From Trichoderma breve (taxonomy: Eukaryota > Ascomycota > Sordariomycetes > Hypocreales > Hypocreaceae), in contig NC_079233.1 in assembly GCF_028502605.1 (NCBI RefSeq), positions 6,820,001 through 6,884,000 on the forward strand: a stretch of DNA of 64,000 nt, read 5' to 3'. This document shows, in pieces, positions 1 through 64,000 of the stretch. Each line of letters starts with the position of its first letter. Position 1 is the first letter of the stretch. The notes below the pieces were generated by a model. It was given only the letters and a program-made list of their open reading frames with translations. It was not told the DNA's origin and searched no databases. Made by a program: the position numbers and the translations under genes.

Positions 1-341
1 TGCTCTGTTCCCGTCCTGCATTTGCATTGCATTTGATTTGATTTGACTGCATCTCTCATCTAGCAAGCTGCTCTTCTGTTTCTCTCCACGCGAATCATCA
101 TCTCGCAAGACTTCTTTTTTGGCACTGCACTTGTTTTATTCCTTCATTCATACGTTTATCCACTCAATTCCCCTCTGCATCTGCATCTGCATCTCCTCCC
201 CCCTCTCCTCTTCTCTCTTCTCCTCTCCTCTTCCACCGTGTCCTTCTCCATCTCTCTCCGTCTCTCTCGCCAGTCGTGGACTCTCTCGGCGGCCGCGCGG
301 TTTTCGCGAACCCGCCCCGACCGTACGAGTCAACAACCACA
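1..341 (+). other. 5' leader and promoter of SGF29
   Basis: This stretch is strongly pyrimidine-rich, with TCTC/CTTC runs from about 190 to 270. That is typical around transcription starts of highly transcribed fungal genes. No separate gene is supported. Short open frames here, including an in-frame ATG at 276, are judged part of the leader. Confidence 0.6.
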
Positions 342-1418
342 ATGGCTAATCGGAAAACACAGCGCGAAATCAGCAACCTCGCCGAGGACCTCGGCCCCTA
401 CTACAGCCAGCCGGGCCGCCGCGACATGTCGCAACGAAATCGGAGCGGCCGTGGCTCCAACCGCAACAATGGGGGAGCTCACGGCGAGGAGGTCCAGATA
501 TGGGACGAGGCCAAAGCATCGTTCAACGACCTCATCAACGGCATCAATTCCGACAACGACAACCTGGGCCAGCTGGTCAACATGGACAAGCAGGCCGGCA
601 CGATGGACTCGGACAGCGTACCCACCGACACTATGAAGCAGATGGAGGAGCTGTGCCGATCCGGCGTCAAGAAATCCGAAGACAACATCACCGCCGCCAA
701 GAACCTCATGGAGCGTCTCAAAGTGATAAGAGCAGTTGTCGTGGCCAAGGAGCAGGCGGAGGCACCACCCACCGGGCCATCTAAGAGATCCACCACCAGG
801 ACCGACAGTGCTGCTGCGGCCGCCGCCTCTCTCTACGAATTCAACGAACCAGGCGACTCCCCGGTGCCCAGCCCCATGGTGGGCTCGTCTCGAAAGCATG
901 GTGAGCGGAGCAGCACCATTGATAGAAACAGCATTCCACCCAAGGCGGATAGTGTCGAACCCCCGGGGTCTACGAGCGGTGCTGCGGGGAGCTCGACCAA
1001 CAAATCCAAAATTCTCTTCTCCAAGGGCGACGAGGTAGCATTTAAGCCCAAGGCTGTCAATGGCGAACAGACTTCAGACTGGATACTGGGCGAGGTGGCA
1101 CAGGTGCTGGGGGAGGGCAAGAGTCGGCGGTACAAGGTTATCGACATTGAGCCGGACGATCAGAGCAAGCAAAAGGAGTACCGCTCTAGCGCCAGCAGCA
1201 TGATTCCCATCACACCAGAAAGCCAGGCCAGCTCGCTCAAGGATTACGAAGCCGGCCATGTGGTCCTCGCCCTTTATCCTCAGACGACGACTTTTTACAA
1301 GGCCGAGGTTCATAGCATGACATCGACGGGCAAGGTTGATCTCAAGTTTGAGGGCGAAAACGATTCAACGACGCTACAGCAGGTGGAGCGAAGATATGTC
1401 ATCGAGTACAGGGTCTAA
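342..1418 (+). CDS. sgf29: SAGA complex subunit SGF29, tandem Tudor protein
   Basis: Predicted at 358 aa, single exon. The C-terminal third (about residues 225-357) has the SGF29 tandem Tudor arrangement, with the hallmark ALYPQTTTFYKAEV stretch in the second Tudor. In this family the domain reads histone H3K4me2/3 and anchors SAGA or SLIK acetyltransferase on active promoters in the nucleus. The N-terminal part holds a low-complexity Arg/Ser/Gly segment and a likely coiled coil (about 60-145) that in yeast contacts the HAT module. The middle is Ser/Ala-rich linker. I chose the ATG at 342 because it has a good context (CACAATGGCT). An in-frame ATG at 276 would add 22 residues with no family resemblance. 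The gene is tail-to-tail with the lactonase-fold gene. The family call is firm and the start is likely. Confidence 0.9.
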   Translation: MANRKTQREISNLAEDLGPYYSQPGRRDMSQRNRSGRGSNRNNGGAHGEEVQIWDEAKASFNDLINGINSDNDNLGQLVNMDKQAGTMDSDSVPTDTMKQMEELCRSGVKKSEDNITAAKNLMERLKVIRAVVVAKEQAEAPPTGPSKRSTTRTDSAAAAAASLYEFNEPGDSPVPSPMVGSSRKHGERSSTIDRNSIPPKADSVEPPGSTSGAAGSSTNKSKILFSKGDEVAFKPKAVNGEQTSDWILGEVAQVLGEGKSRRYKVIDIEPDDQSKQKEYRSSASSMIPITPESQASSLKDYEAGHVVLALYPQTTTFYKAEVHSMTSTGKVDLKFEGENDSTTLQQVERRYVIEYRV

Positions 1419-1939
1419 TTACCGTCCGGCCCAACTCTTGACAACCGCAATTCCAATTGGAGGGGGGTTCTTTTTCTTTTTCTTTTTCCTGTTAATGGTC
1501 CGTTTCTTGAGAGTTCATGATTTATCATGTCTGATACCAGGATGTGGAGTTTTTTTGGGCAACAGGCCTTTGTATGAGTATGTGTTTTACTTGATTTATC
1601 CAGACAAGAGAGCGGCAACGCTCCGTACGGTGTTCGGGTTTTCTTTGAACAGAACAAAAAATGAGGTCTTTACGGATGGCTTAGAACGGACAGGGGTGGA
1701 GTTTTGGTGTCAGAAGCAGGACTACAGTATCTGCTTCTTTCTTTCTTTGTTTCTCTAGTCTATTGTGCAACCATTATGAATCCAAAGATGCTCGTGGAGC
1801 AGAGATGCTTCACTTGCTTTTTTCCAGACTATATACACTTCACTGCCTACTATGTGCTTCTCCCTTCTTGACATATACACAAGAAAAAAGTTATGGATGA
1901 GGCCAAGCGGCTCTCAAGTTCGAGCCCAAATCGTCTCCT

Positions 1940-3106
1940 TTACTGGATCTGCTTAATGTACTGAGGACCCTGGCCGCTCTGGCCAAATGCACTGGAGCTG
2001 ATTGTGCCGTGGAAGTTGGTATCGAGAGAGCCGTCGTCTGCCTTTCGAGAGATGGCAGCCACACCAAGAGCACCATCTTGGTTCGTAACGAACAGCGAGC
2101 TGCCGTCGTTGCTGATGCTGAACATTCTCGGTCCAGTGCCTCCTGAGGAGACTGAGTTGATCCAAAGGAGCCTCAGGTTGCCGGCACCGTTGTCGATGAT
2201 CTTGACGTGGGCGATGTTATCCGTTGCTTGGCCAGTCAGGCGGTTCGACAGGTACAGGTCTTTGTTATCGGGGGAGAGCACAAGCTCACCGGCACCGGCA
2301 CCGGCGGGCGCGTTGGTGTTGGGACCAAAGGTGTTGAGGACCTGGGTGGTTTCGAAAGTCATGCCCCTGCCGTCGTCGGTGTAGGTGACTTTGTAGGCGA
2401 TGACGACGTTGCCCATCTCGCAGAGCAGGAAGTAGTGGGTTGCCTGGGCGGCACCAAAGGGGAAGAAGACGCCGTGACGCGGACCGGCGCCAGCGGGCAC
2501 AACGGGGAAGCGGTTGACGATGTTGAAGGCGTCGTTTTGAGAGTCAATGACTAGGATAGAGTCGGTGCCGAGATCATTGGCTACAAAGAAGCGGCCCGTG
2601 GGGTCGTTGACGGTCTGGTGAGGGTGAGGAGCATCCTGGCGGTCCGGGTTAGGGCCGAGAGGGCCGGTGGACTGGATGGACTTGATGAGAGTGAGGCCGC
2701 CGTTCTCAATGTTCCAGACGTCGATCTTGCCGGAGCCGTAGCCGGCGCCGAGCATGCGGGTGTTTGCCTTGTTGACCTCGAGGTGGACGACGCCGCCGGA
2801 GCCTTGCTTGTTGGTGACCTGCTTGATGGCGTTGCCGTTGACGTCGATGTTGTAGAGGAAGGTGTTTGAGGCGATGTCGTTGACGGCGTAGAGGGAGCTG
2901 GGGGGCACGTAGGCGAGCCACGAGGGGTCGGTGTTGCGGAAAGACGAGTTGACGGTGGTCGTGAACTTTGTGCCGTCGTATGAGGCGAGGTAGATGTGGC
3001 CGGAGTTGGCGTAGACGACTTTGGCGGAGGAGGCGGCTTCAGAGGTGGGAGCTGCGAGGGCAGGGGAGGCAGCGAGAGCCGCAGAGAGGGTGGATGAGAA
3101 CTTCAT
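1940..3106 (-). CDS. Secreted lactonase-family seven-bladed beta-propeller protein
   Basis: Predicted at 388 aa, single exon. The first about 18 residues (MKFSSTLSAALAASPALA) form a clear signal peptide ending in an Ala-x-Ala site, so the protein should be secreted or cell-wall bound. The rest is the lactonase fold shared by 6-phosphogluconolactonase-like proteins and fungal carboxy-cis,cis-muconate cyclase. Support comes from repeated blade motifs such as HLEVNKANTRMLGAGYGSG, the HPHQTVNDPTGRFF segment, a GPRHGVFFPFG segment and the late GTGPRMFSISNDGS blade. The enzymatic substrate cannot be told from sequence. Secreted members are often annotated as 3-carboxymuconate cyclase without proof. 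Fold and secretion are well supported and the reaction is not. Confidence 0.85.
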   Translation of the reverse strand: MKFSSTLSAALAASPALAAPTSEAASSAKVVYANSGHIYLASYDGTKFTTTVNSSFRNTDPSWLAYVPPSSLYAVNDIASNTFLYNIDVNGNAIKQVTNKQGSGGVVHLEVNKANTRMLGAGYGSGKIDVWNIENGGLTLIKSIQSTGPLGPNPDRQDAPHPHQTVNDPTGRFFVANDLGTDSILVIDSQNDAFNIVNRFPVVPAGAGPRHGVFFPFGAAQATHYFLLCEMGNVVIAYKVTYTDDGRGMTFETTQVLNTFGPNTNAPAGAGAGELVLSPDNKDLYLSNRLTGQATDNIAHVKIIDNGAGNLRLLWINSVSSGGTGPRMFSISNDGSSLFVTNQDGALGVAAISRKADDGSLDTNFHGTISSSAFGQSGQGPQYIKQIQ

Positions 3107-6242
<3,136 letters not shown>

Positions 6243-7537
6243 AATCGATGATACACCTTTGTCCTTTTGGTTTCGCGAAAAACTACGACGCTTAATGGAA
6301 ATCTTTTCAATGATGCATACAAACTAAAACACCCCTTGGTCCCCGCTTACGGATCTCCCGCCCAACCCATTAATATTTTTTGTGTCGGGACTTGCACCCC
6401 AGTCTCGACGGCGCCGTCTTTTCGTCTCATCTGACAGCCATGCTCCAATTGTCTCGACTAGACGCGCTTTTACCGTCGCTGTATCTTTGTGTTTTTGTCA
6501 GGGGAGGAAAGAGATTGATAGGATTTGGAGACGGAGAGGAGGTATAAGGAGAAGAGGATATCGAAGGAAGAGAAGAGGTGATGGAACCGTTGCTGCTGTA
6601 TACCATGTCTTGTTGCGGGAGGGACAAAACTGTCTGTGCTTTTCTAACGTGGTACTTTATTTGTGTGAGAGACTGTTTGTGTCTCTCTTTTTTTTTTTTT
6701 TAATTGTCTCGTCAGCTTCGTCTTATTTTGAAGCGCATATCTTAGCATTTTTTTTGTTCCTCTTATAACGCAAAACGCCTTTTTTAGTTAACGTTGAAAT
6801 ACCCCGTGCTTCCTTTTATTTTTCTTGCATCTTCTTCCTACGAGAGTGAAAGAGAGAAAGAGAGGATAGCAGCACAAGATGGGGCGAAAAAAGTTGGTGG
6901 AAGAAAAAGAAAAGGTTGCGGGATAAGGGGGAACTTTTTGGAGCGAATGGGAGGAGGGATGTTGAATGGAGGGAACATACTATGGCTAGTCGAACTTTTT
7001 TTTTGTCGTATACACACTTAATGTAGGAGAACTTTTTGATCCATCTACTGTTGTATCCTGTTTTTCGTTAGTGAGTGGTTTCTTTCGGAGTGGAGGGCAT
7101 ATCTGAGATGTGCGGCTCGTTCGTTTAATCTTAATTTATTTCCTTGAGTCAAAAAGGTTTATAATCTTGAGTGGATGGATTAATCCACATGCCCTATTTA
7201 ACACTGAACACAATATACCGATCTATAATAATAGAAACATGCCATTCGCCTTGTCAACGCCGTGGTTCGCCGTCAGTCTGTTTGATTCATTCCTTGAGTC
7301 GTGAAATGTCCTCCGTTGCGCCGTCCCCTTACAATGATGAAACGCCGTAGGAAAACCCCAATGTTTCTAACCTCGTGATGCTTGCTCTATACATACTCGC
7401 TCTCGCCCCAAAGCAATCATTCATAGCTAGCTTGTAATTATTGTTTTTTCATGAGTTGGGAATATCAACTCCCAAAAGTTAAAGAAACCGTTCTGAATCC
7501 AATCAAAAAAGGACCGATCCAGAATGTAGAAAAAAAA
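6243..7537. other. Convergent intergenic region between the ARF6-type gene and ssn3
   Basis: Both neighbours end into this 1.3 kb stretch, so it holds two 3' UTRs. It is T-rich with several poly-T and poly-A runs. No coding region is supported. Confidence 0.6.
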
Positions 7538-8345
7538 TCACTCCTTCATGCGCTTGGCCGGCCGCAATAACGTGTCATCCGGAAGCCCGCTACGCTTGGT
7601 ACCCGGCAGACTGCTGGTGCGAATGTCGTTGTCGTCCTGGCTGACGCGACGGTGCGGATACTCGACCTTGACGCCCTCGAAGCAGTTTGCGCTGACGCGG
7701 TCGCCCGAGCTGAAAAAGACCGACTGCAGTGCCTGCGCGGCGGTGAGGCGCTTTTCCGGGTCGTACTCGAGGAGGCCTGCGAGGAGCTTGTAGCCTTCGG
7801 CGCCGAGGGACTGGAGCGCGGGCTGGCCGTTGGGGCCTGAGGCGGCAGATCCGGCACCCGAGTTGTTGTTGATGGTGCTGTAGTACCACTTCTCGAGACT
7901 CGACGTGGTCGCGTAGCCGCGGCTGGGAGGGTTCTGGTGGTGGCTGTGATGGTGGTGGCTATGCGTGCTGTGCTGCATCGCCGACAGGGTGTTGAGCTGG
8001 ATGTACTCGGGCATAGCTGGGAGCAGTGGCCACCGTTCTTTAGTCGGCATGCCCATGATCTCGGCAATCTTGTGCATCTGGTTTCTCTGGAAGGGAACCG
8101 TCTTCTTGCTGTCCATCTTGGCTTCCTCCCCCTTGAATATCGGCCGTAAAGACAACAGTTCAGCGAAAATGCACCCCACAGCCCACATGTCGATAGCAGG
8201 AGTGTAGTGGTACGAGCCCAGGATGAGCTCCGGTGCACGATACCATATCGTCACGACAACCTTATCACCACTAAAGAGGGAATGTAACGGTTTGTCGAAG
8301 CGGCGAGCCAGACCCAAGTCTCCAATCTTGACTTCTCCACCAGAC

Positions 8346-8382
<37 letters not shown>

Positions 8383-8992
8383 AGACCCAGTTGGTGTGAA
8401 GATACTGGCAGCCGTTGAGGAGCTGAAACATGATGCTTTTGACCGTGGCTGGAGGTATTGGGTGACGTGGCTGCTGGGTGTGGTGATGAATAATCTGCAA
8501 CAGGTCGTGTTCGGCGTATTCAAACACCATAAAGATGCACTTGTCCTCTAGAATAATCTCCACGAGCCGGATGACGTTGGAGTGGCGAAGCTCGCTGCAG
8601 AGGCTCATCTCGCGGATGGCGCTCTGAGAGATGCCCGTGTAGCTGACCTGCTCGCCCTCCTTATCCGGCTTGAACTTTTTGATAGCTACTTCGATCGGAG
8701 CCGGGCCAGAGCCAGAGGTGGGCGTGAGGCCACTGGACGTCCGGACGACGGCAATGCCTTCGCCATTGCTGGCTCTGCTGACGGCTTTGTAGACACGCCC
8801 GTAGGTGCCACTGCTGATGAACCCAATAATGCGGTATCGCTCCGTTACACGTGCCTTGGGCTGGTAGCCAGCCGACTGGTCGCGACCATCTGTATATAGG
8901 CGGTGAGCAGACGAAGACGAGGACGAAGACGATGCGAACAAGTGATGCGATGACGACGAGTGAGGATAGCCTGGCCTCAGCCTTAGAGGCAT
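7538..8992 (-). CDS. ssn3: Mediator kinase CDK8/Ssn3 (Srb10)
   Basis: Predicted at 484 aa, single exon. It is a cyclin-dependent kinase with glycine loop SSGTYGRV (60-67), catalytic Lys in VAIKK (about 105), the cyclin-binding helix SQSAIRE (122-128) in place of PSTAIRE, HRDLKPANI (205-213), DLGLAR (225-230) and the APE motif (253-255). SQSAIRE, the EYAEHDLLQI segment and the LHSLFSGDKVVVTIWYRAPE activation segment mark the CDK8 subfamily. With cyclin C it forms the Mediator kinase module, which phosphorylates RNA polymerase II CTD and transcription factors in the nucleus. Oddities are a poly-Ser N-terminus, a Ser/Gly/Pro insert of about 25 residues just before the catalytic Lys, and a His-rich insert (HSTHSHHHHSHH) after the kinase core. 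The next gene upstream is far away. Confidence 0.93.
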
Positions 8993-11066
8993 GGCTGGGG
9001 GATGATGCGATGCTGGGAGAAGTGAGGGCTACTCAGGATGTGTGGTGTGAGATTGCGGGTGAGTGAGAGAGGAGAGAAGAGAGTGAAGAATGGGGAACTG
9101 AGACTGAGACTGAGACTGAGACTAAGCGCGCGTGGTGTGTGTGGTGATGTGTTACATGTACAAAAGGCATGTGTGTGGGTAAGCGGATGAGATGGAGGTT
9201 AATGCGAGCTTAGATGGATGGCTGGGTAAAAAAGAATAGCCTTGCAAGATGAGCCAGATCGGGTATCGTGTAATATAAACCCACGCGGGTCTTGGCACGG
9301 GTCAGATTATCTGACTAGCTGGCAATGAGAAATAAATGGGTATTGAATGGGGACGGGGGGCGACTTCAATACGCCCCGGGAATATCAGAGAGTGACAGTG
9401 AGAGTGGGAGTGAGAGTGAAAGACTTCAAGGGGGTCATGACATGGCAAAAAGACAGAGGTAAACGTATGAATGAGTGGCTCAGCTCAGTGAGGCGGGAAA
9501 ATATAAGGAGAAAGAAAACAGCCTGTGGCAAAACTTGCTGCCGCTCTGGTGGATGGTATTGTCGCTGTAGACGATGCCACCAACAAGGGGACAGTAGTAG
9601 CCGCACAAGATGGTGAACAGGAACAAATCAGAAGCAGACAAAGCACCTAAAAAAGGGCACGCGGTGGGTTGATCCAAGGTGGATCTTTGAGTGGGTAAAA
9701 GAAGAGGGCGTTGGATAAACATTGATGGCCCAAGTGCAGACGGGGAAAATCAACCGCTATCCCGGAGACAGACAAAGATGAAAGAGAAGAGAATGAGAAT
9801 GAGAGGAAAAGGATAAAGACAAACAGCGACCAGTCAGTCAGTAGCACGCACCTTCAAACGCCGCCAACACGCTCCGCTTCGTCGTCTGGGTGGCCCTTGC
9901 ATTCATCACGCTGGCAGTCTTTGCTGTACTGGGCCCGGATCCCGTCGACGAGTTTGTCAGATTCATAACCTCGATGCTTTTGCTTTTGCTCTCAGCGGCT
10001 GTAACTGTAACTTGGTCGAGGCCCTATCCCGGCTTCCCTTGCGAGCGAGACGCCACGGCCTGTCAGCATGGAGCAAAAGCGTCGATTCGACGACTTCCGA
10101 AGAGCTCTTGTTGGCCTGTGAGCGGGTGGAGCAACCAAGGTAGGCAAGGCATGCACGCACCCACACGATACGACTCAGGGCTCCGTTCCGTTAGTCAACG
10201 GTTTGGTTTGCGTTGTGTCTGGACTGATCTCAGATGATGCGAGCTAGACATGCGGCATCTGGAAGGGGGAATGATACGTGGTTGATCCGTATTCGCACGT
10301 GGCTAGGCGGATTGATTGGGTAGATCAGCAACGGTAGTGGTGAAGAGAATGGTGGAATAAAGGAAGCCCAGGACGAATGAGATGAGGAATTTGAGCTGAT
10401 GCGATGCTGCCTTTAGCCGGCTGGTGCGGAGAAATCCGAGGAGTGGCGACAAGCAAGTCGAGAAACAAAATAGCGGATGATTGTTAGTTGTTGAAGAGAC
10501 GGAAATGCTAGTCTATAGCGCAAAGGGATGATGTGATGATGCAGGGGAGTGAAGTGCAGAGAGCAGCGCGTGATATACAATGCAGAGGTAGAAAAAGGCG
10601 TTTGTGATGAAGTCAATTGAAGTTGGTTGGTTGAACAAACAAACGGCAACACGGAAAAGTATAAAATACCTGGGTACAGAGAATGCCGAGATGCAAAGTG
10701 TAGGTGTGGCCGATGACTAAGCCGCCTTGTTGTAGCTGGTACCAGACATCTAATTGTCTCAGCATGTGCCAAGCCAAGATGGTGAGAGGAATGGCTTCAC
10801 TATTATTACCCACGTAGGTAGTGCCAGAAATGGCTAAAAGAGGGATGGAGAAGGGCCTATAGGCCAGGTACACTGATCATCTCAAGCTAAACTGCCGTTG
10901 AAAGATCAGTGCATTGAACATCAAGCCTCTCGTCAACACCATTCACCAATCATAAGAGAGCCAAATATCAACGTCTTTTAACATGCTTCATCTAGCCGTA
11001 TAAATATATAACAACATCTTGCCCAACCCACATCACATCACATCATCCCCCTGCGCACACTCACAC
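8993..11066. other. Intergenic region upstream of ssn3 and downstream of arp2
   Basis: About 2.1 kb without a supported gene. It should hold the ssn3 promoter and leader and the arp2 3' UTR, since both flanking genes are on the minus strand. Open frames in it show no family features. Confidence 0.55.
9097..9123. repeat. Hexanucleotide ACTGAG microsatellite
   Basis: About four and a half tandem ACTGAG units lie just upstream of the ssn3 coding region, probably in its leader. Confidence 0.8.
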
Positions 11067-12504
11067 TCATCGCGGTCCGAGCTTCTCCAGAGCCCGCACT
11101 CCCTGCTCCTCCCACTCGGCTTTGGTCACCCACATGGCCTCGTTCTCCGCCATAATGTTGGCCAACACGGCTCCTCCCAGGAACACCATGTGTCTTCTCC
11201 GGGGAGGGTCCTCTATGCGCACCTTGAACTTGCTCAAGCGTTCGGGGTTGCCCTGGAGCGCTCGCGTCAGCCACAGCTGCTTCAGCTCCTTCTCCAGTCG
11301 TGACGGGAGACCCGGGTACATGCTGCTGCCTCCAGACAGCACAATTGCCTTGAACAGCGACGCTCGAATGTCCACGTCGGCCGACTGGATTGTGTTGAAT
11401 AGGAACTCGCCCAGTCCGGGAGACTCATTGTCCACCAGGTGAGGCTGGAACAGACACTCGGGAGCCTCGAATCGCTCGCTTCCCACGCGGATGACTCGGC
11501 CGTCAGGAAGGGTGTAGTCCTCGACCAGCACGGTTGTGTCTTCGCTCAGACGCTTGTCAAGCTCCAGGTCGTATGAAACGTAGCAGAGCTTCTCCTTGAT
11601 CTGGCGGACCGTCTCGAAGTCGGCAGTTCGGTTGAGCGCGTAGCCTCGGCGCAGGAGCAGCTTGATCAGGTTGCGGGTGACATCTCGACCGGCGACATCC
11701 AACCGCTTGGTAAGGTGATTCAGCACGACGGATTCGTAGACGGGGACAATGTGGGTGACACCGTCACCGGAGTCGACGACAACACCCGAGCTCAGACCTG
11801 CGCAGTTTCACCGTCATGTCAGTCCGCCGCACAACACAAGACCGGTGACAAACAACTTTGGAGAGGGGAACAATGGGAAGATGAAATCATCATGTACCTT
11901 GTGCGTATAATGCCAGCACGGCCTGGATGGCAACATAGACGCCGCCAAAGCCATATCTGTCAAACATGACCTCGCACATCTTCTCTCGGTTCTTTAGGGG
12001 ATTCATCGGCGGCTCGGTCAGCAGGATCTTCTGGCCCTGCGGGTTGATCTGGAGCTTCTCGAAGAAGGTGTAGTCCCAGAGGTGCTGCATGTCCTCCCAG
12101 TTCTTGACAATTCCGTTTTCCATGGGGTAGCTGATCTGCAGCATCGTCCGGGCCGCGGCCGCGTCGTCACCGCACATGATGTCCTTGATGATGACATCGT
12201 TGTCTGTCCGCTCCTCGGAACGCAGGATGGGTCGGCCGACAATGGACGGGTACTGGTGCTCGGGGAAGTTTTGGGCGGCGTATCCGACCTTGAGGAATCC
12301 GGTTCCGCCGTCGAGAACTGCAAGACAATGTCACATTAGTATAGAGTAAGGGAGAGGAGCGAGGGATTCCTCCATGTGCTCAGGAGGAGAGTAGGGGGAA
12401 GCTCGGCAGCAAGCTCCAGCCACGGCAGACGCAGCTCCAGGGCAGCTCCGGGGGCTTCAGAGGAGGGTTTCAGGGCATTTCCACGTACCGATGGGAGGGA
12501 CCAT
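11067..12504 (-). CDS. arp2: Actin-related protein 2 of the Arp2/3 complex
   Basis: Three exons on the minus strand, 12489-12504, 11898-12317 and 11067-11797, give 388 aa. Exon 1 codes only for MVPPI plus one base, so a 16-nt first exon is followed by a 171-nt intron. The second intron is 100 nt. All splice sites are GT-AG and in phase. The actin fold is clear: VLDGGTGF phosphate loop near the N-terminus, [11 protein letters not shown] second loop, GGSSMYPG and the C-terminal [18 protein letters not shown]. Length matches Arp2 (about 390 aa). The Arp2 signatures separate it from actin and Arp3. In the family it nucleates branched actin for endocytosis and hyphal growth in the cytoplasm. It is head-to-head with the racemase-like gene, 447 bp apart. 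Confidence 0.92.
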
Positions 12505-12951
12505 GTTGGCGATGGGATCAATTCGGGCGTTGGGCGAAGCTGAGGTTTCGGGTGAGGAGCTGGAAGCTGGAGGCTGGCACGAGTGTGGAGGCGTCGTCAG
12601 TCCGTTCGTGTCTACCGACTAAATGACAGTTGAGCCACATGGTGGGGGGCTTCAGAAGGCTCTCAGAGGGTCGATTGTCGTCAGAGGCGGGCGTTGCGGG
12701 CGTCACGTGATACCCCGCAGCGCTATCAACTGCTATCGCCCGTCTATTTACAGCATCACCATCCACTGAAGCTTTAACTTCACATTATTTTTCTATGGAT
12801 GCCTGTTGATCCCATTGTTTTCTGTTCATCTTGATTCTCTCATCTGATCCATTCAAATAAATCAATTCTTTACCTTTTGCCTTTATATCATCAACGAATT
12901 TCTTCGCCTTCTTCTTCTCTCTTTCACTCGCTCACAGCTACAACAGCAACA
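12505..12951. promoter_or_regulatory. Shared divergent promoter of arp2 and the racemase-like gene
   Basis: Only 447 bp separate two start codons that point away from each other. Both transcription starts must lie here. The right half is pyrimidine-rich (CTTCTTCTTCTC near 12900), as expected for the leader of the rightward gene. Confidence 0.6.
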
Positions 12952-13787
12952 ATGCCTCCTCCACTCACCAGCAATATCAACATCCTCCTCCTCAATCCCA
13001 ATTCTTCTCGTGCCATGACAAAGACCATGGAATCAGCCGCCAACTTAATAGCAACTCTTCTTCCAGTAATTTCGCCAACCCATCCACCGTAGTCCACCAA
13101 GCTGACTCTGTCGAGTCCGTATCCATCAGCACATACACGGCCCCTGAGCCATCTCCAGCCAGCATCGACAATGATGAGCACATACAGGCTAGCGTTGAAG
13201 CCGTTGCAAACGACTCAGAGTTCAAAGCCGAGGGCTACGATGCCGTGCTTGTTGCCTGCTTCAGTCTTCACCCTCTCGTCAAGCAGCTTGCTCATTCTCT
13301 GAAACCTACTCCTGTAATTGGAATTTTCGAAGCCAGCATTCTGACAAGTCTTTCTCTTGTTCCTCTTGTTGAACAAGAGCAGCAGCAATGGGGCATCGTA
13401 ACAACGGGGGCCTTTTGGGAGGCGCACCTCTCCAATGGTGTTGCCGCCTTTCTGGGTCAACCACTGTCTCAGAGCATCAGTGATCACAGATTCGCCGGTG
13501 TCTACTCTACCGGCCTCAACGCAGGTGACTTTCACACAATCTCACAGGAGCAAATCAACGTGCGCCTCAGAGAAGCTACCAAGCGGCTGCTCTCCTCGGG
13601 AAACGTCACCTGTGTCGTCATGGGCTGCGGTGGCATGGGAGGCTTGCAAGACATGATTCGCGACATCATCGTCCAAGAATACGGCCGGGACAAGGCCAAG
13701 GACGTATCCATTGTAGATGGCGTCCAGGCCGGTGTGTTACAGCTACAGCAGACGGTGCTTAGCCGGCGAGTCTTTGGCGTCAAATAG
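12952..13787 (+). CDS. Asp/Glu/hydantoin racemase-family protein (DCG1-like)
   Basis: Two exons, 12952-13065 and 13116-13787, give 261 aa. The 50-nt intron (GTAATT...CGAG) has a GCTGAC branch site ten bases from its end. Without it the frame seems to break. The product begins with the family motif ILLLNPNSSRAMT. It then has YTAPEPSPASI and the two cysteine motifs of this racemase superfamily, VACFSLHP and VVMGCGGM. The family includes yeast Dcg1 and bacterial hydantoin, aspartate and glutamate racemases. The true substrate is unknown, and the yeast member is linked to nitrogen or allantoin metabolism by regulation only. No signal peptide is seen, so it is likely cytosolic. Confidence 0.85.
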
Positions 13788-16011
13788 GACAGCTCCTGTA
13801 CGACTTGAGCGCAATGACACACACCCTGTTGTTCCCACGACCTGACTTGGTGTCTTCTATCCTCTTGTCTCTGCTTTTCTTTGTGGACATTGCGGTGTGA
13901 AAGCGTTCCATCAGATACCAACATTCTTGACGATGCTTGGCCAGCTCGTCTCTGTGTACAACGTCTAGACGCATGCATATTAGATATGCATCTTCATCAT
14001 TTATCACCTCCATTCCCGTTCCTTGGCTGAACAGCACCGTTCCTCGGCCGAATAGCAAACAACATATATATATAATGTACTCACAACATGCCGTGTCAAA
14101 CACTCGCTCCAATCATGCCCACAGACTGGCTGTGCTTCTCAAGCACAGCATCGTCAACTCTATTCTTACCCTTAGCACCTGGCTAGTACTTGGGTGTCTC
14201 TCAAAGTTCTTGGACTGTCCCATCCTTTCCAAGGTACTGCCACGGCGTAACTTCACCTTGTTGTATCATCTTCACACCCTCATACAGCATCCAGCTATGC
14301 CTTGCCTCCAGTCCTCCCGGCGATATCAGATGCAACTATCCCTTGCCATTCTAGCTGCACCACCAAAAAAACGACAAGAACCCAAAGAGCCAGAGAAGGG
14401 GGGCAGAGAGGTGGTCTCCATGTTACCCCCCTCCATGTCGTCGCATCATTGCACAGCTTCTCATAAGGTACAGGGTTTCTTTGACACCTCGCATCCTGCT
14501 GTTGGATTTCATGCTGGGCAATCCTCCCCTTTATATAGACACGTCCCCCCTCTTGCTCTGGCTGCTGCCCCCTCTTTCAATCGAGACAGTGGGAAGAAAG
14601 GCTCACGGCAAGCGACTTGATCTTCCAAAGAAATTGCAGCAACCCCAAGGAAGTGAAACAGATGGTGCTCTTGACGGCGCATGCCGTGTGACGGGTCGTG
14701 AGCGTGGGTAACCATGCCCTCATGTCTTGCTTTTAGAATCATCCGTCATCCCAAGCAGTTTTGGGATATTTTCATTGGTCATCTTACGACTTGCGTATGA
14801 AATGAAATACTGTTTGTATTATGTCTAAGTACATCCCGTAAAAAAGAACCATTTCCCCCGTTATCTGCCATTTGTATACGGCTTCTCCCTCGTGCTCTTC
14901 ATGGTACCTCTGGCTACGGCCAGAAGGAAGTCCACGAAGTGTCACTATGGCCATTGCATTACATCCCTCTTCCCTTTTTCCGAGACCAAAAAATGTAAGA
15001 AACAAAAACAGAAATACAGCAAAACAAAATCGATAACCATACCATACACATACCAACCTAATGAAGAGTAAAGAGAAGAGTCAGACCCCGGATACCACCA
15101 ATTTCTTCCAGACTAATCCTCCGTCCTTCTGCGAAGCTTTTGTGTTTTCTTTTCCGATTTCATGATAAAGCGGTCCAACTCGTGATAGAAGATCCGAAGA
15201 AGTAAACAATAAGGAAAAGTGGTGAAATTTGCCGAGGCAGAATTAGTCAAAGCACAAATAGAGTCTCAAACATGACAAATGAAAGACAACAGCGACAAAA
15301 AGAACTAGAGGAATACGAGACGCAGCAAGAGAAGGCGAGTGTACCCGAGCAAAGACAAAAGGCAAAAGGAAGAAAGTATTCAGCCGTGATTAGAGTGAGA
15401 AAAGGATCACAGAAGCGAAGTTCCGCATCTGGTGGCGTATCTGCATATGCTGCGACCAAAACACTTGCGCGAGCCAAACGGGCCAATGAAGTCCACCGCC
15501 AGAGACGCAATGCAACCGATCTTGACTAGAAAATTGCCGAGAGGGAGGGGAGGGCAGAGAAGCAGAGATAAAAAAAAAAGAAATAAATCTTGGCGAGTAG
15601 GATGTTTTTCTGCCCATCCCCTGAACATTGTTTGGCTCTTCTATCGAGAGACACGAGGTGGCGTTGCGCCCTGTATGGATTTGGCGAGGAGGCTTGAAGT
15701 TTTGTGTTTTTCTTGTTTTTCGTAATCCTCCTTTTTGGAATGTTTTTGGGATGAATCTGAAAGATGCCTTTGGAAAGTCGGCGAGAAAATCCTGGTGATG
15801 GCTTTGGAAGGGAAACCGTTCTCACAACGCAGATCTGGTCAATGGGAGGACTGAGTTTAGTGAGAATTAAGAGAAAAAGCAAACAGCTAAAGAAAACCAC
15901 ACAAAGCAAACGAAATAGTACATGATAAAAACCCCTTCATGGGGTAATGCGGTAGTGGGAGCACAGCCCCTTTTGCAAAGACGTCGTAGAAACTCATCTG
16001 TTCGTCCACTT
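13788..16011. other. Convergent intergenic region with no supported gene
   Basis: This 2.2 kb stretch holds the 3' ends of the racemase-like gene and the Zn2Cys6 gene. Several open frames of 85-227 codons occur on both strands, but they are rich in Ser, Pro and His or show no recognisable domain. Confidence 0.5.
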
Positions 16012-17438
16012 TTACGTCCGTATGCCAGCCTTGCGGTCGTTTTCATCGCCACCCATCGAATAACCCGAGTGGCCATGGCTGCTCGCCATGCTGTAGCCTC
16101 CGAGATTGCCGGTGTACGTGCTGGCATAGCGCCTAGTTGTGTCAATGTACTTGTACTGCATCTCAGGGGCCGTCATGCGCGGCGGCTCTTCAGACGGCGC
16201 CATGATTGCGTCGAGAGACGGGTTTGCAGATGTCGTGTACTCGCTGCGGAGGTGCGAGTTTGTTGTGGTGGGAGTGGGATACGAGGACAGAGGCGAGTTC
16301 TCGAAGCTGGTGTATGTGGTTGCTGCCTCGGAGAGAGCAGCAGGAGAGGAGCTGCCGGTGGAAGATTGGGATGTCTTGCTGTAGGCTGAAGAGATGGACT
16401 CTGCTCGATAGGGAGGCTGCTGAGGAGCGCTAGTCATGGGCCGCGAAGAAGGCGTGGGTAGAAGTCTCTCGCTGGGGAGGGAGGCGATGCCATGGTAGGC
16501 AAAACCAGTGTTTGTCTCGGGTACGGGAGCAGGCCGATGTACCATCGTTGTTGCTGCGGCAGCTGAAGGACCAGCAGGATAGCCATAAGCAGTCTCTGGT
16601 TCGATATACAAGGGCGTGCTGCCTCCAGAGGGTTTGTTCGAAGGGGGATTAGAGCCCATTCGATAGCCCACCATGTAGGCAGCATCATGTTGCGGCGGGT
16701 ACGACTGCTGATACACCGAATAATCGATACTGTTGTCGTCGGTGTATCCGTTGGACCATCCTGACAAGGGATAATACTTGTTGCCGTAGGCGTAGCTAGA
16801 GGCAGAGCCGTTCATATACGGCAGGGCCTCGCCGCTGGGCATGCTCATGGGCTCTGGATATGGCGATGGCAGGGGAGTTGTTGGGATGGGGGGCACGACT
16901 GAGGATCCTCGGGCTTGGAAGTTACGAGCAACTTCGAGGCTGTAGGTGAACTGCTCGTTCTTGAGATGGGTCTCGTGAGAAGATACCTGAGTTGGGGGAA
17001 AGAAGGTGGTTAACCATGTGGTGAATCAGTACAGACAAGAGCCATCATCATCTTACCCGGAGAAACTGGCATGGCTCGAAGCCAGCATTCTTGCAGTTGA
17101 GGCACGGCTGGCCATTTCCACTGTCTCCCGTGCATCGAATCTTTCTTTTGCGGCATCGCATGCACTGTTGTCCACATCAAGTCAGCAATCTTGTCCCTGT
17201 GTGTATCTCAGGGATGAGAAGGGAAGATTGGGGAAGATCAGCTTACCGCAACAGCGATTCTCTTCCGTTGAGGGTTCGACTCTTCGGTCGACTCCCGGTC
17301 ACTCATCATGCTGCCTCGAGAGTCACTGTGGTAAGAGTTGGATCTGCGGTCCGCGTACGGCGTTCCGTAGGGAGAGATGCCGCCACGAGGAGAAGAGTAC
17401 CTTGTGTGGTTGGAGGAGTGGGTGCTTGAAGAACCCAT
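16012..17438 (-). CDS. Zn(II)2Cys6 transcription factor with disordered C-terminus
   Basis: Three exons, 17247-17438, 17057-17164 and 16012-16986, give 424 aa. Exon 2 (36 codons) is essentially the DNA-binding domain: cysteines at 65, 68, 75, 85, 88 and 96 in a C-x2-C-x6-C-x9-C-x2-C-x7-C pattern with the basic run RKRKIR. The remaining protein (about 100-424) is rich in Ser, Pro, Tyr and Gly with no fungal-specific TF domain (MHR), so it looks intrinsically disordered. It should act in the nucleus as a sequence-specific regulator. Target genes cannot be inferred. The domain being carried by its own short exon is notable. The gene is followed upstream by an unusually long gene-free region, which may hold its regulatory DNA. 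Confidence 0.88.
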
Positions 17439-20400
17439 GATTGGAGGATCGAAAAAGAGGACAAGGCAGATACCTATGGGTGGCTTATACAGGTGGTGTG
17501 TGTGCCAAGTACCGTTTGACCTCTCGAGTCAAGTGTCCACTTTAAGATCGGATGAGCAAACGCGCGAGGCTCTCGATACAATCTTGTTGGCAGAGGGACA
17601 CTGCTCTGGCCGTTTGATAGCAACAGATAGAGAGAAAGAGAGAGAGAAAGAGAGAGACGGGAAACGACGGGTCTGACGTCTTGTGCTCACTTGGGCCTCA
17701 ACAGTGACTCGGTGATGCTGGTTGGTACCAAGACAAAGAGGCAGAGTGTAAAGGCTGTGCCTATAGTTCTGTTTTGGTGGCGAATCAGGGGGTTCCGTTT
17801 GAGGCAAGGCAACTTGTAGAAGGCAGCCGGGTGTGAATGATTCGGCAAAGTAATATGAATGAGGCAATCTGGGGAAAGATAAGAAGAAGAAGAAAGGCAA
17901 ATGGGAAGAGGATGAAAGAATCTAGAACAAGAGATCCGGGACGAAGGAGCTGTAGCTCAGGAATAGTTATACATGTTCGGTACGCGCCCGTCGTCTCCTC
18001 GATTCCCCAATTTTCCCGTTTTGCATTTTATTTATTTTTAATCATTTTTCTCATCTTGTTTGTTTGCTTGCACCATTCCCGGCCTGGTCGTCCAATTATT
18101 TTCATCCTCTGCCTTTTCCCTGGACTGACACTCTCTTCCCACTCGGCCATCGCAGGCCACTCAACAAAACAAAAACACAGCTGCCAGAAAAAAGTCACCA
18201 CGGCCGCATATGCTGCCGGTACACAGCAGTTGACAAGCTCGTCGACCTTGTCATCCCCCCCAGAATGCCCAAAGTCTCTCTTGTCAGGGCTACGCAAGGG
18301 AGTGGAGAAGCTGTGCCATGATGGCAGGGAGTTGCGGAATCAAAGGCTTGGTGCAGATCTACACATCTGTACGTGGTTCGCTTTAACCCTGTTCTTCTTT
18401 TGCCGACAAAGCAACACACGTGGAGGAGGGACCCTCCTCATCGATCTCACCGGATTCTCGGGCCGGATACCTGTTGGCCCCCTTTGGCCCTGGCCGTTCT
18501 CTATCTCAGGGTGAATCTAGATTAGATTTCCCCTTGCAAACCGCATCCTGCACAACATTGATGTACAGGCTCTGGCCGTCCAACTCTTGTTTCTCGTTCT
18601 ATTTCGAGGAGCCTTGTCTTCCCTGGTCTCTCTGGAATGGCCCTGTAAGCGGTCATGGTGATGGATCCAAGGTCAGTGCGTAGTATGCAAACTGTTTCTT
18701 TTCCGTCAGATACCTCGTCTACACACGACAACACTCTTACAGTCTATTCCAGGAATGGCAGAGCATGGAGCACATATCGAGCCTTATAATTTCTTTCAAG
18801 GATTCAGAGGATACGGGTTCACTGCTAATGTTCACTTGTTTCCATTCAGATGCCTATTCGCCAGTCTATTTTTGCTTCGACTTGTTTTACCATACAAAAA
18901 AAGGGCAGTGAAGTGACCTCATCATACACCGCGCAAATAATCCTGACCAGCCAGAGATACGCGCCTTCGCATTGCAAAACTGCAGGCCATCAAGGTCATC
19001 ACGTATTGTTACAATAACGTAGCGGTCAGAGTAAATGAGATGCAAGTTATTCTCCTCTGTGCAACTCCGCATAGCAGCCTGCAGAAGGGCCCCCAAGCAA
19101 AGTCCCCCCCCAGCTCAACGTCGTACAAGGAGCCACCGACTTGTTTCCGCCCAAGGGACAAGTCACCCTACGCAGCGTACATGTAGGTACATGTACCTTG
19201 CTACCTGGTACATTGGGAGCCTCCATCCGTGTGAAACTTGAGGCGAGAAACTAGAGTTGAACCAGGCACATGACGAACAGCACACGAGGAAGACGAGACA
19301 TTGTCGAGAGGCGTGGTCCCTGTACCGGGCAAACGGGAAGGATTACTACCCCCAATCTGCTCTGTCACTCCTCACAGAAGCAATATATGGGGAGCACGCA
19401 CGTGTTGCTCGGCAATTAAATGGGATATTGCAGTGTTGTTAGGTCATAACAACGGGAAACTGTTTCTTCCAGAAGGTCGCTAGGAGGAAAGGGGGCAAGG
19501 GAGGCGGCAGGGCTAGAGATAGAGAGAGAGGAAGATGGAGAGAGATCAGTGAATCTTGTTCGAGAGGCGTGGACGCAGAGAGTCAATGTTTGATCGACAT
19601 GGACGAGCTGCGCTGGTGTGTCTCTGATACTCGACACGAACCCGCAGAACAGAATGATCACACACAGACATACATGCATACGAGAAACGTCAACGAGTAG
19701 CAGTGGGTTTACTGATTACATGTACAATAGTGCCAATGGCCAGCCTGTCTCTGTCCTCAAGGTGCATGTCGAGTATGGCAAAGCTGCATCCTTCGACACT
19801 GGCGTTTGGCGATGCTGTGGCTGCCGTATGAGCTGGCCAGCTGCCTCCCCTCCCCCCTTTACTTGTGAGTTCAAATCTGTCCGGGCACACGGCAGACACC
19901 TCCCAACGTCTGTCTCGACCAGAAGAGGCGCATGATGCCGCCTGAGCTACACCAGACCGACCAAAGCAAGGCACGCCAACGCGCCAGCGGCTTGACGGGG
20001 GCGAGATCCCGGGCCCTGCAAGGGACAAGACGGTGAGTGAATCGAGGCGTTTCCAGAAAGGCAGCCCAGCGCGCACATGGCAGAGGGCGTGCAAGGCCAC
20101 TACCAGCCAGAAGTGAGTTGATCAAGGCTTGTAAGACAGGCAGAGACGATGATGCGTGCACACACACATGTACATGGCCAGTCTCAGATGCCGCACATAG
20201 TTGAGCTGTACAAACCACAGGGATTGGCAGCGGTGAATAACACATAACACACTCGCTCCACCAAAGTTTCATCCTGCACTATGCATAAAATTCAAGTGTT
20301 TCTGATCAAACAGCCGAGCGGTATCTATTGCCGGCATCTCTCTTTCAGCTGTGTGGCGATACCTCTCCTCTCTCACACACTCCCCCCTTTCCCCTTTCTG

Positions 20401-23400
20401 TTTGGATCCGATCTGGACAGAGTGACGCTTACACGGCCATCGCCGTTGGGGACCCTCGTCTCTTCAAGTTAATTAATTAAAATCTGCCTGCTAACCGGTT
20501 TCAAAACGCCTCGGAACGGCCGAGTATGTTGCGCTGCTTAGCGAATAAATCTTCAGCTTGCGTCTGATCAGAACCTGGTCAAAGCCTCAACTCACTTCCC
20601 CCACCCCCCCTTTGCCGCCAAACATTCTCCAGCATCTTTCGAGATACCCGCCCCAAAGAGAGATAAGTCCTTGTCCTCAAAAAGACGGAATTAATTCTCC
20701 TTAGGCAGCCGCCCTTTCTCCGCACTGTTGAAAGCGGGCACGGTCCTTTGCAGCGCTGTAGTCCCGTCATGTTCCTGCATTCAACCGATGGTGTTACTGA
20801 GGAGAGCTTAGCGATTGGATGCGATCGAGCAGGGTGTGCAAGGGAGTGTGTCCAATCCCTGGTACTGAAATGGCGTAGTCAGCCAATGAGCAAACAAACG
20901 ATGGCAAGGCTGCAAATGTCCAGCAGATGACCTGAGCGTCATCCAGGTTTAGAGCAAAACATGGGCAAAGCAGACCCTGATTCGAGAATGTTAACCGTGT
21001 TCTGTGACAGGGATATCACCAACCTCGTGATGAGGCTAAAGGATTCAAAGGGCATGTTTCAGCACATGGGGGTGGTTGTTCAAAGGTGTAGGTGTGTTCA
21101 AGGACGTGTATTTTTGGCATCTTCTCTTCTCAGGTCAGCTAGACGTTAGGTGTGTTCGTACGAGGCCAAAAGAGCTAAAGGAGGGAAAATCTGGGTGCTC
21201 AACAGCCTCAATGACAAGCTTCGTCTTGCTGTGACAGTCGCACAAACGCACCACGGCCGGTCTCATTCCCTGGCAGCTCTATTTTGCATCGTGGTTACTG
21301 CTCCCCAATACTATTCTTACTCTCTCTGTTTCGGCACAAGAGCAAGGGAAACAAGGGCCAAGTCGGCGCAACGGCGCACCATCTTGTGATTTCATTTGAA
21401 AGAGTCAGGTATACATACGTATACCCGTGGCACCCAGTTACATGTAGCAGCAATGGCTGCATATTCATTATGCATGTCTGCCTTCTTAGCCCAATGATTT
21501 CAAGCGTCACCGGCCATTGTAAACTGGGGGTCGGGATGAAGCAGAGCCAATCAAACAGGAGGCAAACGAGGCGGTGACGGAGTTCTCGAGACTTCTCAGA
21601 TGCATGTCTCGCCTTTTGGACAGTTGCTTGCTTGATTGCTTGATTGCTGTATAAAAAGTGGCCACAGCGGCTGCTGTCGCTTACACGGCGAGCCCGGAAT
21701 TCAAGGCCATGTCGATCCAAGTCAGCCCGGCTTTAGCTTCAGAGGTGGCTGGTTTAGGATCTAAACAGCAAGCGACGGTGTGGGCCATATGGATGGGGGC
21801 CGTGGCTACTTCGTCGTGACACTCACCGAGACGATTTACATCGGAGATGGGAGTCGTACCAAGCGGGTCCCTTGCAGCCCGTAAAATGATGCGGAGGTAG
21901 ACATGGAGTACAGAGCCCATGGCATAATCACGGGCACGCCGTTTTGTTCCATCTAACAGGTTTCGATTCGAACTCGATCCCGGCCGAACTCACGGGCGTA
22001 AATCAGCGCTGAGGGAGGGAGGAGGGGGGGAGCCAGTGACGAGATGGAAAACATGAACAGACTCGTATAAGCGTAACGGCGTAACAGCGGCTCGCCAAAT
22101 GGCGGTAACGATAAATGAAAGAGAGCCTCTAGAAGCATCCACGGGACGAAATTGCTGTAGATTAACTTATGGGGCTCCTCACGGCTATCTGAGATATTAG
22201 CCCCCGTGAGTTTCTGTGGGGGACCTGTCATGTTTGACAGCATCTTGCGACGAGTGGATGGGATGCCGGTAGCCATTGGGCTGCTGTTTACCAACGTCAC
22301 TCTGTGGATAGCTAGGATTGTGAGAATTTCTTTCTAGAGACGGAGAGCAGCGAGCTTAGCAGGTTAGCAGCAGGGGCGTCGGATGCTTGAAGGGCCCTGG
22401 CATCATGTAGTCTGCCTCGGAACTGAAATGCAAAGCAGAGAGTTTCATCGCGTACCCTTCGTAAAATGACAGTGTACACTCTCTATTCTTGCAACCAGCG
22501 GTTTGAACGGTTGCTGCGTGGAGACAAATCTGTTTGGAAAACTCAAAGCCTAGCGGAGGGTGTTTTGACGCGACGCTGCTGCCTTCGTTCTTGACTCGCA
22601 GCAAACGCAGGGACTGTCAAGTTTGTACTTAAAATTGCACTCGTTTGAAGTTGACCGTATCCCTCGAGTCCTAACGTTTTATGAGACAAACAATAGCATA
22701 ACAGTCTACCTGACGAGGGCTGGTTGACTGCAGAAAGTGCGTTTGATGCAGAAAGAGCAAACGTGGTTAGAGAGGATGAGGGGACGAATTCTGAGATGCC
22801 TACAGTCAGTGAAGCATTTCCAACAAGTTACTACTGCCTTCTCATACATATCCACTCTTTGCCTATAATCGCACCGGTGAGTTCTGATCATAGACACTTG
22901 CACCAATTGCTGGTTGATCACTATATCATTCAATAATAAGTAAATTGGTAGTGACATTAGTATCCAGAACTCGCAAGCAAACATGGACCTCTTGAATGTG
23001 CAATTCATTTAGGGTAGGTTCTCATCATAATTCGCGAATGACTGCACCTTTTGTTGCAGAGTCCAACTCGAAATTGAGAGGCTATCCGCAAGAAATGAAT
23101 GTCATAACGACCATTCGTAAACGCAAATAGTTCGTAGAATAGCTCTAGGGCTACCTACTGCAACATATTGCTGTTCTCTGTGAACATTGAAGCTATTCTG
23201 CAACTGTGATCCAAACCACATGCACTAAGACCAACACAGCAAAAAATGCAGAGGGCTGTTGGCTGCAGTCTTTTGTAAATCAACCAGATTTTGAAGATAT
23301 TATCACACGTGTCAACTTAGTCAGCAGTCAAAGTCAGAAATGGGCATCTTTTTGGTGCCGCTTGAGGCTCTTACAAGGCAGCATTTGCTTGTTCTTGGCT

Positions 23401-23548
23401 GTCGCCATTACCAGCCTTGGCGTCGTGTGCGCCATTCTTTACATTCTTTACCGCGAGCCATCTTTCAACCTTTTTATAATTTGTTTATCACTCCATTATT
23501 TCTTTCGTTCTCTCCAGATTCTACAATCTATCCTTTCGTTTCTTCGCA
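17439..23548. other. 6.1 kb gene-poor region between the Zn2Cys6 gene and PIS1
   Basis: No protein family, tRNA or rRNA could be supported here on either strand. It should contain the Zn2Cys6 gene promoter (left), possibly extended, and the PIS1 promoter and leader (right). A purine microsatellite lies at about 17627-17657 and GTAC-palindrome clusters near 19180-19215. The right part (about 22.6-23.5 kb) is visibly more AT-rich. Long noncoding transcripts, or a gene with many small exons, cannot be excluded. Confidence 0.5.
17627..17657. repeat. AGAGAA purine microsatellite
   Basis: A run of AGAG/AAAG units on the + strand lies just upstream of the Zn2Cys6 coding region, probably in its leader. 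Confidence 0.75.
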
Positions 23549-24542
23549 ATGCCTCCACGACGAGTTGTGGCGCAGCGAGATCAGAATCGCGAACGAGACA
23601 ATGCCTCCAACCAGCCTCCAGACCAGGATTCTACTCAGACATCCTCAGAAAACATATTTTTATTCTGGCCCAACATCATTGGTGCGTCTTTTTTCTCTAT
23701 GCTACATCGTATGCCCTGCTCACTACTAATATGACACCATGTCTAGGATATTTCCGAGTGATCTTGGCCATAGCCTCCCTTTACTATATGCCACTTCATC
23801 CACGCACCTGCTCTCTTCTCTACACTATATCATGTCTCCTCGACGCTCTTGATGGATATGCTGCGCGTATGCTGGATCAGGGCACGCAGTTTGGCGCAGT
23901 TCTCGACATGGTCACGGACCGTTGCACCACGACATGCCTGCTGGTTTTCTTGGCGGCGGCAATGCCTCGCTGGGCTATTGTTTTCCAGGGTCTAATTGTG
24001 TTGGATCTTGCAAGTCATTATATGCACATGTATGCATCTCTTGTTGTCGGTGGTGCTGGAACGAGCCACAAAGACGTCGCCAACAGCCAACACTGGTTGA
24101 TGAGGGTGTATTACACGAACAAGGTGCGCAACTGCCATGGCCAAATCTATACACTGAGCTCTGACGTGTAATTCAGATTGTCTTGTTTTCTCTCTGTGCT
24201 CTCAACGAGCTCTTCTTCATCGCCTGTTACCTTGTCTCCTTCTCTTCACCAGTCGATCCTCTCTACTTAAATGCAGATATTGACGGAAGAGAGCATTTAC
24301 AGACAGGGACAGAGATTGACACCTCGCTATTAACTCAAATCTTCCCAAACCCTTATAGCTCTGCAGCGCTTGAGATGGCGCGGGCGAACAAAATGGACGG
24401 ATACCTGCCGAATATTATTGCCAAGATCTGCTTTTCGTTCATGGCGCTGAAGCAAATAATTAATGTCATCCAGTTGATTCAAGCCAGCAAACGATTGGCA
24501 AGGGTAGATGTAGAGCGAAGGCGGAGAAGCAAACAAACGTAG
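23549..24542 (+). CDS. pis1: Phosphatidylinositol synthase
   Basis: Three exons, 23549-23681, 23747-24123 and 24177-24542, give 291 aa. The introns are 65 and 53 nt; the first has an ACTAAT branch. The CDP-alcohol phosphatidyltransferase motif is complete: D77, D80-G81, A84-R85, G94, D98 and D102 in DALDGYAAR...G...D...D. This enzyme joins CDP-diacylglycerol and myo-inositol to make phosphatidylinositol in the ER membrane, and several membrane segments follow the motif. It is an essential single-copy function in fungi. The C-terminus is Arg/Lys-rich. The stop lies only 92 bp from the convergent stop of the giant DUF6603 gene. A degenerate copy of its last exon lies about 20 kb away near 44.4 kb. 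Confidence 0.93.
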
Positions 24543-24634
24543 CTGTTCAGAACAGAAAATGATGCTTTCTACTAAAAGATATTGCACGATGAGCTACTTT
24601 GAACATTTAAATATTACAGGAAAATCACAAAAAA

Positions 24635-27600
24635 TTACGAATGTCCAACTGCCACCAATGGCACAGCCGGCACCATGGTTTTGAACCGTCGTAACAACTC
24701 CTTGGGTGGCGTTCCAACCAGCGGTGCGGGCTTTCTCTTGTCGATCTTCCCAGGTCCACCGCCGTCCTTTTCATCTCCCGTTTTCGTCACTTCATCTTTC
24801 TTTACCTCGAATCCTAACCTCCTTGCCCATATTTTCACAGCATCCTCAGGCGTCTTGTGGCCAATATCCTGCCATGTCTTCTGTACTTGCTGCCAGGACG
24901 CGCTCTGTCCCTTGGGCGACCAAGCCTTGTCTGAGTAGGGTGTGTTGGGGAAGTACGAGTTGTGCTTCTTCTTGTCCCCATCGTCAAATACTTGCTTCAT
25001 TCGGTCTTGGACAATGTTGAACGGATTGACCTTGTCATCGGCGAGACCCGGACAGGGCGGCTTGATCGCCAGGCCCATGACTAGAGGGATAGTTGCGTTT
25101 TCACCATTGAGCAGCTGTTTGACATGATTACCTGCGACACTTGGATCTTCGCTGCGGTTATCTGCCGAAGTCACTCACGTTAGCACTCGTATCCTGTACC
25201 GCACAGCAGAAAAATACTTACAAATTCCCCAGATAGAGCTCTGCACAGGCTTCACTATGGGCTCAATCCGCCACTCCATCGCCTGCCAGTCCTTCATAAT
25301 GCTAAATCGATGGTCGTCCAGCGGCTTTGGCGTGCTCGACTCAACCAGGATCGTAGCTTCAGAAGTCAGCGAGTCAGTAAGCTGCATAGGCTTCCCGTAG
25401 ACCTTTTGATGCTCTGCTTTGATCTTGGCAGATGCACACTTGCGGTCTTTGCCATCGCGGAGTTCGACGACGGATGCCTTGTTTATAGCAAACTGGAACG
25501 TGACTAAGAAGGAAAAGCTGCCACCACGCACCAGCCAGGGATCGTCATCTTTAGCCGTTGTCCCTGGAGGAGCTGGTTCGAGACCAGACTCGCATGTTAG
25601 CAGGATGGCCGCATTGTCTTGCTTCTTCTTCTTGTCGTCATCTTTGTTGTCGTCGTTCTTCATGCCATCATCTGATGTGAGCATCGATGGCGGCGATGGC
25701 CCAGACGTCTTGAGCACAACGTTCCAGAAACGCTCGAGAGTGACAGCCGGAGGTGGCTGTGGCGGAGCTCCAAAGTTCACGTCGAAACCAAACACCCAGA
25801 AGTCAACATGCACGACACCGCCAAAAGGAGGACCGGACATGTCGAGGGTAGCACTGACCTCGGCATTGATGCGTACCGTGACGATCCACAGATCCATGGT
25901 GAATCGCACTCCCACAGAGAGACGGCTTTGCAGCTGGAAGTGGAAGGGCTCAAAGTTGATCAGGAAATCAACAAACGCGTCGAACCAGGCATAGAGAGCG
26001 CCGAGACTGAGTGCCGCGTGCAAACGGCCGCCTCCCATGCATACCTTTGGCGTGATGGCAAAGTAAGCCTCACCAGTTACACTGAGGCAAGAATCCAACG
26101 ACCAACTGATCCCCAAACGCGGCGGCTTTGGATACTGAGACGGCGGACTGAATGCTTGGTGATATCCGCCCAAGGTGAGGACCCAATCTCCAGCTGCAAT
26201 GTTGTCCTTCACATCGTCTTTGAACCACGCATACATGGCCAGTCCGCCAGTAAGATGACACTGCGGCGCCAGGACAAACGAACGCGGCGACAACTGAGCC
26301 TCGAGCTTGAAGACGCCACGGTTCACGTCAAAGGTGCAGATGATGCCGAGTTCGACATGGGCAAACTTGACGGGCGATTCCAAAGCAGGGACATCGCACG
26401 TGGCAACACCAAACAGCCCAAACTGCAAGCCAGCTCCAAACTGCACCACGATGACAATGTTCGCAGCGAGCATCTGGAACGCCGTGATACGAACTCCAGC
26501 AGCGGCCCAGTACAGCCCTTCGGCGGGACGAAACCAAATGCCTCGCATCAGGCGCGTCATCGTGTCGACGGGCGTTTCTTTCGTCCCTTCTCCACGCTCG
26601 GCAACGAAGGGAAACTCGACGACTTGCTCGACAGTGGGCAGAGCAATATCAGAATTCATACCGAAGCCACCGACAAGGCCAGCAAAGTCTGCAAATGCTA
26701 CAGAAAACAGCGGTCCGTTGAGCTTGCAGAAGATGAATGCAAAGGTGAACTTGTTACCTTCTTCATCCTTCTCGTCCCCATCGTCTGTGAGGCGCATGTT
26801 TTGGCTAAAGGGAGATAGACTGATGACGGAAGACGAAGATGGCTTGGTAATGTCATCCTTGCTGACGGTTGCATACACACCCATGGCTTGGAACATCCAC
26901 GGCTTGAAGCCAATGATTAGTCCTCCCGCGTACATGTCGACCTTGGGATCCGATGTATCGTGCATGAAACCACCCGCGACGGTCAGTGGTGGACGGTCTA
27001 GAGAGACGATGAGGCCCTGAAGACCAAACGTAATGTCATCTAAGGATGGCGGATTCGAGAGGCTGGTTTTACTGTTCAGGGGCACACCGATGGTGAAGCC
27101 GAGCAGTGCAATGCCGATAGGACCCATCAACAGCGTGGCATCTAGAGTGATGCCCAGAACACCATCGCCGTTCTTGTCTGACTGATACCAGAGACCAATA
27201 TTCTCAACGGATAACGGGCCAAGCGTCATCTTGTGCGGTGCTTTGGACCCCTTTTCGGACCCCGTCGGGTCAGGCGGCCCAGCTTTCCCAGCTTTCCCAT
27301 CTTTCCCATCTTTAGATGCCATGAGCGCCCTATTTTGTCCGTTGTAAGATGTTATGCTTGACTTCTTGCCGCCAGACTTCTTGTTCGGCTTGCCAAAAGC
27401 ATAGTCGAGAATTACGCTTGTCTTGCCGGCTGATGGGCTCTTGGCAACCACCACAAAGTGCGAGCCTGCAGAAACCACGGTTTCAGTATCAGCTCCCTTT
27501 TCTTGTTTCCTTGGCTTATACAATAAGAATTCTTCTTCTGGAATCTGAGCTTTAGTCGTCAAGCACTCCTTCAAGATCTCGAACTCGGCCTGTGATATGC

Positions 27601-30600
27601 CAGGGATAGCCGTATCGTTCTTTTCGTCCGGCTTGTAACCCGTGTCCTGAACCCACATAAAGAACATCTGCTCAAAGGGGCTGTCGAGCGTCGTGTTGAA
27701 GACAGGCACGTCGACCGAGATCTTGCTGATGGCAGCCTTGACGAGGCGCTTAACTAGCTTTCCCTCTGACCGGAACTGCACAAACCAGAGCGAAATGCTT
27801 CCAATATTGATGAGGAGGGCAAACACAGTCATCTTCTTGTGCTTTGCGCAGAGAACACGCAACGGTTTCTCCCCTCTCTTGCCACTCAGCTCTGCGCCTA
27901 GGATGGCTGAAGGCAGTCCAGCTATGTTCTTTGGATCTATAAGAGCATTGAGCACCTGCTCTATGGTACAGGCCGTCCCATCCTTGCTTTCGGCGGCAAG
28001 ACTGCCTTCGAATAACCAATTATCAGATCCTTCATTCTCATACGTAAGACCGAGTTTAAGAATCTCACCAAGAGCCAGAACACCAGTGAACTTGAAGTGA
28101 GTTCCAGCACCCCCCTTGGCATAACTATACTCGAGTCCGGCGTATTCGATCTCGATCTTTCCGAGAAAGTCAATCACGTCGTTCTGGTCGCCATTATGCC
28201 AGAACGATGCCAAGTGCCCGATGTTCAGATTCGAAACATCAGCAGCCAGCTTCCAGTTGCCCTTGTCGTACGCAAGCATGCCGTGAAGGTTGGCGGCCTG
28301 CAGTTCCTGCAAGTCTGGGTCCTTGTCTGGATCAAGTTTTCCATTCTCATATAGTTTGATGGCGACTGCAAGTCTCATACTGAACCCTTTGTCATCGGGG
28401 CTCTTGACCCCCCAGTTATACCCTGCATCTAGTTGAAGGTCATCCAATGCAATGGGCGGCGGTTTAGACCTATCGGCTGTATCCCGATTTGGCGTCGGAC
28501 AGCGGATGGCGCCGCTGAACCAGATCTTTTGCTGCGACAGCTCAATCTCGGCACGATAGATCTGTGTCGGAATACCAGCGGGAAGCTTGAATGGTTCGCC
28601 ACTGGGTGACGCCAGGAGATTTTCAATGTCCAAAGTACGCAGCTGGTTATCAGGGTCCGGATTTGTCAATGGATCCAGCTCCATGTACGGCTCGTACTCG
28701 GGCAACGCTTTGCCATACTCATCATAGGGAGTTGGAGGTACAGCACACCAAAGATTGCCCTTGAGGAACACGCCGAGTGTCCTGGACCATCCAAACTTGA
28801 GCAGGAACAAGATGGGCTTCTTGGCGAGGGCGGCCGCGGAAGACTTTCCGATCTTGAGACAAGCCTCGAGTGTTATATCGACCGATTCGACTCCCTCTAT
28901 GTTACCCTCCTTATTGAGGTTCAGAATAAGCTGCATTCGGCGTGGAAAAATGGTGTTTCTATCAACAGCACCCCCATCTTCAGACTTTGCCTTGTCCAGT
29001 ATATCCGTTATCTCGAGCGATTTGAGCTTCAAGGTTGTGCAAAGCCAGGCCACGATAGCGTCAAGAGCATCCTCACGCGTGGCGTTAATCTCAAGTGCCG
29101 TTTTTGGTTTGCGTATCGTCAAGGTCAATATCGCTGAAGACGTCTCCAAGGTCAGGGCCGCATCAAAGCCAAGGCCCGGTATGGAGAACTGCAGAAGAAA
29201 AGTGAGACTCCCCTCTGGCTCGATCCTATCGGCGTCAGCCCCAAAGGCAAACTGTGCCTTCTTCCGAGCAACCACGGTGACGCTCTCGATCGTGATGTTT
29301 GGGAGACACTTGCCGAGCCATTTACTAAATGTAGAGTGGTCGGCTTGGAAACCGAGACGCAAGTGTGTCTGATAGTTGATGCTTGGACGAAACCAGAGGG
29401 CGTTGCGGAAGTCTTTTGTTGTATTGAGAGTGAGCTCGATCGGTCCAAACAACTTGAGCACGGGATGATGGGATAGTGTTGGATCGCTGGTAGCCATGCC
29501 GGCCACCTCACCAAGCGTTATCACAAGGGGTTTGTCTGTAGGCAGTGCCTCCAGCCCGAAAACCAATGTGCGGCGTTTGACTAGCATGCTTTGCAGAGCC
29601 AGTTTGTCAACTTTGACATCGGAGAACGTCAGCTCTGCACCGGCAGAAGTGCTCATGGTCAACGATCGACTTCCAAAAAGAAATGTGAGCTTGAATTCTA
29701 GTCCAGTAGAACTGTTGAGTGGCCAAGCAACTGGTGTCATCGAGAGGTTAAAGCCAGCAGGTGTCCCCGGACTGTCATAGTCCCACTGAAAGAAGAGACG
29801 GAACCAGAGAAACCATTCATCATCATTGGCAAGCAACGCTTCTTCTTTGGCATTTGGTACAGTTCTCAGGCTAAAGAGCCTATAGTGTAGAGTGTCAACG
29901 AGGCCAAAATGGTCATGTTCCCTTGGAAGCGGTATGACAGGTACACCCTCCGGGAACTTGGACTTTTCAGAGATTAGCGACTCCGAAGCAATATAAGCAG
30001 CTGGCGAAACCGCAATATGAAGAGGAACATGGCGACGCTCTACTACCAACGTCTTGGTCTTGGCCTCGCCATCAATATCGCTCCATGAATCGTCGTCGGA
30101 CTCGGATTCGGATGAGTCCAGAAGATCGACATCAACCCAAGACCCCTGCCTCTGATGATTATTTCCCCTCGGGCTCTTCTTGGTTGTCTTTTTTGGGAAT
30201 TTTGGATTTCCCCTGGACAAATCCCACGCACCAGGCCTGTCTTCGCCTGGATCTGCAAAAAGACTGACTCTCCGCGGCTCTTCTTTGTTGGCAATTGCGA
30301 AAGCATGCAGGGTATTTACATGTGGGAGCTTCCAAACGAAGGAGGGATCAGAAAATATGAATGGCTTTTGGTTCTGGTACACAACCGCAACCACTCCATC
30401 AAAGCCGGAGTCGCTTGGTGCTGAGATGATATTGATAGCCACAACCTTCTGCACGCCGAGTCGGGGGATGTCGACTGGCACAGCATACCCCAAAAAATTT
30501 GTTTTCCAGACAATGTTGCTGACCCATGTAGGTTCCGGGCCATAGGGGAGCGAAGTGAGGTCCGCCATCATACTATAGGTCATATCGCAGATTTTCTGGC

Positions 30601-32066
30601 GTTGTTCATTTTCGTCTGGCTGTTTGCCGTACCATTGAGTGTACTTGTTAACCCAGTCCGCAAACTCTTCCAACGGTGACAGGGGAATTGCTGTAAGCCC
30701 TTTCTCGTTACGCTCCTCGATGTACTGCTCCTGGTATGCGTCCATCCAAGGCCGTAGAGTTCCATTCGGGTCGTACATCTCGCCGATGCTCCATTTATGC
30801 GGATCATACATACCAAATTCGTTCTTGAGGAGATACGAAGGTAGCTGGCAGGGCAAAAATGGCCGCCAGCGTGGTGCTTTATTTTCTGATGCATCAATGG
30901 ACTTTTGGAATCGAAACCATGACGCCAGAATCCAGATTATCTCCCACCCTACATGTTGAAATCAGAAATCTATCCTAGAACTTGGGCTTTTGAAGACTGA
31001 GAAACCAAAGTGGAAAAGACTTACTGGGGTGGCCGTACTGTAAGCCGGCAGAGACGACAACGTTGCGAGGGCTGAAGTCTACTATCATCTGAGGGGGGTT
31101 AGATGATCGTGAGCCGTGGTGGCTCAACTTCATCGATGTCACTTGACGGTCATGGACACCCCCATCAGCCGTTTTATATTTTGTCCAATCCGCTATATTC
31201 TTCTCCAGGGTGTCATGCGCATCTCCCGCAAAGTAGTGAGAAATGTGCTTATCCCCCCAAATAACCAAGAGCACAATGCTTGACTTGTTCTGTGGCGTAT
31301 GTAGCGCGTTGGCGCCGTTATACAGGGTTTTTTCGGACACTGCCACGCAGTAGAGGCCTGGATACTTGGCATATTGTTTCGTACCGGGTTGCTTTGGAGG
31401 ATTTTCTGCCAACAGTCCATCCAGAGTGCCCATCTGTGCCCATTTATGTTGCCAACTGTTGTCTTCGTTCCAGCTGTTGAAGAAATTGCGTCCCAGGAGT
31501 ACCTCGTAACCCCACCTCGCCCTGAGGGTACTCAACGCTACTCTTGTTTGACCATTATTGTCTTGGACTTGGATGGCAAGATTGTACTCATTGTCGATTG
31601 CCATGTTATCCTTGTTTATCTTCCAAGGTGCATAAAACCACGAGTTGGGCTTCCAGGTCTGCTCATTGTAAAATACTCGGTTGAGTATTAACGGGTTATT
31701 GTTACCGAGGTTTTGGTTGGCAGCGTCTCTGGCCAGCTTGAAGAGATATGCAATGACGCCCTCATAGTGATCTCCGTCCCAATGGGTGATGACAAACCCG
31801 TCAAAATACAACCAACGGTAAGCTCCTTGGTTAGGGTTGTCTTGAAGCTTCGGTCGTTGGCAGACATAATTAAGTTCGATCTGTTGAATTGTGTTCTCAA
31901 GCGCTGCTTGGACCGCATTGCCTGGAGCGCGGCCGCCATCAATCATCCATGCTTGCTCAACGAGCCTTCTTCCGTCTCCAAAAACCGGCTCTGAGGTGAG
32001 AAGATGAATTGCAGCGTCGCCAGCACCGACGTTGATGTGAAACGACTCCACTCGGTAATGGGCCAT
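24635..32066 (-). CDS. Metallo-beta-lactamase (ComEC-like) and DUF6603 giant fusion protein
   Basis: I predict three exons, 31025-32066, 25222-30948 and 24635-25161, giving about 2,431 aa. Residues 1-347 form a ComEC/Rec2-type metallo-beta-lactamase domain: an ESFHINVGAGDAAIHLL start, metal motif THWDGDHYEG, FAGDAHD, LSHHGSRSSN and the closing QYGHP. The rest is a giant beta-rich protein. Its region at about residues 1590-2070 resembles DUF6603, with VENIGLWYQSD, LQGLIVSLDRPP, CHLTGGLAMYAWF, LTLGGYH and VVHVDFWVFGFDVNFG. Acidic and collagen-like linkers lie between, such as DGKDGKAGKAGPPDP. There is no signal peptide. The 76-nt first intron has a CTGAT branch and joins the two parts in phase. 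The second part has no ATG until residue 16 of its open stretch (30811). If the intron is wrong, there are two tightly packed genes. Function is unknown; a hydrolase fused to a large surface-like body is all that can be said. Confidence 0.75.
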
Positions 32067-32908
32067 CTGAATGTCGTTTTGGAGGAGTTCGTGGTGTGAT
32101 GAGAAGAACTGGCACCATTGACCATCTTTGGGAGTTCTCTCTGAATGATTGATGTTCAGAACTTACACACTTGATTGAATCGAATAACCCTTTTCATCCG
32201 CACCCAGAGATTGTTATTTGCACGCCTCTTCGCCTCTCGCCCCCCGAACACCACCTCCATTGTCCAGTTTCCCAGAAACCCCTGCCGTGTACTAGGAAGT
32301 ACCGATCATCGGGGGGGTTAGCTAGGTGGAGAGACGCAGAGCTGAAATCAGCAACTATTGAGCAGGGGCTCATCTCAGCTGGAGCTAGCGATTCTCCTAG
32401 CCTCCTCTCAGGCTTGTAGAGCGGACATGGACAACTTGTCAGAACTCAATTCTAACACTTGCCATGCGATATGATAGCTACGGACGGAACATGGAGGCAG
32501 TCGCTAACCAAAGAGCTCTTTTGGTGGAAAAACTCACAGAAGTCCCATGAAGACTGAATCGAACATTGAGGGCAAACAGAACTACATTCGAATACTACGG
32601 CTTCCAGAAATACACCGCCTTTATTGTTTATATAAGCATTCGGATAAGTAATAGGCCCAGCAATTAAAGTCAAATCAGACGGGAATCAGAGATAGAACAT
32701 GACACCGCATTTATTAACCACTAGAAAAGTATCTCTTTGCGTGTACAGATACTAAGAGCATACATCATAATTTCGCTCGAATCCGAATCTTGAGCTTGTC
32801 TGTTATTACTGTTCCAGCAGGCAGCTCGAGTTCAACCTCAACCTCAGCCTCCAGCCCAGCTACTCGACCAACAGCTTCGCCGCTGAAGCTTGGCCTACGA
32901 CTGTCAAG
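32067..32908. other. Intergenic region between the fusion gene and the lectin-like gene
   Basis: This 0.84 kb stretch holds the promoter of the fusion gene and the 3' end of the upstream neighbour. Both genes are on the minus strand. No coding region is supported. Confidence 0.55.
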
Positions 32909-34056
32909 TCACTTTTCCTCGTTGCTGTCTGCAGCCCAGTTGTCACGGATGGCGCTGACAGTGTCACTCTCCTCCATAAGAGTGTAGATCCAGTTGCACT
33001 GCTGCTCGTGGTCTACAACAACGCTCATCTGCGCCGTAGCCTGGACGGCCTGCGGGCCCTTGCCGGCCTCGATGGGGCCCTTCCAGTCGGGAGCGTACTT
33101 TTTGTCTTCTATATCCGCATATCTGCGTTGCAAGATGTTGTTACCGCCGTGTTTGTAGAGATAGTAGACAAAGGCTCGTCCAAGCACGTTGGCATTGGGC
33201 TTGAAACTGGGCACCTTGTTGGGGTCGATTTTTTCGGTAGGGACGAATGCGCAGGCAATTGGAGTGTAGGGCATGAACGTTTTCTCGTCATCGTCAATAT
33301 CGGAGTCTAATAGTTCAACGTAGTGAGCACAGTGTTATTTGATGGAGCATGATACTTGAAAGCTCACCTTTTCCCTTGTTTGCGTTAAAGATGGTAAGAC
33401 GGTTGTTGTCAGACTGGAAGACAACCCATTGGGATTTGCCATCATAGAAAGCTCCCAGCCACGTCTTCTCCAACACATGCTCGACTGAGAGATTGGTAAT
33501 GTTGGCCGTAGCTCCGGATACTTCGCTTCTCTTGATGATGACGTTCTTTCCATCGGCCGATTTTCTACATTCGGTCAGCACTGCAAATCTTCACACCGGG
33601 TTAACTCGCTAGAGATACGTACGACTGGTAGTATATCCAAAGGTGTTCGTTGTCGGTGCAGCCAGCGATGAACCCGTTCGGCACCACGATCTTGTTTCCT
33701 TCTTCATCCTTGGCAACATGCTGATGAACTGGATGGAAAAGCGAGAGCACAGCGATAGGTTCTGGCGGTGTCTCCCCAGTCTTTGGGGGTGTGTACATAG
33801 ACACGCCATAGACGAATGCGGCGTCATCGTAGTTGATTGTCACCAACGACGATGGGTTCTTGACCTTTTGCGAGAGAGGGCCACCGCTCATGCCATCGTG
33901 ACGGCGAGGAGTCTTCTCTGCCGTTCGGAGTTTGCGTTGCTCGAATGAGACGGTGTTATACTTGGAGGTTGCAGAAAAGATGAGGACACGCTTGTCGCCA
34001 ACTGAGCTAGGTCTGTCAGCAGTGACGGGGTTGATGACAGCAGAAACGGCGCTCAT
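32909..34056 (-). CDS. Small propeller/lectin-like protein in the accessory block
   Basis: Three exons, 33623-34056, 33368-33564 and 32909-33306, give 342 aa. The introns are 58 and 61 nt with GT-AG ends, and the first has a GCTGAC branch. I do not recognise a firm family. Repeated short segments of the type aromatic-Tyr/Phe-x-x-(x)-Asp/Asn-Gly recur at roughly blade spacing: WIYYQSKSADGKNV, WVVFQSDNN, FVYYLYKHGGNNI and WIYTLMEES. They resemble the blades of fucose-specific lectin-like beta-propellers. There is no signal peptide or membrane segment. Its position between the giant fusion gene and the 1,488-aa gene, on the same strand, suggests a shared role. The lectin-like reading is inference. 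Confidence 0.7.
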
Positions 34057-35446
34057 CTTGACGGAAGAAGTAGTACAGAACTAAAGGCAGCTAATGAATT
34101 GAAAAGACTCAAGTAAAAGTCGGGTTGTGTCAACAAGCAGGATCAAATCCGTTGTCTAAAGTAGAGGAAGGACCACTGCTTTTGATCAAGGAAAGTTATA
34201 GCATCATCTATAAGGCCACACATCAACTCAACCGAGCTGAACAGACGGCATTAAACATCCATATGTCGATAATGTCGCTCAGCTCATCAATTGAGCGCTA
34301 ACCCTTCCTTTCTAAGGATGGCAAGTCGTCACAGAGTGCCTGACAATGACAGATGATCCAGTCTTTCATCCAGGTGATAGTCCACATCTTCGCAGCCGCC
34401 CGCTTCAGCACAAACTATTGGCTTGGTGAATCGCCTGAGTGCTGAACCGCCCAGTGAAGCTAGGCAGTTCTTGTGATTGTGTCTCGCTTCAGACGGATAA
34501 CTCCACGTGGTTAAGCTTGGAGTCTGTCGCAAAACAATCCGGGAGTGATAGTCTAGGCTCATGGCAAGGCATTCTTGCCCCCTCACGGGCAATGGTCAAT
34601 GGTCAATCGACAGTGGAAAAGGTAACATGATGGGGTCATTACGATCTTGCAGGTGAAAAGAGGCTGGCTGTGAATGTTGAAGTCCGCATACCAGTCGCTA
34701 TCACAGCCTAAATGACAAAACTACAAACACGGGTCGCTCAATAGCGCAGCATTGGACCTGGTCTAGCGGCATGATCAAGCCAATAGCGTATTATTGAACC
34801 TAACTTAGCTGCGATCATGTCGGGAAATAGTGCTGATGCAATGTATCTATCGGATGGAATTGTCCGGTCCAATCCTCGAGGCCTGGCTGATTGCCACACG
34901 CCATTCGTCAATCAAGGGAGCATCGTGTCTCGGAACTCAGCAACAGCTGATGAACTCAGCCAGGCAACGGAGTTTCCCAGCCGTTACTACAAGGGTGTTT
35001 CACTCTAAGCTGAATAACCAGATCGAGAGCTGGAGCTGAGGTCTGGACTTACACCCTGGATCAAAAGCATCAATAGTCTTCACTAATAGCGTCTCTCTAT
35101 TAATGGCGTTTGACGGCTAGCCCCGGCTCCCGATTCCCCGTACGCCACTCGAGAGTAACAGCGGCCCGGTAACGGTAACGGGCCGCAGTTAATACATGTA
35201 CATATCAACGACAGTAGTTGGAGGCGAGTGCAAGACTGTCTAGCCGCTGTCTTTTACGCCTCCCACACAGTTGTGAGAAGTTAGTAGTTATTGGCCCGCG
35301 TGATCTTAAGAGACTGCCAATACTTGCCGTCGGCCAATCCTGGGGTTGGGCATTCTGATACATTGTCCGCACTATACGGGAGACTATTCGTGAGCAGCAA
35401 ACATTTGCCATCTTGTAGACTAATTATTCTCCTCTAATGCAGCCTT
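34057..35446. other. Intergenic region between the lectin-like and 1,488-aa genes
   Basis: No gene is supported in 1.4 kb. It should carry the promoter of the lectin-like gene and the 3' end of the 1,488-aa gene. A strong hairpin lies at 35161-35186. Confidence 0.55.
35161..35186. repeat. Perfect 8-bp GC-rich inverted repeat
   Basis: GCGGCCCG and its exact complement CGGGCCGC flank a 10-base spacer (GTAACGGTAA). It lies about 260 bp beyond the stop of the 1,488-aa gene, possibly in its 3' UTR. A structural or binding-site role is possible but unproven. Confidence 0.7.
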
Positions 35447-38400
35447 CTACTTCTCATTAACGCCCGCAGCCATCTGCAGGTACCCCTCGATGGCCGTATA
35501 TGGCCCCCGCTCCAGCTTTGACTCCTCTCCCAAAACCTCAACAGCCAACGGCATGAACTTTTCCCGCGGCTTCTCTTCCTCTTCATCACCCGTGATACTC
35601 TTTTCACGTTCCTCGTCAACATCGTAAGGCTGGAGCCAGCTCCACATCCCCAACGCACCACCCGGTAGCCCCACGGATTGCTTCTCTTCCCCCTCCACGC
35701 CCTCAACCACTTTGGGTGGCAAATCCCCCTGCTTCAGCTGCCTCGCCTCCACAAACCCTGGCACGTCTCCCGTGATTAGCACAGGTCCGGCATGGAAGAA
35801 GGCGGATAGCTTGTCCAGGGCTCCCTGCCACGTCCACGTCGGTAGGGAAAACTCCTTGACGGGCAGGATACCAGTGTATGCATGGACGGGGAGGAAAGGG
35901 TCGAGCAGGGCGCCGAAAACGGCAAGCTTTTCGTTTGCATCAGCGGCGTATGATGCTGGCGTGCGGTCGTTGTTGTCCGGGTCGAGATAGTATGGCTTTA
36001 GGAGAGGATAGTTATCCTTCGTGATAGTAATTATCTTGGTGAGCGTTGGGTTTGGCTGCTCATCTTCGTAAGCAGATGCCGTCGGAGAAATCTTTGCCAA
36101 TTCTTCAGTCGCTATATCATGAACACCGGGCGGGAAATGTGTGTAGAATGTCGATACGTCAAGAGCATTGCCTTCTTTTAGCTCGGACTTGGAAAGGGGA
36201 GGAAAGTATCCCACCAGCCCATCAAACCCGCGCTCCCGGTCGCCCAGCTTGACGCGGAATTCGTAATCAAGGAGCGTCTTCTTGGGTGTGTTGTCCTGCG
36301 ACAGATGACTTTTCCACGGGGAACCAGCAAGTTCCAAGGAGACTCCAAAGTACGTGAGGGCTAGGGGTCGACCGAGCAATGCACTTCGAAATTCGGCATA
36401 CGCGCTTGGTGCAGGTGCTATTGATGTTGTAGCAGCGTTGATGGTGGCAATAAACCTGCGGAGATAGGGGTAATTCTCTCCCAAGATCTTGACCAGCCGC
36501 GCGAGCTGTTTGGCTGCAGCACCGCCGTCTTCCTTGCCGCCGCGCCTGGACGGATCGTCAGGTTTCTCAAAGGGCAGCCACTCTGGCGACAGGAGTGCTC
36601 CAGTAGGACCAGCGCAGCGAACCTCTCGATAGAAAGCACCCGAGGGGAGGAAGAACTGCACTCCAAAATTTGCATAGTTGACGACAACCCAGCCCCAGAT
36701 GGGCTGATCCCAGTCGTGCGTAGCCCTCCAGAAAGGAGGCATTGGGTCGTCCTCATGCAGAGGGGGCTCTGATGGAATCGTGAAAACCGCATTGAGACGT
36801 GCTGGCTGGTTGATCTGCGGCGGCACTTGGATGTACTCGCACTTTGTCTCATTCTCCTTCTTCACCTTTCCAACGACGTTGGGAGATTCTGGGTTCGAGC
36901 TTTTGGCCTGTGGCGCGTACCAGTCGCTGATGCAGGGATACAGCTTCGGAGTCAGCTCCTCAGTCGTGGGCTTAGGGTCGATTGCGTGGATGGCCTGGCC
37001 AAACTTGTCAATGATGTTTAGTTTGGTGATGCGGAATTGGCCATGGGTTACGGGCTTGAAGACGGCCGGCCCATCGTCGTCAGGTTTACTTTTGCTGCGT
37101 CCATACGGCGTGAGATCGGTCTCGATGCCCATATTTTCAAGTACCTGCTCCGACAATCCAGCTTCCTTGCGAGCCGCTTCGCCCATGAACCTCACTGCGC
37201 CAGTCACAGGATCGCGTATCGACGGCTTGACATGATTCCCCTGCTCGACGGTGAGCATGTGGCTGTTAAACCCAGACAGGGGCGCAGACAAAAAGTCGAA
37301 TTTCCTCAGGCTCTTGGCGAGTTCCTCGCGGTCCTTGAATGGTAGTAGCTTTTCTAGCTTCTCCGCTGCCGTATCGGAAAAGAGTTGTAGGATTTTGGCC
37401 TCGAGCGAGAAGCTAGGTTGTGGGAGGATGAGTGCTCGGCCTGAGAATCGCCGGTTGTCGACTTCTTTCTTGGTCTTGTCGCCGTATTTATCTTCCAAGG
37501 TCATGTCTGGTTTGATAGCATAGTGCAGCTTGGCGCCTTCGCTGTGCCACCATTTCGACTCGGCAAGCTCCCAATCCTCATGGTCGATATGAGTGTACTC
37601 AACCTCCCATTCAAGAAACAAAGGGAACCAAGGTTGCATATTGTTCCAAGAGTCACGCCAAACAGGCTTCCCCTTATGATCCAGACCTTGACGGTCATGA
37701 AAAGTTGGCATCTGGGGACTTATTTTCTGTCTCCCCGGTTTCTTGGGAGCATCATCGGATAGCCCACCCATAAATCCATGAGTCCTCAAGAAGCTTGGTG
37801 TCTTTGGTGTACCGTCATCCTCATCTCTTCTCCTTGTTCGCAGCACAACAAATTCGCGGAGTAGGGCTTGGGCTGATGCTCTCAGAGGTTCAGGCATCTT
37901 CTTAGTTACAAAGTCTTTAAAGAGACTTCCCCAGCCATCCTCCTCCTCACGGGGGACAGCAGTTTTTGTTTCTTCGAGCAATTGAGCATCGAGTCTGATC
38001 AGGAGTGTGTGCAGATAGTCTGGTTCCCAGCCAGATCGCACGCCTCCAACGAGCAATGTCGGGTCGCGCTGCTGATGAAAGGGCGGATGCACACCTGGTT
38101 CGAATTCCGTTGCTTCATCCCCTTTCTTTCCGTCAGTCAAGACTGAAATTAAATCCTGCTTGCTGATACCCAGCAATTTCTCCAAGGCGTCAATGCTGTC
38201 CAAGATTGGCTTCAGCGCATTCTTCACGTCTAATTCCTTCTTAGCCAGCGTCACAGCCTGCCACCACTCCGCAAAGACGGCCCAGCGCTGTCTCTTGAGC
38301 TTCCTGTCTGCTGCATCTCGGAAGCGACACAAGTCGTTCAGCTTGATCAAGTCTCCCCTCTTGTTCTCGGGAATGACCGGCTTCCCGCCACTTTCACCTC

Positions 38401-39913
38401 CAGAAACATGATACTGTTGCCCGCCATCCAACCTTGTATAGTTCCAGTTATACATCATGTCTGCCCCCTGCGCGTGCGCTTCAACGCCATCATCCCTGCT
38501 CAAGAGCACCGTCTCAAGCCGTTTCAGTGCCGACTCAATCTTTTTGACATCTTCATTGGGGTTGTCCTTATCTGCCTCGTGCGCGCCCGCGTACGCCATC
38601 AGTGCATCCATTGGCGTCGTTCCTACTGCCACAGGGAGCTTCTGGCTCAACATCTCAGCATATTTATCCGCGAGGATAATCTCTGGTACCTTGTGGAGGT
38701 CCCAGGAAACATCATACACCGCGCCGTGGCAAAGACTTCGTGTGCCTTGTTCCCTTCGAGGAAGACATTCGTCAAGCCAGTCGACGATTTCCTGCGGGAT
38801 AATGTCGTCAAAGTCGAGCTCTCGCGGGTGGAAACCTTTAAAGTCCATGTCCAGCCTCTTTAGTAGCTGCGCACGAGTCTCAGACTTCCCTTTGAGCCAT
38901 ACAATGTCCTTTTGTGGTTTGGAGTGCCATCCGAGGACAGAGTAGCTAACTGATGGAACCCGGGAGGCGTACAATGGCTTGGTTTTGTTGTCACCGATAT
39001 CAATGCGGTCATACTCAAAGTTATCGACGATGGAGAAAACATTGGAGTTATGCGGCTGGTAATCTGGAAAGAGCTCATTGGACGAAGATAGGAGTCGTAA
39101 GTTGACGCGTGACTTGCTAGTATCTGTTGTTCCGTCCTCAGGCTGGGTTTCCTTCCACTCTGATGCTTTTCTCTTATCGCCTATGAAGATTTCGGCCTGT
39201 TTCTCCAAGACATCTGAACCTCCGTTAACCACGGAGTCGGATGCGCTGACGAAAGGTGACACGTCAACTTGAAGATCAACTGTGCCATCAAGAACATTCC
39301 AGGGTTTCTCGAGTGTACCATCGTCGGGTTTTCGTTCTCCGTCGAGCGTTCGGCAGCGGTCACTTTCGACAACCCACGCAGAGACGCTTTTCAGCTTGTC
39401 CTTTGCTGCACAAGGTTGGACGGCCTCAAGGTCGTGTATGTGACGAACGACTAGCCATCGTGTAGGGACCTCGGGGAAGATGGGAAGCCCGTTTCTGCCG
39501 TTTTCTGCATCGCTCGTTGCAGCACTACCACTCCGGTATATACGGGGGAGCGTCCAGTGGAGATAGATGCCCTGTCGGTTTTCACGCCGAGAGCGAGACC
39601 CGAGATCTGTAATGCGCGAGTTGAAATCGGCCGGGCAGGCGTTATGTAAGTCGGTATGATACAGGATGTCGGACTGGAGATATGATTTTCTGAGACGCAG
39701 AAATGAATAATTGGGCTGTGAGATGGGTGCAATTTTGGCTTTTCGTGCTCTCAGCTCATCGTCATCATAGCCGCCGTCACAGACTTTATCATTGAGGACA
39801 AATGCATCAAGCTTGACGGGGATGAGCACGTTTTGATCTGCGTTGGGTATCATCATGGCAAGTTTGTGAATGCTCGTTCCTGTGTCTTCAGGGAAAATAT
39901 GAAGAAGAACCAC
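35447..39913 (-). CDS. Giant 1,488-aa intronless protein of unknown function
   Basis: A single open frame of 4.5 kb without an intron is unusual for this genome. The N-terminal part has conserved-looking motifs: LIPVKLDAFVLN, IAPISQPNYSFLRL, ITDLGSRSRRENRQGIYLHW and then VPTRWLVVRHI (about residues 148-158). From memory, proteins with the same PVKL, YLHWxLP and WLVVR signatures exist in actinobacteria, myxobacteria and some fungi, mostly unannotated. I cannot name a Pfam family. A later region (about 1070-1110) is WGWVVVNYANFGVQFFLPSG followed by a strand-rich stretch. There is no signal peptide or transmembrane helix. The true start may be the Met-Met at residues 20-21 (MMIPNADQ), because the conserved part begins there. 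It is divergently paired with the 1,173-aa gene and lies in line with the lectin-like and fusion genes. Confidence 0.85.
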   Translation of the reverse strand: MVLLHIFPEDTGTSIHKLAMMIPNADQNVLIPVKLDAFVLNDKVCDGGYDDDELRARKAKIAPISQPNYSFLRLRKSYLQSDILYHTDLHNACPADFNSRITDLGSRSRRENRQGIYLHWTLPRIYRSGSAATSDAENGRNGLPIFPEVPTRWLVVRHIHDLEAVQPCAAKDKLKSVSAWVVESDRCRTLDGERKPDDGTLEKPWNVLDGTVDLQVDVSPFVSASDSVVNGGSDVLEKQAEIFIGDKRKASEWKETQPEDGTTDTSKSRVNLRLLSSSNELFPDYQPHNSNVFSIVDNFEYDRIDIGDNKTKPLYASRVPSVSYSVLGWHSKPQKDIVWLKGKSETRAQLLKRLDMDFKGFHPRELDFDDIIPQEIVDWLDECLPRREQGTRSLCHGAVYDVSWDLHKVPEIILADKYAEMLSQKLPVAVGTTPMDALMAYAGAHEADKDNPNEDVKKIESALKRLETVLLSRDDGVEAHAQGADMMYNWNYTRLDGGQQYHVSGGESGGKPVIPENKRGDLIKLNDLCRFRDAADRKLKRQRWAVFAEWWQAVTLAKKELDVKNALKPILDSIDALEKLLGISKQDLISVLTDGKKGDEATEFEPGVHPPFHQQRDPTLLVGGVRSGWEPDYLHTLLIRLDAQLLEETKTAVPREEEDGWGSLFKDFVTKKMPEPLRASAQALLREFVVLRTRRRDEDDGTPKTPSFLRTHGFMGGLSDDAPKKPGRQKISPQMPTFHDRQGLDHKGKPVWRDSWNNMQPWFPLFLEWEVEYTHIDHEDWELAESKWWHSEGAKLHYAIKPDMTLEDKYGDKTKKEVDNRRFSGRALILPQPSFSLEAKILQLFSDTAAEKLEKLLPFKDREELAKSLRKFDFLSAPLSGFNSHMLTVEQGNHVKPSIRDPVTGAVRFMGEAARKEAGLSEQVLENMGIETDLTPYGRSKSKPDDDGPAVFKPVTHGQFRITKLNIIDKFGQAIHAIDPKPTTEELTPKLYPCISDWYAPQAKSSNPESPNVVGKVKKENETKCEYIQVPPQINQPARLNAVFTIPSEPPLHEDDPMPPFWRATHDWDQPIWGWVVVNYANFGVQFFLPSGAFYREVRCAGPTGALLSPEWLPFEKPDDPSRRGGKEDGGAAAKQLARLVKILGENYPYLRRFIATINAATTSIAPAPSAYAEFRSALLGRPLALTYFGVSLELAGSPWKSHLSQDNTPKKTLLDYEFRVKLGDRERGFDGLVGYFPPLSKSELKEGNALDVSTFYTHFPPGVHDIATEELAKISPTASAYEDEQPNPTLTKIITITKDNYPLLKPYYLDPDNNDRTPASYAADANEKLAVFGALLDPFLPVHAYTGILPVKEFSLPTWTWQGALDKLSAFFHAGPVLITGDVPGFVEARQLKQGDLPPKVVEGVEGEEKQSVGLPGGALGMWSWLQPYDVDEEREKSITGDEEEEKPREKFMPLAVEVLGEESKLERGPYTAIEGYLQMAAGVNEK

Positions 39914-40472
39914 CGCGCAGTTTCCCTTTTACTCGCCAAACCGAAGGCACGTCGTTCATGTGAAGATGTGGGTAGGCATAAGACAGCCTTGATAGAAGAT
40001 ACATAGAAGAATCCAGGGTCCATGCCCACAGTAGTAGATGTTCCAAGCTAGGCAATTGAATCCTTGTTCCGGGACCGCTACAGCTATCAATAGCGTGGTT
40101 CTTCCCGCTCAGCTGGGCATTTGTCTTGAAACCCCTGCTGGGATTCGCACTATTGATTCGCTAGTACAAAGCAGTGGCGATGTAGTGATCCCATGCTACA
40201 AGTCCATGCAGATCGGTACTTCTCTCTACTTTTCCTTTATTTGCCTGTGATGGAGGCATATTGGCAAGCGAGTGGGTCAGCCAGAGGAGGGCGTGGGCTA
40301 TCGAAGTCTTTGGTGTGTGTCTTCTCAGCTGTGTAGACCCCTCCATGGCTGTTGAGCTTTTCAGAGATGGCTCTATGCTCGATTTCCCAAGTGATATCTC
40401 AAGATTATTGTGTCCTTCTTTTCTTACCACAGATACGGTAGAGCCAAGGTCCAATCTTCTGGTACCTGCGAA
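39914..40472. promoter_or_regulatory. Shared divergent promoter of the 1,488-aa and 1,173-aa genes
   Basis: 559 bp lie between two start codons pointing away from each other, so the two giant genes probably share regulation. No strong known motif was recognised. A short hairpin or operator-like element was not evident. Confidence 0.55.
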
Positions 40473-43400
40473 ATGTCTCTCAAAGGACAGTATCGTCACT
40501 TGACTCTCCGTCATGAGCAACGCATTCTATGCGACGAAGTCCCCAAGCTTCAACCCGGAGAAGCCCAGTTCCACTCCTTCTATCTCCCTTCCTTGACAGC
40601 GGGCCTACACGATCTTACCATCTCACAGACTGTCACGCCAGACAAAGATGATCCTAAACACGGCAAGGAACCCCCGGCACGGGCGATTGACGTCAAGCGG
40701 CAGTTTGACGTCCTTGCTCCGGAATGGTCCCTCAGCAGCAGCGATGGCGGCGGTGGTGGCAGTAGTGACGACCAGACGTCCACAGTCATGTCCGTCTTCC
40801 CAGCACCAGGACAAACAGCACAGTTCCGGACCCTGCCGCACATGGTGTTCCGTGACCCTCACCTCCCGTGGGCACGGCGTGTGTCTAAGCAGACCCTTCC
40901 GGACAAAGAAAAGAACACGATTCCTTGGTTTGCTCTCATAGCTTTTACAGCAGAGGAGCTCGAATTAACGAATAACGAAAGAGACACAATCTTCCCTCCA
41001 AAGGTGGGTGCCACACCCAATGAGAACCTTGGCTGGGACCTCAGGGCCGGTGCGATCAAGGACATAGAAAGCAATAATGAGTTGCTGAACACGATCCGTG
41101 AGCCCGAAGACCGTGATAAACAGATCAAGACCAGTGTTGTGGCTGTTCCCGGACCGCTTTTCAAGAAGCTCTTCACCGATTCCGAGGACCCAAATCCAAC
41201 GCAGTGCGACGTTGCCAAGTTCCGATTTCTATCCCATGTCCGCACAGTCGCTACCGAGGGCACCATGTCGGCCATCGAGGGAGAGTCGGGGACATTCAGC
41301 ATTGTCATCTCGCATCGGATTGGTCCTGTCGATGTAGACTCTGCCACACCGGTCATGGTGCACTTGGTTTCTCTCCAGGGCATTGACGGATTGAAGCTGT
41401 CAGGGGTCAAAGACAAAGTTCTCATGACTAGCTTGTACAGCTGGACCTACACGGCTCTTCCACCTGGTTCCTTTGATGTGCGAAGTGCGCTTCAAAATAT
41501 TGGCACTGGTGGAAAGGGGCTCAAGGTCTTGCGAACCGACAACACCAGCACGCTCAAGGCTGACAAGTCAGGGCCAGAGTCAGGCAAGGAAAACATTGGA
41601 CTGTCCATGGAAGAGCTGGTGACGAAACGACAGAACGATGGATATACCCTCGTCCGACACCGCACCGTCACGGGCGAGCAAACAGCGGCCATGTATCGAG
41701 GGCCACTCTCTCCCACGAGAGTTGCTCATCCATTAAACGCCAATGTTTCTTTCCAATCGAACTTTGGCACAGACCTCCAGATCCTCGATCCCAACCTAGG
41801 ACTCATGGACATCTCGTATGCGACTGCCTGGCAGCTTGGCAGAACGCTGGCCATGAGTGACCAGTCCTTTACGGCCTCACTGGCTCGTCTTCGAACCGCG
41901 ATCCACCGAGACGCACTCGCCAGGGCCAAGGAAGACATTTACAAGCGGCTAGGAAGTGAAGATTCACAGACCATCGACACGGTGGCATATCATAGCCGTG
42001 CCCGCGTCGTGTCGGACATTGGCTCAACAGTTGCTTGCCTCAACGATATCAACTCTGCTTTGCATGCCTCGGCAATGCCAACCGTAGACACGAACCGGTG
42101 GAAGCGACGCGAACCAGTGCCCGAAGTCAACCTATCCCTCCGTTCAAACCACATCTTCAACCAGATGTATTCCCAAGCTCTGTATGTTTCCACCGGCTTG
42201 TCTACTTCGGCTGATGGCGGGCCGTACTGCTATCACACCGTCCCTACAAACACCGACTACGCAGTAGTACAAGAGTGGGTGCTCGACAAGCTTCATCTCG
42301 CCGGCATCCCAGCTCACCATTTCATCCCGGACCCATCATATCTCCCGCCGGAGACGATTCGATTCTTTCACGTCGATGCCAACTGGACCGACGCCATGGT
42401 TGATGGGGCTTTGAGTCTTGCCAACCACGTCACAGACGATCCTGCAGAAGATTTCTGCCGCAGCGCACTGAAAGCTCGGCTCAACGAGTACCTCTCAACT
42501 CCCCTCAAGGGCATCGGATACTGCCAGCAGATGCCTACATACGGCTTCTTGATGAAGAGCCAGCTGCTAGTACAGTTCCCTGATATTGCTGTTAGTGCAG
42601 AGTTTGAGGAGCAGTTTCACACACGGGAGGACTGGAATAAAGCCAAACCCACTGCTCCGATTCTGGTACAGCGAAAGCTGGCTTCGGATACCATGCTGGT
42701 GCTGTTTGATCGTGAGCCGCCTGGGTTGGTGAGTCTAAAATTCACTCTGCCGGCGCACCAACAGACGTTTGTGGTAGCAGCAGGCCTGCATAAGGAAGAC
42801 AGGGCACAGGGCCGCATGCAGGATGAGATTGAAGTTGAACATCAGAAGATATTTGCGTCTGAGAATCCCGAGACAGATCCTATCAAGCGGGGTGGATGGC
42901 TAGGTGGTGGCTCAAAGACTTATCCGATGGCAGAACTCTTTGACTGGCAGTCGAGGACGATGCGCGTTGTTGAGTATGCAAAGAAGATACACGAAGTTCT
43001 CAGCAAGGAAATGTTTCGGGATCCGAAGGAGGATGGAAAGCATGGACCCCTAGATCAGTACACCGAACCGAACCCGACGGCAGCGGTGTTTGCTCTCCAG
43101 CTCAACGAGCCCATATATACGCTCGTCATTGAGCCCGCACCAAGGAATTCCAACACAGTGACAGGGGCAAAAACAAGAAAGGATAATATGTCCATTTCAG
43201 CAGACTGGGAGCACCTCTCGCCTCTTCTCAGGCCTGAGCAACGCACTTCATCCTTTCGCTTCCACCCACCCCCTTTTCCAGCAGACAAATACACTCCCTC
43301 AGCGCTGCCTTCACCGCCACCCAAGCCTTTATACCAGCCGACCAATCTGCTCCAGTACGTCCCAACGGAATCCATTATTCTCCCTCCAGCACCGCCGATG

Positions 43401-43994
43401 CCAGTCACCCCCGATGTGGTTGTCGCGAATCCCAGCTTCGATCTTAAGGTCTCGCCCATCGAATACGACAGCTTCATCCCTACAAACCGCACCGTTCCCT
43501 TTGACCTCATATTCTCCATCCTCGTCTCTCCTAGCTCCCAGTCCACGTTCACCTACCGTCTTACCAAGCTCACAGTACGCCTTACTCTCGGTGACCTCAA
43601 GGATGCGGGCCTTCCCAGCCCCGACGACGACAAGTCCTACCGCCCTTTGATCGTGCGGAAGCCGAAAAACTCCGAGCCCCCGGCCCCGACTATGCTGTCC
43701 AACTTACGCTTTAATGTCCTGCGGAGCTATGACGGGGATGTGATGATCCTGGAGGTGGTCTCTCGAACGGCGTGGGGGGTGGACATGTATACGCTCAAGG
43801 AGGCGAGTTTCGTGTTGCCGATGGTAGAGGTGATACCCTGGGAGGTGCCGTTCGGCAAGGATAAAGATGGCGCGGAGAGGTATTGGAGGACGTGGGTGCA
43901 GATGAAGAGCGAGTTCTTGATGGGCAATGATCCATTGGTGTGGGAACATGGGAGAGAGGTTTTGTTGAAGCGAGAGGTCAAAGCGACTCCTTGA
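40473..43994 (+). CDS. Giant 1,173-aa intronless protein of unknown function
   Basis: A single 3.5 kb open frame. I start it at the ATG at 40473 (MSLKGQYRHLTLRHEQRI). An in-frame ATG at 40410 would add 21 residues without clear similarity. Early motifs are SFYLPSLTAGLHDLTISQTV (a beta-sandwich-like stretch), VMSVFPAPGQTAQFRTLPHM (about 106-125), LPWARR and IPWFALIAFTAEEL (about 149-162). From memory, bacterial proteins of the pattern VFPP...LPHVVL...LPWER...PWLALLxF accompany relatives of the 1,488-aa protein. That recollection needs a profile search. The C-terminal part holds Pro-rich segments (FHPPPFPADKY, LPSPPPKPLYQP) and strand-rich sequence. There is no signal peptide. It reads convergently toward the cyclophilin gene. 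Confidence 0.85.
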   Translation: MSLKGQYRHLTLRHEQRILCDEVPKLQPGEAQFHSFYLPSLTAGLHDLTISQTVTPDKDDPKHGKEPPARAIDVKRQFDVLAPEWSLSSSDGGGGGSSDDQTSTVMSVFPAPGQTAQFRTLPHMVFRDPHLPWARRVSKQTLPDKEKNTIPWFALIAFTAEELELTNNERDTIFPPKVGATPNENLGWDLRAGAIKDIESNNELLNTIREPEDRDKQIKTSVVAVPGPLFKKLFTDSEDPNPTQCDVAKFRFLSHVRTVATEGTMSAIEGESGTFSIVISHRIGPVDVDSATPVMVHLVSLQGIDGLKLSGVKDKVLMTSLYSWTYTALPPGSFDVRSALQNIGTGGKGLKVLRTDNTSTLKADKSGPESGKENIGLSMEELVTKRQNDGYTLVRHRTVTGEQTAAMYRGPLSPTRVAHPLNANVSFQSNFGTDLQILDPNLGLMDISYATAWQLGRTLAMSDQSFTASLARLRTAIHRDALARAKEDIYKRLGSEDSQTIDTVAYHSRARVVSDIGSTVACLNDINSALHASAMPTVDTNRWKRREPVPEVNLSLRSNHIFNQMYSQALYVSTGLSTSADGGPYCYHTVPTNTDYAVVQEWVLDKLHLAGIPAHHFIPDPSYLPPETIRFFHVDANWTDAMVDGALSLANHVTDDPAEDFCRSALKARLNEYLSTPLKGIGYCQQMPTYGFLMKSQLLVQFPDIAVSAEFEEQFHTREDWNKAKPTAPILVQRKLASDTMLVLFDREPPGLVSLKFTLPAHQQTFVVAAGLHKEDRAQGRMQDEIEVEHQKIFASENPETDPIKRGGWLGGGSKTYPMAELFDWQSRTMRVVEYAKKIHEVLSKEMFRDPKEDGKHGPLDQYTEPNPTAAVFALQLNEPIYTLVIEPAPRNSNTVTGAKTRKDNMSISADWEHLSPLLRPEQRTSSFRFHPPPFPADKYTPSALPSPPPKPLYQPTNLLQYVPTESIILPPAPPMPVTPDVVVANPSFDLKVSPIEYDSFIPTNRTVPFDLIFSILVSPSSQSTFTYRLTKLTVRLTLGDLKDAGLPSPDDDKSYRPLIVRKPKNSEPPAPTMLSNLRFNVLRSYDGDVMILEVVSRTAWGVDMYTLKEASFVLPMVEVIPWEVPFGKDKDGAERYWRTWVQMKSEFLMGNDPLVWEHGREVLLKREVKATP

Positions 43995-44105
43995 GTGTGT
44001 TCCTCTGGGAGAGACAACGATAGTGTGGCTTGCGAGTGAGCTTTTCGAATATATTTCTGACTGTTTTCACATTGTTGATGTCATATTCATACCAATTAAT
44101 GACTG

Positions 44106-44470
44106 ATGAACTTTGGACTAATCACCGCAATCTCATCGTGTTTTTGCACCTCGCAAGCCTTGATGACACAGACGTTCCATAAGAGTTTCATATTTCGTTT
44201 ACTTGTCGACTGGCTCACATCAAAATATCTGTCGTACAGCCGTGATAAACAACGTAGAATGAAGGTGAACATAGAAAAAGTTCCGATGTATAACATAGAG
44301 CTCGCCTACTCTTTGCCAACCCTCTGTCAAAGGTTATCAGTGGCAAATGCAAAATTGTCTAGCCCCGATTGCAGGTTTCCCAGTGCAATATTGTCGTCGT
44401 TTTCACGTTTTGGTCAGTTGATTCGAGCCAGCGAGCGATTGGCAGGATTTGACATATGATGGGTGAAGAG
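44106..44470 (+). pseudogene. Decayed copy of the PIS1 last exon
   Basis: The bases at about 44415-44450 closely match PIS1 at 24471-24506: both read CAGTTGATTC, then AGCCAGC, then CGATTGGCA, differing mainly by A/G changes. The encoded stretches GQLIRASERLAGFD and IQLIQASKRLARVD align. Weaker collinear similarity runs upstream to about 44300 (CTCGC, then a CTT...CCAACCCT block matching 24325-24355), with about 26 bases missing. It lies downstream of the accessory block on the same strand as PIS1. No start, splice sites or full reading frame remain. The core match is convincing by eye, while the outer limits given here are approximate. Confidence 0.6.
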
Positions 44471-44572
44471 CTCCAAGTCACCAACCAATTCGCCGGTGAC
44501 ACCTGGAAACAGGCTCGTGTAATTATTTTATACATTATTCAATCATGTCGTTAATGTGCCCCCGATATGTCA

Positions 44573-46085
44573 TCACCTTTCTCTGCGCCTGTAATCACCA
44601 TCTCTATCCCTCCTATCGTGACGATACCCATCCCTTGACCTAAACTGTCTATCACGGTCATCGTCCCTGTTTCCTCGGCGAGGGCTCCTACTTCGGTTTC
44701 GGTTCTGGCGCCCATTGTCTCGATCTCGATCTGAAGGTCGTTTATTAGGGCGGTCATCGTTTCTACGGTCGTATCGCCCATCATTTCTTCGTTCAGACCT
44801 GTCGTCATTCCTTCGGTCGGGTTCATCATCGTTTCTCCGGCCGTTGGAGCCTCGATCATGTCTCCCCTTCATCTCCTCCTTGCTGTACACCATGTTGTAA
44901 TTCTTCCCAGAGCTCCTCTCGTCCTCTTCTCGGTACTGCCGTCGCTTTTCAAGCTCTTGCACGCCGCCCCATCCACCTCGCACCCTTGCCCTCCGTTTGT
45001 TATTCGTGTCTTGCCTCCACACGTCGCTGAGCTTGCTGACACTCTGTGAAAAGTCGACGTGGATTCGCCGGTCGTCGATGAGGACGTCTTGCATTTTGGT
45101 ATATGCCACTTCGCACGATGCTTTATCTTCGTATTCGATAAAGGCGTACTGTAAGCTGTCGCCCGTCTTCTGGTCTCGAATCACCTCGCAGCTCAGAATC
45201 TTGCCAAATCGGCCAAAGATGAGCTCCAAGTCTTCGTCTTGCGTGACGGGGTTCAGTTTGCAGACGAACAAGACGTTTTCCGGTGGCTTCACCTCGGCAA
45301 AGGGGAGGTCGCCCATAAGCTCGAGTGTCAAAGCCTGTGCCCTAGCATCTCTCTCCCGCCTTCTTTTTTCCAGCTCTTCCTCATCTACATCATCGTTCTC
45401 GTGCAGTTCTTCTTCGTTGGCGATTCGTACCGTCCGTAGTTGTTCGTCTGAAGGTGGAGGGCTGGAGCTGGGTTCTCTCAGGCCCGGAGGATCAGGGTAA
45501 GGATCATCCAAGATGACTGTGTGTTTGATTCGGATATCGACAAACGGGTATCCCTTGTCGTCGACCATGGCCTCATTAATCTTTTCCAAGGAGTCAAAGC
45601 CCTCCACAACCTTGCCAAAAATGGCAGCCTTGCTGTCGAGGAAATCCGTCTCTTCGCCCAGAGTGATGATGAACTGTGATGCCGCCACTCGCGTGTCTGG
45701 GTCTGAGGCCAGCGGAACCGTCGCCATGCTCACAGTGCCTCGTTCTAGATGCTTCAGTTTGGGATGAAAGGGGGCTGTGAATGTGCGCTTTGACGGATCG
45801 CCCGACAGGTGCCCCCATATTGAGCAGCCTCCATCTGATTGTTTGGCGAGAGGCCCAAGAGGATCGCCGGTCTGGAAGGAGAAGTTCTTTTGGACGGAGT
45901 GGATGGGAGAGAAGTTGTAGTATTTGACTTTGCACAGCTTCAAGAAGCTGTATGGATGGTTAGCAGCCGTCTGAACAGAAGACAAGACAAGAGAATAGAG
46001 CTTACTTTTCGCACAGCTTGGGAGAGTGATCGATGAGCAGATCAATGACGATGTCACCGACGGTGGTTTCTAACAAGACTGACAT
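44573..46085 (-). CDS. cyp6: Cyclophilin-RRM peptidyl-prolyl isomerase (PPIL4/Cyp6 type)
   Basis: Two exons, 46006-46085 and 44573-45947, give 484 aa. The 58-nt intron joins CEN-FLKLCK. The N-terminal cyclophilin domain (about 1-170) starts [17 protein letters not shown] and has the [20 protein letters not shown] and SQFIITL segments. It departs from classical cyclophilin A at the active site, as usual in this family. An RNA recognition motif follows (about 250-330; [11 protein letters not shown] and YAFIEYED). The tail (about 385-484) is Arg/Asp/Ser-rich with repeated RRNDD units. The architecture fits the nuclear PPIL4/Cyp6 family linked to transcription and splicing. It is core genome and marks the right edge of the accessory block. 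Confidence 0.92.
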
Positions 46086-47973
46086 GGTGATGAATTGAGT
46101 CTCGAGATTCGAATTCCGAACAACGAGATGCGGATTTGATTCGAGTTGACTTTGCTTCGCAGCCGCGTTTTGTCTGACGCGCGAGGCTGCGATTTGATGG
46201 ATGGATGAATGACAATTTTAGTGGAGAAGCTATTGCAAGGATGATGGCCGATGACTGATTACATAATGCCGGTGATGCTCTAAGAAATCATGATGCCATA
46301 AAACACCACAGCAAGAGAGTATGAAGCTCAATAAAGAAAATTGATGAGTAATCTATAGCTTGTGAATTGAATGAAATCTAATTGTAAGTGTCCACTAGGT
46401 AATACACTGACTCTGATGCATCTGAGTTATGCACAATTACACGGTACAACTTGGTCCTCTGCAGCCATACACAGAATCACATGCATGCATCACGATATGT
46501 AGAAATGAAAATACAGTCAAGGCTCGAGGAGCAACCTCATCCCGTCCGCCCCAAAAATATGCTCAGAAGCTTCATTTCAACCTACACTCCTCTTTACTCC
46601 GTACTCCGTATTCTACCCCCAATCATCCAACCTCAAGCATCTCAGTCAACCTGACACCGCAACGCCGCTCGCCTATCCCCGAGCTTGTCGCCAATTTGCA
46701 GGGCTGCCGTTTCAGTCGCAGTCAATGCACGTATCCAATCCCGTCGCAGGTGGCAATTTTGCGTTGTACAGGTTTTACAAACATTCCTACGGAGGATTTT
46801 ACTTACGCATGCATGCATACAGAATTCGACGCATCACTTTCTTTTACGAGGCGAGTGGCGTGGTGTAGCTGTAGTGGTGTCTTGATATATTCCGTGATAC
46901 TTATTGGACTTGTACTTGCACTAATGCAGATGGGAGTCTAGATGCACCTTGAAACTTGAAACTTGGAACTTTGACTCAACAATATTGATGAATTGTGACT
47001 GTCTTTGACAGCCTAGACTTGTTTGCTTGCTCGCTAGTGAGCTACGATAAAATACAAGACAAAACAAAAAACAAAATCCCAGATGATGAAAAACAAAACC
47101 CTCAGATGCTATGTGGAATACATGTATATAAATATATCAACAGCAGGCTCGCTTCCCATTTTTAGTGATGCCCCCCGTAAAACCGCCGATCCACAGCAGA
47201 CAAAGTGAAAAGATACGTAGACAATAAACACTATAAGATAGCAAGAGAAGAAAACAAAATAAAACAAAGCAAGATTGAACCAGACAATGTCAGGTAGGTA
47301 GGTATGTATGTACATCAAAAACAAGAAAATGGCTTTCATGTACAGTTTTGTGATGAAGATAAAAAAAAATTGCGCGCACGCAATGCGATGCCAGAAAAAC
47401 GGAACAGCCGCGATGAAATAATAGTTTTGTTTTGCATCATGCAACAAAAACAGGGCAGTCAGCCGCATCATGTCCGAATCGGGTAGGTGGGTTGAGCGGA
47501 ATACATGAAAAAAAGAAATTGACCGCAGAGATAAGAATGGAAGCAAAATGAATGTCCCCAATTTTGCGCACTTTTTTGTATTCCCCTAATCAGTCATGGA
47601 AATAGAAAAAGAAAAAAAGAAGAAAGTCCCATATCGTATGAATGGTGTCAGCTCTCCACTTGAGCCTGTGGTATCTTTTGTTTTTCCCCCAATACAAAAA
47701 AAAAAAAAGATGGATAAAAAATTGGGTGTGCCGTGTCAAAACGGTTCCATTGGTATAAATATAGAGGCTAGTGTGATAGCCCATTGGTGGGATTAGAATT
47801 AAGAATATTGCAGAGGAAAGGAGTGACTTTGTGTGATGTTGATGATGAAGATGGCGGATCGTCGGCGGGTCTTAATGGAGTTTTGTTTTTTGGCGTGATC
47901 AGCCTCTCCACAAATGGCTGCGTAATGATATTCGCCTTGCCATGTTATCGACGATTTCAATTCTGTGACTCTT
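46086..47973. other. Intergenic region between cyp6 and a small hypothetical gene
   Basis: 1.9 kb with no supported gene. The left end is the cyp6 promoter and the right end the 3' UTR of the minus-strand hypothetical gene. The motif TACTCCGTACTCCGTA at about 46595-46610 belongs to a dispersed intergenic motif. About 47040-47800 is A-rich. Confidence 0.5.
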
Positions 47974-48483
47974 TCAGTCCCGGCTTGGGGAGCTTCTCCT
48001 CCGCCGCCCCGACCGAAGTTCCTTCTCCGTCTCCATCAGCCGGGCCTGAGCCCACATGCGCGTCGTCATGTCGTTGCGGACGGCATCGCAGTTGAGCAGC
48101 TCCGTCAAGGCCCGCTTGATGCTCTCGTTGACGTCAAACAGCCGCTGCTCCTCGGCGGAAATCTGGTAGATGGTCTCTTCGTCGAGGATGGTGTCGAGCT
48201 GGTCCTCCCAGCCGTTGTTGCTCTGGCGCGGCTGTCTGGAACCGCGGCGTGAGGGGCCTCCGGATCGCGAGTGGCGCCGTGATGAGGTGAGGATGGAGGA
48301 GCGGACGGGCGACGTGCTGGGCGACGAGATGGTGGACAGGGTGCCGGTCGAGGCGGTTCGCGGGCGGATCTGCTCGAGGTTGTTGCAGAGCTGCTCGTGC
48401 TGCTGCTGCAGACGCAGATACTTTTGCAAAGTAAATGCGTAGTTGTGGTGATAGCTCTCAAAGTCCATATCCATTGTGAACAT
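47974..48483 (-). CDS. Hypothetical small acidic/Ser-rich protein
   Basis: A 169-aa open frame with good codon character but no recognised domain. The N-terminal part (about 10-45) is a heptad-like helix rich in Gln, Leu and Glu (YLRLQQQHEQLCNNLEQI), likely a short coiled coil. A Ser/Thr/Arg-rich linker follows (45-90), and then a second helical stretch (LDTILDEETIYQISAEE and on to about 155). The tail is basic (RSGRRRRSSPSRD). There is no signal peptide or membrane segment. The start could be any of the first three Met residues. It may be a lineage-restricted protein; function unknown. Confidence 0.65.
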   Translation of the reverse strand: MFTMDMDFESYHHNYAFTLQKYLRLQQQHEQLCNNLEQIRPRTASTGTLSTISSPSTSPVRSSILTSSRRHSRSGGPSRRGSRQPRQSNNGWEDQLDTILDEETIYQISAEEQRLFDVNESIKRALTELLNCDAVRNDMTTRMWAQARLMETEKELRSGRRRRSSPSRD

Positions 48484-51400
48484 TGATTGTGTTGTGAATG
48501 TACTTGTTGTACTTAAAAGGGTATTGTTGTAGGTGGTCGGTTTGGGCGGGTTTGTTGCTTCGCTTTCAACGTGGTTCTCTCTTCAGCGGCTGCAGCGATA
48601 TGATCGAGGTATTGCTCTTGTTCCCAGCTGTGACGAAACCATCGGACACACGAATGAATAAAAATAAATCGGTTTCCACTCCGCGCAGCAGGTGATGAAG
48701 AAAGGAACAATGGGCGAAAGTAAGAGATGGTATCGAGATCACAAGGGTTCGGCCGTTGGCGATGATAGGAATAGAAACTCGATGGAGTTCTCGCTTCGTA
48801 ATAATAGAAGTGATGGGAAAGTGGTTGATGTGCAGAACGTTGGAACCTTGCCTTCCGGGTCTGGCCAGGGGGGTCGAGGACGGATATTAAAGGTGCAACG
48901 AAGCAGACCTTCTGTTGATTCTAGGGCAAGGGAAATAGATTGCCTCTTTTGCGCAAGCGTAAAGTTCCGCCGCCGGTAGATGATGTGTGTGTGTGTAGTT
49001 TCTTTTTGTGGAATATATCAAGCCCGGACCAACAGGAACCACAAAATGTCGATGGCAAGGGGGGTTTTGCTTTATACAAATAGGACGAGGGTGATGGAAG
49101 ACTGACGTCGAGAAGGTAAGGTCAGGTCAAAAAGCACCGGGGTTGGCGTGATGATTGTAGTGTTGCAGCATCCGATGCAAGAGGCGGCGGCTCCCAGGAG
49201 AAGGTGGACCGACGGTAGTGGGAATTATGGGCAATCCAAGTGGGAACAGGCCGTTTACTTTTGTCGCAGCACTAACAAAGGCCACTCGCACGATGCCCCG
49301 GCTAATGAGGGTGTGGAGAAAGAAATAAGGCACGGAGTATCGATAAAATGAAGCGGGAATAGTGTAGCATGGGATGGATGGGAGGGCTGATGAGCTAGTA
49401 ATATACTCACCTCGTACTTGGGGACTTGAAGAGAGGGGAGGCAACAAACGGTCAATGGCAATACGTCTGTCTACGTGTACAGGACTCCGTATGTTTTTCT
49501 TTTTTCTGATAAGTTACCGCAGGCTTGCATACATCGAATCAATAATCCGGTCCAGCTGGCGGTCCCACGACGCAGAGCAAAAGCTTACTTTGCCTGGTTC
49601 CAAGACGACGTCGCAATCGCTCGGCAGCATGAGCATGGGTACGACTTACAAGGGCAAGCAACCGCCAGCCAATGGCATCACTGGCCAGAGCTTCGTGAAG
49701 GCGAAGCTGAGGAAGGGGGTTGCTTCGGATGCTTTCTGGTCTAGATCCTTCCTGGGCTGGTCCGGCCTCTAGCTTGCTGCGCCGGGGCCTGAACAATCTA
49801 CTCTGCCGTAGCATTTGGGCGCCAAAGGGGGCGAAGGGAGGGGAAACATGATATGCAATATGCAAGGCCTGGTTCCTCTTCAGACGGTGTAGTAGCTTGG
49901 CTTTTCGCTATTCTGTTCCGGTACTGTACAGAGTTGCTAGACCAGCTTTAAGGTTCATGGGAGGCAAACCACAGCCTACACGTACACGGCGCCGTTCCCA
50001 TCCAATGGCAGCCCGGCGGGTGGCGAAGAGCGGCTGCTCCAGTTCTTTGCTGGCAAAACCTGGATACGAAGAGGGGGGCCCTACGCCTTACCTTGCCTTG
50101 GCTGCGGGCGAGTTGGACGATGGCGCTGCTGCACGTTGCTATGCTTGCTCCAGTATGCTTGTTCTTTTGCTCTTCGGGGCTGGTGGGCCTGGCAAGCCTG
50201 GCACTGGGAGCCGTTTTCGAACGAACAGGGGTCTCCGTTTTTTTGATTAATTCTGGGTATCTTGCTATCACGCTTGCTTTTGTTGCGTGCTTTTCACTGC
50301 TGCTTCTGCGGTTGAGTAACCAAAGGGGGGAGGGCAGTTAATATCAAACCCGTGCAGCTGTCACCGCATCAATCCAAGGCGGCTCGGGGGTCTCGTCTTT
50401 TGAATCAAGCTCGACTCGCCTGTGGTCACGAGGCCGCGTCCTTTTTGAATCCCAATACTTAGTGGTATACATACACATATGCATATGCCATGCAACAATG
50501 CAATGGCCGCTGGAGACGGCGCGTGGAGTGGCTGTTTTGGCGGTACTCGGCCGCGCCCTTTAACTGGCACAGTCGGCGTTGCTTGAGCGACACGGAGTTG
50601 CGCCATAGGACTAGACCTTGACCTGCGTGTGTGAGTGTGAGCAAAAAGCAACAGCTGAATCAATTGGGCTCGACTGAATGCTGTAATTTGCGCCAGAGAT
50701 AACGAAGCGCCCTGAGCCGCTTTCCTCTACCACTTTGACCACCCCCCTTGTGAGCTTGAGAGAAGCACGCCAATGAAGCCCAAGATAACGGCAGCCGGTG
50801 GCAGTAGAATTGACTGGCTGTCAATGGCCCGCGGTTATCTGGCGCATCATACCCGTATCTTTTGATCTGTACCTACGATACAGTACAGGTACAGCTTCGG
50901 AGTAATACAGCTCATGGCGGGAAAAGATAAGCCTCAGCTACTGCTCCGTGTTATTGGGCATCTCCGGATGTACTCGCAGCTCCTAGACATTGATCGGCCA
51001 TTCAGTGATACAGAGACCTTCTATTTTTGCCTCGTGATCCGCATTGATCGACGGTACTCGTACATGTCACTCGGGAGAGAAGAAAAAAAAATTGCAGCCA
51101 TCAAAAGCCACCCCTGACCATCATTTCCACTTGCCAGAGCCGATCACTGGGTAACAGCCCAAACAGTGGCAAGATTTGCAAAGAGAAATAGAACGAAAAA
51201 AGCTTGAAAGCCCAATGTACGGAGTACGCGGAAGGAGGTTGCAGTTAATTTATTTACAACGCCTAGAACACGAATCCAGGTGTAAAAGCATTAGGCAGCG
51301 AGCAGAGTAGCATCCAATGTGCATGTAATCCAGCAACTCCGGTGATGGCTCTGGCTTTCCAAGTTCACAGTGTCGCATGCAGACATGCTGTAGCGACAGA

Positions 51401-53402
51401 ATCCTACCTTGGCCTCAGCCCACCTCGAGCTCAAAAGAATGCCCAAGGCTGTGTCTGTGCCGTCTTTGTACGTAAACTTGGGATATTGTATGTACGAATA
51501 ACAACTACATACCTACGCGAGGTGCATTTACCTCACGGGACCATCGGCTAGTGATCCGCACAAGAATGAGAAAACCGCTCTTTTTCTCACGACTTCCGGT
51601 GTTGCAATGCATCGTCCCCGATCAATTGGCCACACCGGCGAACAAGGGGGCGGTTCAAAGATCCCGAGAACAACAAAAGCCCTGTCGTCAAAGGCTCACC
51701 ATCTCGTTACTCGTGCATGTAACGAGTAAGAATACTCCGTGCATACATCGTTCAAAAGTGCGGTGTCCAGCCCCCAAGCTTTGCTAGTGGTCACGTTCAT
51801 CAGAGACTCTGTGACGCCTCTGCCGATCAGCGATCATCTCTTGCCAACGTGGGCTCGCTAAAGCCTCAGATTGTTCACCAACAAAAAGCAAAACGCAACG
51901 TCGACCGCCTCTTTTTTTCTAGCCTTTTTTTCTCTCTCATCCCTGCGTTGCGGAGACTCGGTCACATTTCACAGCAACCGAAAGACAGACAGACAGGAAT
52001 AGAGAAAAAACGATCAAATTGCTCATGAGGTGGAGCTTGGAAACCTGCAGGATGCTGCAACTTTACGGAGCACCTTTGCATGTACTCCGTGCCAACTCTG
52101 TGCTCCGTCCGGTGAACTAGCTTTTTGTCTTATTTTTCCCTTGACCAGCCCTTCTACCAAACATCGTCGACTTCCGAACCGGGGTATCATGGAGGCTGCA
52201 ACTTCTGCACGGTGACCAATCTTTTCTTCTCCAGTCAGCCGGCCGGCGTGTTACTTCCTCCCCCCGCTCATGCAAACTACAAAGTTCTACTACTACCGGC
52301 TGAAGTGTTGCAACCTGCAAAGAGACCCAAGCCAAAGGATGACAAAGAGTATAGCTTCATAGGCCGCCCGGCGTGCGGCAGCCGGCCCAGAGGTTCGGTT
52401 TGATCCCATTTGCCCGTCATCCTCGGTGGCTTTTTCTCTCCCCCGCAGCTGCAACCTCCTCTCACCCGCTTCAAAGCCGTGTAAATGTACACTACTCGTA
52501 CATGCAGGCATGTAGGTTTCAATGCTCTCCGAGTCTCGAGTGATAAACCATGCCACAGTCGTAAGACTGCGTTGCCGCTTACATTACTTTGTGTCTCCGG
52601 CTCTTACCGTATACCGTACAGACACTGTAGCCGGGATGAATCAATAGCCCTCCCCGGCTGTTGTCTGACTTCCCCAGACTTTGGTGTCTTGTCCATGACT
52701 TCATCCTGCGGGAGAGAAGCTGCATGTTGGAGGGAGGAAAACTCCGGCCGGGCCAGGGTCTGTCCAGAGTCCAGACCAAAGCATGGGGAGATGGTCACGC
52801 TGTTTTAAGTGACGTCAACAATCGGGGAGCATCGTATCCAGCATCCGTGCTGTAGTTGATGTGTGTACGTGTATGCACGAAGGGTAAAACACAGGCAATG
52901 CAGGCATCCGGACGGCTATCGCTGGAGCATATTGAAATGCCTCAATTTGTCGTCAGAAGTGCCTGGCGAGAAATCATATTGGCAAAGCCACAAAACGTCT
53001 AAAACAAAACAAGCCATTGACCTTTGTGGCTTGACCCCCAATGCGCCATCAAGGTGATCCTGTCCCTGGTGCCATACTGTATGTGTAGCCTGGCGCCATC
53101 GCCATGCAGCTCGCTTGGGCTTACCCTAAAGCTTAACACTCGTGGACGCCGCATTATTTCACCCTGTCATCAGCGGGTAAGCTAGAGTTCTCAGAAGCTT
53201 TCCGTGAATGAATATCATTATCAGCCTCTTTGTAATGGATTGAGTTGTGAGGTGATACAGTTTGAAGCGTATCCCGTATGCACCGCATACTCACAAACGT
53301 TCCACCTGTGTCTTACAAGGACATCTTCTGTATATTGAAAGAGACACCAAGTAATCCCAAGGTGAAACATGTTGGAATTGACATGATTGAATTGAGACTT
53401 TG
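48484..53402. other. 4.9 kb gene-poor region
   Basis: No gene is supported. The left kilobase is probably the long leader and promoter of the small hypothetical gene. The segment at about 49.4-52.1 kb is rich in short TACGGAGTA-type and GTAC-type palindromes. The frames found (up to 132 codons) look random. Confidence 0.5.
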
Positions 53403-54473
53403 TCATAATTTAGATACTCTACAGATTCTAATAGCGACCTGATCGTTATAAAATGGCCCTTCTTGTTGGTCACGCGACGGAATCTCAAATAAGACATCTT
53501 CTACCTTCAACCCCTCGTCGCGGCACTTTACCAAAAACACTTGAAACGTTTCCAGATTACGCTGAGTCGCTGCAATGATGACCTCAACATGAGGATACAG
53601 GCCAAAGAGTTCCAAAAGTGTGCTGACAAGGGCTGGGATTATGCTTGGGTCGTATGTGATGTCCGCCCCGAGCACAACATCCAACGGACGGCCGCCGTTC
53701 CACCGCTCTTCTTCGGTTCCTACAAGTGCATACCCCCACTTGAGATCCATGGGACGTATTGTATCTGAACCCTCGAGCTGATTCAGAAAGAGGTTTTCAG
53801 GGAGGTTGTTGATGACGTCGTCTGATCCATCTGATGCTATGACATGAGTTGACCCCAAGTACTTGATGCACAGAATGGCGAGATAGCCGGTCCCGGTTCC
53901 AAGCTCCAGCACTCGCTTTCCCGAGACAATGCTGGGGTCCTGACAGAGAAGCTGTCCCAGGTGAAGCGCTGCCTCCCATGTCCTCAACCCCGTAGTGCCG
54001 CCGGCGGCAACGAGAGAACGGTTCTCAAACAGGTTGATGCTAGCCTCGTGATCTGGCAACGATGCGAGATGATAGACAACGCGGCACTTTTGCTGCACGG
54101 CATCATCCTCGTTGGGGGCCGGTGTGGAGAATAAGACAGAGAGGGAGGACATGAGGCCATCGGATACTCCCTGCTCTCAGTCAGAAAAAGCTGTCTTGAC
54201 AGCTGCAAGGGTCACACAACTTACATGTTCATCCCAGTCGTCTATGCTGGCCTCAATGCGGGAGACTAGCTCCTTGAGCACTCTCACCTGGTACCTCAAC
54301 GGAGGAGGGCCTCCGGGAAGAGAATCGTCTGCAAAGAGTCTCTGATATATGACATCTTGGACCTCGGGGAGCCTGATGTTTTGAGGCTCGGGATAGTCCA
54401 AGCTCTGCTCCAATTGGAGATACTGGTGGCAGAAGCGGTCGACTTGCTTCTGCACCGAGGCTTCCATGACCAT
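53403..54473 (-). CDS. Elongation factor 2 lysine methyltransferase-like (FAM86/Efm3)
   Basis: Two exons, 54225-54473 and 53403-54170, give 338 aa. The intron is 54 nt. The N-terminal part (about 1-85) resembles the FAM86 domain (FCHQYLQLEQ, then LPEVQDVIYQRLF). The catalytic part is a class I SAM-dependent methyltransferase with VLELGTGTGYLAI at about 171-183, followed by HVIASDGSD, a PMDLKWG segment and VVLGADITYDPSI. This combination is that of EEF2KMT/Efm3, which methylates a lysine of eEF2 in the cytosol. A related METTL21-type methyltransferase is the main alternative. Divergent from RPS24, 557 bp apart, which fits a translation-linked role. Confidence 0.85.
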
Positions 54474-55030
54474 GGCTATATGAAGATGTACATGTAGATA
54501 TACGCATATATGGATATAGCATGTGACTAATTTGATAAGAAGATGTATTTCTCAATGCTCTGCTTGTTCATCACATTTTTGCTGGATTTTGCTGCTCTGC
54601 AGTTGCTCCATGACGATCTGCCCGCAGCCAGCGCTACAGCATGTAAAAATGGTGGAGAGAGCAAATCCCAAGCAATTCATTGGATGGGATGGGCGGGGAC
54701 CATCCGTCGACAAAAATAGCTGTTTTCAAGCATACTAAACAACCGAACATTACCCTTCACGTGATTACGCACATGCACATGCACTCCCACTTTGCTGTTG
54801 AAAATTGTGGTTTGTGCTTGCTGACATAACACACGCCCGCGCACAAACCCCTGCATTTCTCTTAGGGTTTGGGACCCAGGCTAAGCGACACGACTTGCTG
54901 CTTCGGAATTTTCGCTGCCCCGGTTTTACTTTTGCGGCGAGCCCTTTCTCCCACGACCGAACCACGACGCCAAACCGCCGAGTCTCTCCTTCGTTACTCT
55001 CTCAGAGACAAGCAGCACAACACCGCAACC
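54474..55030. promoter_or_regulatory. Divergent promoter of efm3-like gene and RPS24
   Basis: 557 bp separate the two start codons. It contains a TTAGGGTTT box at 54862-54870 on the + strand, about 160 bp before the RPS24 start. A telomere-like TTAGGG element is known to regulate ribosomal protein genes through Tbf1-type factors in some yeasts. Its use here is inference. Confidence 0.55.
54862..54870 (+). promoter_or_regulatory. TTAGGGTTT box in the RPS24 promoter
   Basis: The motif matches the telomere-repeat-like element found in ribosomal protein gene promoters of some fungi. It is a single occurrence by eye, at a suitable distance upstream of RPS24. Confidence 0.5.
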
Positions 55031-55904
55031 ATGGCGGATAACGACGCTCCCGTTACCCTGCGAACTCGCAAGTTCATCCGCAACCCCCTGCTTGGCCGCA
55101 AGCAGATGGTGGTGTGAGTTGGAATCCCTCCTTCCCGTGTCCGTGTCGCCAGATTCGATATTCGCCCTCGTCAGATCTCAGATCCCTATCCATGAACAAA
55201 CGTCCATCGAAACATCGGCCTTTTCTTTCAGTGCAGAGGGAGAGAAGGGAAGAAATTTGTCTTCCTCTCCTGCTGTCTGCGGATTTTTCTCATCATTGCT
55301 ACGCGCACACAAAACACTCGCCTGCAGAATTGGCATGACGCTTTCGATTGGATTTGGATAGTGGATTCACGACAAAGCGATGGGAAGAATCAAAGACCGA
55401 CCGACACCACGAAACCCAATCACATGGGTTGAAAAAACAAGATTCATGAGCTGACCTCCTTCTCTTCAATGCATATAGTGACATCCTCCACCCCGGCCGT
55501 GCCAACATCTCCAAGACTGAGCTCAGCGAGAAGCTTGCCAGCCTGTACAAGGCCCAGAAGGAGCAGGTCCAGGTCTTTGGCCTGCGCACCCAGTTCGGTG
55601 GCGGCAAGACCACCGGCTTCGCCCTCATCTACGACTCCCCCGAGGCTCTGAAGAAGTTCGAGCCCAAGTACCGCCTGATCCGGGTCGGACTCGCTACCAA
55701 GCCCGAGCGTGCCAGCAGACAGCAGCGTACGTTGAAACCATATCATTGGCGGCGAATCATCCTATTCGCCGTATGTGTGTACGTGTGTGATCTTTTTTGA
55801 CTGACTTGACATGTGGAAATACAGGCAAGCAGCGCAAGAACCGACAGAAGACCCTGCGCGGAACCGCAAAGGTCAAGGGTGCCAAGGCGAAGAAGGAGAA
55901 ATAA
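55031..55904 (+). CDS. rps24: 40S ribosomal protein S24
   Basis: Three exons, 55031-55113, 55479-55726 and 55825-55904, give 136 aa, the normal eS24 length. The product has the conserved stretch [19 protein letters not shown], then [35 protein letters not shown], and a Lys/Arg-rich tail. It is a component of the small ribosomal subunit. The first intron is 365 nt, much longer than others here, as is common in fungal ribosomal protein genes. The second is 98 nt. The leader contains TTAGGGTTT. Confidence 0.96.
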
Positions 55905-56602
55905 ACGCAACGCTCTCGATATTGTTGCTTGCTGGTGCTGGTGGGAGGTGCGGCGTGGCGCTGTGGTACTGGTACTGGGTTGGGCATTTTATTTGCGCAC
56001 CTGCGATGTGCTGCGGACTTTTTTCTCTCGGCATGTAAAAAAAGACAAAAATTTTGTCGTTGTCGATGAACCTCTAGAAACGGCTGGGAAGGGGAGTGAT
56101 GGCTCGGCCCCTCCCCAGGGTTGTGTGCCTTCGATACACTAGCATGAAATCAACGGTGTTTTCGGGTTTCGGTCCAAATATGCGTCTCTTTGTTTTGGTG
56201 GTTTCGGAACACATGGTTCACGCATTCCCACGTGTTTTTTATGTCATGATGGTCCGACTCCCAAGAAAATTCGGTGATGATCAGTGGGCAATTCAATGAA
56301 GAAAAGAAAAAATCCCTGTTATTGAATAATGTTCTGGACTGTGGTTGTAGAACTTGTCTTTCCCATCATGCCATGCTTCCCTGCTCCTTGATGCTACACC
56401 TTTTGTCTACTACTGCTATTCATCCTTCGTATTGCGACAAATGACAACTTCACGGAATATAACATCTATACAGGCTAACCACAGATATGAATCAATCCTA
56501 TTCCAAGTCACAAAACGCTACAAACTAACAATCAATCTTAAACCCAAATTACAAGACGCCAGAGAATTCAACCAAGATCTACGAATATGCCAATTGTCAC
56601 TT
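55905..56602. other. Convergent 3' region between RPS24 and the MFS transporter gene
   Basis: 0.7 kb holding two 3' UTRs. No gene is supported. Confidence 0.6.
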
Positions 56603-58241
56603 TCAGTTACCAGTGGCCCCGTGGAAGCGCAGAGACCTAAATGACCAAGTCACAAACACAAACGAAACGGCAGCCAGGCCAGCAAAGATGAAGTAGACCC
56701 AGCCAGCGCCACCAAGCCATGTGTTGAGAGCCTTGTTGATGATGGGAAAGAATTGGGCCACCAGGAACGTCGCCACATAGTTGGCTCCCAAACACCAACT
56801 CTGCGTTGCGCCAACAGCTTCCTGGCCCACGAGCTCCGAGGCCAGGATAAAGGGCACAGGTCCCAAGCCCACGGCGAAGAAGCCGACAAAGAAGAGCACG
56901 GCAAAGGCAGACACAATCTTGAAGCCAAAGACGATGGACAGGGCTAAAACAAGAGCGCTGCTGCCCTGGCCTACGACGGACATGATCAGACAGGTCTTGC
57001 GTCCCAATCGGTCTGGCAAGGGCGAACATGCGACAGTCGTGACCAGGTTGACCAATGAGACCAAGATACTGAGGAGAGCAGAGGAGATGGGCAGAAGATC
57101 GGCGAGAAGCGAGACAGAGTACATTATGACAGAGTTGATACCGCAAAACTGCTGCACAAACATGATGCCGACTAGGGCAACGATGACGGGCCGAGTGCTG
57201 GGATCTTTGGCGACTTGCAGGAAGCCAAGGTGAACAGGCTCATTCTTGGCTGATGTGGCATTGGGAGGAGGAATCTCGTCGGCGTTTTGAGCGAGAAGGC
57301 CTTCTTCCTCTCCTGCACCTGATCCATCCCGGCCCCAGTCCTCGCTCTCCTCTCTAATGTCAACCGCCTGGCCGCGAATCCTCTGCAGCGTCTTCTTTGC
57401 ACCGGCCACGTCGTCGTGCGCGGCGAGCCAGGCTGGGCTTTCGGGGACGATGAGCAGCCCAATGCCCTGTGCGGCGGCAATTAAGGCTCCAATGCCCAGG
57501 TTCCACCTCCAGGCGCTTCCGTAGCTCAGGAAGAAGCCCAGCGTCTGCGTAATGAGGATACCGATGTTGATAGAGATCTGTGTCATGAAACCGAAGAAGC
57601 CTCTTCGATCAGGCGGGCAGACCTCGCTAATGTACAGAGGAACAATGACGGTTGAGGCTCCAGCCCCGATGCCGGACAGGAAGCGGCCAGTCGCCATGAC
57701 GAAGACGCTGCTGGCAGTGGTCTCGACGACGGAGCCGACGATGAAGAGAAGAGCCGTCACGCGCATGGCGAGGAGGCGGCCGCGGCGGGAGGAGAACGGC
57801 CCAGCGGCGAGAGCGCCGATGAGGCCTCCGACAGTGAAGATGGAGGAGACGGTGGCAAAGGCCGCCTCGTCCATGGGGATGCAGTCGTTGGCGGCATCAG
57901 CATCGTGGACGGAGGTGACGAAGCGGGTGAGACGAGTGAGGGCTGAGACGGACTTTCGGTGGCAGGTTATGACATCTTGGGGGGCGTTGAGCTCGGCCTA
58001 TTGGGAGGGATGTGTTAGAAATTGCATTTTGAACGTTTATAAACGGGTAGATTTGCTGAGGAACAAATCTGTAGCTTGAAATGAAGCTTGGATTGAAGCT
58101 CGAGGGAGTGACAAGCAAAGCGGTGAATGGAGAGGGTATAGTTGCGAAACAACGCACCAAGTGGAAGCCAAACTGGAGCGACCCGAGAGTCGAGATTGCA
58201 ATGAGGATGATGAGATACGCGGTGACTCCTTGGCCCGCCAT
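56603..58241 (-). CDS. MFS sugar transporter, VPS73-like
   Basis: Two exons, 58158-58241 and 56603-57997, give 492 aa. The 160-nt intron follows residue 28 (LGSLQFGFHL). Sugar-porter signatures are present: PDRRGFFG and the PESPAWL stretch after TM6, a QQFCGINSVIMYS motif in TM7, and DRLGRK in the loop between TM8 and TM9. About 12 membrane segments can be traced. The central loop is long and acidic (EESEDWGRDGSGAGEEEG). The AELNAPQD start of the lumenal loop resembles yeast Vps73/Ybr241c, vacuolar-type transporters. A plasma membrane hexose transporter remains possible. Confidence 0.85.
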
Positions 58242-59126
58242 CGTCGCGGATGGTTTGGAGCTGGAACTGGTTGATGATGGAAAGTTGAAGCTGTAGCGAC
58301 TCGAGTCCGACGATCAGCTGCCCTAATGCTGCTAGGCGCTGTTGTTTAGTGGTGGGGTGGAAGAAGCCCCGGGAGGTGCCGCTGTTGGCTGCAAAGTTCC
58401 AGGGGTTGGGCCACGTTTTTTTGCCCCAGGTTAGGGGACTTCTTGGTATAAGTACAGCTCAGTGATATTGATGCTTGACAACTTCAACTTTTTGACGAGA
58501 TTGGGTAATTCATTGTCTAATTTATATAGATAGTTGTTATCTGATAGCCAAGATTAATATCAATTTGTTCCATCTCTCTGTCATAGTTGACTGCACAATG
58601 TTGATATCTTGTACGACCATCGTGACCATGATGACATCTATACGACACCTACCCTATATGAAACTGACCGATGTCGAGGAGCTCCCATCATGTGATGCTT
58701 TACCGTTCCATTGCAGCTAAATGCAGGTACACAGCTTAGAATTACTGACGTGTTATCAACAGGGGACTTTGAAAAGGCTATTGGCTCGAAATGATGGTTG
58801 TGTGTGTGTAAGTTGAAGTCTGCTTCAAAGCCCAACATCATAAACACTTTCGTCTGATAAGGGGATAACAAGAAAGTTCAATGTAAAATGCTCAGTGGGC
58901 TCATCTTATATCAATTAATTTGTATTTTGCTAACGCATCACAGCACGGCAAGGTATCTCAAGTACTAAAATCTATGTTCATCATCATGTACTTTTCTCAA
59001 TGCCCAGCATTGAAGCCTTGAAATCCTCCACTACGGTACCAATATAATCCAGGTACACTTCTTCTCACAAGGCCATTTAAGCAGCTACTTCCAATAAAAA
59101 AGAGACAAAATAGTTAATCATCATCG
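58242..59126. other. Intergenic region between the transporter and GST genes
   Basis: 0.9 kb holding the transporter promoter and the GST 3' end. Both genes are on the minus strand. AT-rich; no gene is supported. Confidence 0.55.
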
Positions 59127-59849
59127 TTACAATCCTAAAAAGTCAAGAATCTGTTGCTCACCCAAATTCTTCAGCACCTTGCGTCCCTGAATGCAGTCCG
59201 CCTCGCAACGGGCCAGGATGCCCGCCTCCACGATGCCCTCCTCGACCCACGCCTGGACGGCAGGGTGCTCATACAGCCGGTCAATGTACTCTCCCGCAGG
59301 CCCAGCCAGCTGGATGCCAAACGTCTTGCACCGCGACGCAATCGGCGCGTAAAAGGCGTCCGCGGCGGAGAATTCCTTGCCGGCGATCCAGGGGCCTCCA
59401 AACTTACTGATGCCCTCGTTGAAGAGCTCCGTGAGCCGGTTGATGTCCCGCTGAAGGGCCTCGCTCGGGGTGCCCAGCTCAATCCGCAGGGCCACGTTCA
59501 TGGAGCACTCGTTGCGGATGGCGGGGAAGCCAGAGTGCATCTCGGCTGCGGCACAGCGGGCAAAGGCTCGGGCGAGCTTGTCGCTGGGCCAGACGGCCGG
59601 GAAGTCCTCGGCGAGGTACTCTGCAATGGCGAGCGAGTCGTGGACGAGGGTCGTGTTGCTGTTGTCGACGAGGGTGGGCACCTTTGCCGAGGGTGAAAAG
59701 GTGAGATAGTCGCGGCGTTGTTCGGATAGGTCCTCCCGGAGGAAGTGAAGCTTCTCTTCAAAGGGGATGTCGAGGGCCTTGAACAGGACCCAAGGCCGCA
59801 TCGACCATGACGAGTAGCGCTTGTTGGCGATGTGGAGCGTGTAAGTCAT
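59127..59849 (-). CDS. Glutathione S-transferase
   Basis: 240 aa, single exon. The N-terminal thioredoxin-like domain begins with LHIANKRYSSWSMRPWVL, where the SSWS segment probably supplies the catalytic Ser, as in zeta-like and bacterial GSTs. FSPSAKVPTLVD and HDSLAIAEYL provide the cis-Pro and glutathione gamma-glutamyl contacts. An all-helical C-terminal domain follows (GKEFSAADAFYAP). It is soluble and likely conjugates or isomerises electrophiles in the cytosol. The exact class is uncertain. Confidence 0.9.
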   Translation of the reverse strand: MTYTLHIANKRYSSWSMRPWVLFKALDIPFEEKLHFLREDLSEQRRDYLTFSPSAKVPTLVDNSNTTLVHDSLAIAEYLAEDFPAVWPSDKLARAFARCAAAEMHSGFPAIRNECSMNVALRIELGTPSEALQRDINRLTELFNEGISKFGGPWIAGKEFSAADAFYAPIASRCKTFGIQLAGPAGEYIDRLYEHPAVQAWVEEGIVEAGILARCEADCIQGRKVLKNLGEQQILDFLGL

Positions 59850-61682
59850 CTTGAATGCTGGATGCTGGCGGTTTGGCTGTTGGTCGTTGGTAGTCCGTGG
59901 TCGATGGTCCGTTGGTCCTCTGTTGTCGATTGCGCCCTTTCTATGACTTGTGGCTTTCCCTCTGGCTTTTCGATATTGAAATCAAGACAGCGTTATATAG
60001 CTGAATCTCGGAGGATAGTGACAAGCTGAATGCTTTGTTGAATCACAAGCAATTGGACTCTCAGTCTCCGACTCAAGCTCCGAGTTTGATCAGAAAAACG
60101 CCTTAGATTTGACCTTTGACACTACTCCAATTTTCAAGCCACCAATACTTTTATCACTTGGCGCCCTGTGGCTTCCTTTCCAGCGACAAGCCCTGAGTCA
60201 ACTTGTCTATATTAAATGGACAAGATTCTTCCCCACGGTCCGATCCGAGACCGATAGAAAGCGGTTCACTGAGTCGCATTTCATTTCCTATTTGTGTTGC
60301 GAGAGCTTAACACATATTGGGACTGGGCTGAGATCAACTGTCGAGGGACGCATTTGTAAGCAGTTCTTAGCCGAGGCGAGACGGCTTCATCTTTTCACAA
60401 GCCTTGTCGTAGAGTCCATCTCCATGGTATTAGTGCCTTTCAGCATTGAAGCGTAAATGGAGCTGCCAATCAAGCAAACGGGATCTCCAGAAGCTTATGT
60501 GGCTAGATCTCGCCGGCTTCTTTTCATCTTTCTTTATACTCGTACACATTTTGCATAGGCGCTTGATTGATCACCCGATCAACCTCGGACTTGAGCCGCC
60601 AGTTCTCAAAGCGGCGGGCAATGCCCGATTGGTGGCGGCGAGATGCGGCGAGATGCGGCCTAGCAGCAACACGAACCCACCGGCTTTCTTGTTAGACACG
60701 AGATCAGGCTGGGTCGAATTACCTAACTGGATAATGACAATGGCATCCCAGAGGGCGCCCTGCTCGAGTTCTGTGACTGACGGACTTGTTCCTCCGCCGA
60801 TCCTCGGGCTGGTATTATACCCTGCTTATACCCATTGCAATCGTTCTCTCTTCGTAGCAGGATAGGAAAAGTTTTCCACAATTCTAAGAGCAAGCACTGA
60901 GTAACAATAGACGGCAAATGACTGTAGCTGATCCACACCACGATTTAGCCGCGCCTTACCATCGACAACCTTACCTTAGTAGGCATGTAGGTGATGCCTC
61001 TTGTGGATGACCTTTTATGTAGTCGATCGTTGGAATTCAGATTCTCCTTGTAGATAGCCAGTCGCTTTTCCAGCAGTCAAGTTGCCATAAGCACTCTGTC
61101 TGGAGTCGACAACTTTGACCTGTAACATTTCAGTATCACCACCGGCGATTTCCATCACGCAAGTATCCAACTTTTCCGGTTTAAAAATTGGACCAGCGGA
61201 CGTGGAAGGCCGAACAACGGGGCCCACAGACTCTGAGCCGTCTAGGTCCAACGCAATCGGAATCGGATGTCGGCCGAATGACCGCAACTGTTTCCATCTG
61301 GATATATATGACTGACGCTGCTCCGTACCCCGGACGCCCTCTCTGCCTACCACACTGCATTGCATTGAGCGCGCGTCTGGCTGTAATTTGAACTCGGCCT
61401 TCGTATCATGACCATAGTTGATTCATGAAAGAACTTCACCTACCATTCACCTATTCTGTGCCGCGGAGATTCATTATTCTTTGCTAGGATCCAAACAGCG
61501 ACATCGGCATCATTCTAACAACACCCAACGACTGTAAAGTCTCAAGCATCGACTGTGTACGAGTTACGCCCGTGGAATAGTAATTCGTTTTGCTCAACCA
61601 AAGGGAGAATATTCGACTCGACTCCCGGTTCCAATCTAGTGAACACCAACAAAAGCCGAAGAACCGAGGCATCTGTGCCATC
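59850..61682. other. Divergent intergenic region between GST and the MCT-type transporter
   Basis: 1.8 kb with two promoters pointing apart. No gene is supported. Short frames, including a 36-residue in-frame leader to the transporter from 61590, are judged noncoding. Confidence 0.55.
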
Positions 61683-63141
61683 ATGGCACTTACACAACCA
61701 ACGACAGGCCTAGGGTCTGCTGAAGCGTCTTCCACGGAGGGAGACGTTACCGAGGGAGACTTTACCTTAGAACCAAAAATCGAATCAAAAATCGAAACGC
61801 CTGGCCACAATGCTCAAGAAATGCCCGCTATTGAAGCACAGGCTACAGCTGATGCCACCTCAGAACCTCCGCCGGACGGGGGTCTCAGGGCGTGGCTTCA
61901 GATTGTTGCCGGGCATCTCGTCGTCTTCAACACATGGGGTTACATCATCAGCTTCGGCATCTTCCAACCATACTACATGGATATGCTCAACCTCCCGGCC
62001 TCAGCCGTGTCTTGGATCGGGAGCATCCAGACCTGCCTACTATTTCTCATTGGCACCTTCTCTGGACGTGCCTTTGATGCTGGATACACCAGGACATTCC
62101 TGATAATAGGATTCATCATGCAGGTGGTGGGCATTTTCACGACGAGCGTCTCGACCACATACTGGCAGCTGTTCCTTGCGCAGGGAATTTGCCAGGGCTT
62201 GGGCTGTGGGCTTGTCTTTGCACCGACGATTGCCAACATGTCGACATACTTCTCTAAGAAGAAGATCCTGGCCTTGTCGGCGGCTGCTTGCGGCGGTGGA
62301 ACTGGAGGCGTTGTCTTCCCCTTGATTGCGCAGCAGCTGATTCCCAAGGTCGGATTCCGCTGGACGGTCCGAGTCATGGGATTTGTGGTTTTGGCCAGCA
62401 GCGTCATCATCATTTCGCTCATGAGGACGAGGCTGCCGCCGCGAAAGGCTGGGCCTCTGGTTGACTGGTCTGCTTTCAAAGAGTTGACCTATGTCTTGTT
62501 TGCTATTAGCATGTTCATCACGCTCTGGGCAACGTATTTTGCATACTACTACGTAAGTCTTGTTCTGCCCTTTGGATCTCATATAAAACGTTTCTAACAG
62601 CAGTCATTAGGCACGCCCGTACTCAATAGATCGACTCGACGGATCTCAATCGACATCTTTTAATATGCTCATGATCATCAATGCCATTGGCATTCCAGGA
62701 CGACTTGTACCGGCTTTCCTGGCTGACCGATACTTTGGAGCTGTCAATATGTTCATCCCCACGATCTTGGCCGCGGCCATTTGCATATTTGCTTGGGCGG
62801 GTGTCAATTCCATCACTGGAGATTACATCTGGGTCGTCTTCTTTGGCTTCTTCGGCGCCGGCATCCAGGGCATGTTCCCCGCGACAACAGCCGGGCTGAC
62901 CAAGGACCTGAGCAAGGCTGGTGTGCGAATCGGCATGATCTTCACCATCATCAGCGTTGCAGCGCTTACTGGGCCGCCGCTGGCTGGAAAGCTGGTTGCG
63001 GTGGCTAATGGAAGCTATATCGGAGCTCAGATATGGGGAGGAGTTTGTCTCGTTGTTGGGGCGCTGTTTCTAATAGGCGCCAGTTGGGCGAGCCAGCGGG
63101 AGCTTAAAAAGAGCAAGGAGCAATCGATCTCTCAGGAGTAA
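61683..63141 (+). CDS. Monocarboxylate-type MFS transporter (MCT/MCH family)
   Basis: Two exons, 61683-62552 and 62611-63141, give 466 aa. The intron is 58 nt (GTAAGT, branch TTCTAAC). A hydrophilic N-terminus of about 60 residues is followed by PPDGGLRAWLQIVAGH, the DG-x-x-x-W signature at TM1 of fungal MCT-like proteins. About 12 membrane segments follow. It likely moves a monocarboxylate or related small acid across the plasma membrane. Yeast Mch proteins do not carry classical lactate or pyruvate, so the substrate is open. I chose the ATG at 61683; an in-frame ATG at 61590 is also possible. Confidence 0.87.
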
Positions 63142-63589
63142 AATTAGCATGAAGGATTGAAAAAGAAAAAGAAAAAGAGAAGCGTCAAGAGAAATAAAAG
63201 GAGGAAAGCATATATAGAAGACGGTTGTTTGTTTATGACTGCATGGCTGCGATAACGTTATCATATCCTAGATTCCCGCTATCGATACCGAAAGGGTCGA
63301 ACTTAATCACTAATAGAGATTCAATACTGCGAATGACATCCTTCTGAAAACAACAAATACTCGCCGTAGAGAGCTGTTGCGTGATATTAAAACAAGAAAG
63401 CTTTTTTAGAAAGACGAACGAGCTTGTTTGACGGATTTATGACCAACCTGTAGCGTGTCAATTGATGTGCCGAATCTCTTGCAGTAAAATCACCTGCTAA
63501 ACTGCCCCGCCACATCTTCAACCCGAGAAAGAAAAATCTCAAGCTCACATCAAACAAAACTTCTCTCGCCATAACTGACAACTGCGGTC
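63142..63589. other. Intergenic region before the release factor gene
   Basis: 0.45 kb holding the transporter 3' UTR and the release factor promoter. An A-rich polyadenylation-like zone follows the transporter stop. No gene is supported. Confidence 0.55.
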
Positions 63590-64000
63590 ATGTCAGCAGC
63601 GCCATGGATCTGTCGCAGCTGCGCCAGAGCTCTGCGACGATCCCACCAGCTGCAGATTGTCCGATTCTCCTCCAATGGTGCGCCATAGCCTTCCTTCTCT
63701 CTACCTCGAGCGAATCCCTCAGCTGACAGTTTATGCGCCCAAGATGCTTCCAGTTCTCTGGCCCCGAGCCTCCTCCGCCGCGCTCAATCGCTATCCCAAG
63801 AGCATGACGATCTTCAAAAGAGCCTCAACAGCTCCTTTGATGCTACCAAGGCCAAGCGCGCGGGCGAATTGGGCCGTGTAGCCTCCGCCCTACGAGCATG
63901 GGAGACGGCCCAGTCGTCCATTACAGAACTTGTCTCGATGACAGAGGACCCAGACCAGGATCCAGATCTTGCTTCTATCGCCCGAGACGAGCTGGAAGGG
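63590..64000 (+). CDS. Mitochondrial peptide chain release factor 1, 5' part
   Basis: Exon 1 is 63590-63677 and exon 2 starts at 63744 and runs off the right edge. The 66-nt intron has a CTGAC branch and a downstream CAAG acceptor. A nearer CAG only two bases after the branch does not keep the frame. The N-terminus (MSAAPWICRSCARALRRSHQ) is a basic amphipathic mitochondrial presequence. The following LLRRAQSLSQEHDDLQKSLN and SALRAWETAQSSITEL, and the late DPDLASIARDELEG, match the N-terminal coiled region of RF1-type factors. The family reads stop codons on mitochondrial ribosomes. The GGQ motif lies outside the window. Confidence 0.8.

Follow-up and report, generated by a model that had tools for sequence, protein, structure and literature searches.

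Why do four genes, A, a small gene, C and D, stand together between a PIS1-like gene and a cyclophilin gene of Trichoderma breve, and did the group come from bacteria? A sequence-only reading of the window (the whole 64,000-nucleotide stretch of DNA that was analysed) had proposed that these genes serve one structure or pathway, possibly acquired from bacteria. Here we compare the block with its relatives in this genome, in other fungi and in bacteria.

The genes of the block and their fungal relatives

The four genes lie where the sequence-only reading had placed them, as splice models, open frames and Pfam matches of the flanks agree (Table 1). A and C are on the minus strand and D is divergent. 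Two of the genes are intronless, as had been noted, C and D each being a single open frame; that of C runs from 39913 to 35447, or 1,488 codons counted from a GTG, and its first ATG pair yields the same protein length as that of a 96%-identical Trichoderma protein (P0001). Among the matches listed, Trichoderma supplies the nearest named proteins for A, C and D, with 94-96% identity. The GC content of the block (0.47-0.55) is similar to that of its flanks and thus gives no compositional sign of recent transfer; no repeat between 23500 and 45000 reaches 40 bases, and the block frames scanned have no Pfam match to a backbone synthase domain of the kind found in fungal biosynthetic gene clusters.

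Table 1. Position, strand and basis of the features of the block and its flanks, in window coordinates.
Feature	Position	Strand	Basis
PIS1-like CDP-alcohol phosphatidyltransferase (flank, outside the cassette)	23206..24171	+	Pfam, E 4.4e-12
Gene A, MBL hydrolase-DUF6603 fusion, 2,431 aa	32066..24635	-	splice model, three exons
Gene A exons	32066-31025, 30948-25222, 25161-24635	-	splice model
MBL domain, gene A exon 1	31025..32066	-	motifs; bacterial MBL HMM; PADLOC LmuA, E 1.3e-12
DUF6603 domain (PF20248)	25508..27229	-	profile match, 492.9-496.7 bits
Small gene, 342 aa, three exons	32909..34056	-	splice model; propeller/lectin-like by eye only
Gene C, 1,469 aa from first ATG, intronless	35447..39856	-	bacteria-only HMM, E 5.6e-138
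Gene D, 1,173 aa, intronless	40473..43994	+	bacteria-only HMM, E 3.9e-91
Cyclophilin + RRM (flank, outside the cassette)	44573..46057	-	Pfam

The proposed fusion of a hydrolase to DUF6603 is borne out in gene A by MBL motifs and a bacterial MBL HMM match in exon 1 and by a DUF6603 score of 492.9 bits, against a curated cut-off of 27, which places the domain in PF20248; this Pfam entry is a domain of unknown function and does not include the operon, the MBL fusion or the partners described here. The MBL part has HxDxDH at residue 95, FxGDA at residue 279 and SHHGS at about residue 315, so that the three motifs of ComEC-type MBL nucleases, HxDxDH, FxGD and HHGS, are all retained. A Pfam scan of the MBL exon found no family; profiles of PHROG match it weakly, and so do those of PADLOC and NCBIfam, over about 95 residues. 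The PADLOC matches are LmuA (Table 1), RTasMBL (E 1.2e-10) and Avs1a (E 3.6e-05); those of NCBIfam fall outside the respective families, with 33 bits against a cut-off of 420 for Avs1a (NF041809), 15.9 against 220 for 6A-MBL and 14.1 against 190 for ComEC_Rec2. The domain resembles ComEC-type MBLs and those of defence systems (the Lamassu protein LmuA, RTasMBL, AVAST Avs1a) in HxDxDH, HHGS and these weak profile matches, but differs from them in lying below the NCBIfam cut-offs and in being fused to DUF6603. The first 40 residues of the gene A protein contain no strongly hydrophobic stretch, and the starts of the C and D proteins appear hydrophilic by eye.

The description of the small gene as a lectin-like propeller went unconfirmed: it has no Pfam family, and tblastn at E 1 listed no match for it in the bacterial loci. 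Neither C nor D has a Pfam family. The core of D is homologous to a bacterial protein, here called bacterial D, and is followed by a C-terminal beta-sandwich (residues 978-1169) that is absent from the bacterial rows listed.

The genome carries a second block of about 21 kb on contig C8, made up of homologues of D and C, a DUF6603 gene and a small gene. Its D and C are 37% and 41-49% identical to the window copies, and its DUF6603 copy scores 529.6 bits against PF20248; a search of the genome for the MBL domain gave a single copy, that of gene A in the window. The C8 block adjoins a gene with NACHT_N and ankyrin domains.

Similar sets occur in other fungi. Three protein lists were compared, comprising for C the best 120 of 331, for the DUF6603 part the best 120 of 187 and for D all 77. 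At least 17 contigs are common to the three lists and at least 32 of the 77 D rows apparently share a contig with a C or DUF6603 row, with equal contig size serving as a proxy for identity. The locus tags of A, C and D run Q9195_004531/4529/4528 in Heterodermia, ACHAPT_008702/8700/8699 in Fusarium lateritium and TWF506_006107/6105/6104 in Arthrobotrys conoides; a single tag number separates A from C in all three, matching in number the one intervening gene of the window. HxDxDH is present within the first 300 residues of 35 of the 40 listed fungal DUF6603 proteins longer than 2,100 aa (14 of the 40 have HHGS as well) and of none of the 41 listed that measure 1,450-1,850 aa. Since the motif occurs in most of the long and in none of the short proteins, MBL-fused and unfused forms coexist in fungi.

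A bacterial set of DUF6603, D and C

A tblastn search with C led to two Embleya and two Paenibacillus plasmids (23-25% identity). In Embleya NBC_00896 (locus L016) the order is MBL (PF00753, 46.2 bits), DUF6603, D, C and a fibre-like protein with F5/8C; this locus also has a further frame before DUF6603. When genomes were scanned with an alignment of DUF6603, 370 bacterial loci were confirmed, of which the best 80 were kept. By HMM, DUF6603, D and C occur together in the stretch examined in 79 of these 80, which are the loci most like one Embleya query, served in part to train the HMMs and include some loci that share a genome as well as the identical pairs L053/L054 and L055/L056. In the exception, L079, D was not found and only a short stretch of contig follows DUF6603. 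Most loci have the order DUF6603-D-C on one strand; C lies upstream of DUF6603 in L079, L082, L084 and L086. Several proteobacterial frames exceed 3,200 aa, and each of the three fetched is followed by D (as two frames) and C. Carriers belong to Actinomycetota, Bacteroidota, Pseudomonadota, Chloroflexota, Cyanobacteria, Paenibacillus and SAR324.

HMMs built from bacteria only were run on 413 frames (window and second block) plus the spliced gene A. The MBL HMM matched in the window only (E 2.7e-17), DUF6603 at E 1e-141 in the window and 1e-161 in the C8 block, and D and C matched in the window (Table 1) and in the C8 block at E 9.3e-95 and 3.9e-66, the last within the part of C8 that was covered; there was no other match at E 10 or better. 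The window thus holds homologues of all four components, MBL, DUF6603, D and C, and belongs with the bacterial cassette. It departs from the one-strand operon order, and no counterpart of the bacterial gene after C (E) was identified in it.

A free-standing MBL gene stands directly before DUF6603 in 14 of the 80 best loci, the same pair that is fused in fungi; weak, non-adjacent MBL matches in L063 and L071 are left out of this count, and the FxGD pattern occurs in 0 of 13 bacterial MBLs. Counting these 14, an upstream hydrolase was identified or linked in about 23 of the 80 loci, the others being seven EEP and two subtilase cases, both numbers including loci linked through BLAST clusters. In a scan of ten upstream genes, the EEP match of L079 passed the Pfam cut-off and those of L047 and L065 did not, subtilase was found in L028, hemopexin in L021 and methyltransferase-TPR in one gene of L082, with nothing convincing in L052, L061, L066 and L086.

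At the other end, the gene after C belongs to one single-linkage BLAST family in 66 of the 75 loci that bear a candidate (84 loci viewed). The proteins of this E family have fibre-like repeats by eye. Domains at the E position include F5/8C (L016), a collar just under the cut-off (L078) and LamG, with an S74 domain just under the cut-off in the L086 protein, which is outside the 66; eight of the ten E-position proteins scanned had no domain at E 0.01. The fungal blocks gave no E homologue, and the comparison of E with the C-terminal domain of gene D was not significant (P 0.013, probability 3.3%).

The co-occurrence extends to whole genomes. Among 396 Actinomycetota genomes, a set built around a known carrier (G001), DUF6603 is present in 12, D in four and C in four; D and C are in the same four genomes, all with DUF6603, so D and C imply DUF6603 and not the reverse. 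The remaining eight carry divergent DUF6603 copies (29.5-89.4 bits with our own HMM, against 398 and 824 in two cassettes). A second-gene family accompanies at least seven of these eight (L104 is not among the matches listed), and its four-member profile matches D (hhalign 91.9%, E 6.9e-7) and neither C nor DUF6603; the third gene compared from these loci has no match to C. Near DUF6603 in two divergent loci lies an M64 peptidase (above the cut-off) or a PhoD-like domain (below it). In three further phyla, sampled around an Azospirillum, a Crocosphaera and a Paenibacillus, DUF6603 was found in 9 of 299, 3 of 194 and 1 of 199 genomes respectively, each chosen centre being counted; it was found in 0 of 14 control genomes. 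Furthermore, DUF6603, D and C co-vary: their pairwise distances across 78 bacterial loci correlate at 0.80-0.86, a level that 0 of 999 permutations reach; part of it comes from the common history of the species and from loci present in duplicate.

What the set may do

The reading that we favour, tentatively and with a probability of roughly 0.45, is that the block is the fungal version of an old bacterial cassette that was acquired, fused and duplicated, and whose products form one complex, most likely used in conflict. The earlier suggestion of one structure or pathway holds for the genes, which form a linked set in bacteria, in the second block and in other fungi; that the products of A, C and D assemble into one complex is what we infer.

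On this favoured reading, an ancestor of the present carriers would have acquired the cassette from bacteria, the MBL hydrolase would have been fused to DUF6603 in one fungal branch, and later duplication, perhaps with passage from one fungus to another, would have followed. Modelling of DUF6603 gives an amphipathic beta-meander with a porin-like strand order. Its structure matches have an rmsd of 10-19 A, so closure of the meander into a barrel is hypothetical, and any two-faced sheet would show the alternation; a long meander of this kind might make a barrel, channel, conduit or lipid-facing groove. C and D would be the body built around it, and bacterial E would bind a surface, a part that the small gene or the extra beta-sandwich of D may play in fungi. 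The hydrolase would be the exchangeable active part, MBL here and EEP, subtilase or M64 peptidase elsewhere. Nucleic acid is the first candidate substrate, since the MBL of ComEC is reported to be a nuclease (PMC12455585) and the nearest profiles are those of defence MBLs. Such an enzyme could act on a competitor, by delivery or by release, or serve as an effector of internal defence.

Our working model, in which conflict is proposed by analogy, would be one enzyme-armed, surface-targeted complex for conflict between cells. Multi-component toxin complexes combine an exchangeable enzyme, a pore-like part, a large body and a surface-binding part; the likeness is one of logic, a works-like comparison, and C and D match no Pfam family of such complexes. 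Contractile injection particles offer another comparison, in that a fibre-like protein ends the operon, in one case with a sub-cut-off collar-like match, and baseplate-V and DUF4280 genes stand some 9 kb away from one copy on a Paenibacillus plasmid. They differ in that PHROG matches arise through the MBL only, save two weak ones of the L016 fibre-like protein (E 0.06 and 0.09), and no tail genes are among the listed 25 of 127 Pfam families from 83 chosen neighbour proteins.

A real contender, if an unlikely one, is an intracellular defence system aimed at viruses, at mobile DNA or at non-self once hyphae have fused; the MBL would be its nuclease effector, and the large proteins would provide a sensor or scaffold. 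The resemblance of the MBL to the LmuA, RTasMBL and Avs1a effectors, the lack of an obvious secretion signal and the NACHT_N-ankyrin gene beside the C8 block speak for it; however, the cassette contains no NTPase or recognisable sensor domain, the curated cut-offs of Avs1a and 6A-MBL are far from reached, and the lectin-type and collar-like domains of the bacterial E-position proteins better suit an outer surface. An equally unlikely contender is a structural or metabolic complex, be it a surface or spore-coat layer or a device for handling polymer or lipid, in which DUF6603 would be an ApoB-like lipid groove or platform and the hydrolases would process coat or polymer. Swapping of the enzyme in the loci where one is identified (MBL, EEP, peptidases) would be unusual for a housekeeping structure, and the distribution is patchy in Actinomycetota (12/396) as in the three other phyla (9/299, 3/194, 1/199). 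The patchiness of the set and the exchange of the identified enzyme are our reasons for preferring conflict to a coat or metabolic role. More doubtful is a general formulation of the favoured reading, by which bacteria and filamentous fungi would share one machine, with a DUF6603 pore or conduit, a C/D body, a surface-binder and an exchangeable hydrolase cargo (nuclease-like MBL or EEP, or protease), serving as weapon or defence, that entered fungi as an entire operon and underwent fusion there.

Origin of the fungal copies

In trees of DUF6603, D and C (205, 161 and 203 sequences, in that order), all fungal copies fall into a single clade that is free of bacterial leaves (support 1.0, 1.0 and 0.887 in the three protein trees), where the fungal set was gathered with fungal queries and metagenome proteins without a species name were counted as fungal. 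A fast tree from the concatenated proteins, with 19 fungal rows and 36 of the 78 bacterial ones, also recovers the fungal clade, at 100, and a long stem lies between it and the bacterial copies. No root is fixed between the bacterial and the fungal part of these trees, which give no direction by themselves. Named fungal carriers among the matches listed are all from what we take to be Pezizomycotina; because the bacterial spread is broad and the fungal spread narrow, we place the direction from bacteria to fungi. Most likely the cassette is ancient in fungi and was acquired once from bacteria, not recently, as far as these sequences indicate.

The earlier proposal of acquisition from bacteria therefore survives in an ancient form only, the fungal-only clade with its long stem and the many Pezizomycotina carriers standing against a younger event. 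The sequence-only reading had itself held that presence in all related fungi with a fungal-only phylogeny would speak against it, and this is in part what is found, the fungal copies being one clade without bacteria. Within fungi, two groupings reach an SH-aLRT of 100, that of the window with Colletotrichum eremochloae and that of Cladophialophora carrionii with Fusarium lateritium. They are at odds with fungal classification, a hint that the genes moved from fungus to fungus or that old duplicates were lost in some lineages.

That the cassette was born in fungi or another eukaryote and then passed to bacteria, which the unfixed root between the two clades would allow, is highly improbable, as the bacterial copies span many phyla, against only Pezizomycotina among the named fungal matches listed, and the free-standing MBL before bacterial DUF6603 looks like the state before the fusion. 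A chance neighbourhood of unrelated large genes, for which nothing speaks except the missing Pfam families of C and D, is refuted by the co-occurrence and co-variation in bacteria and by the second block in the same genome.

The literature searched, with subscription journals and preprints outside it, has no mention of 'DUF6603' or 'PF20248', and a description elsewhere is possible. A co-varying set of giant proteins, spread over several bacterial phyla and many Pezizomycotina, is thus without a name. The transfer of a whole multi-protein bacterial system to fungi, and its retention there, would be unusual, if true. The fungal fusion mirrors the bacterial gene order, and the exchangeable hydrolase offers a handle on function.

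Variant bacterial cassettes

The usual bacterial order of DUF6603 and its large partner proteins, D and C, is permuted in four loci (L079, L082, L084 and L086), where C lies upstream of DUF6603 with an enzyme in between (MBL in L082 and L084, EEP in L079). In proteobacterial L107, L108 and L109, the DUF6603 frames are giant (3,249-3,416 aa) and D is split into two separate frames. A second DUF6603 lineage (L097-L104) carries a D-related second gene; its large third gene, tested in L098, has no detectable similarity to C, and an M64 peptidase or PhoD-like domain is found nearby in two of its loci. Phage baseplate V and DUF4280 genes lie upstream of a cassette copy on a Paenibacillus polymyxa plasmid.

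The second T. breve block and its surroundings

The frames adjoining the D gene of the block on contig C8 likely represent a fungal NLR gene. Within this block, an additional frame matched no Pfam family and could be a different enzyme module.

Features in or near cassette copies
Feature	Position	Strand	Setting
NACHT_N and ankyrin domain frames	L004:4870-9043		C8 contig, adjoining D
285-aa frame, GNCAE motif	L005:1176-2033	minus	C8 block, between DUF6603 and small gene
Phage baseplate V and DUF4280 genes	L014:1-5265		P. polymyxa plasmid, ~9 kb upstream of cassette

Groupings within fungi

In the trees, Fusarium lateritium partners Cladophialophora carrionii and Colletotrichum partners the window copy, groupings that hint at transfer between fungi.
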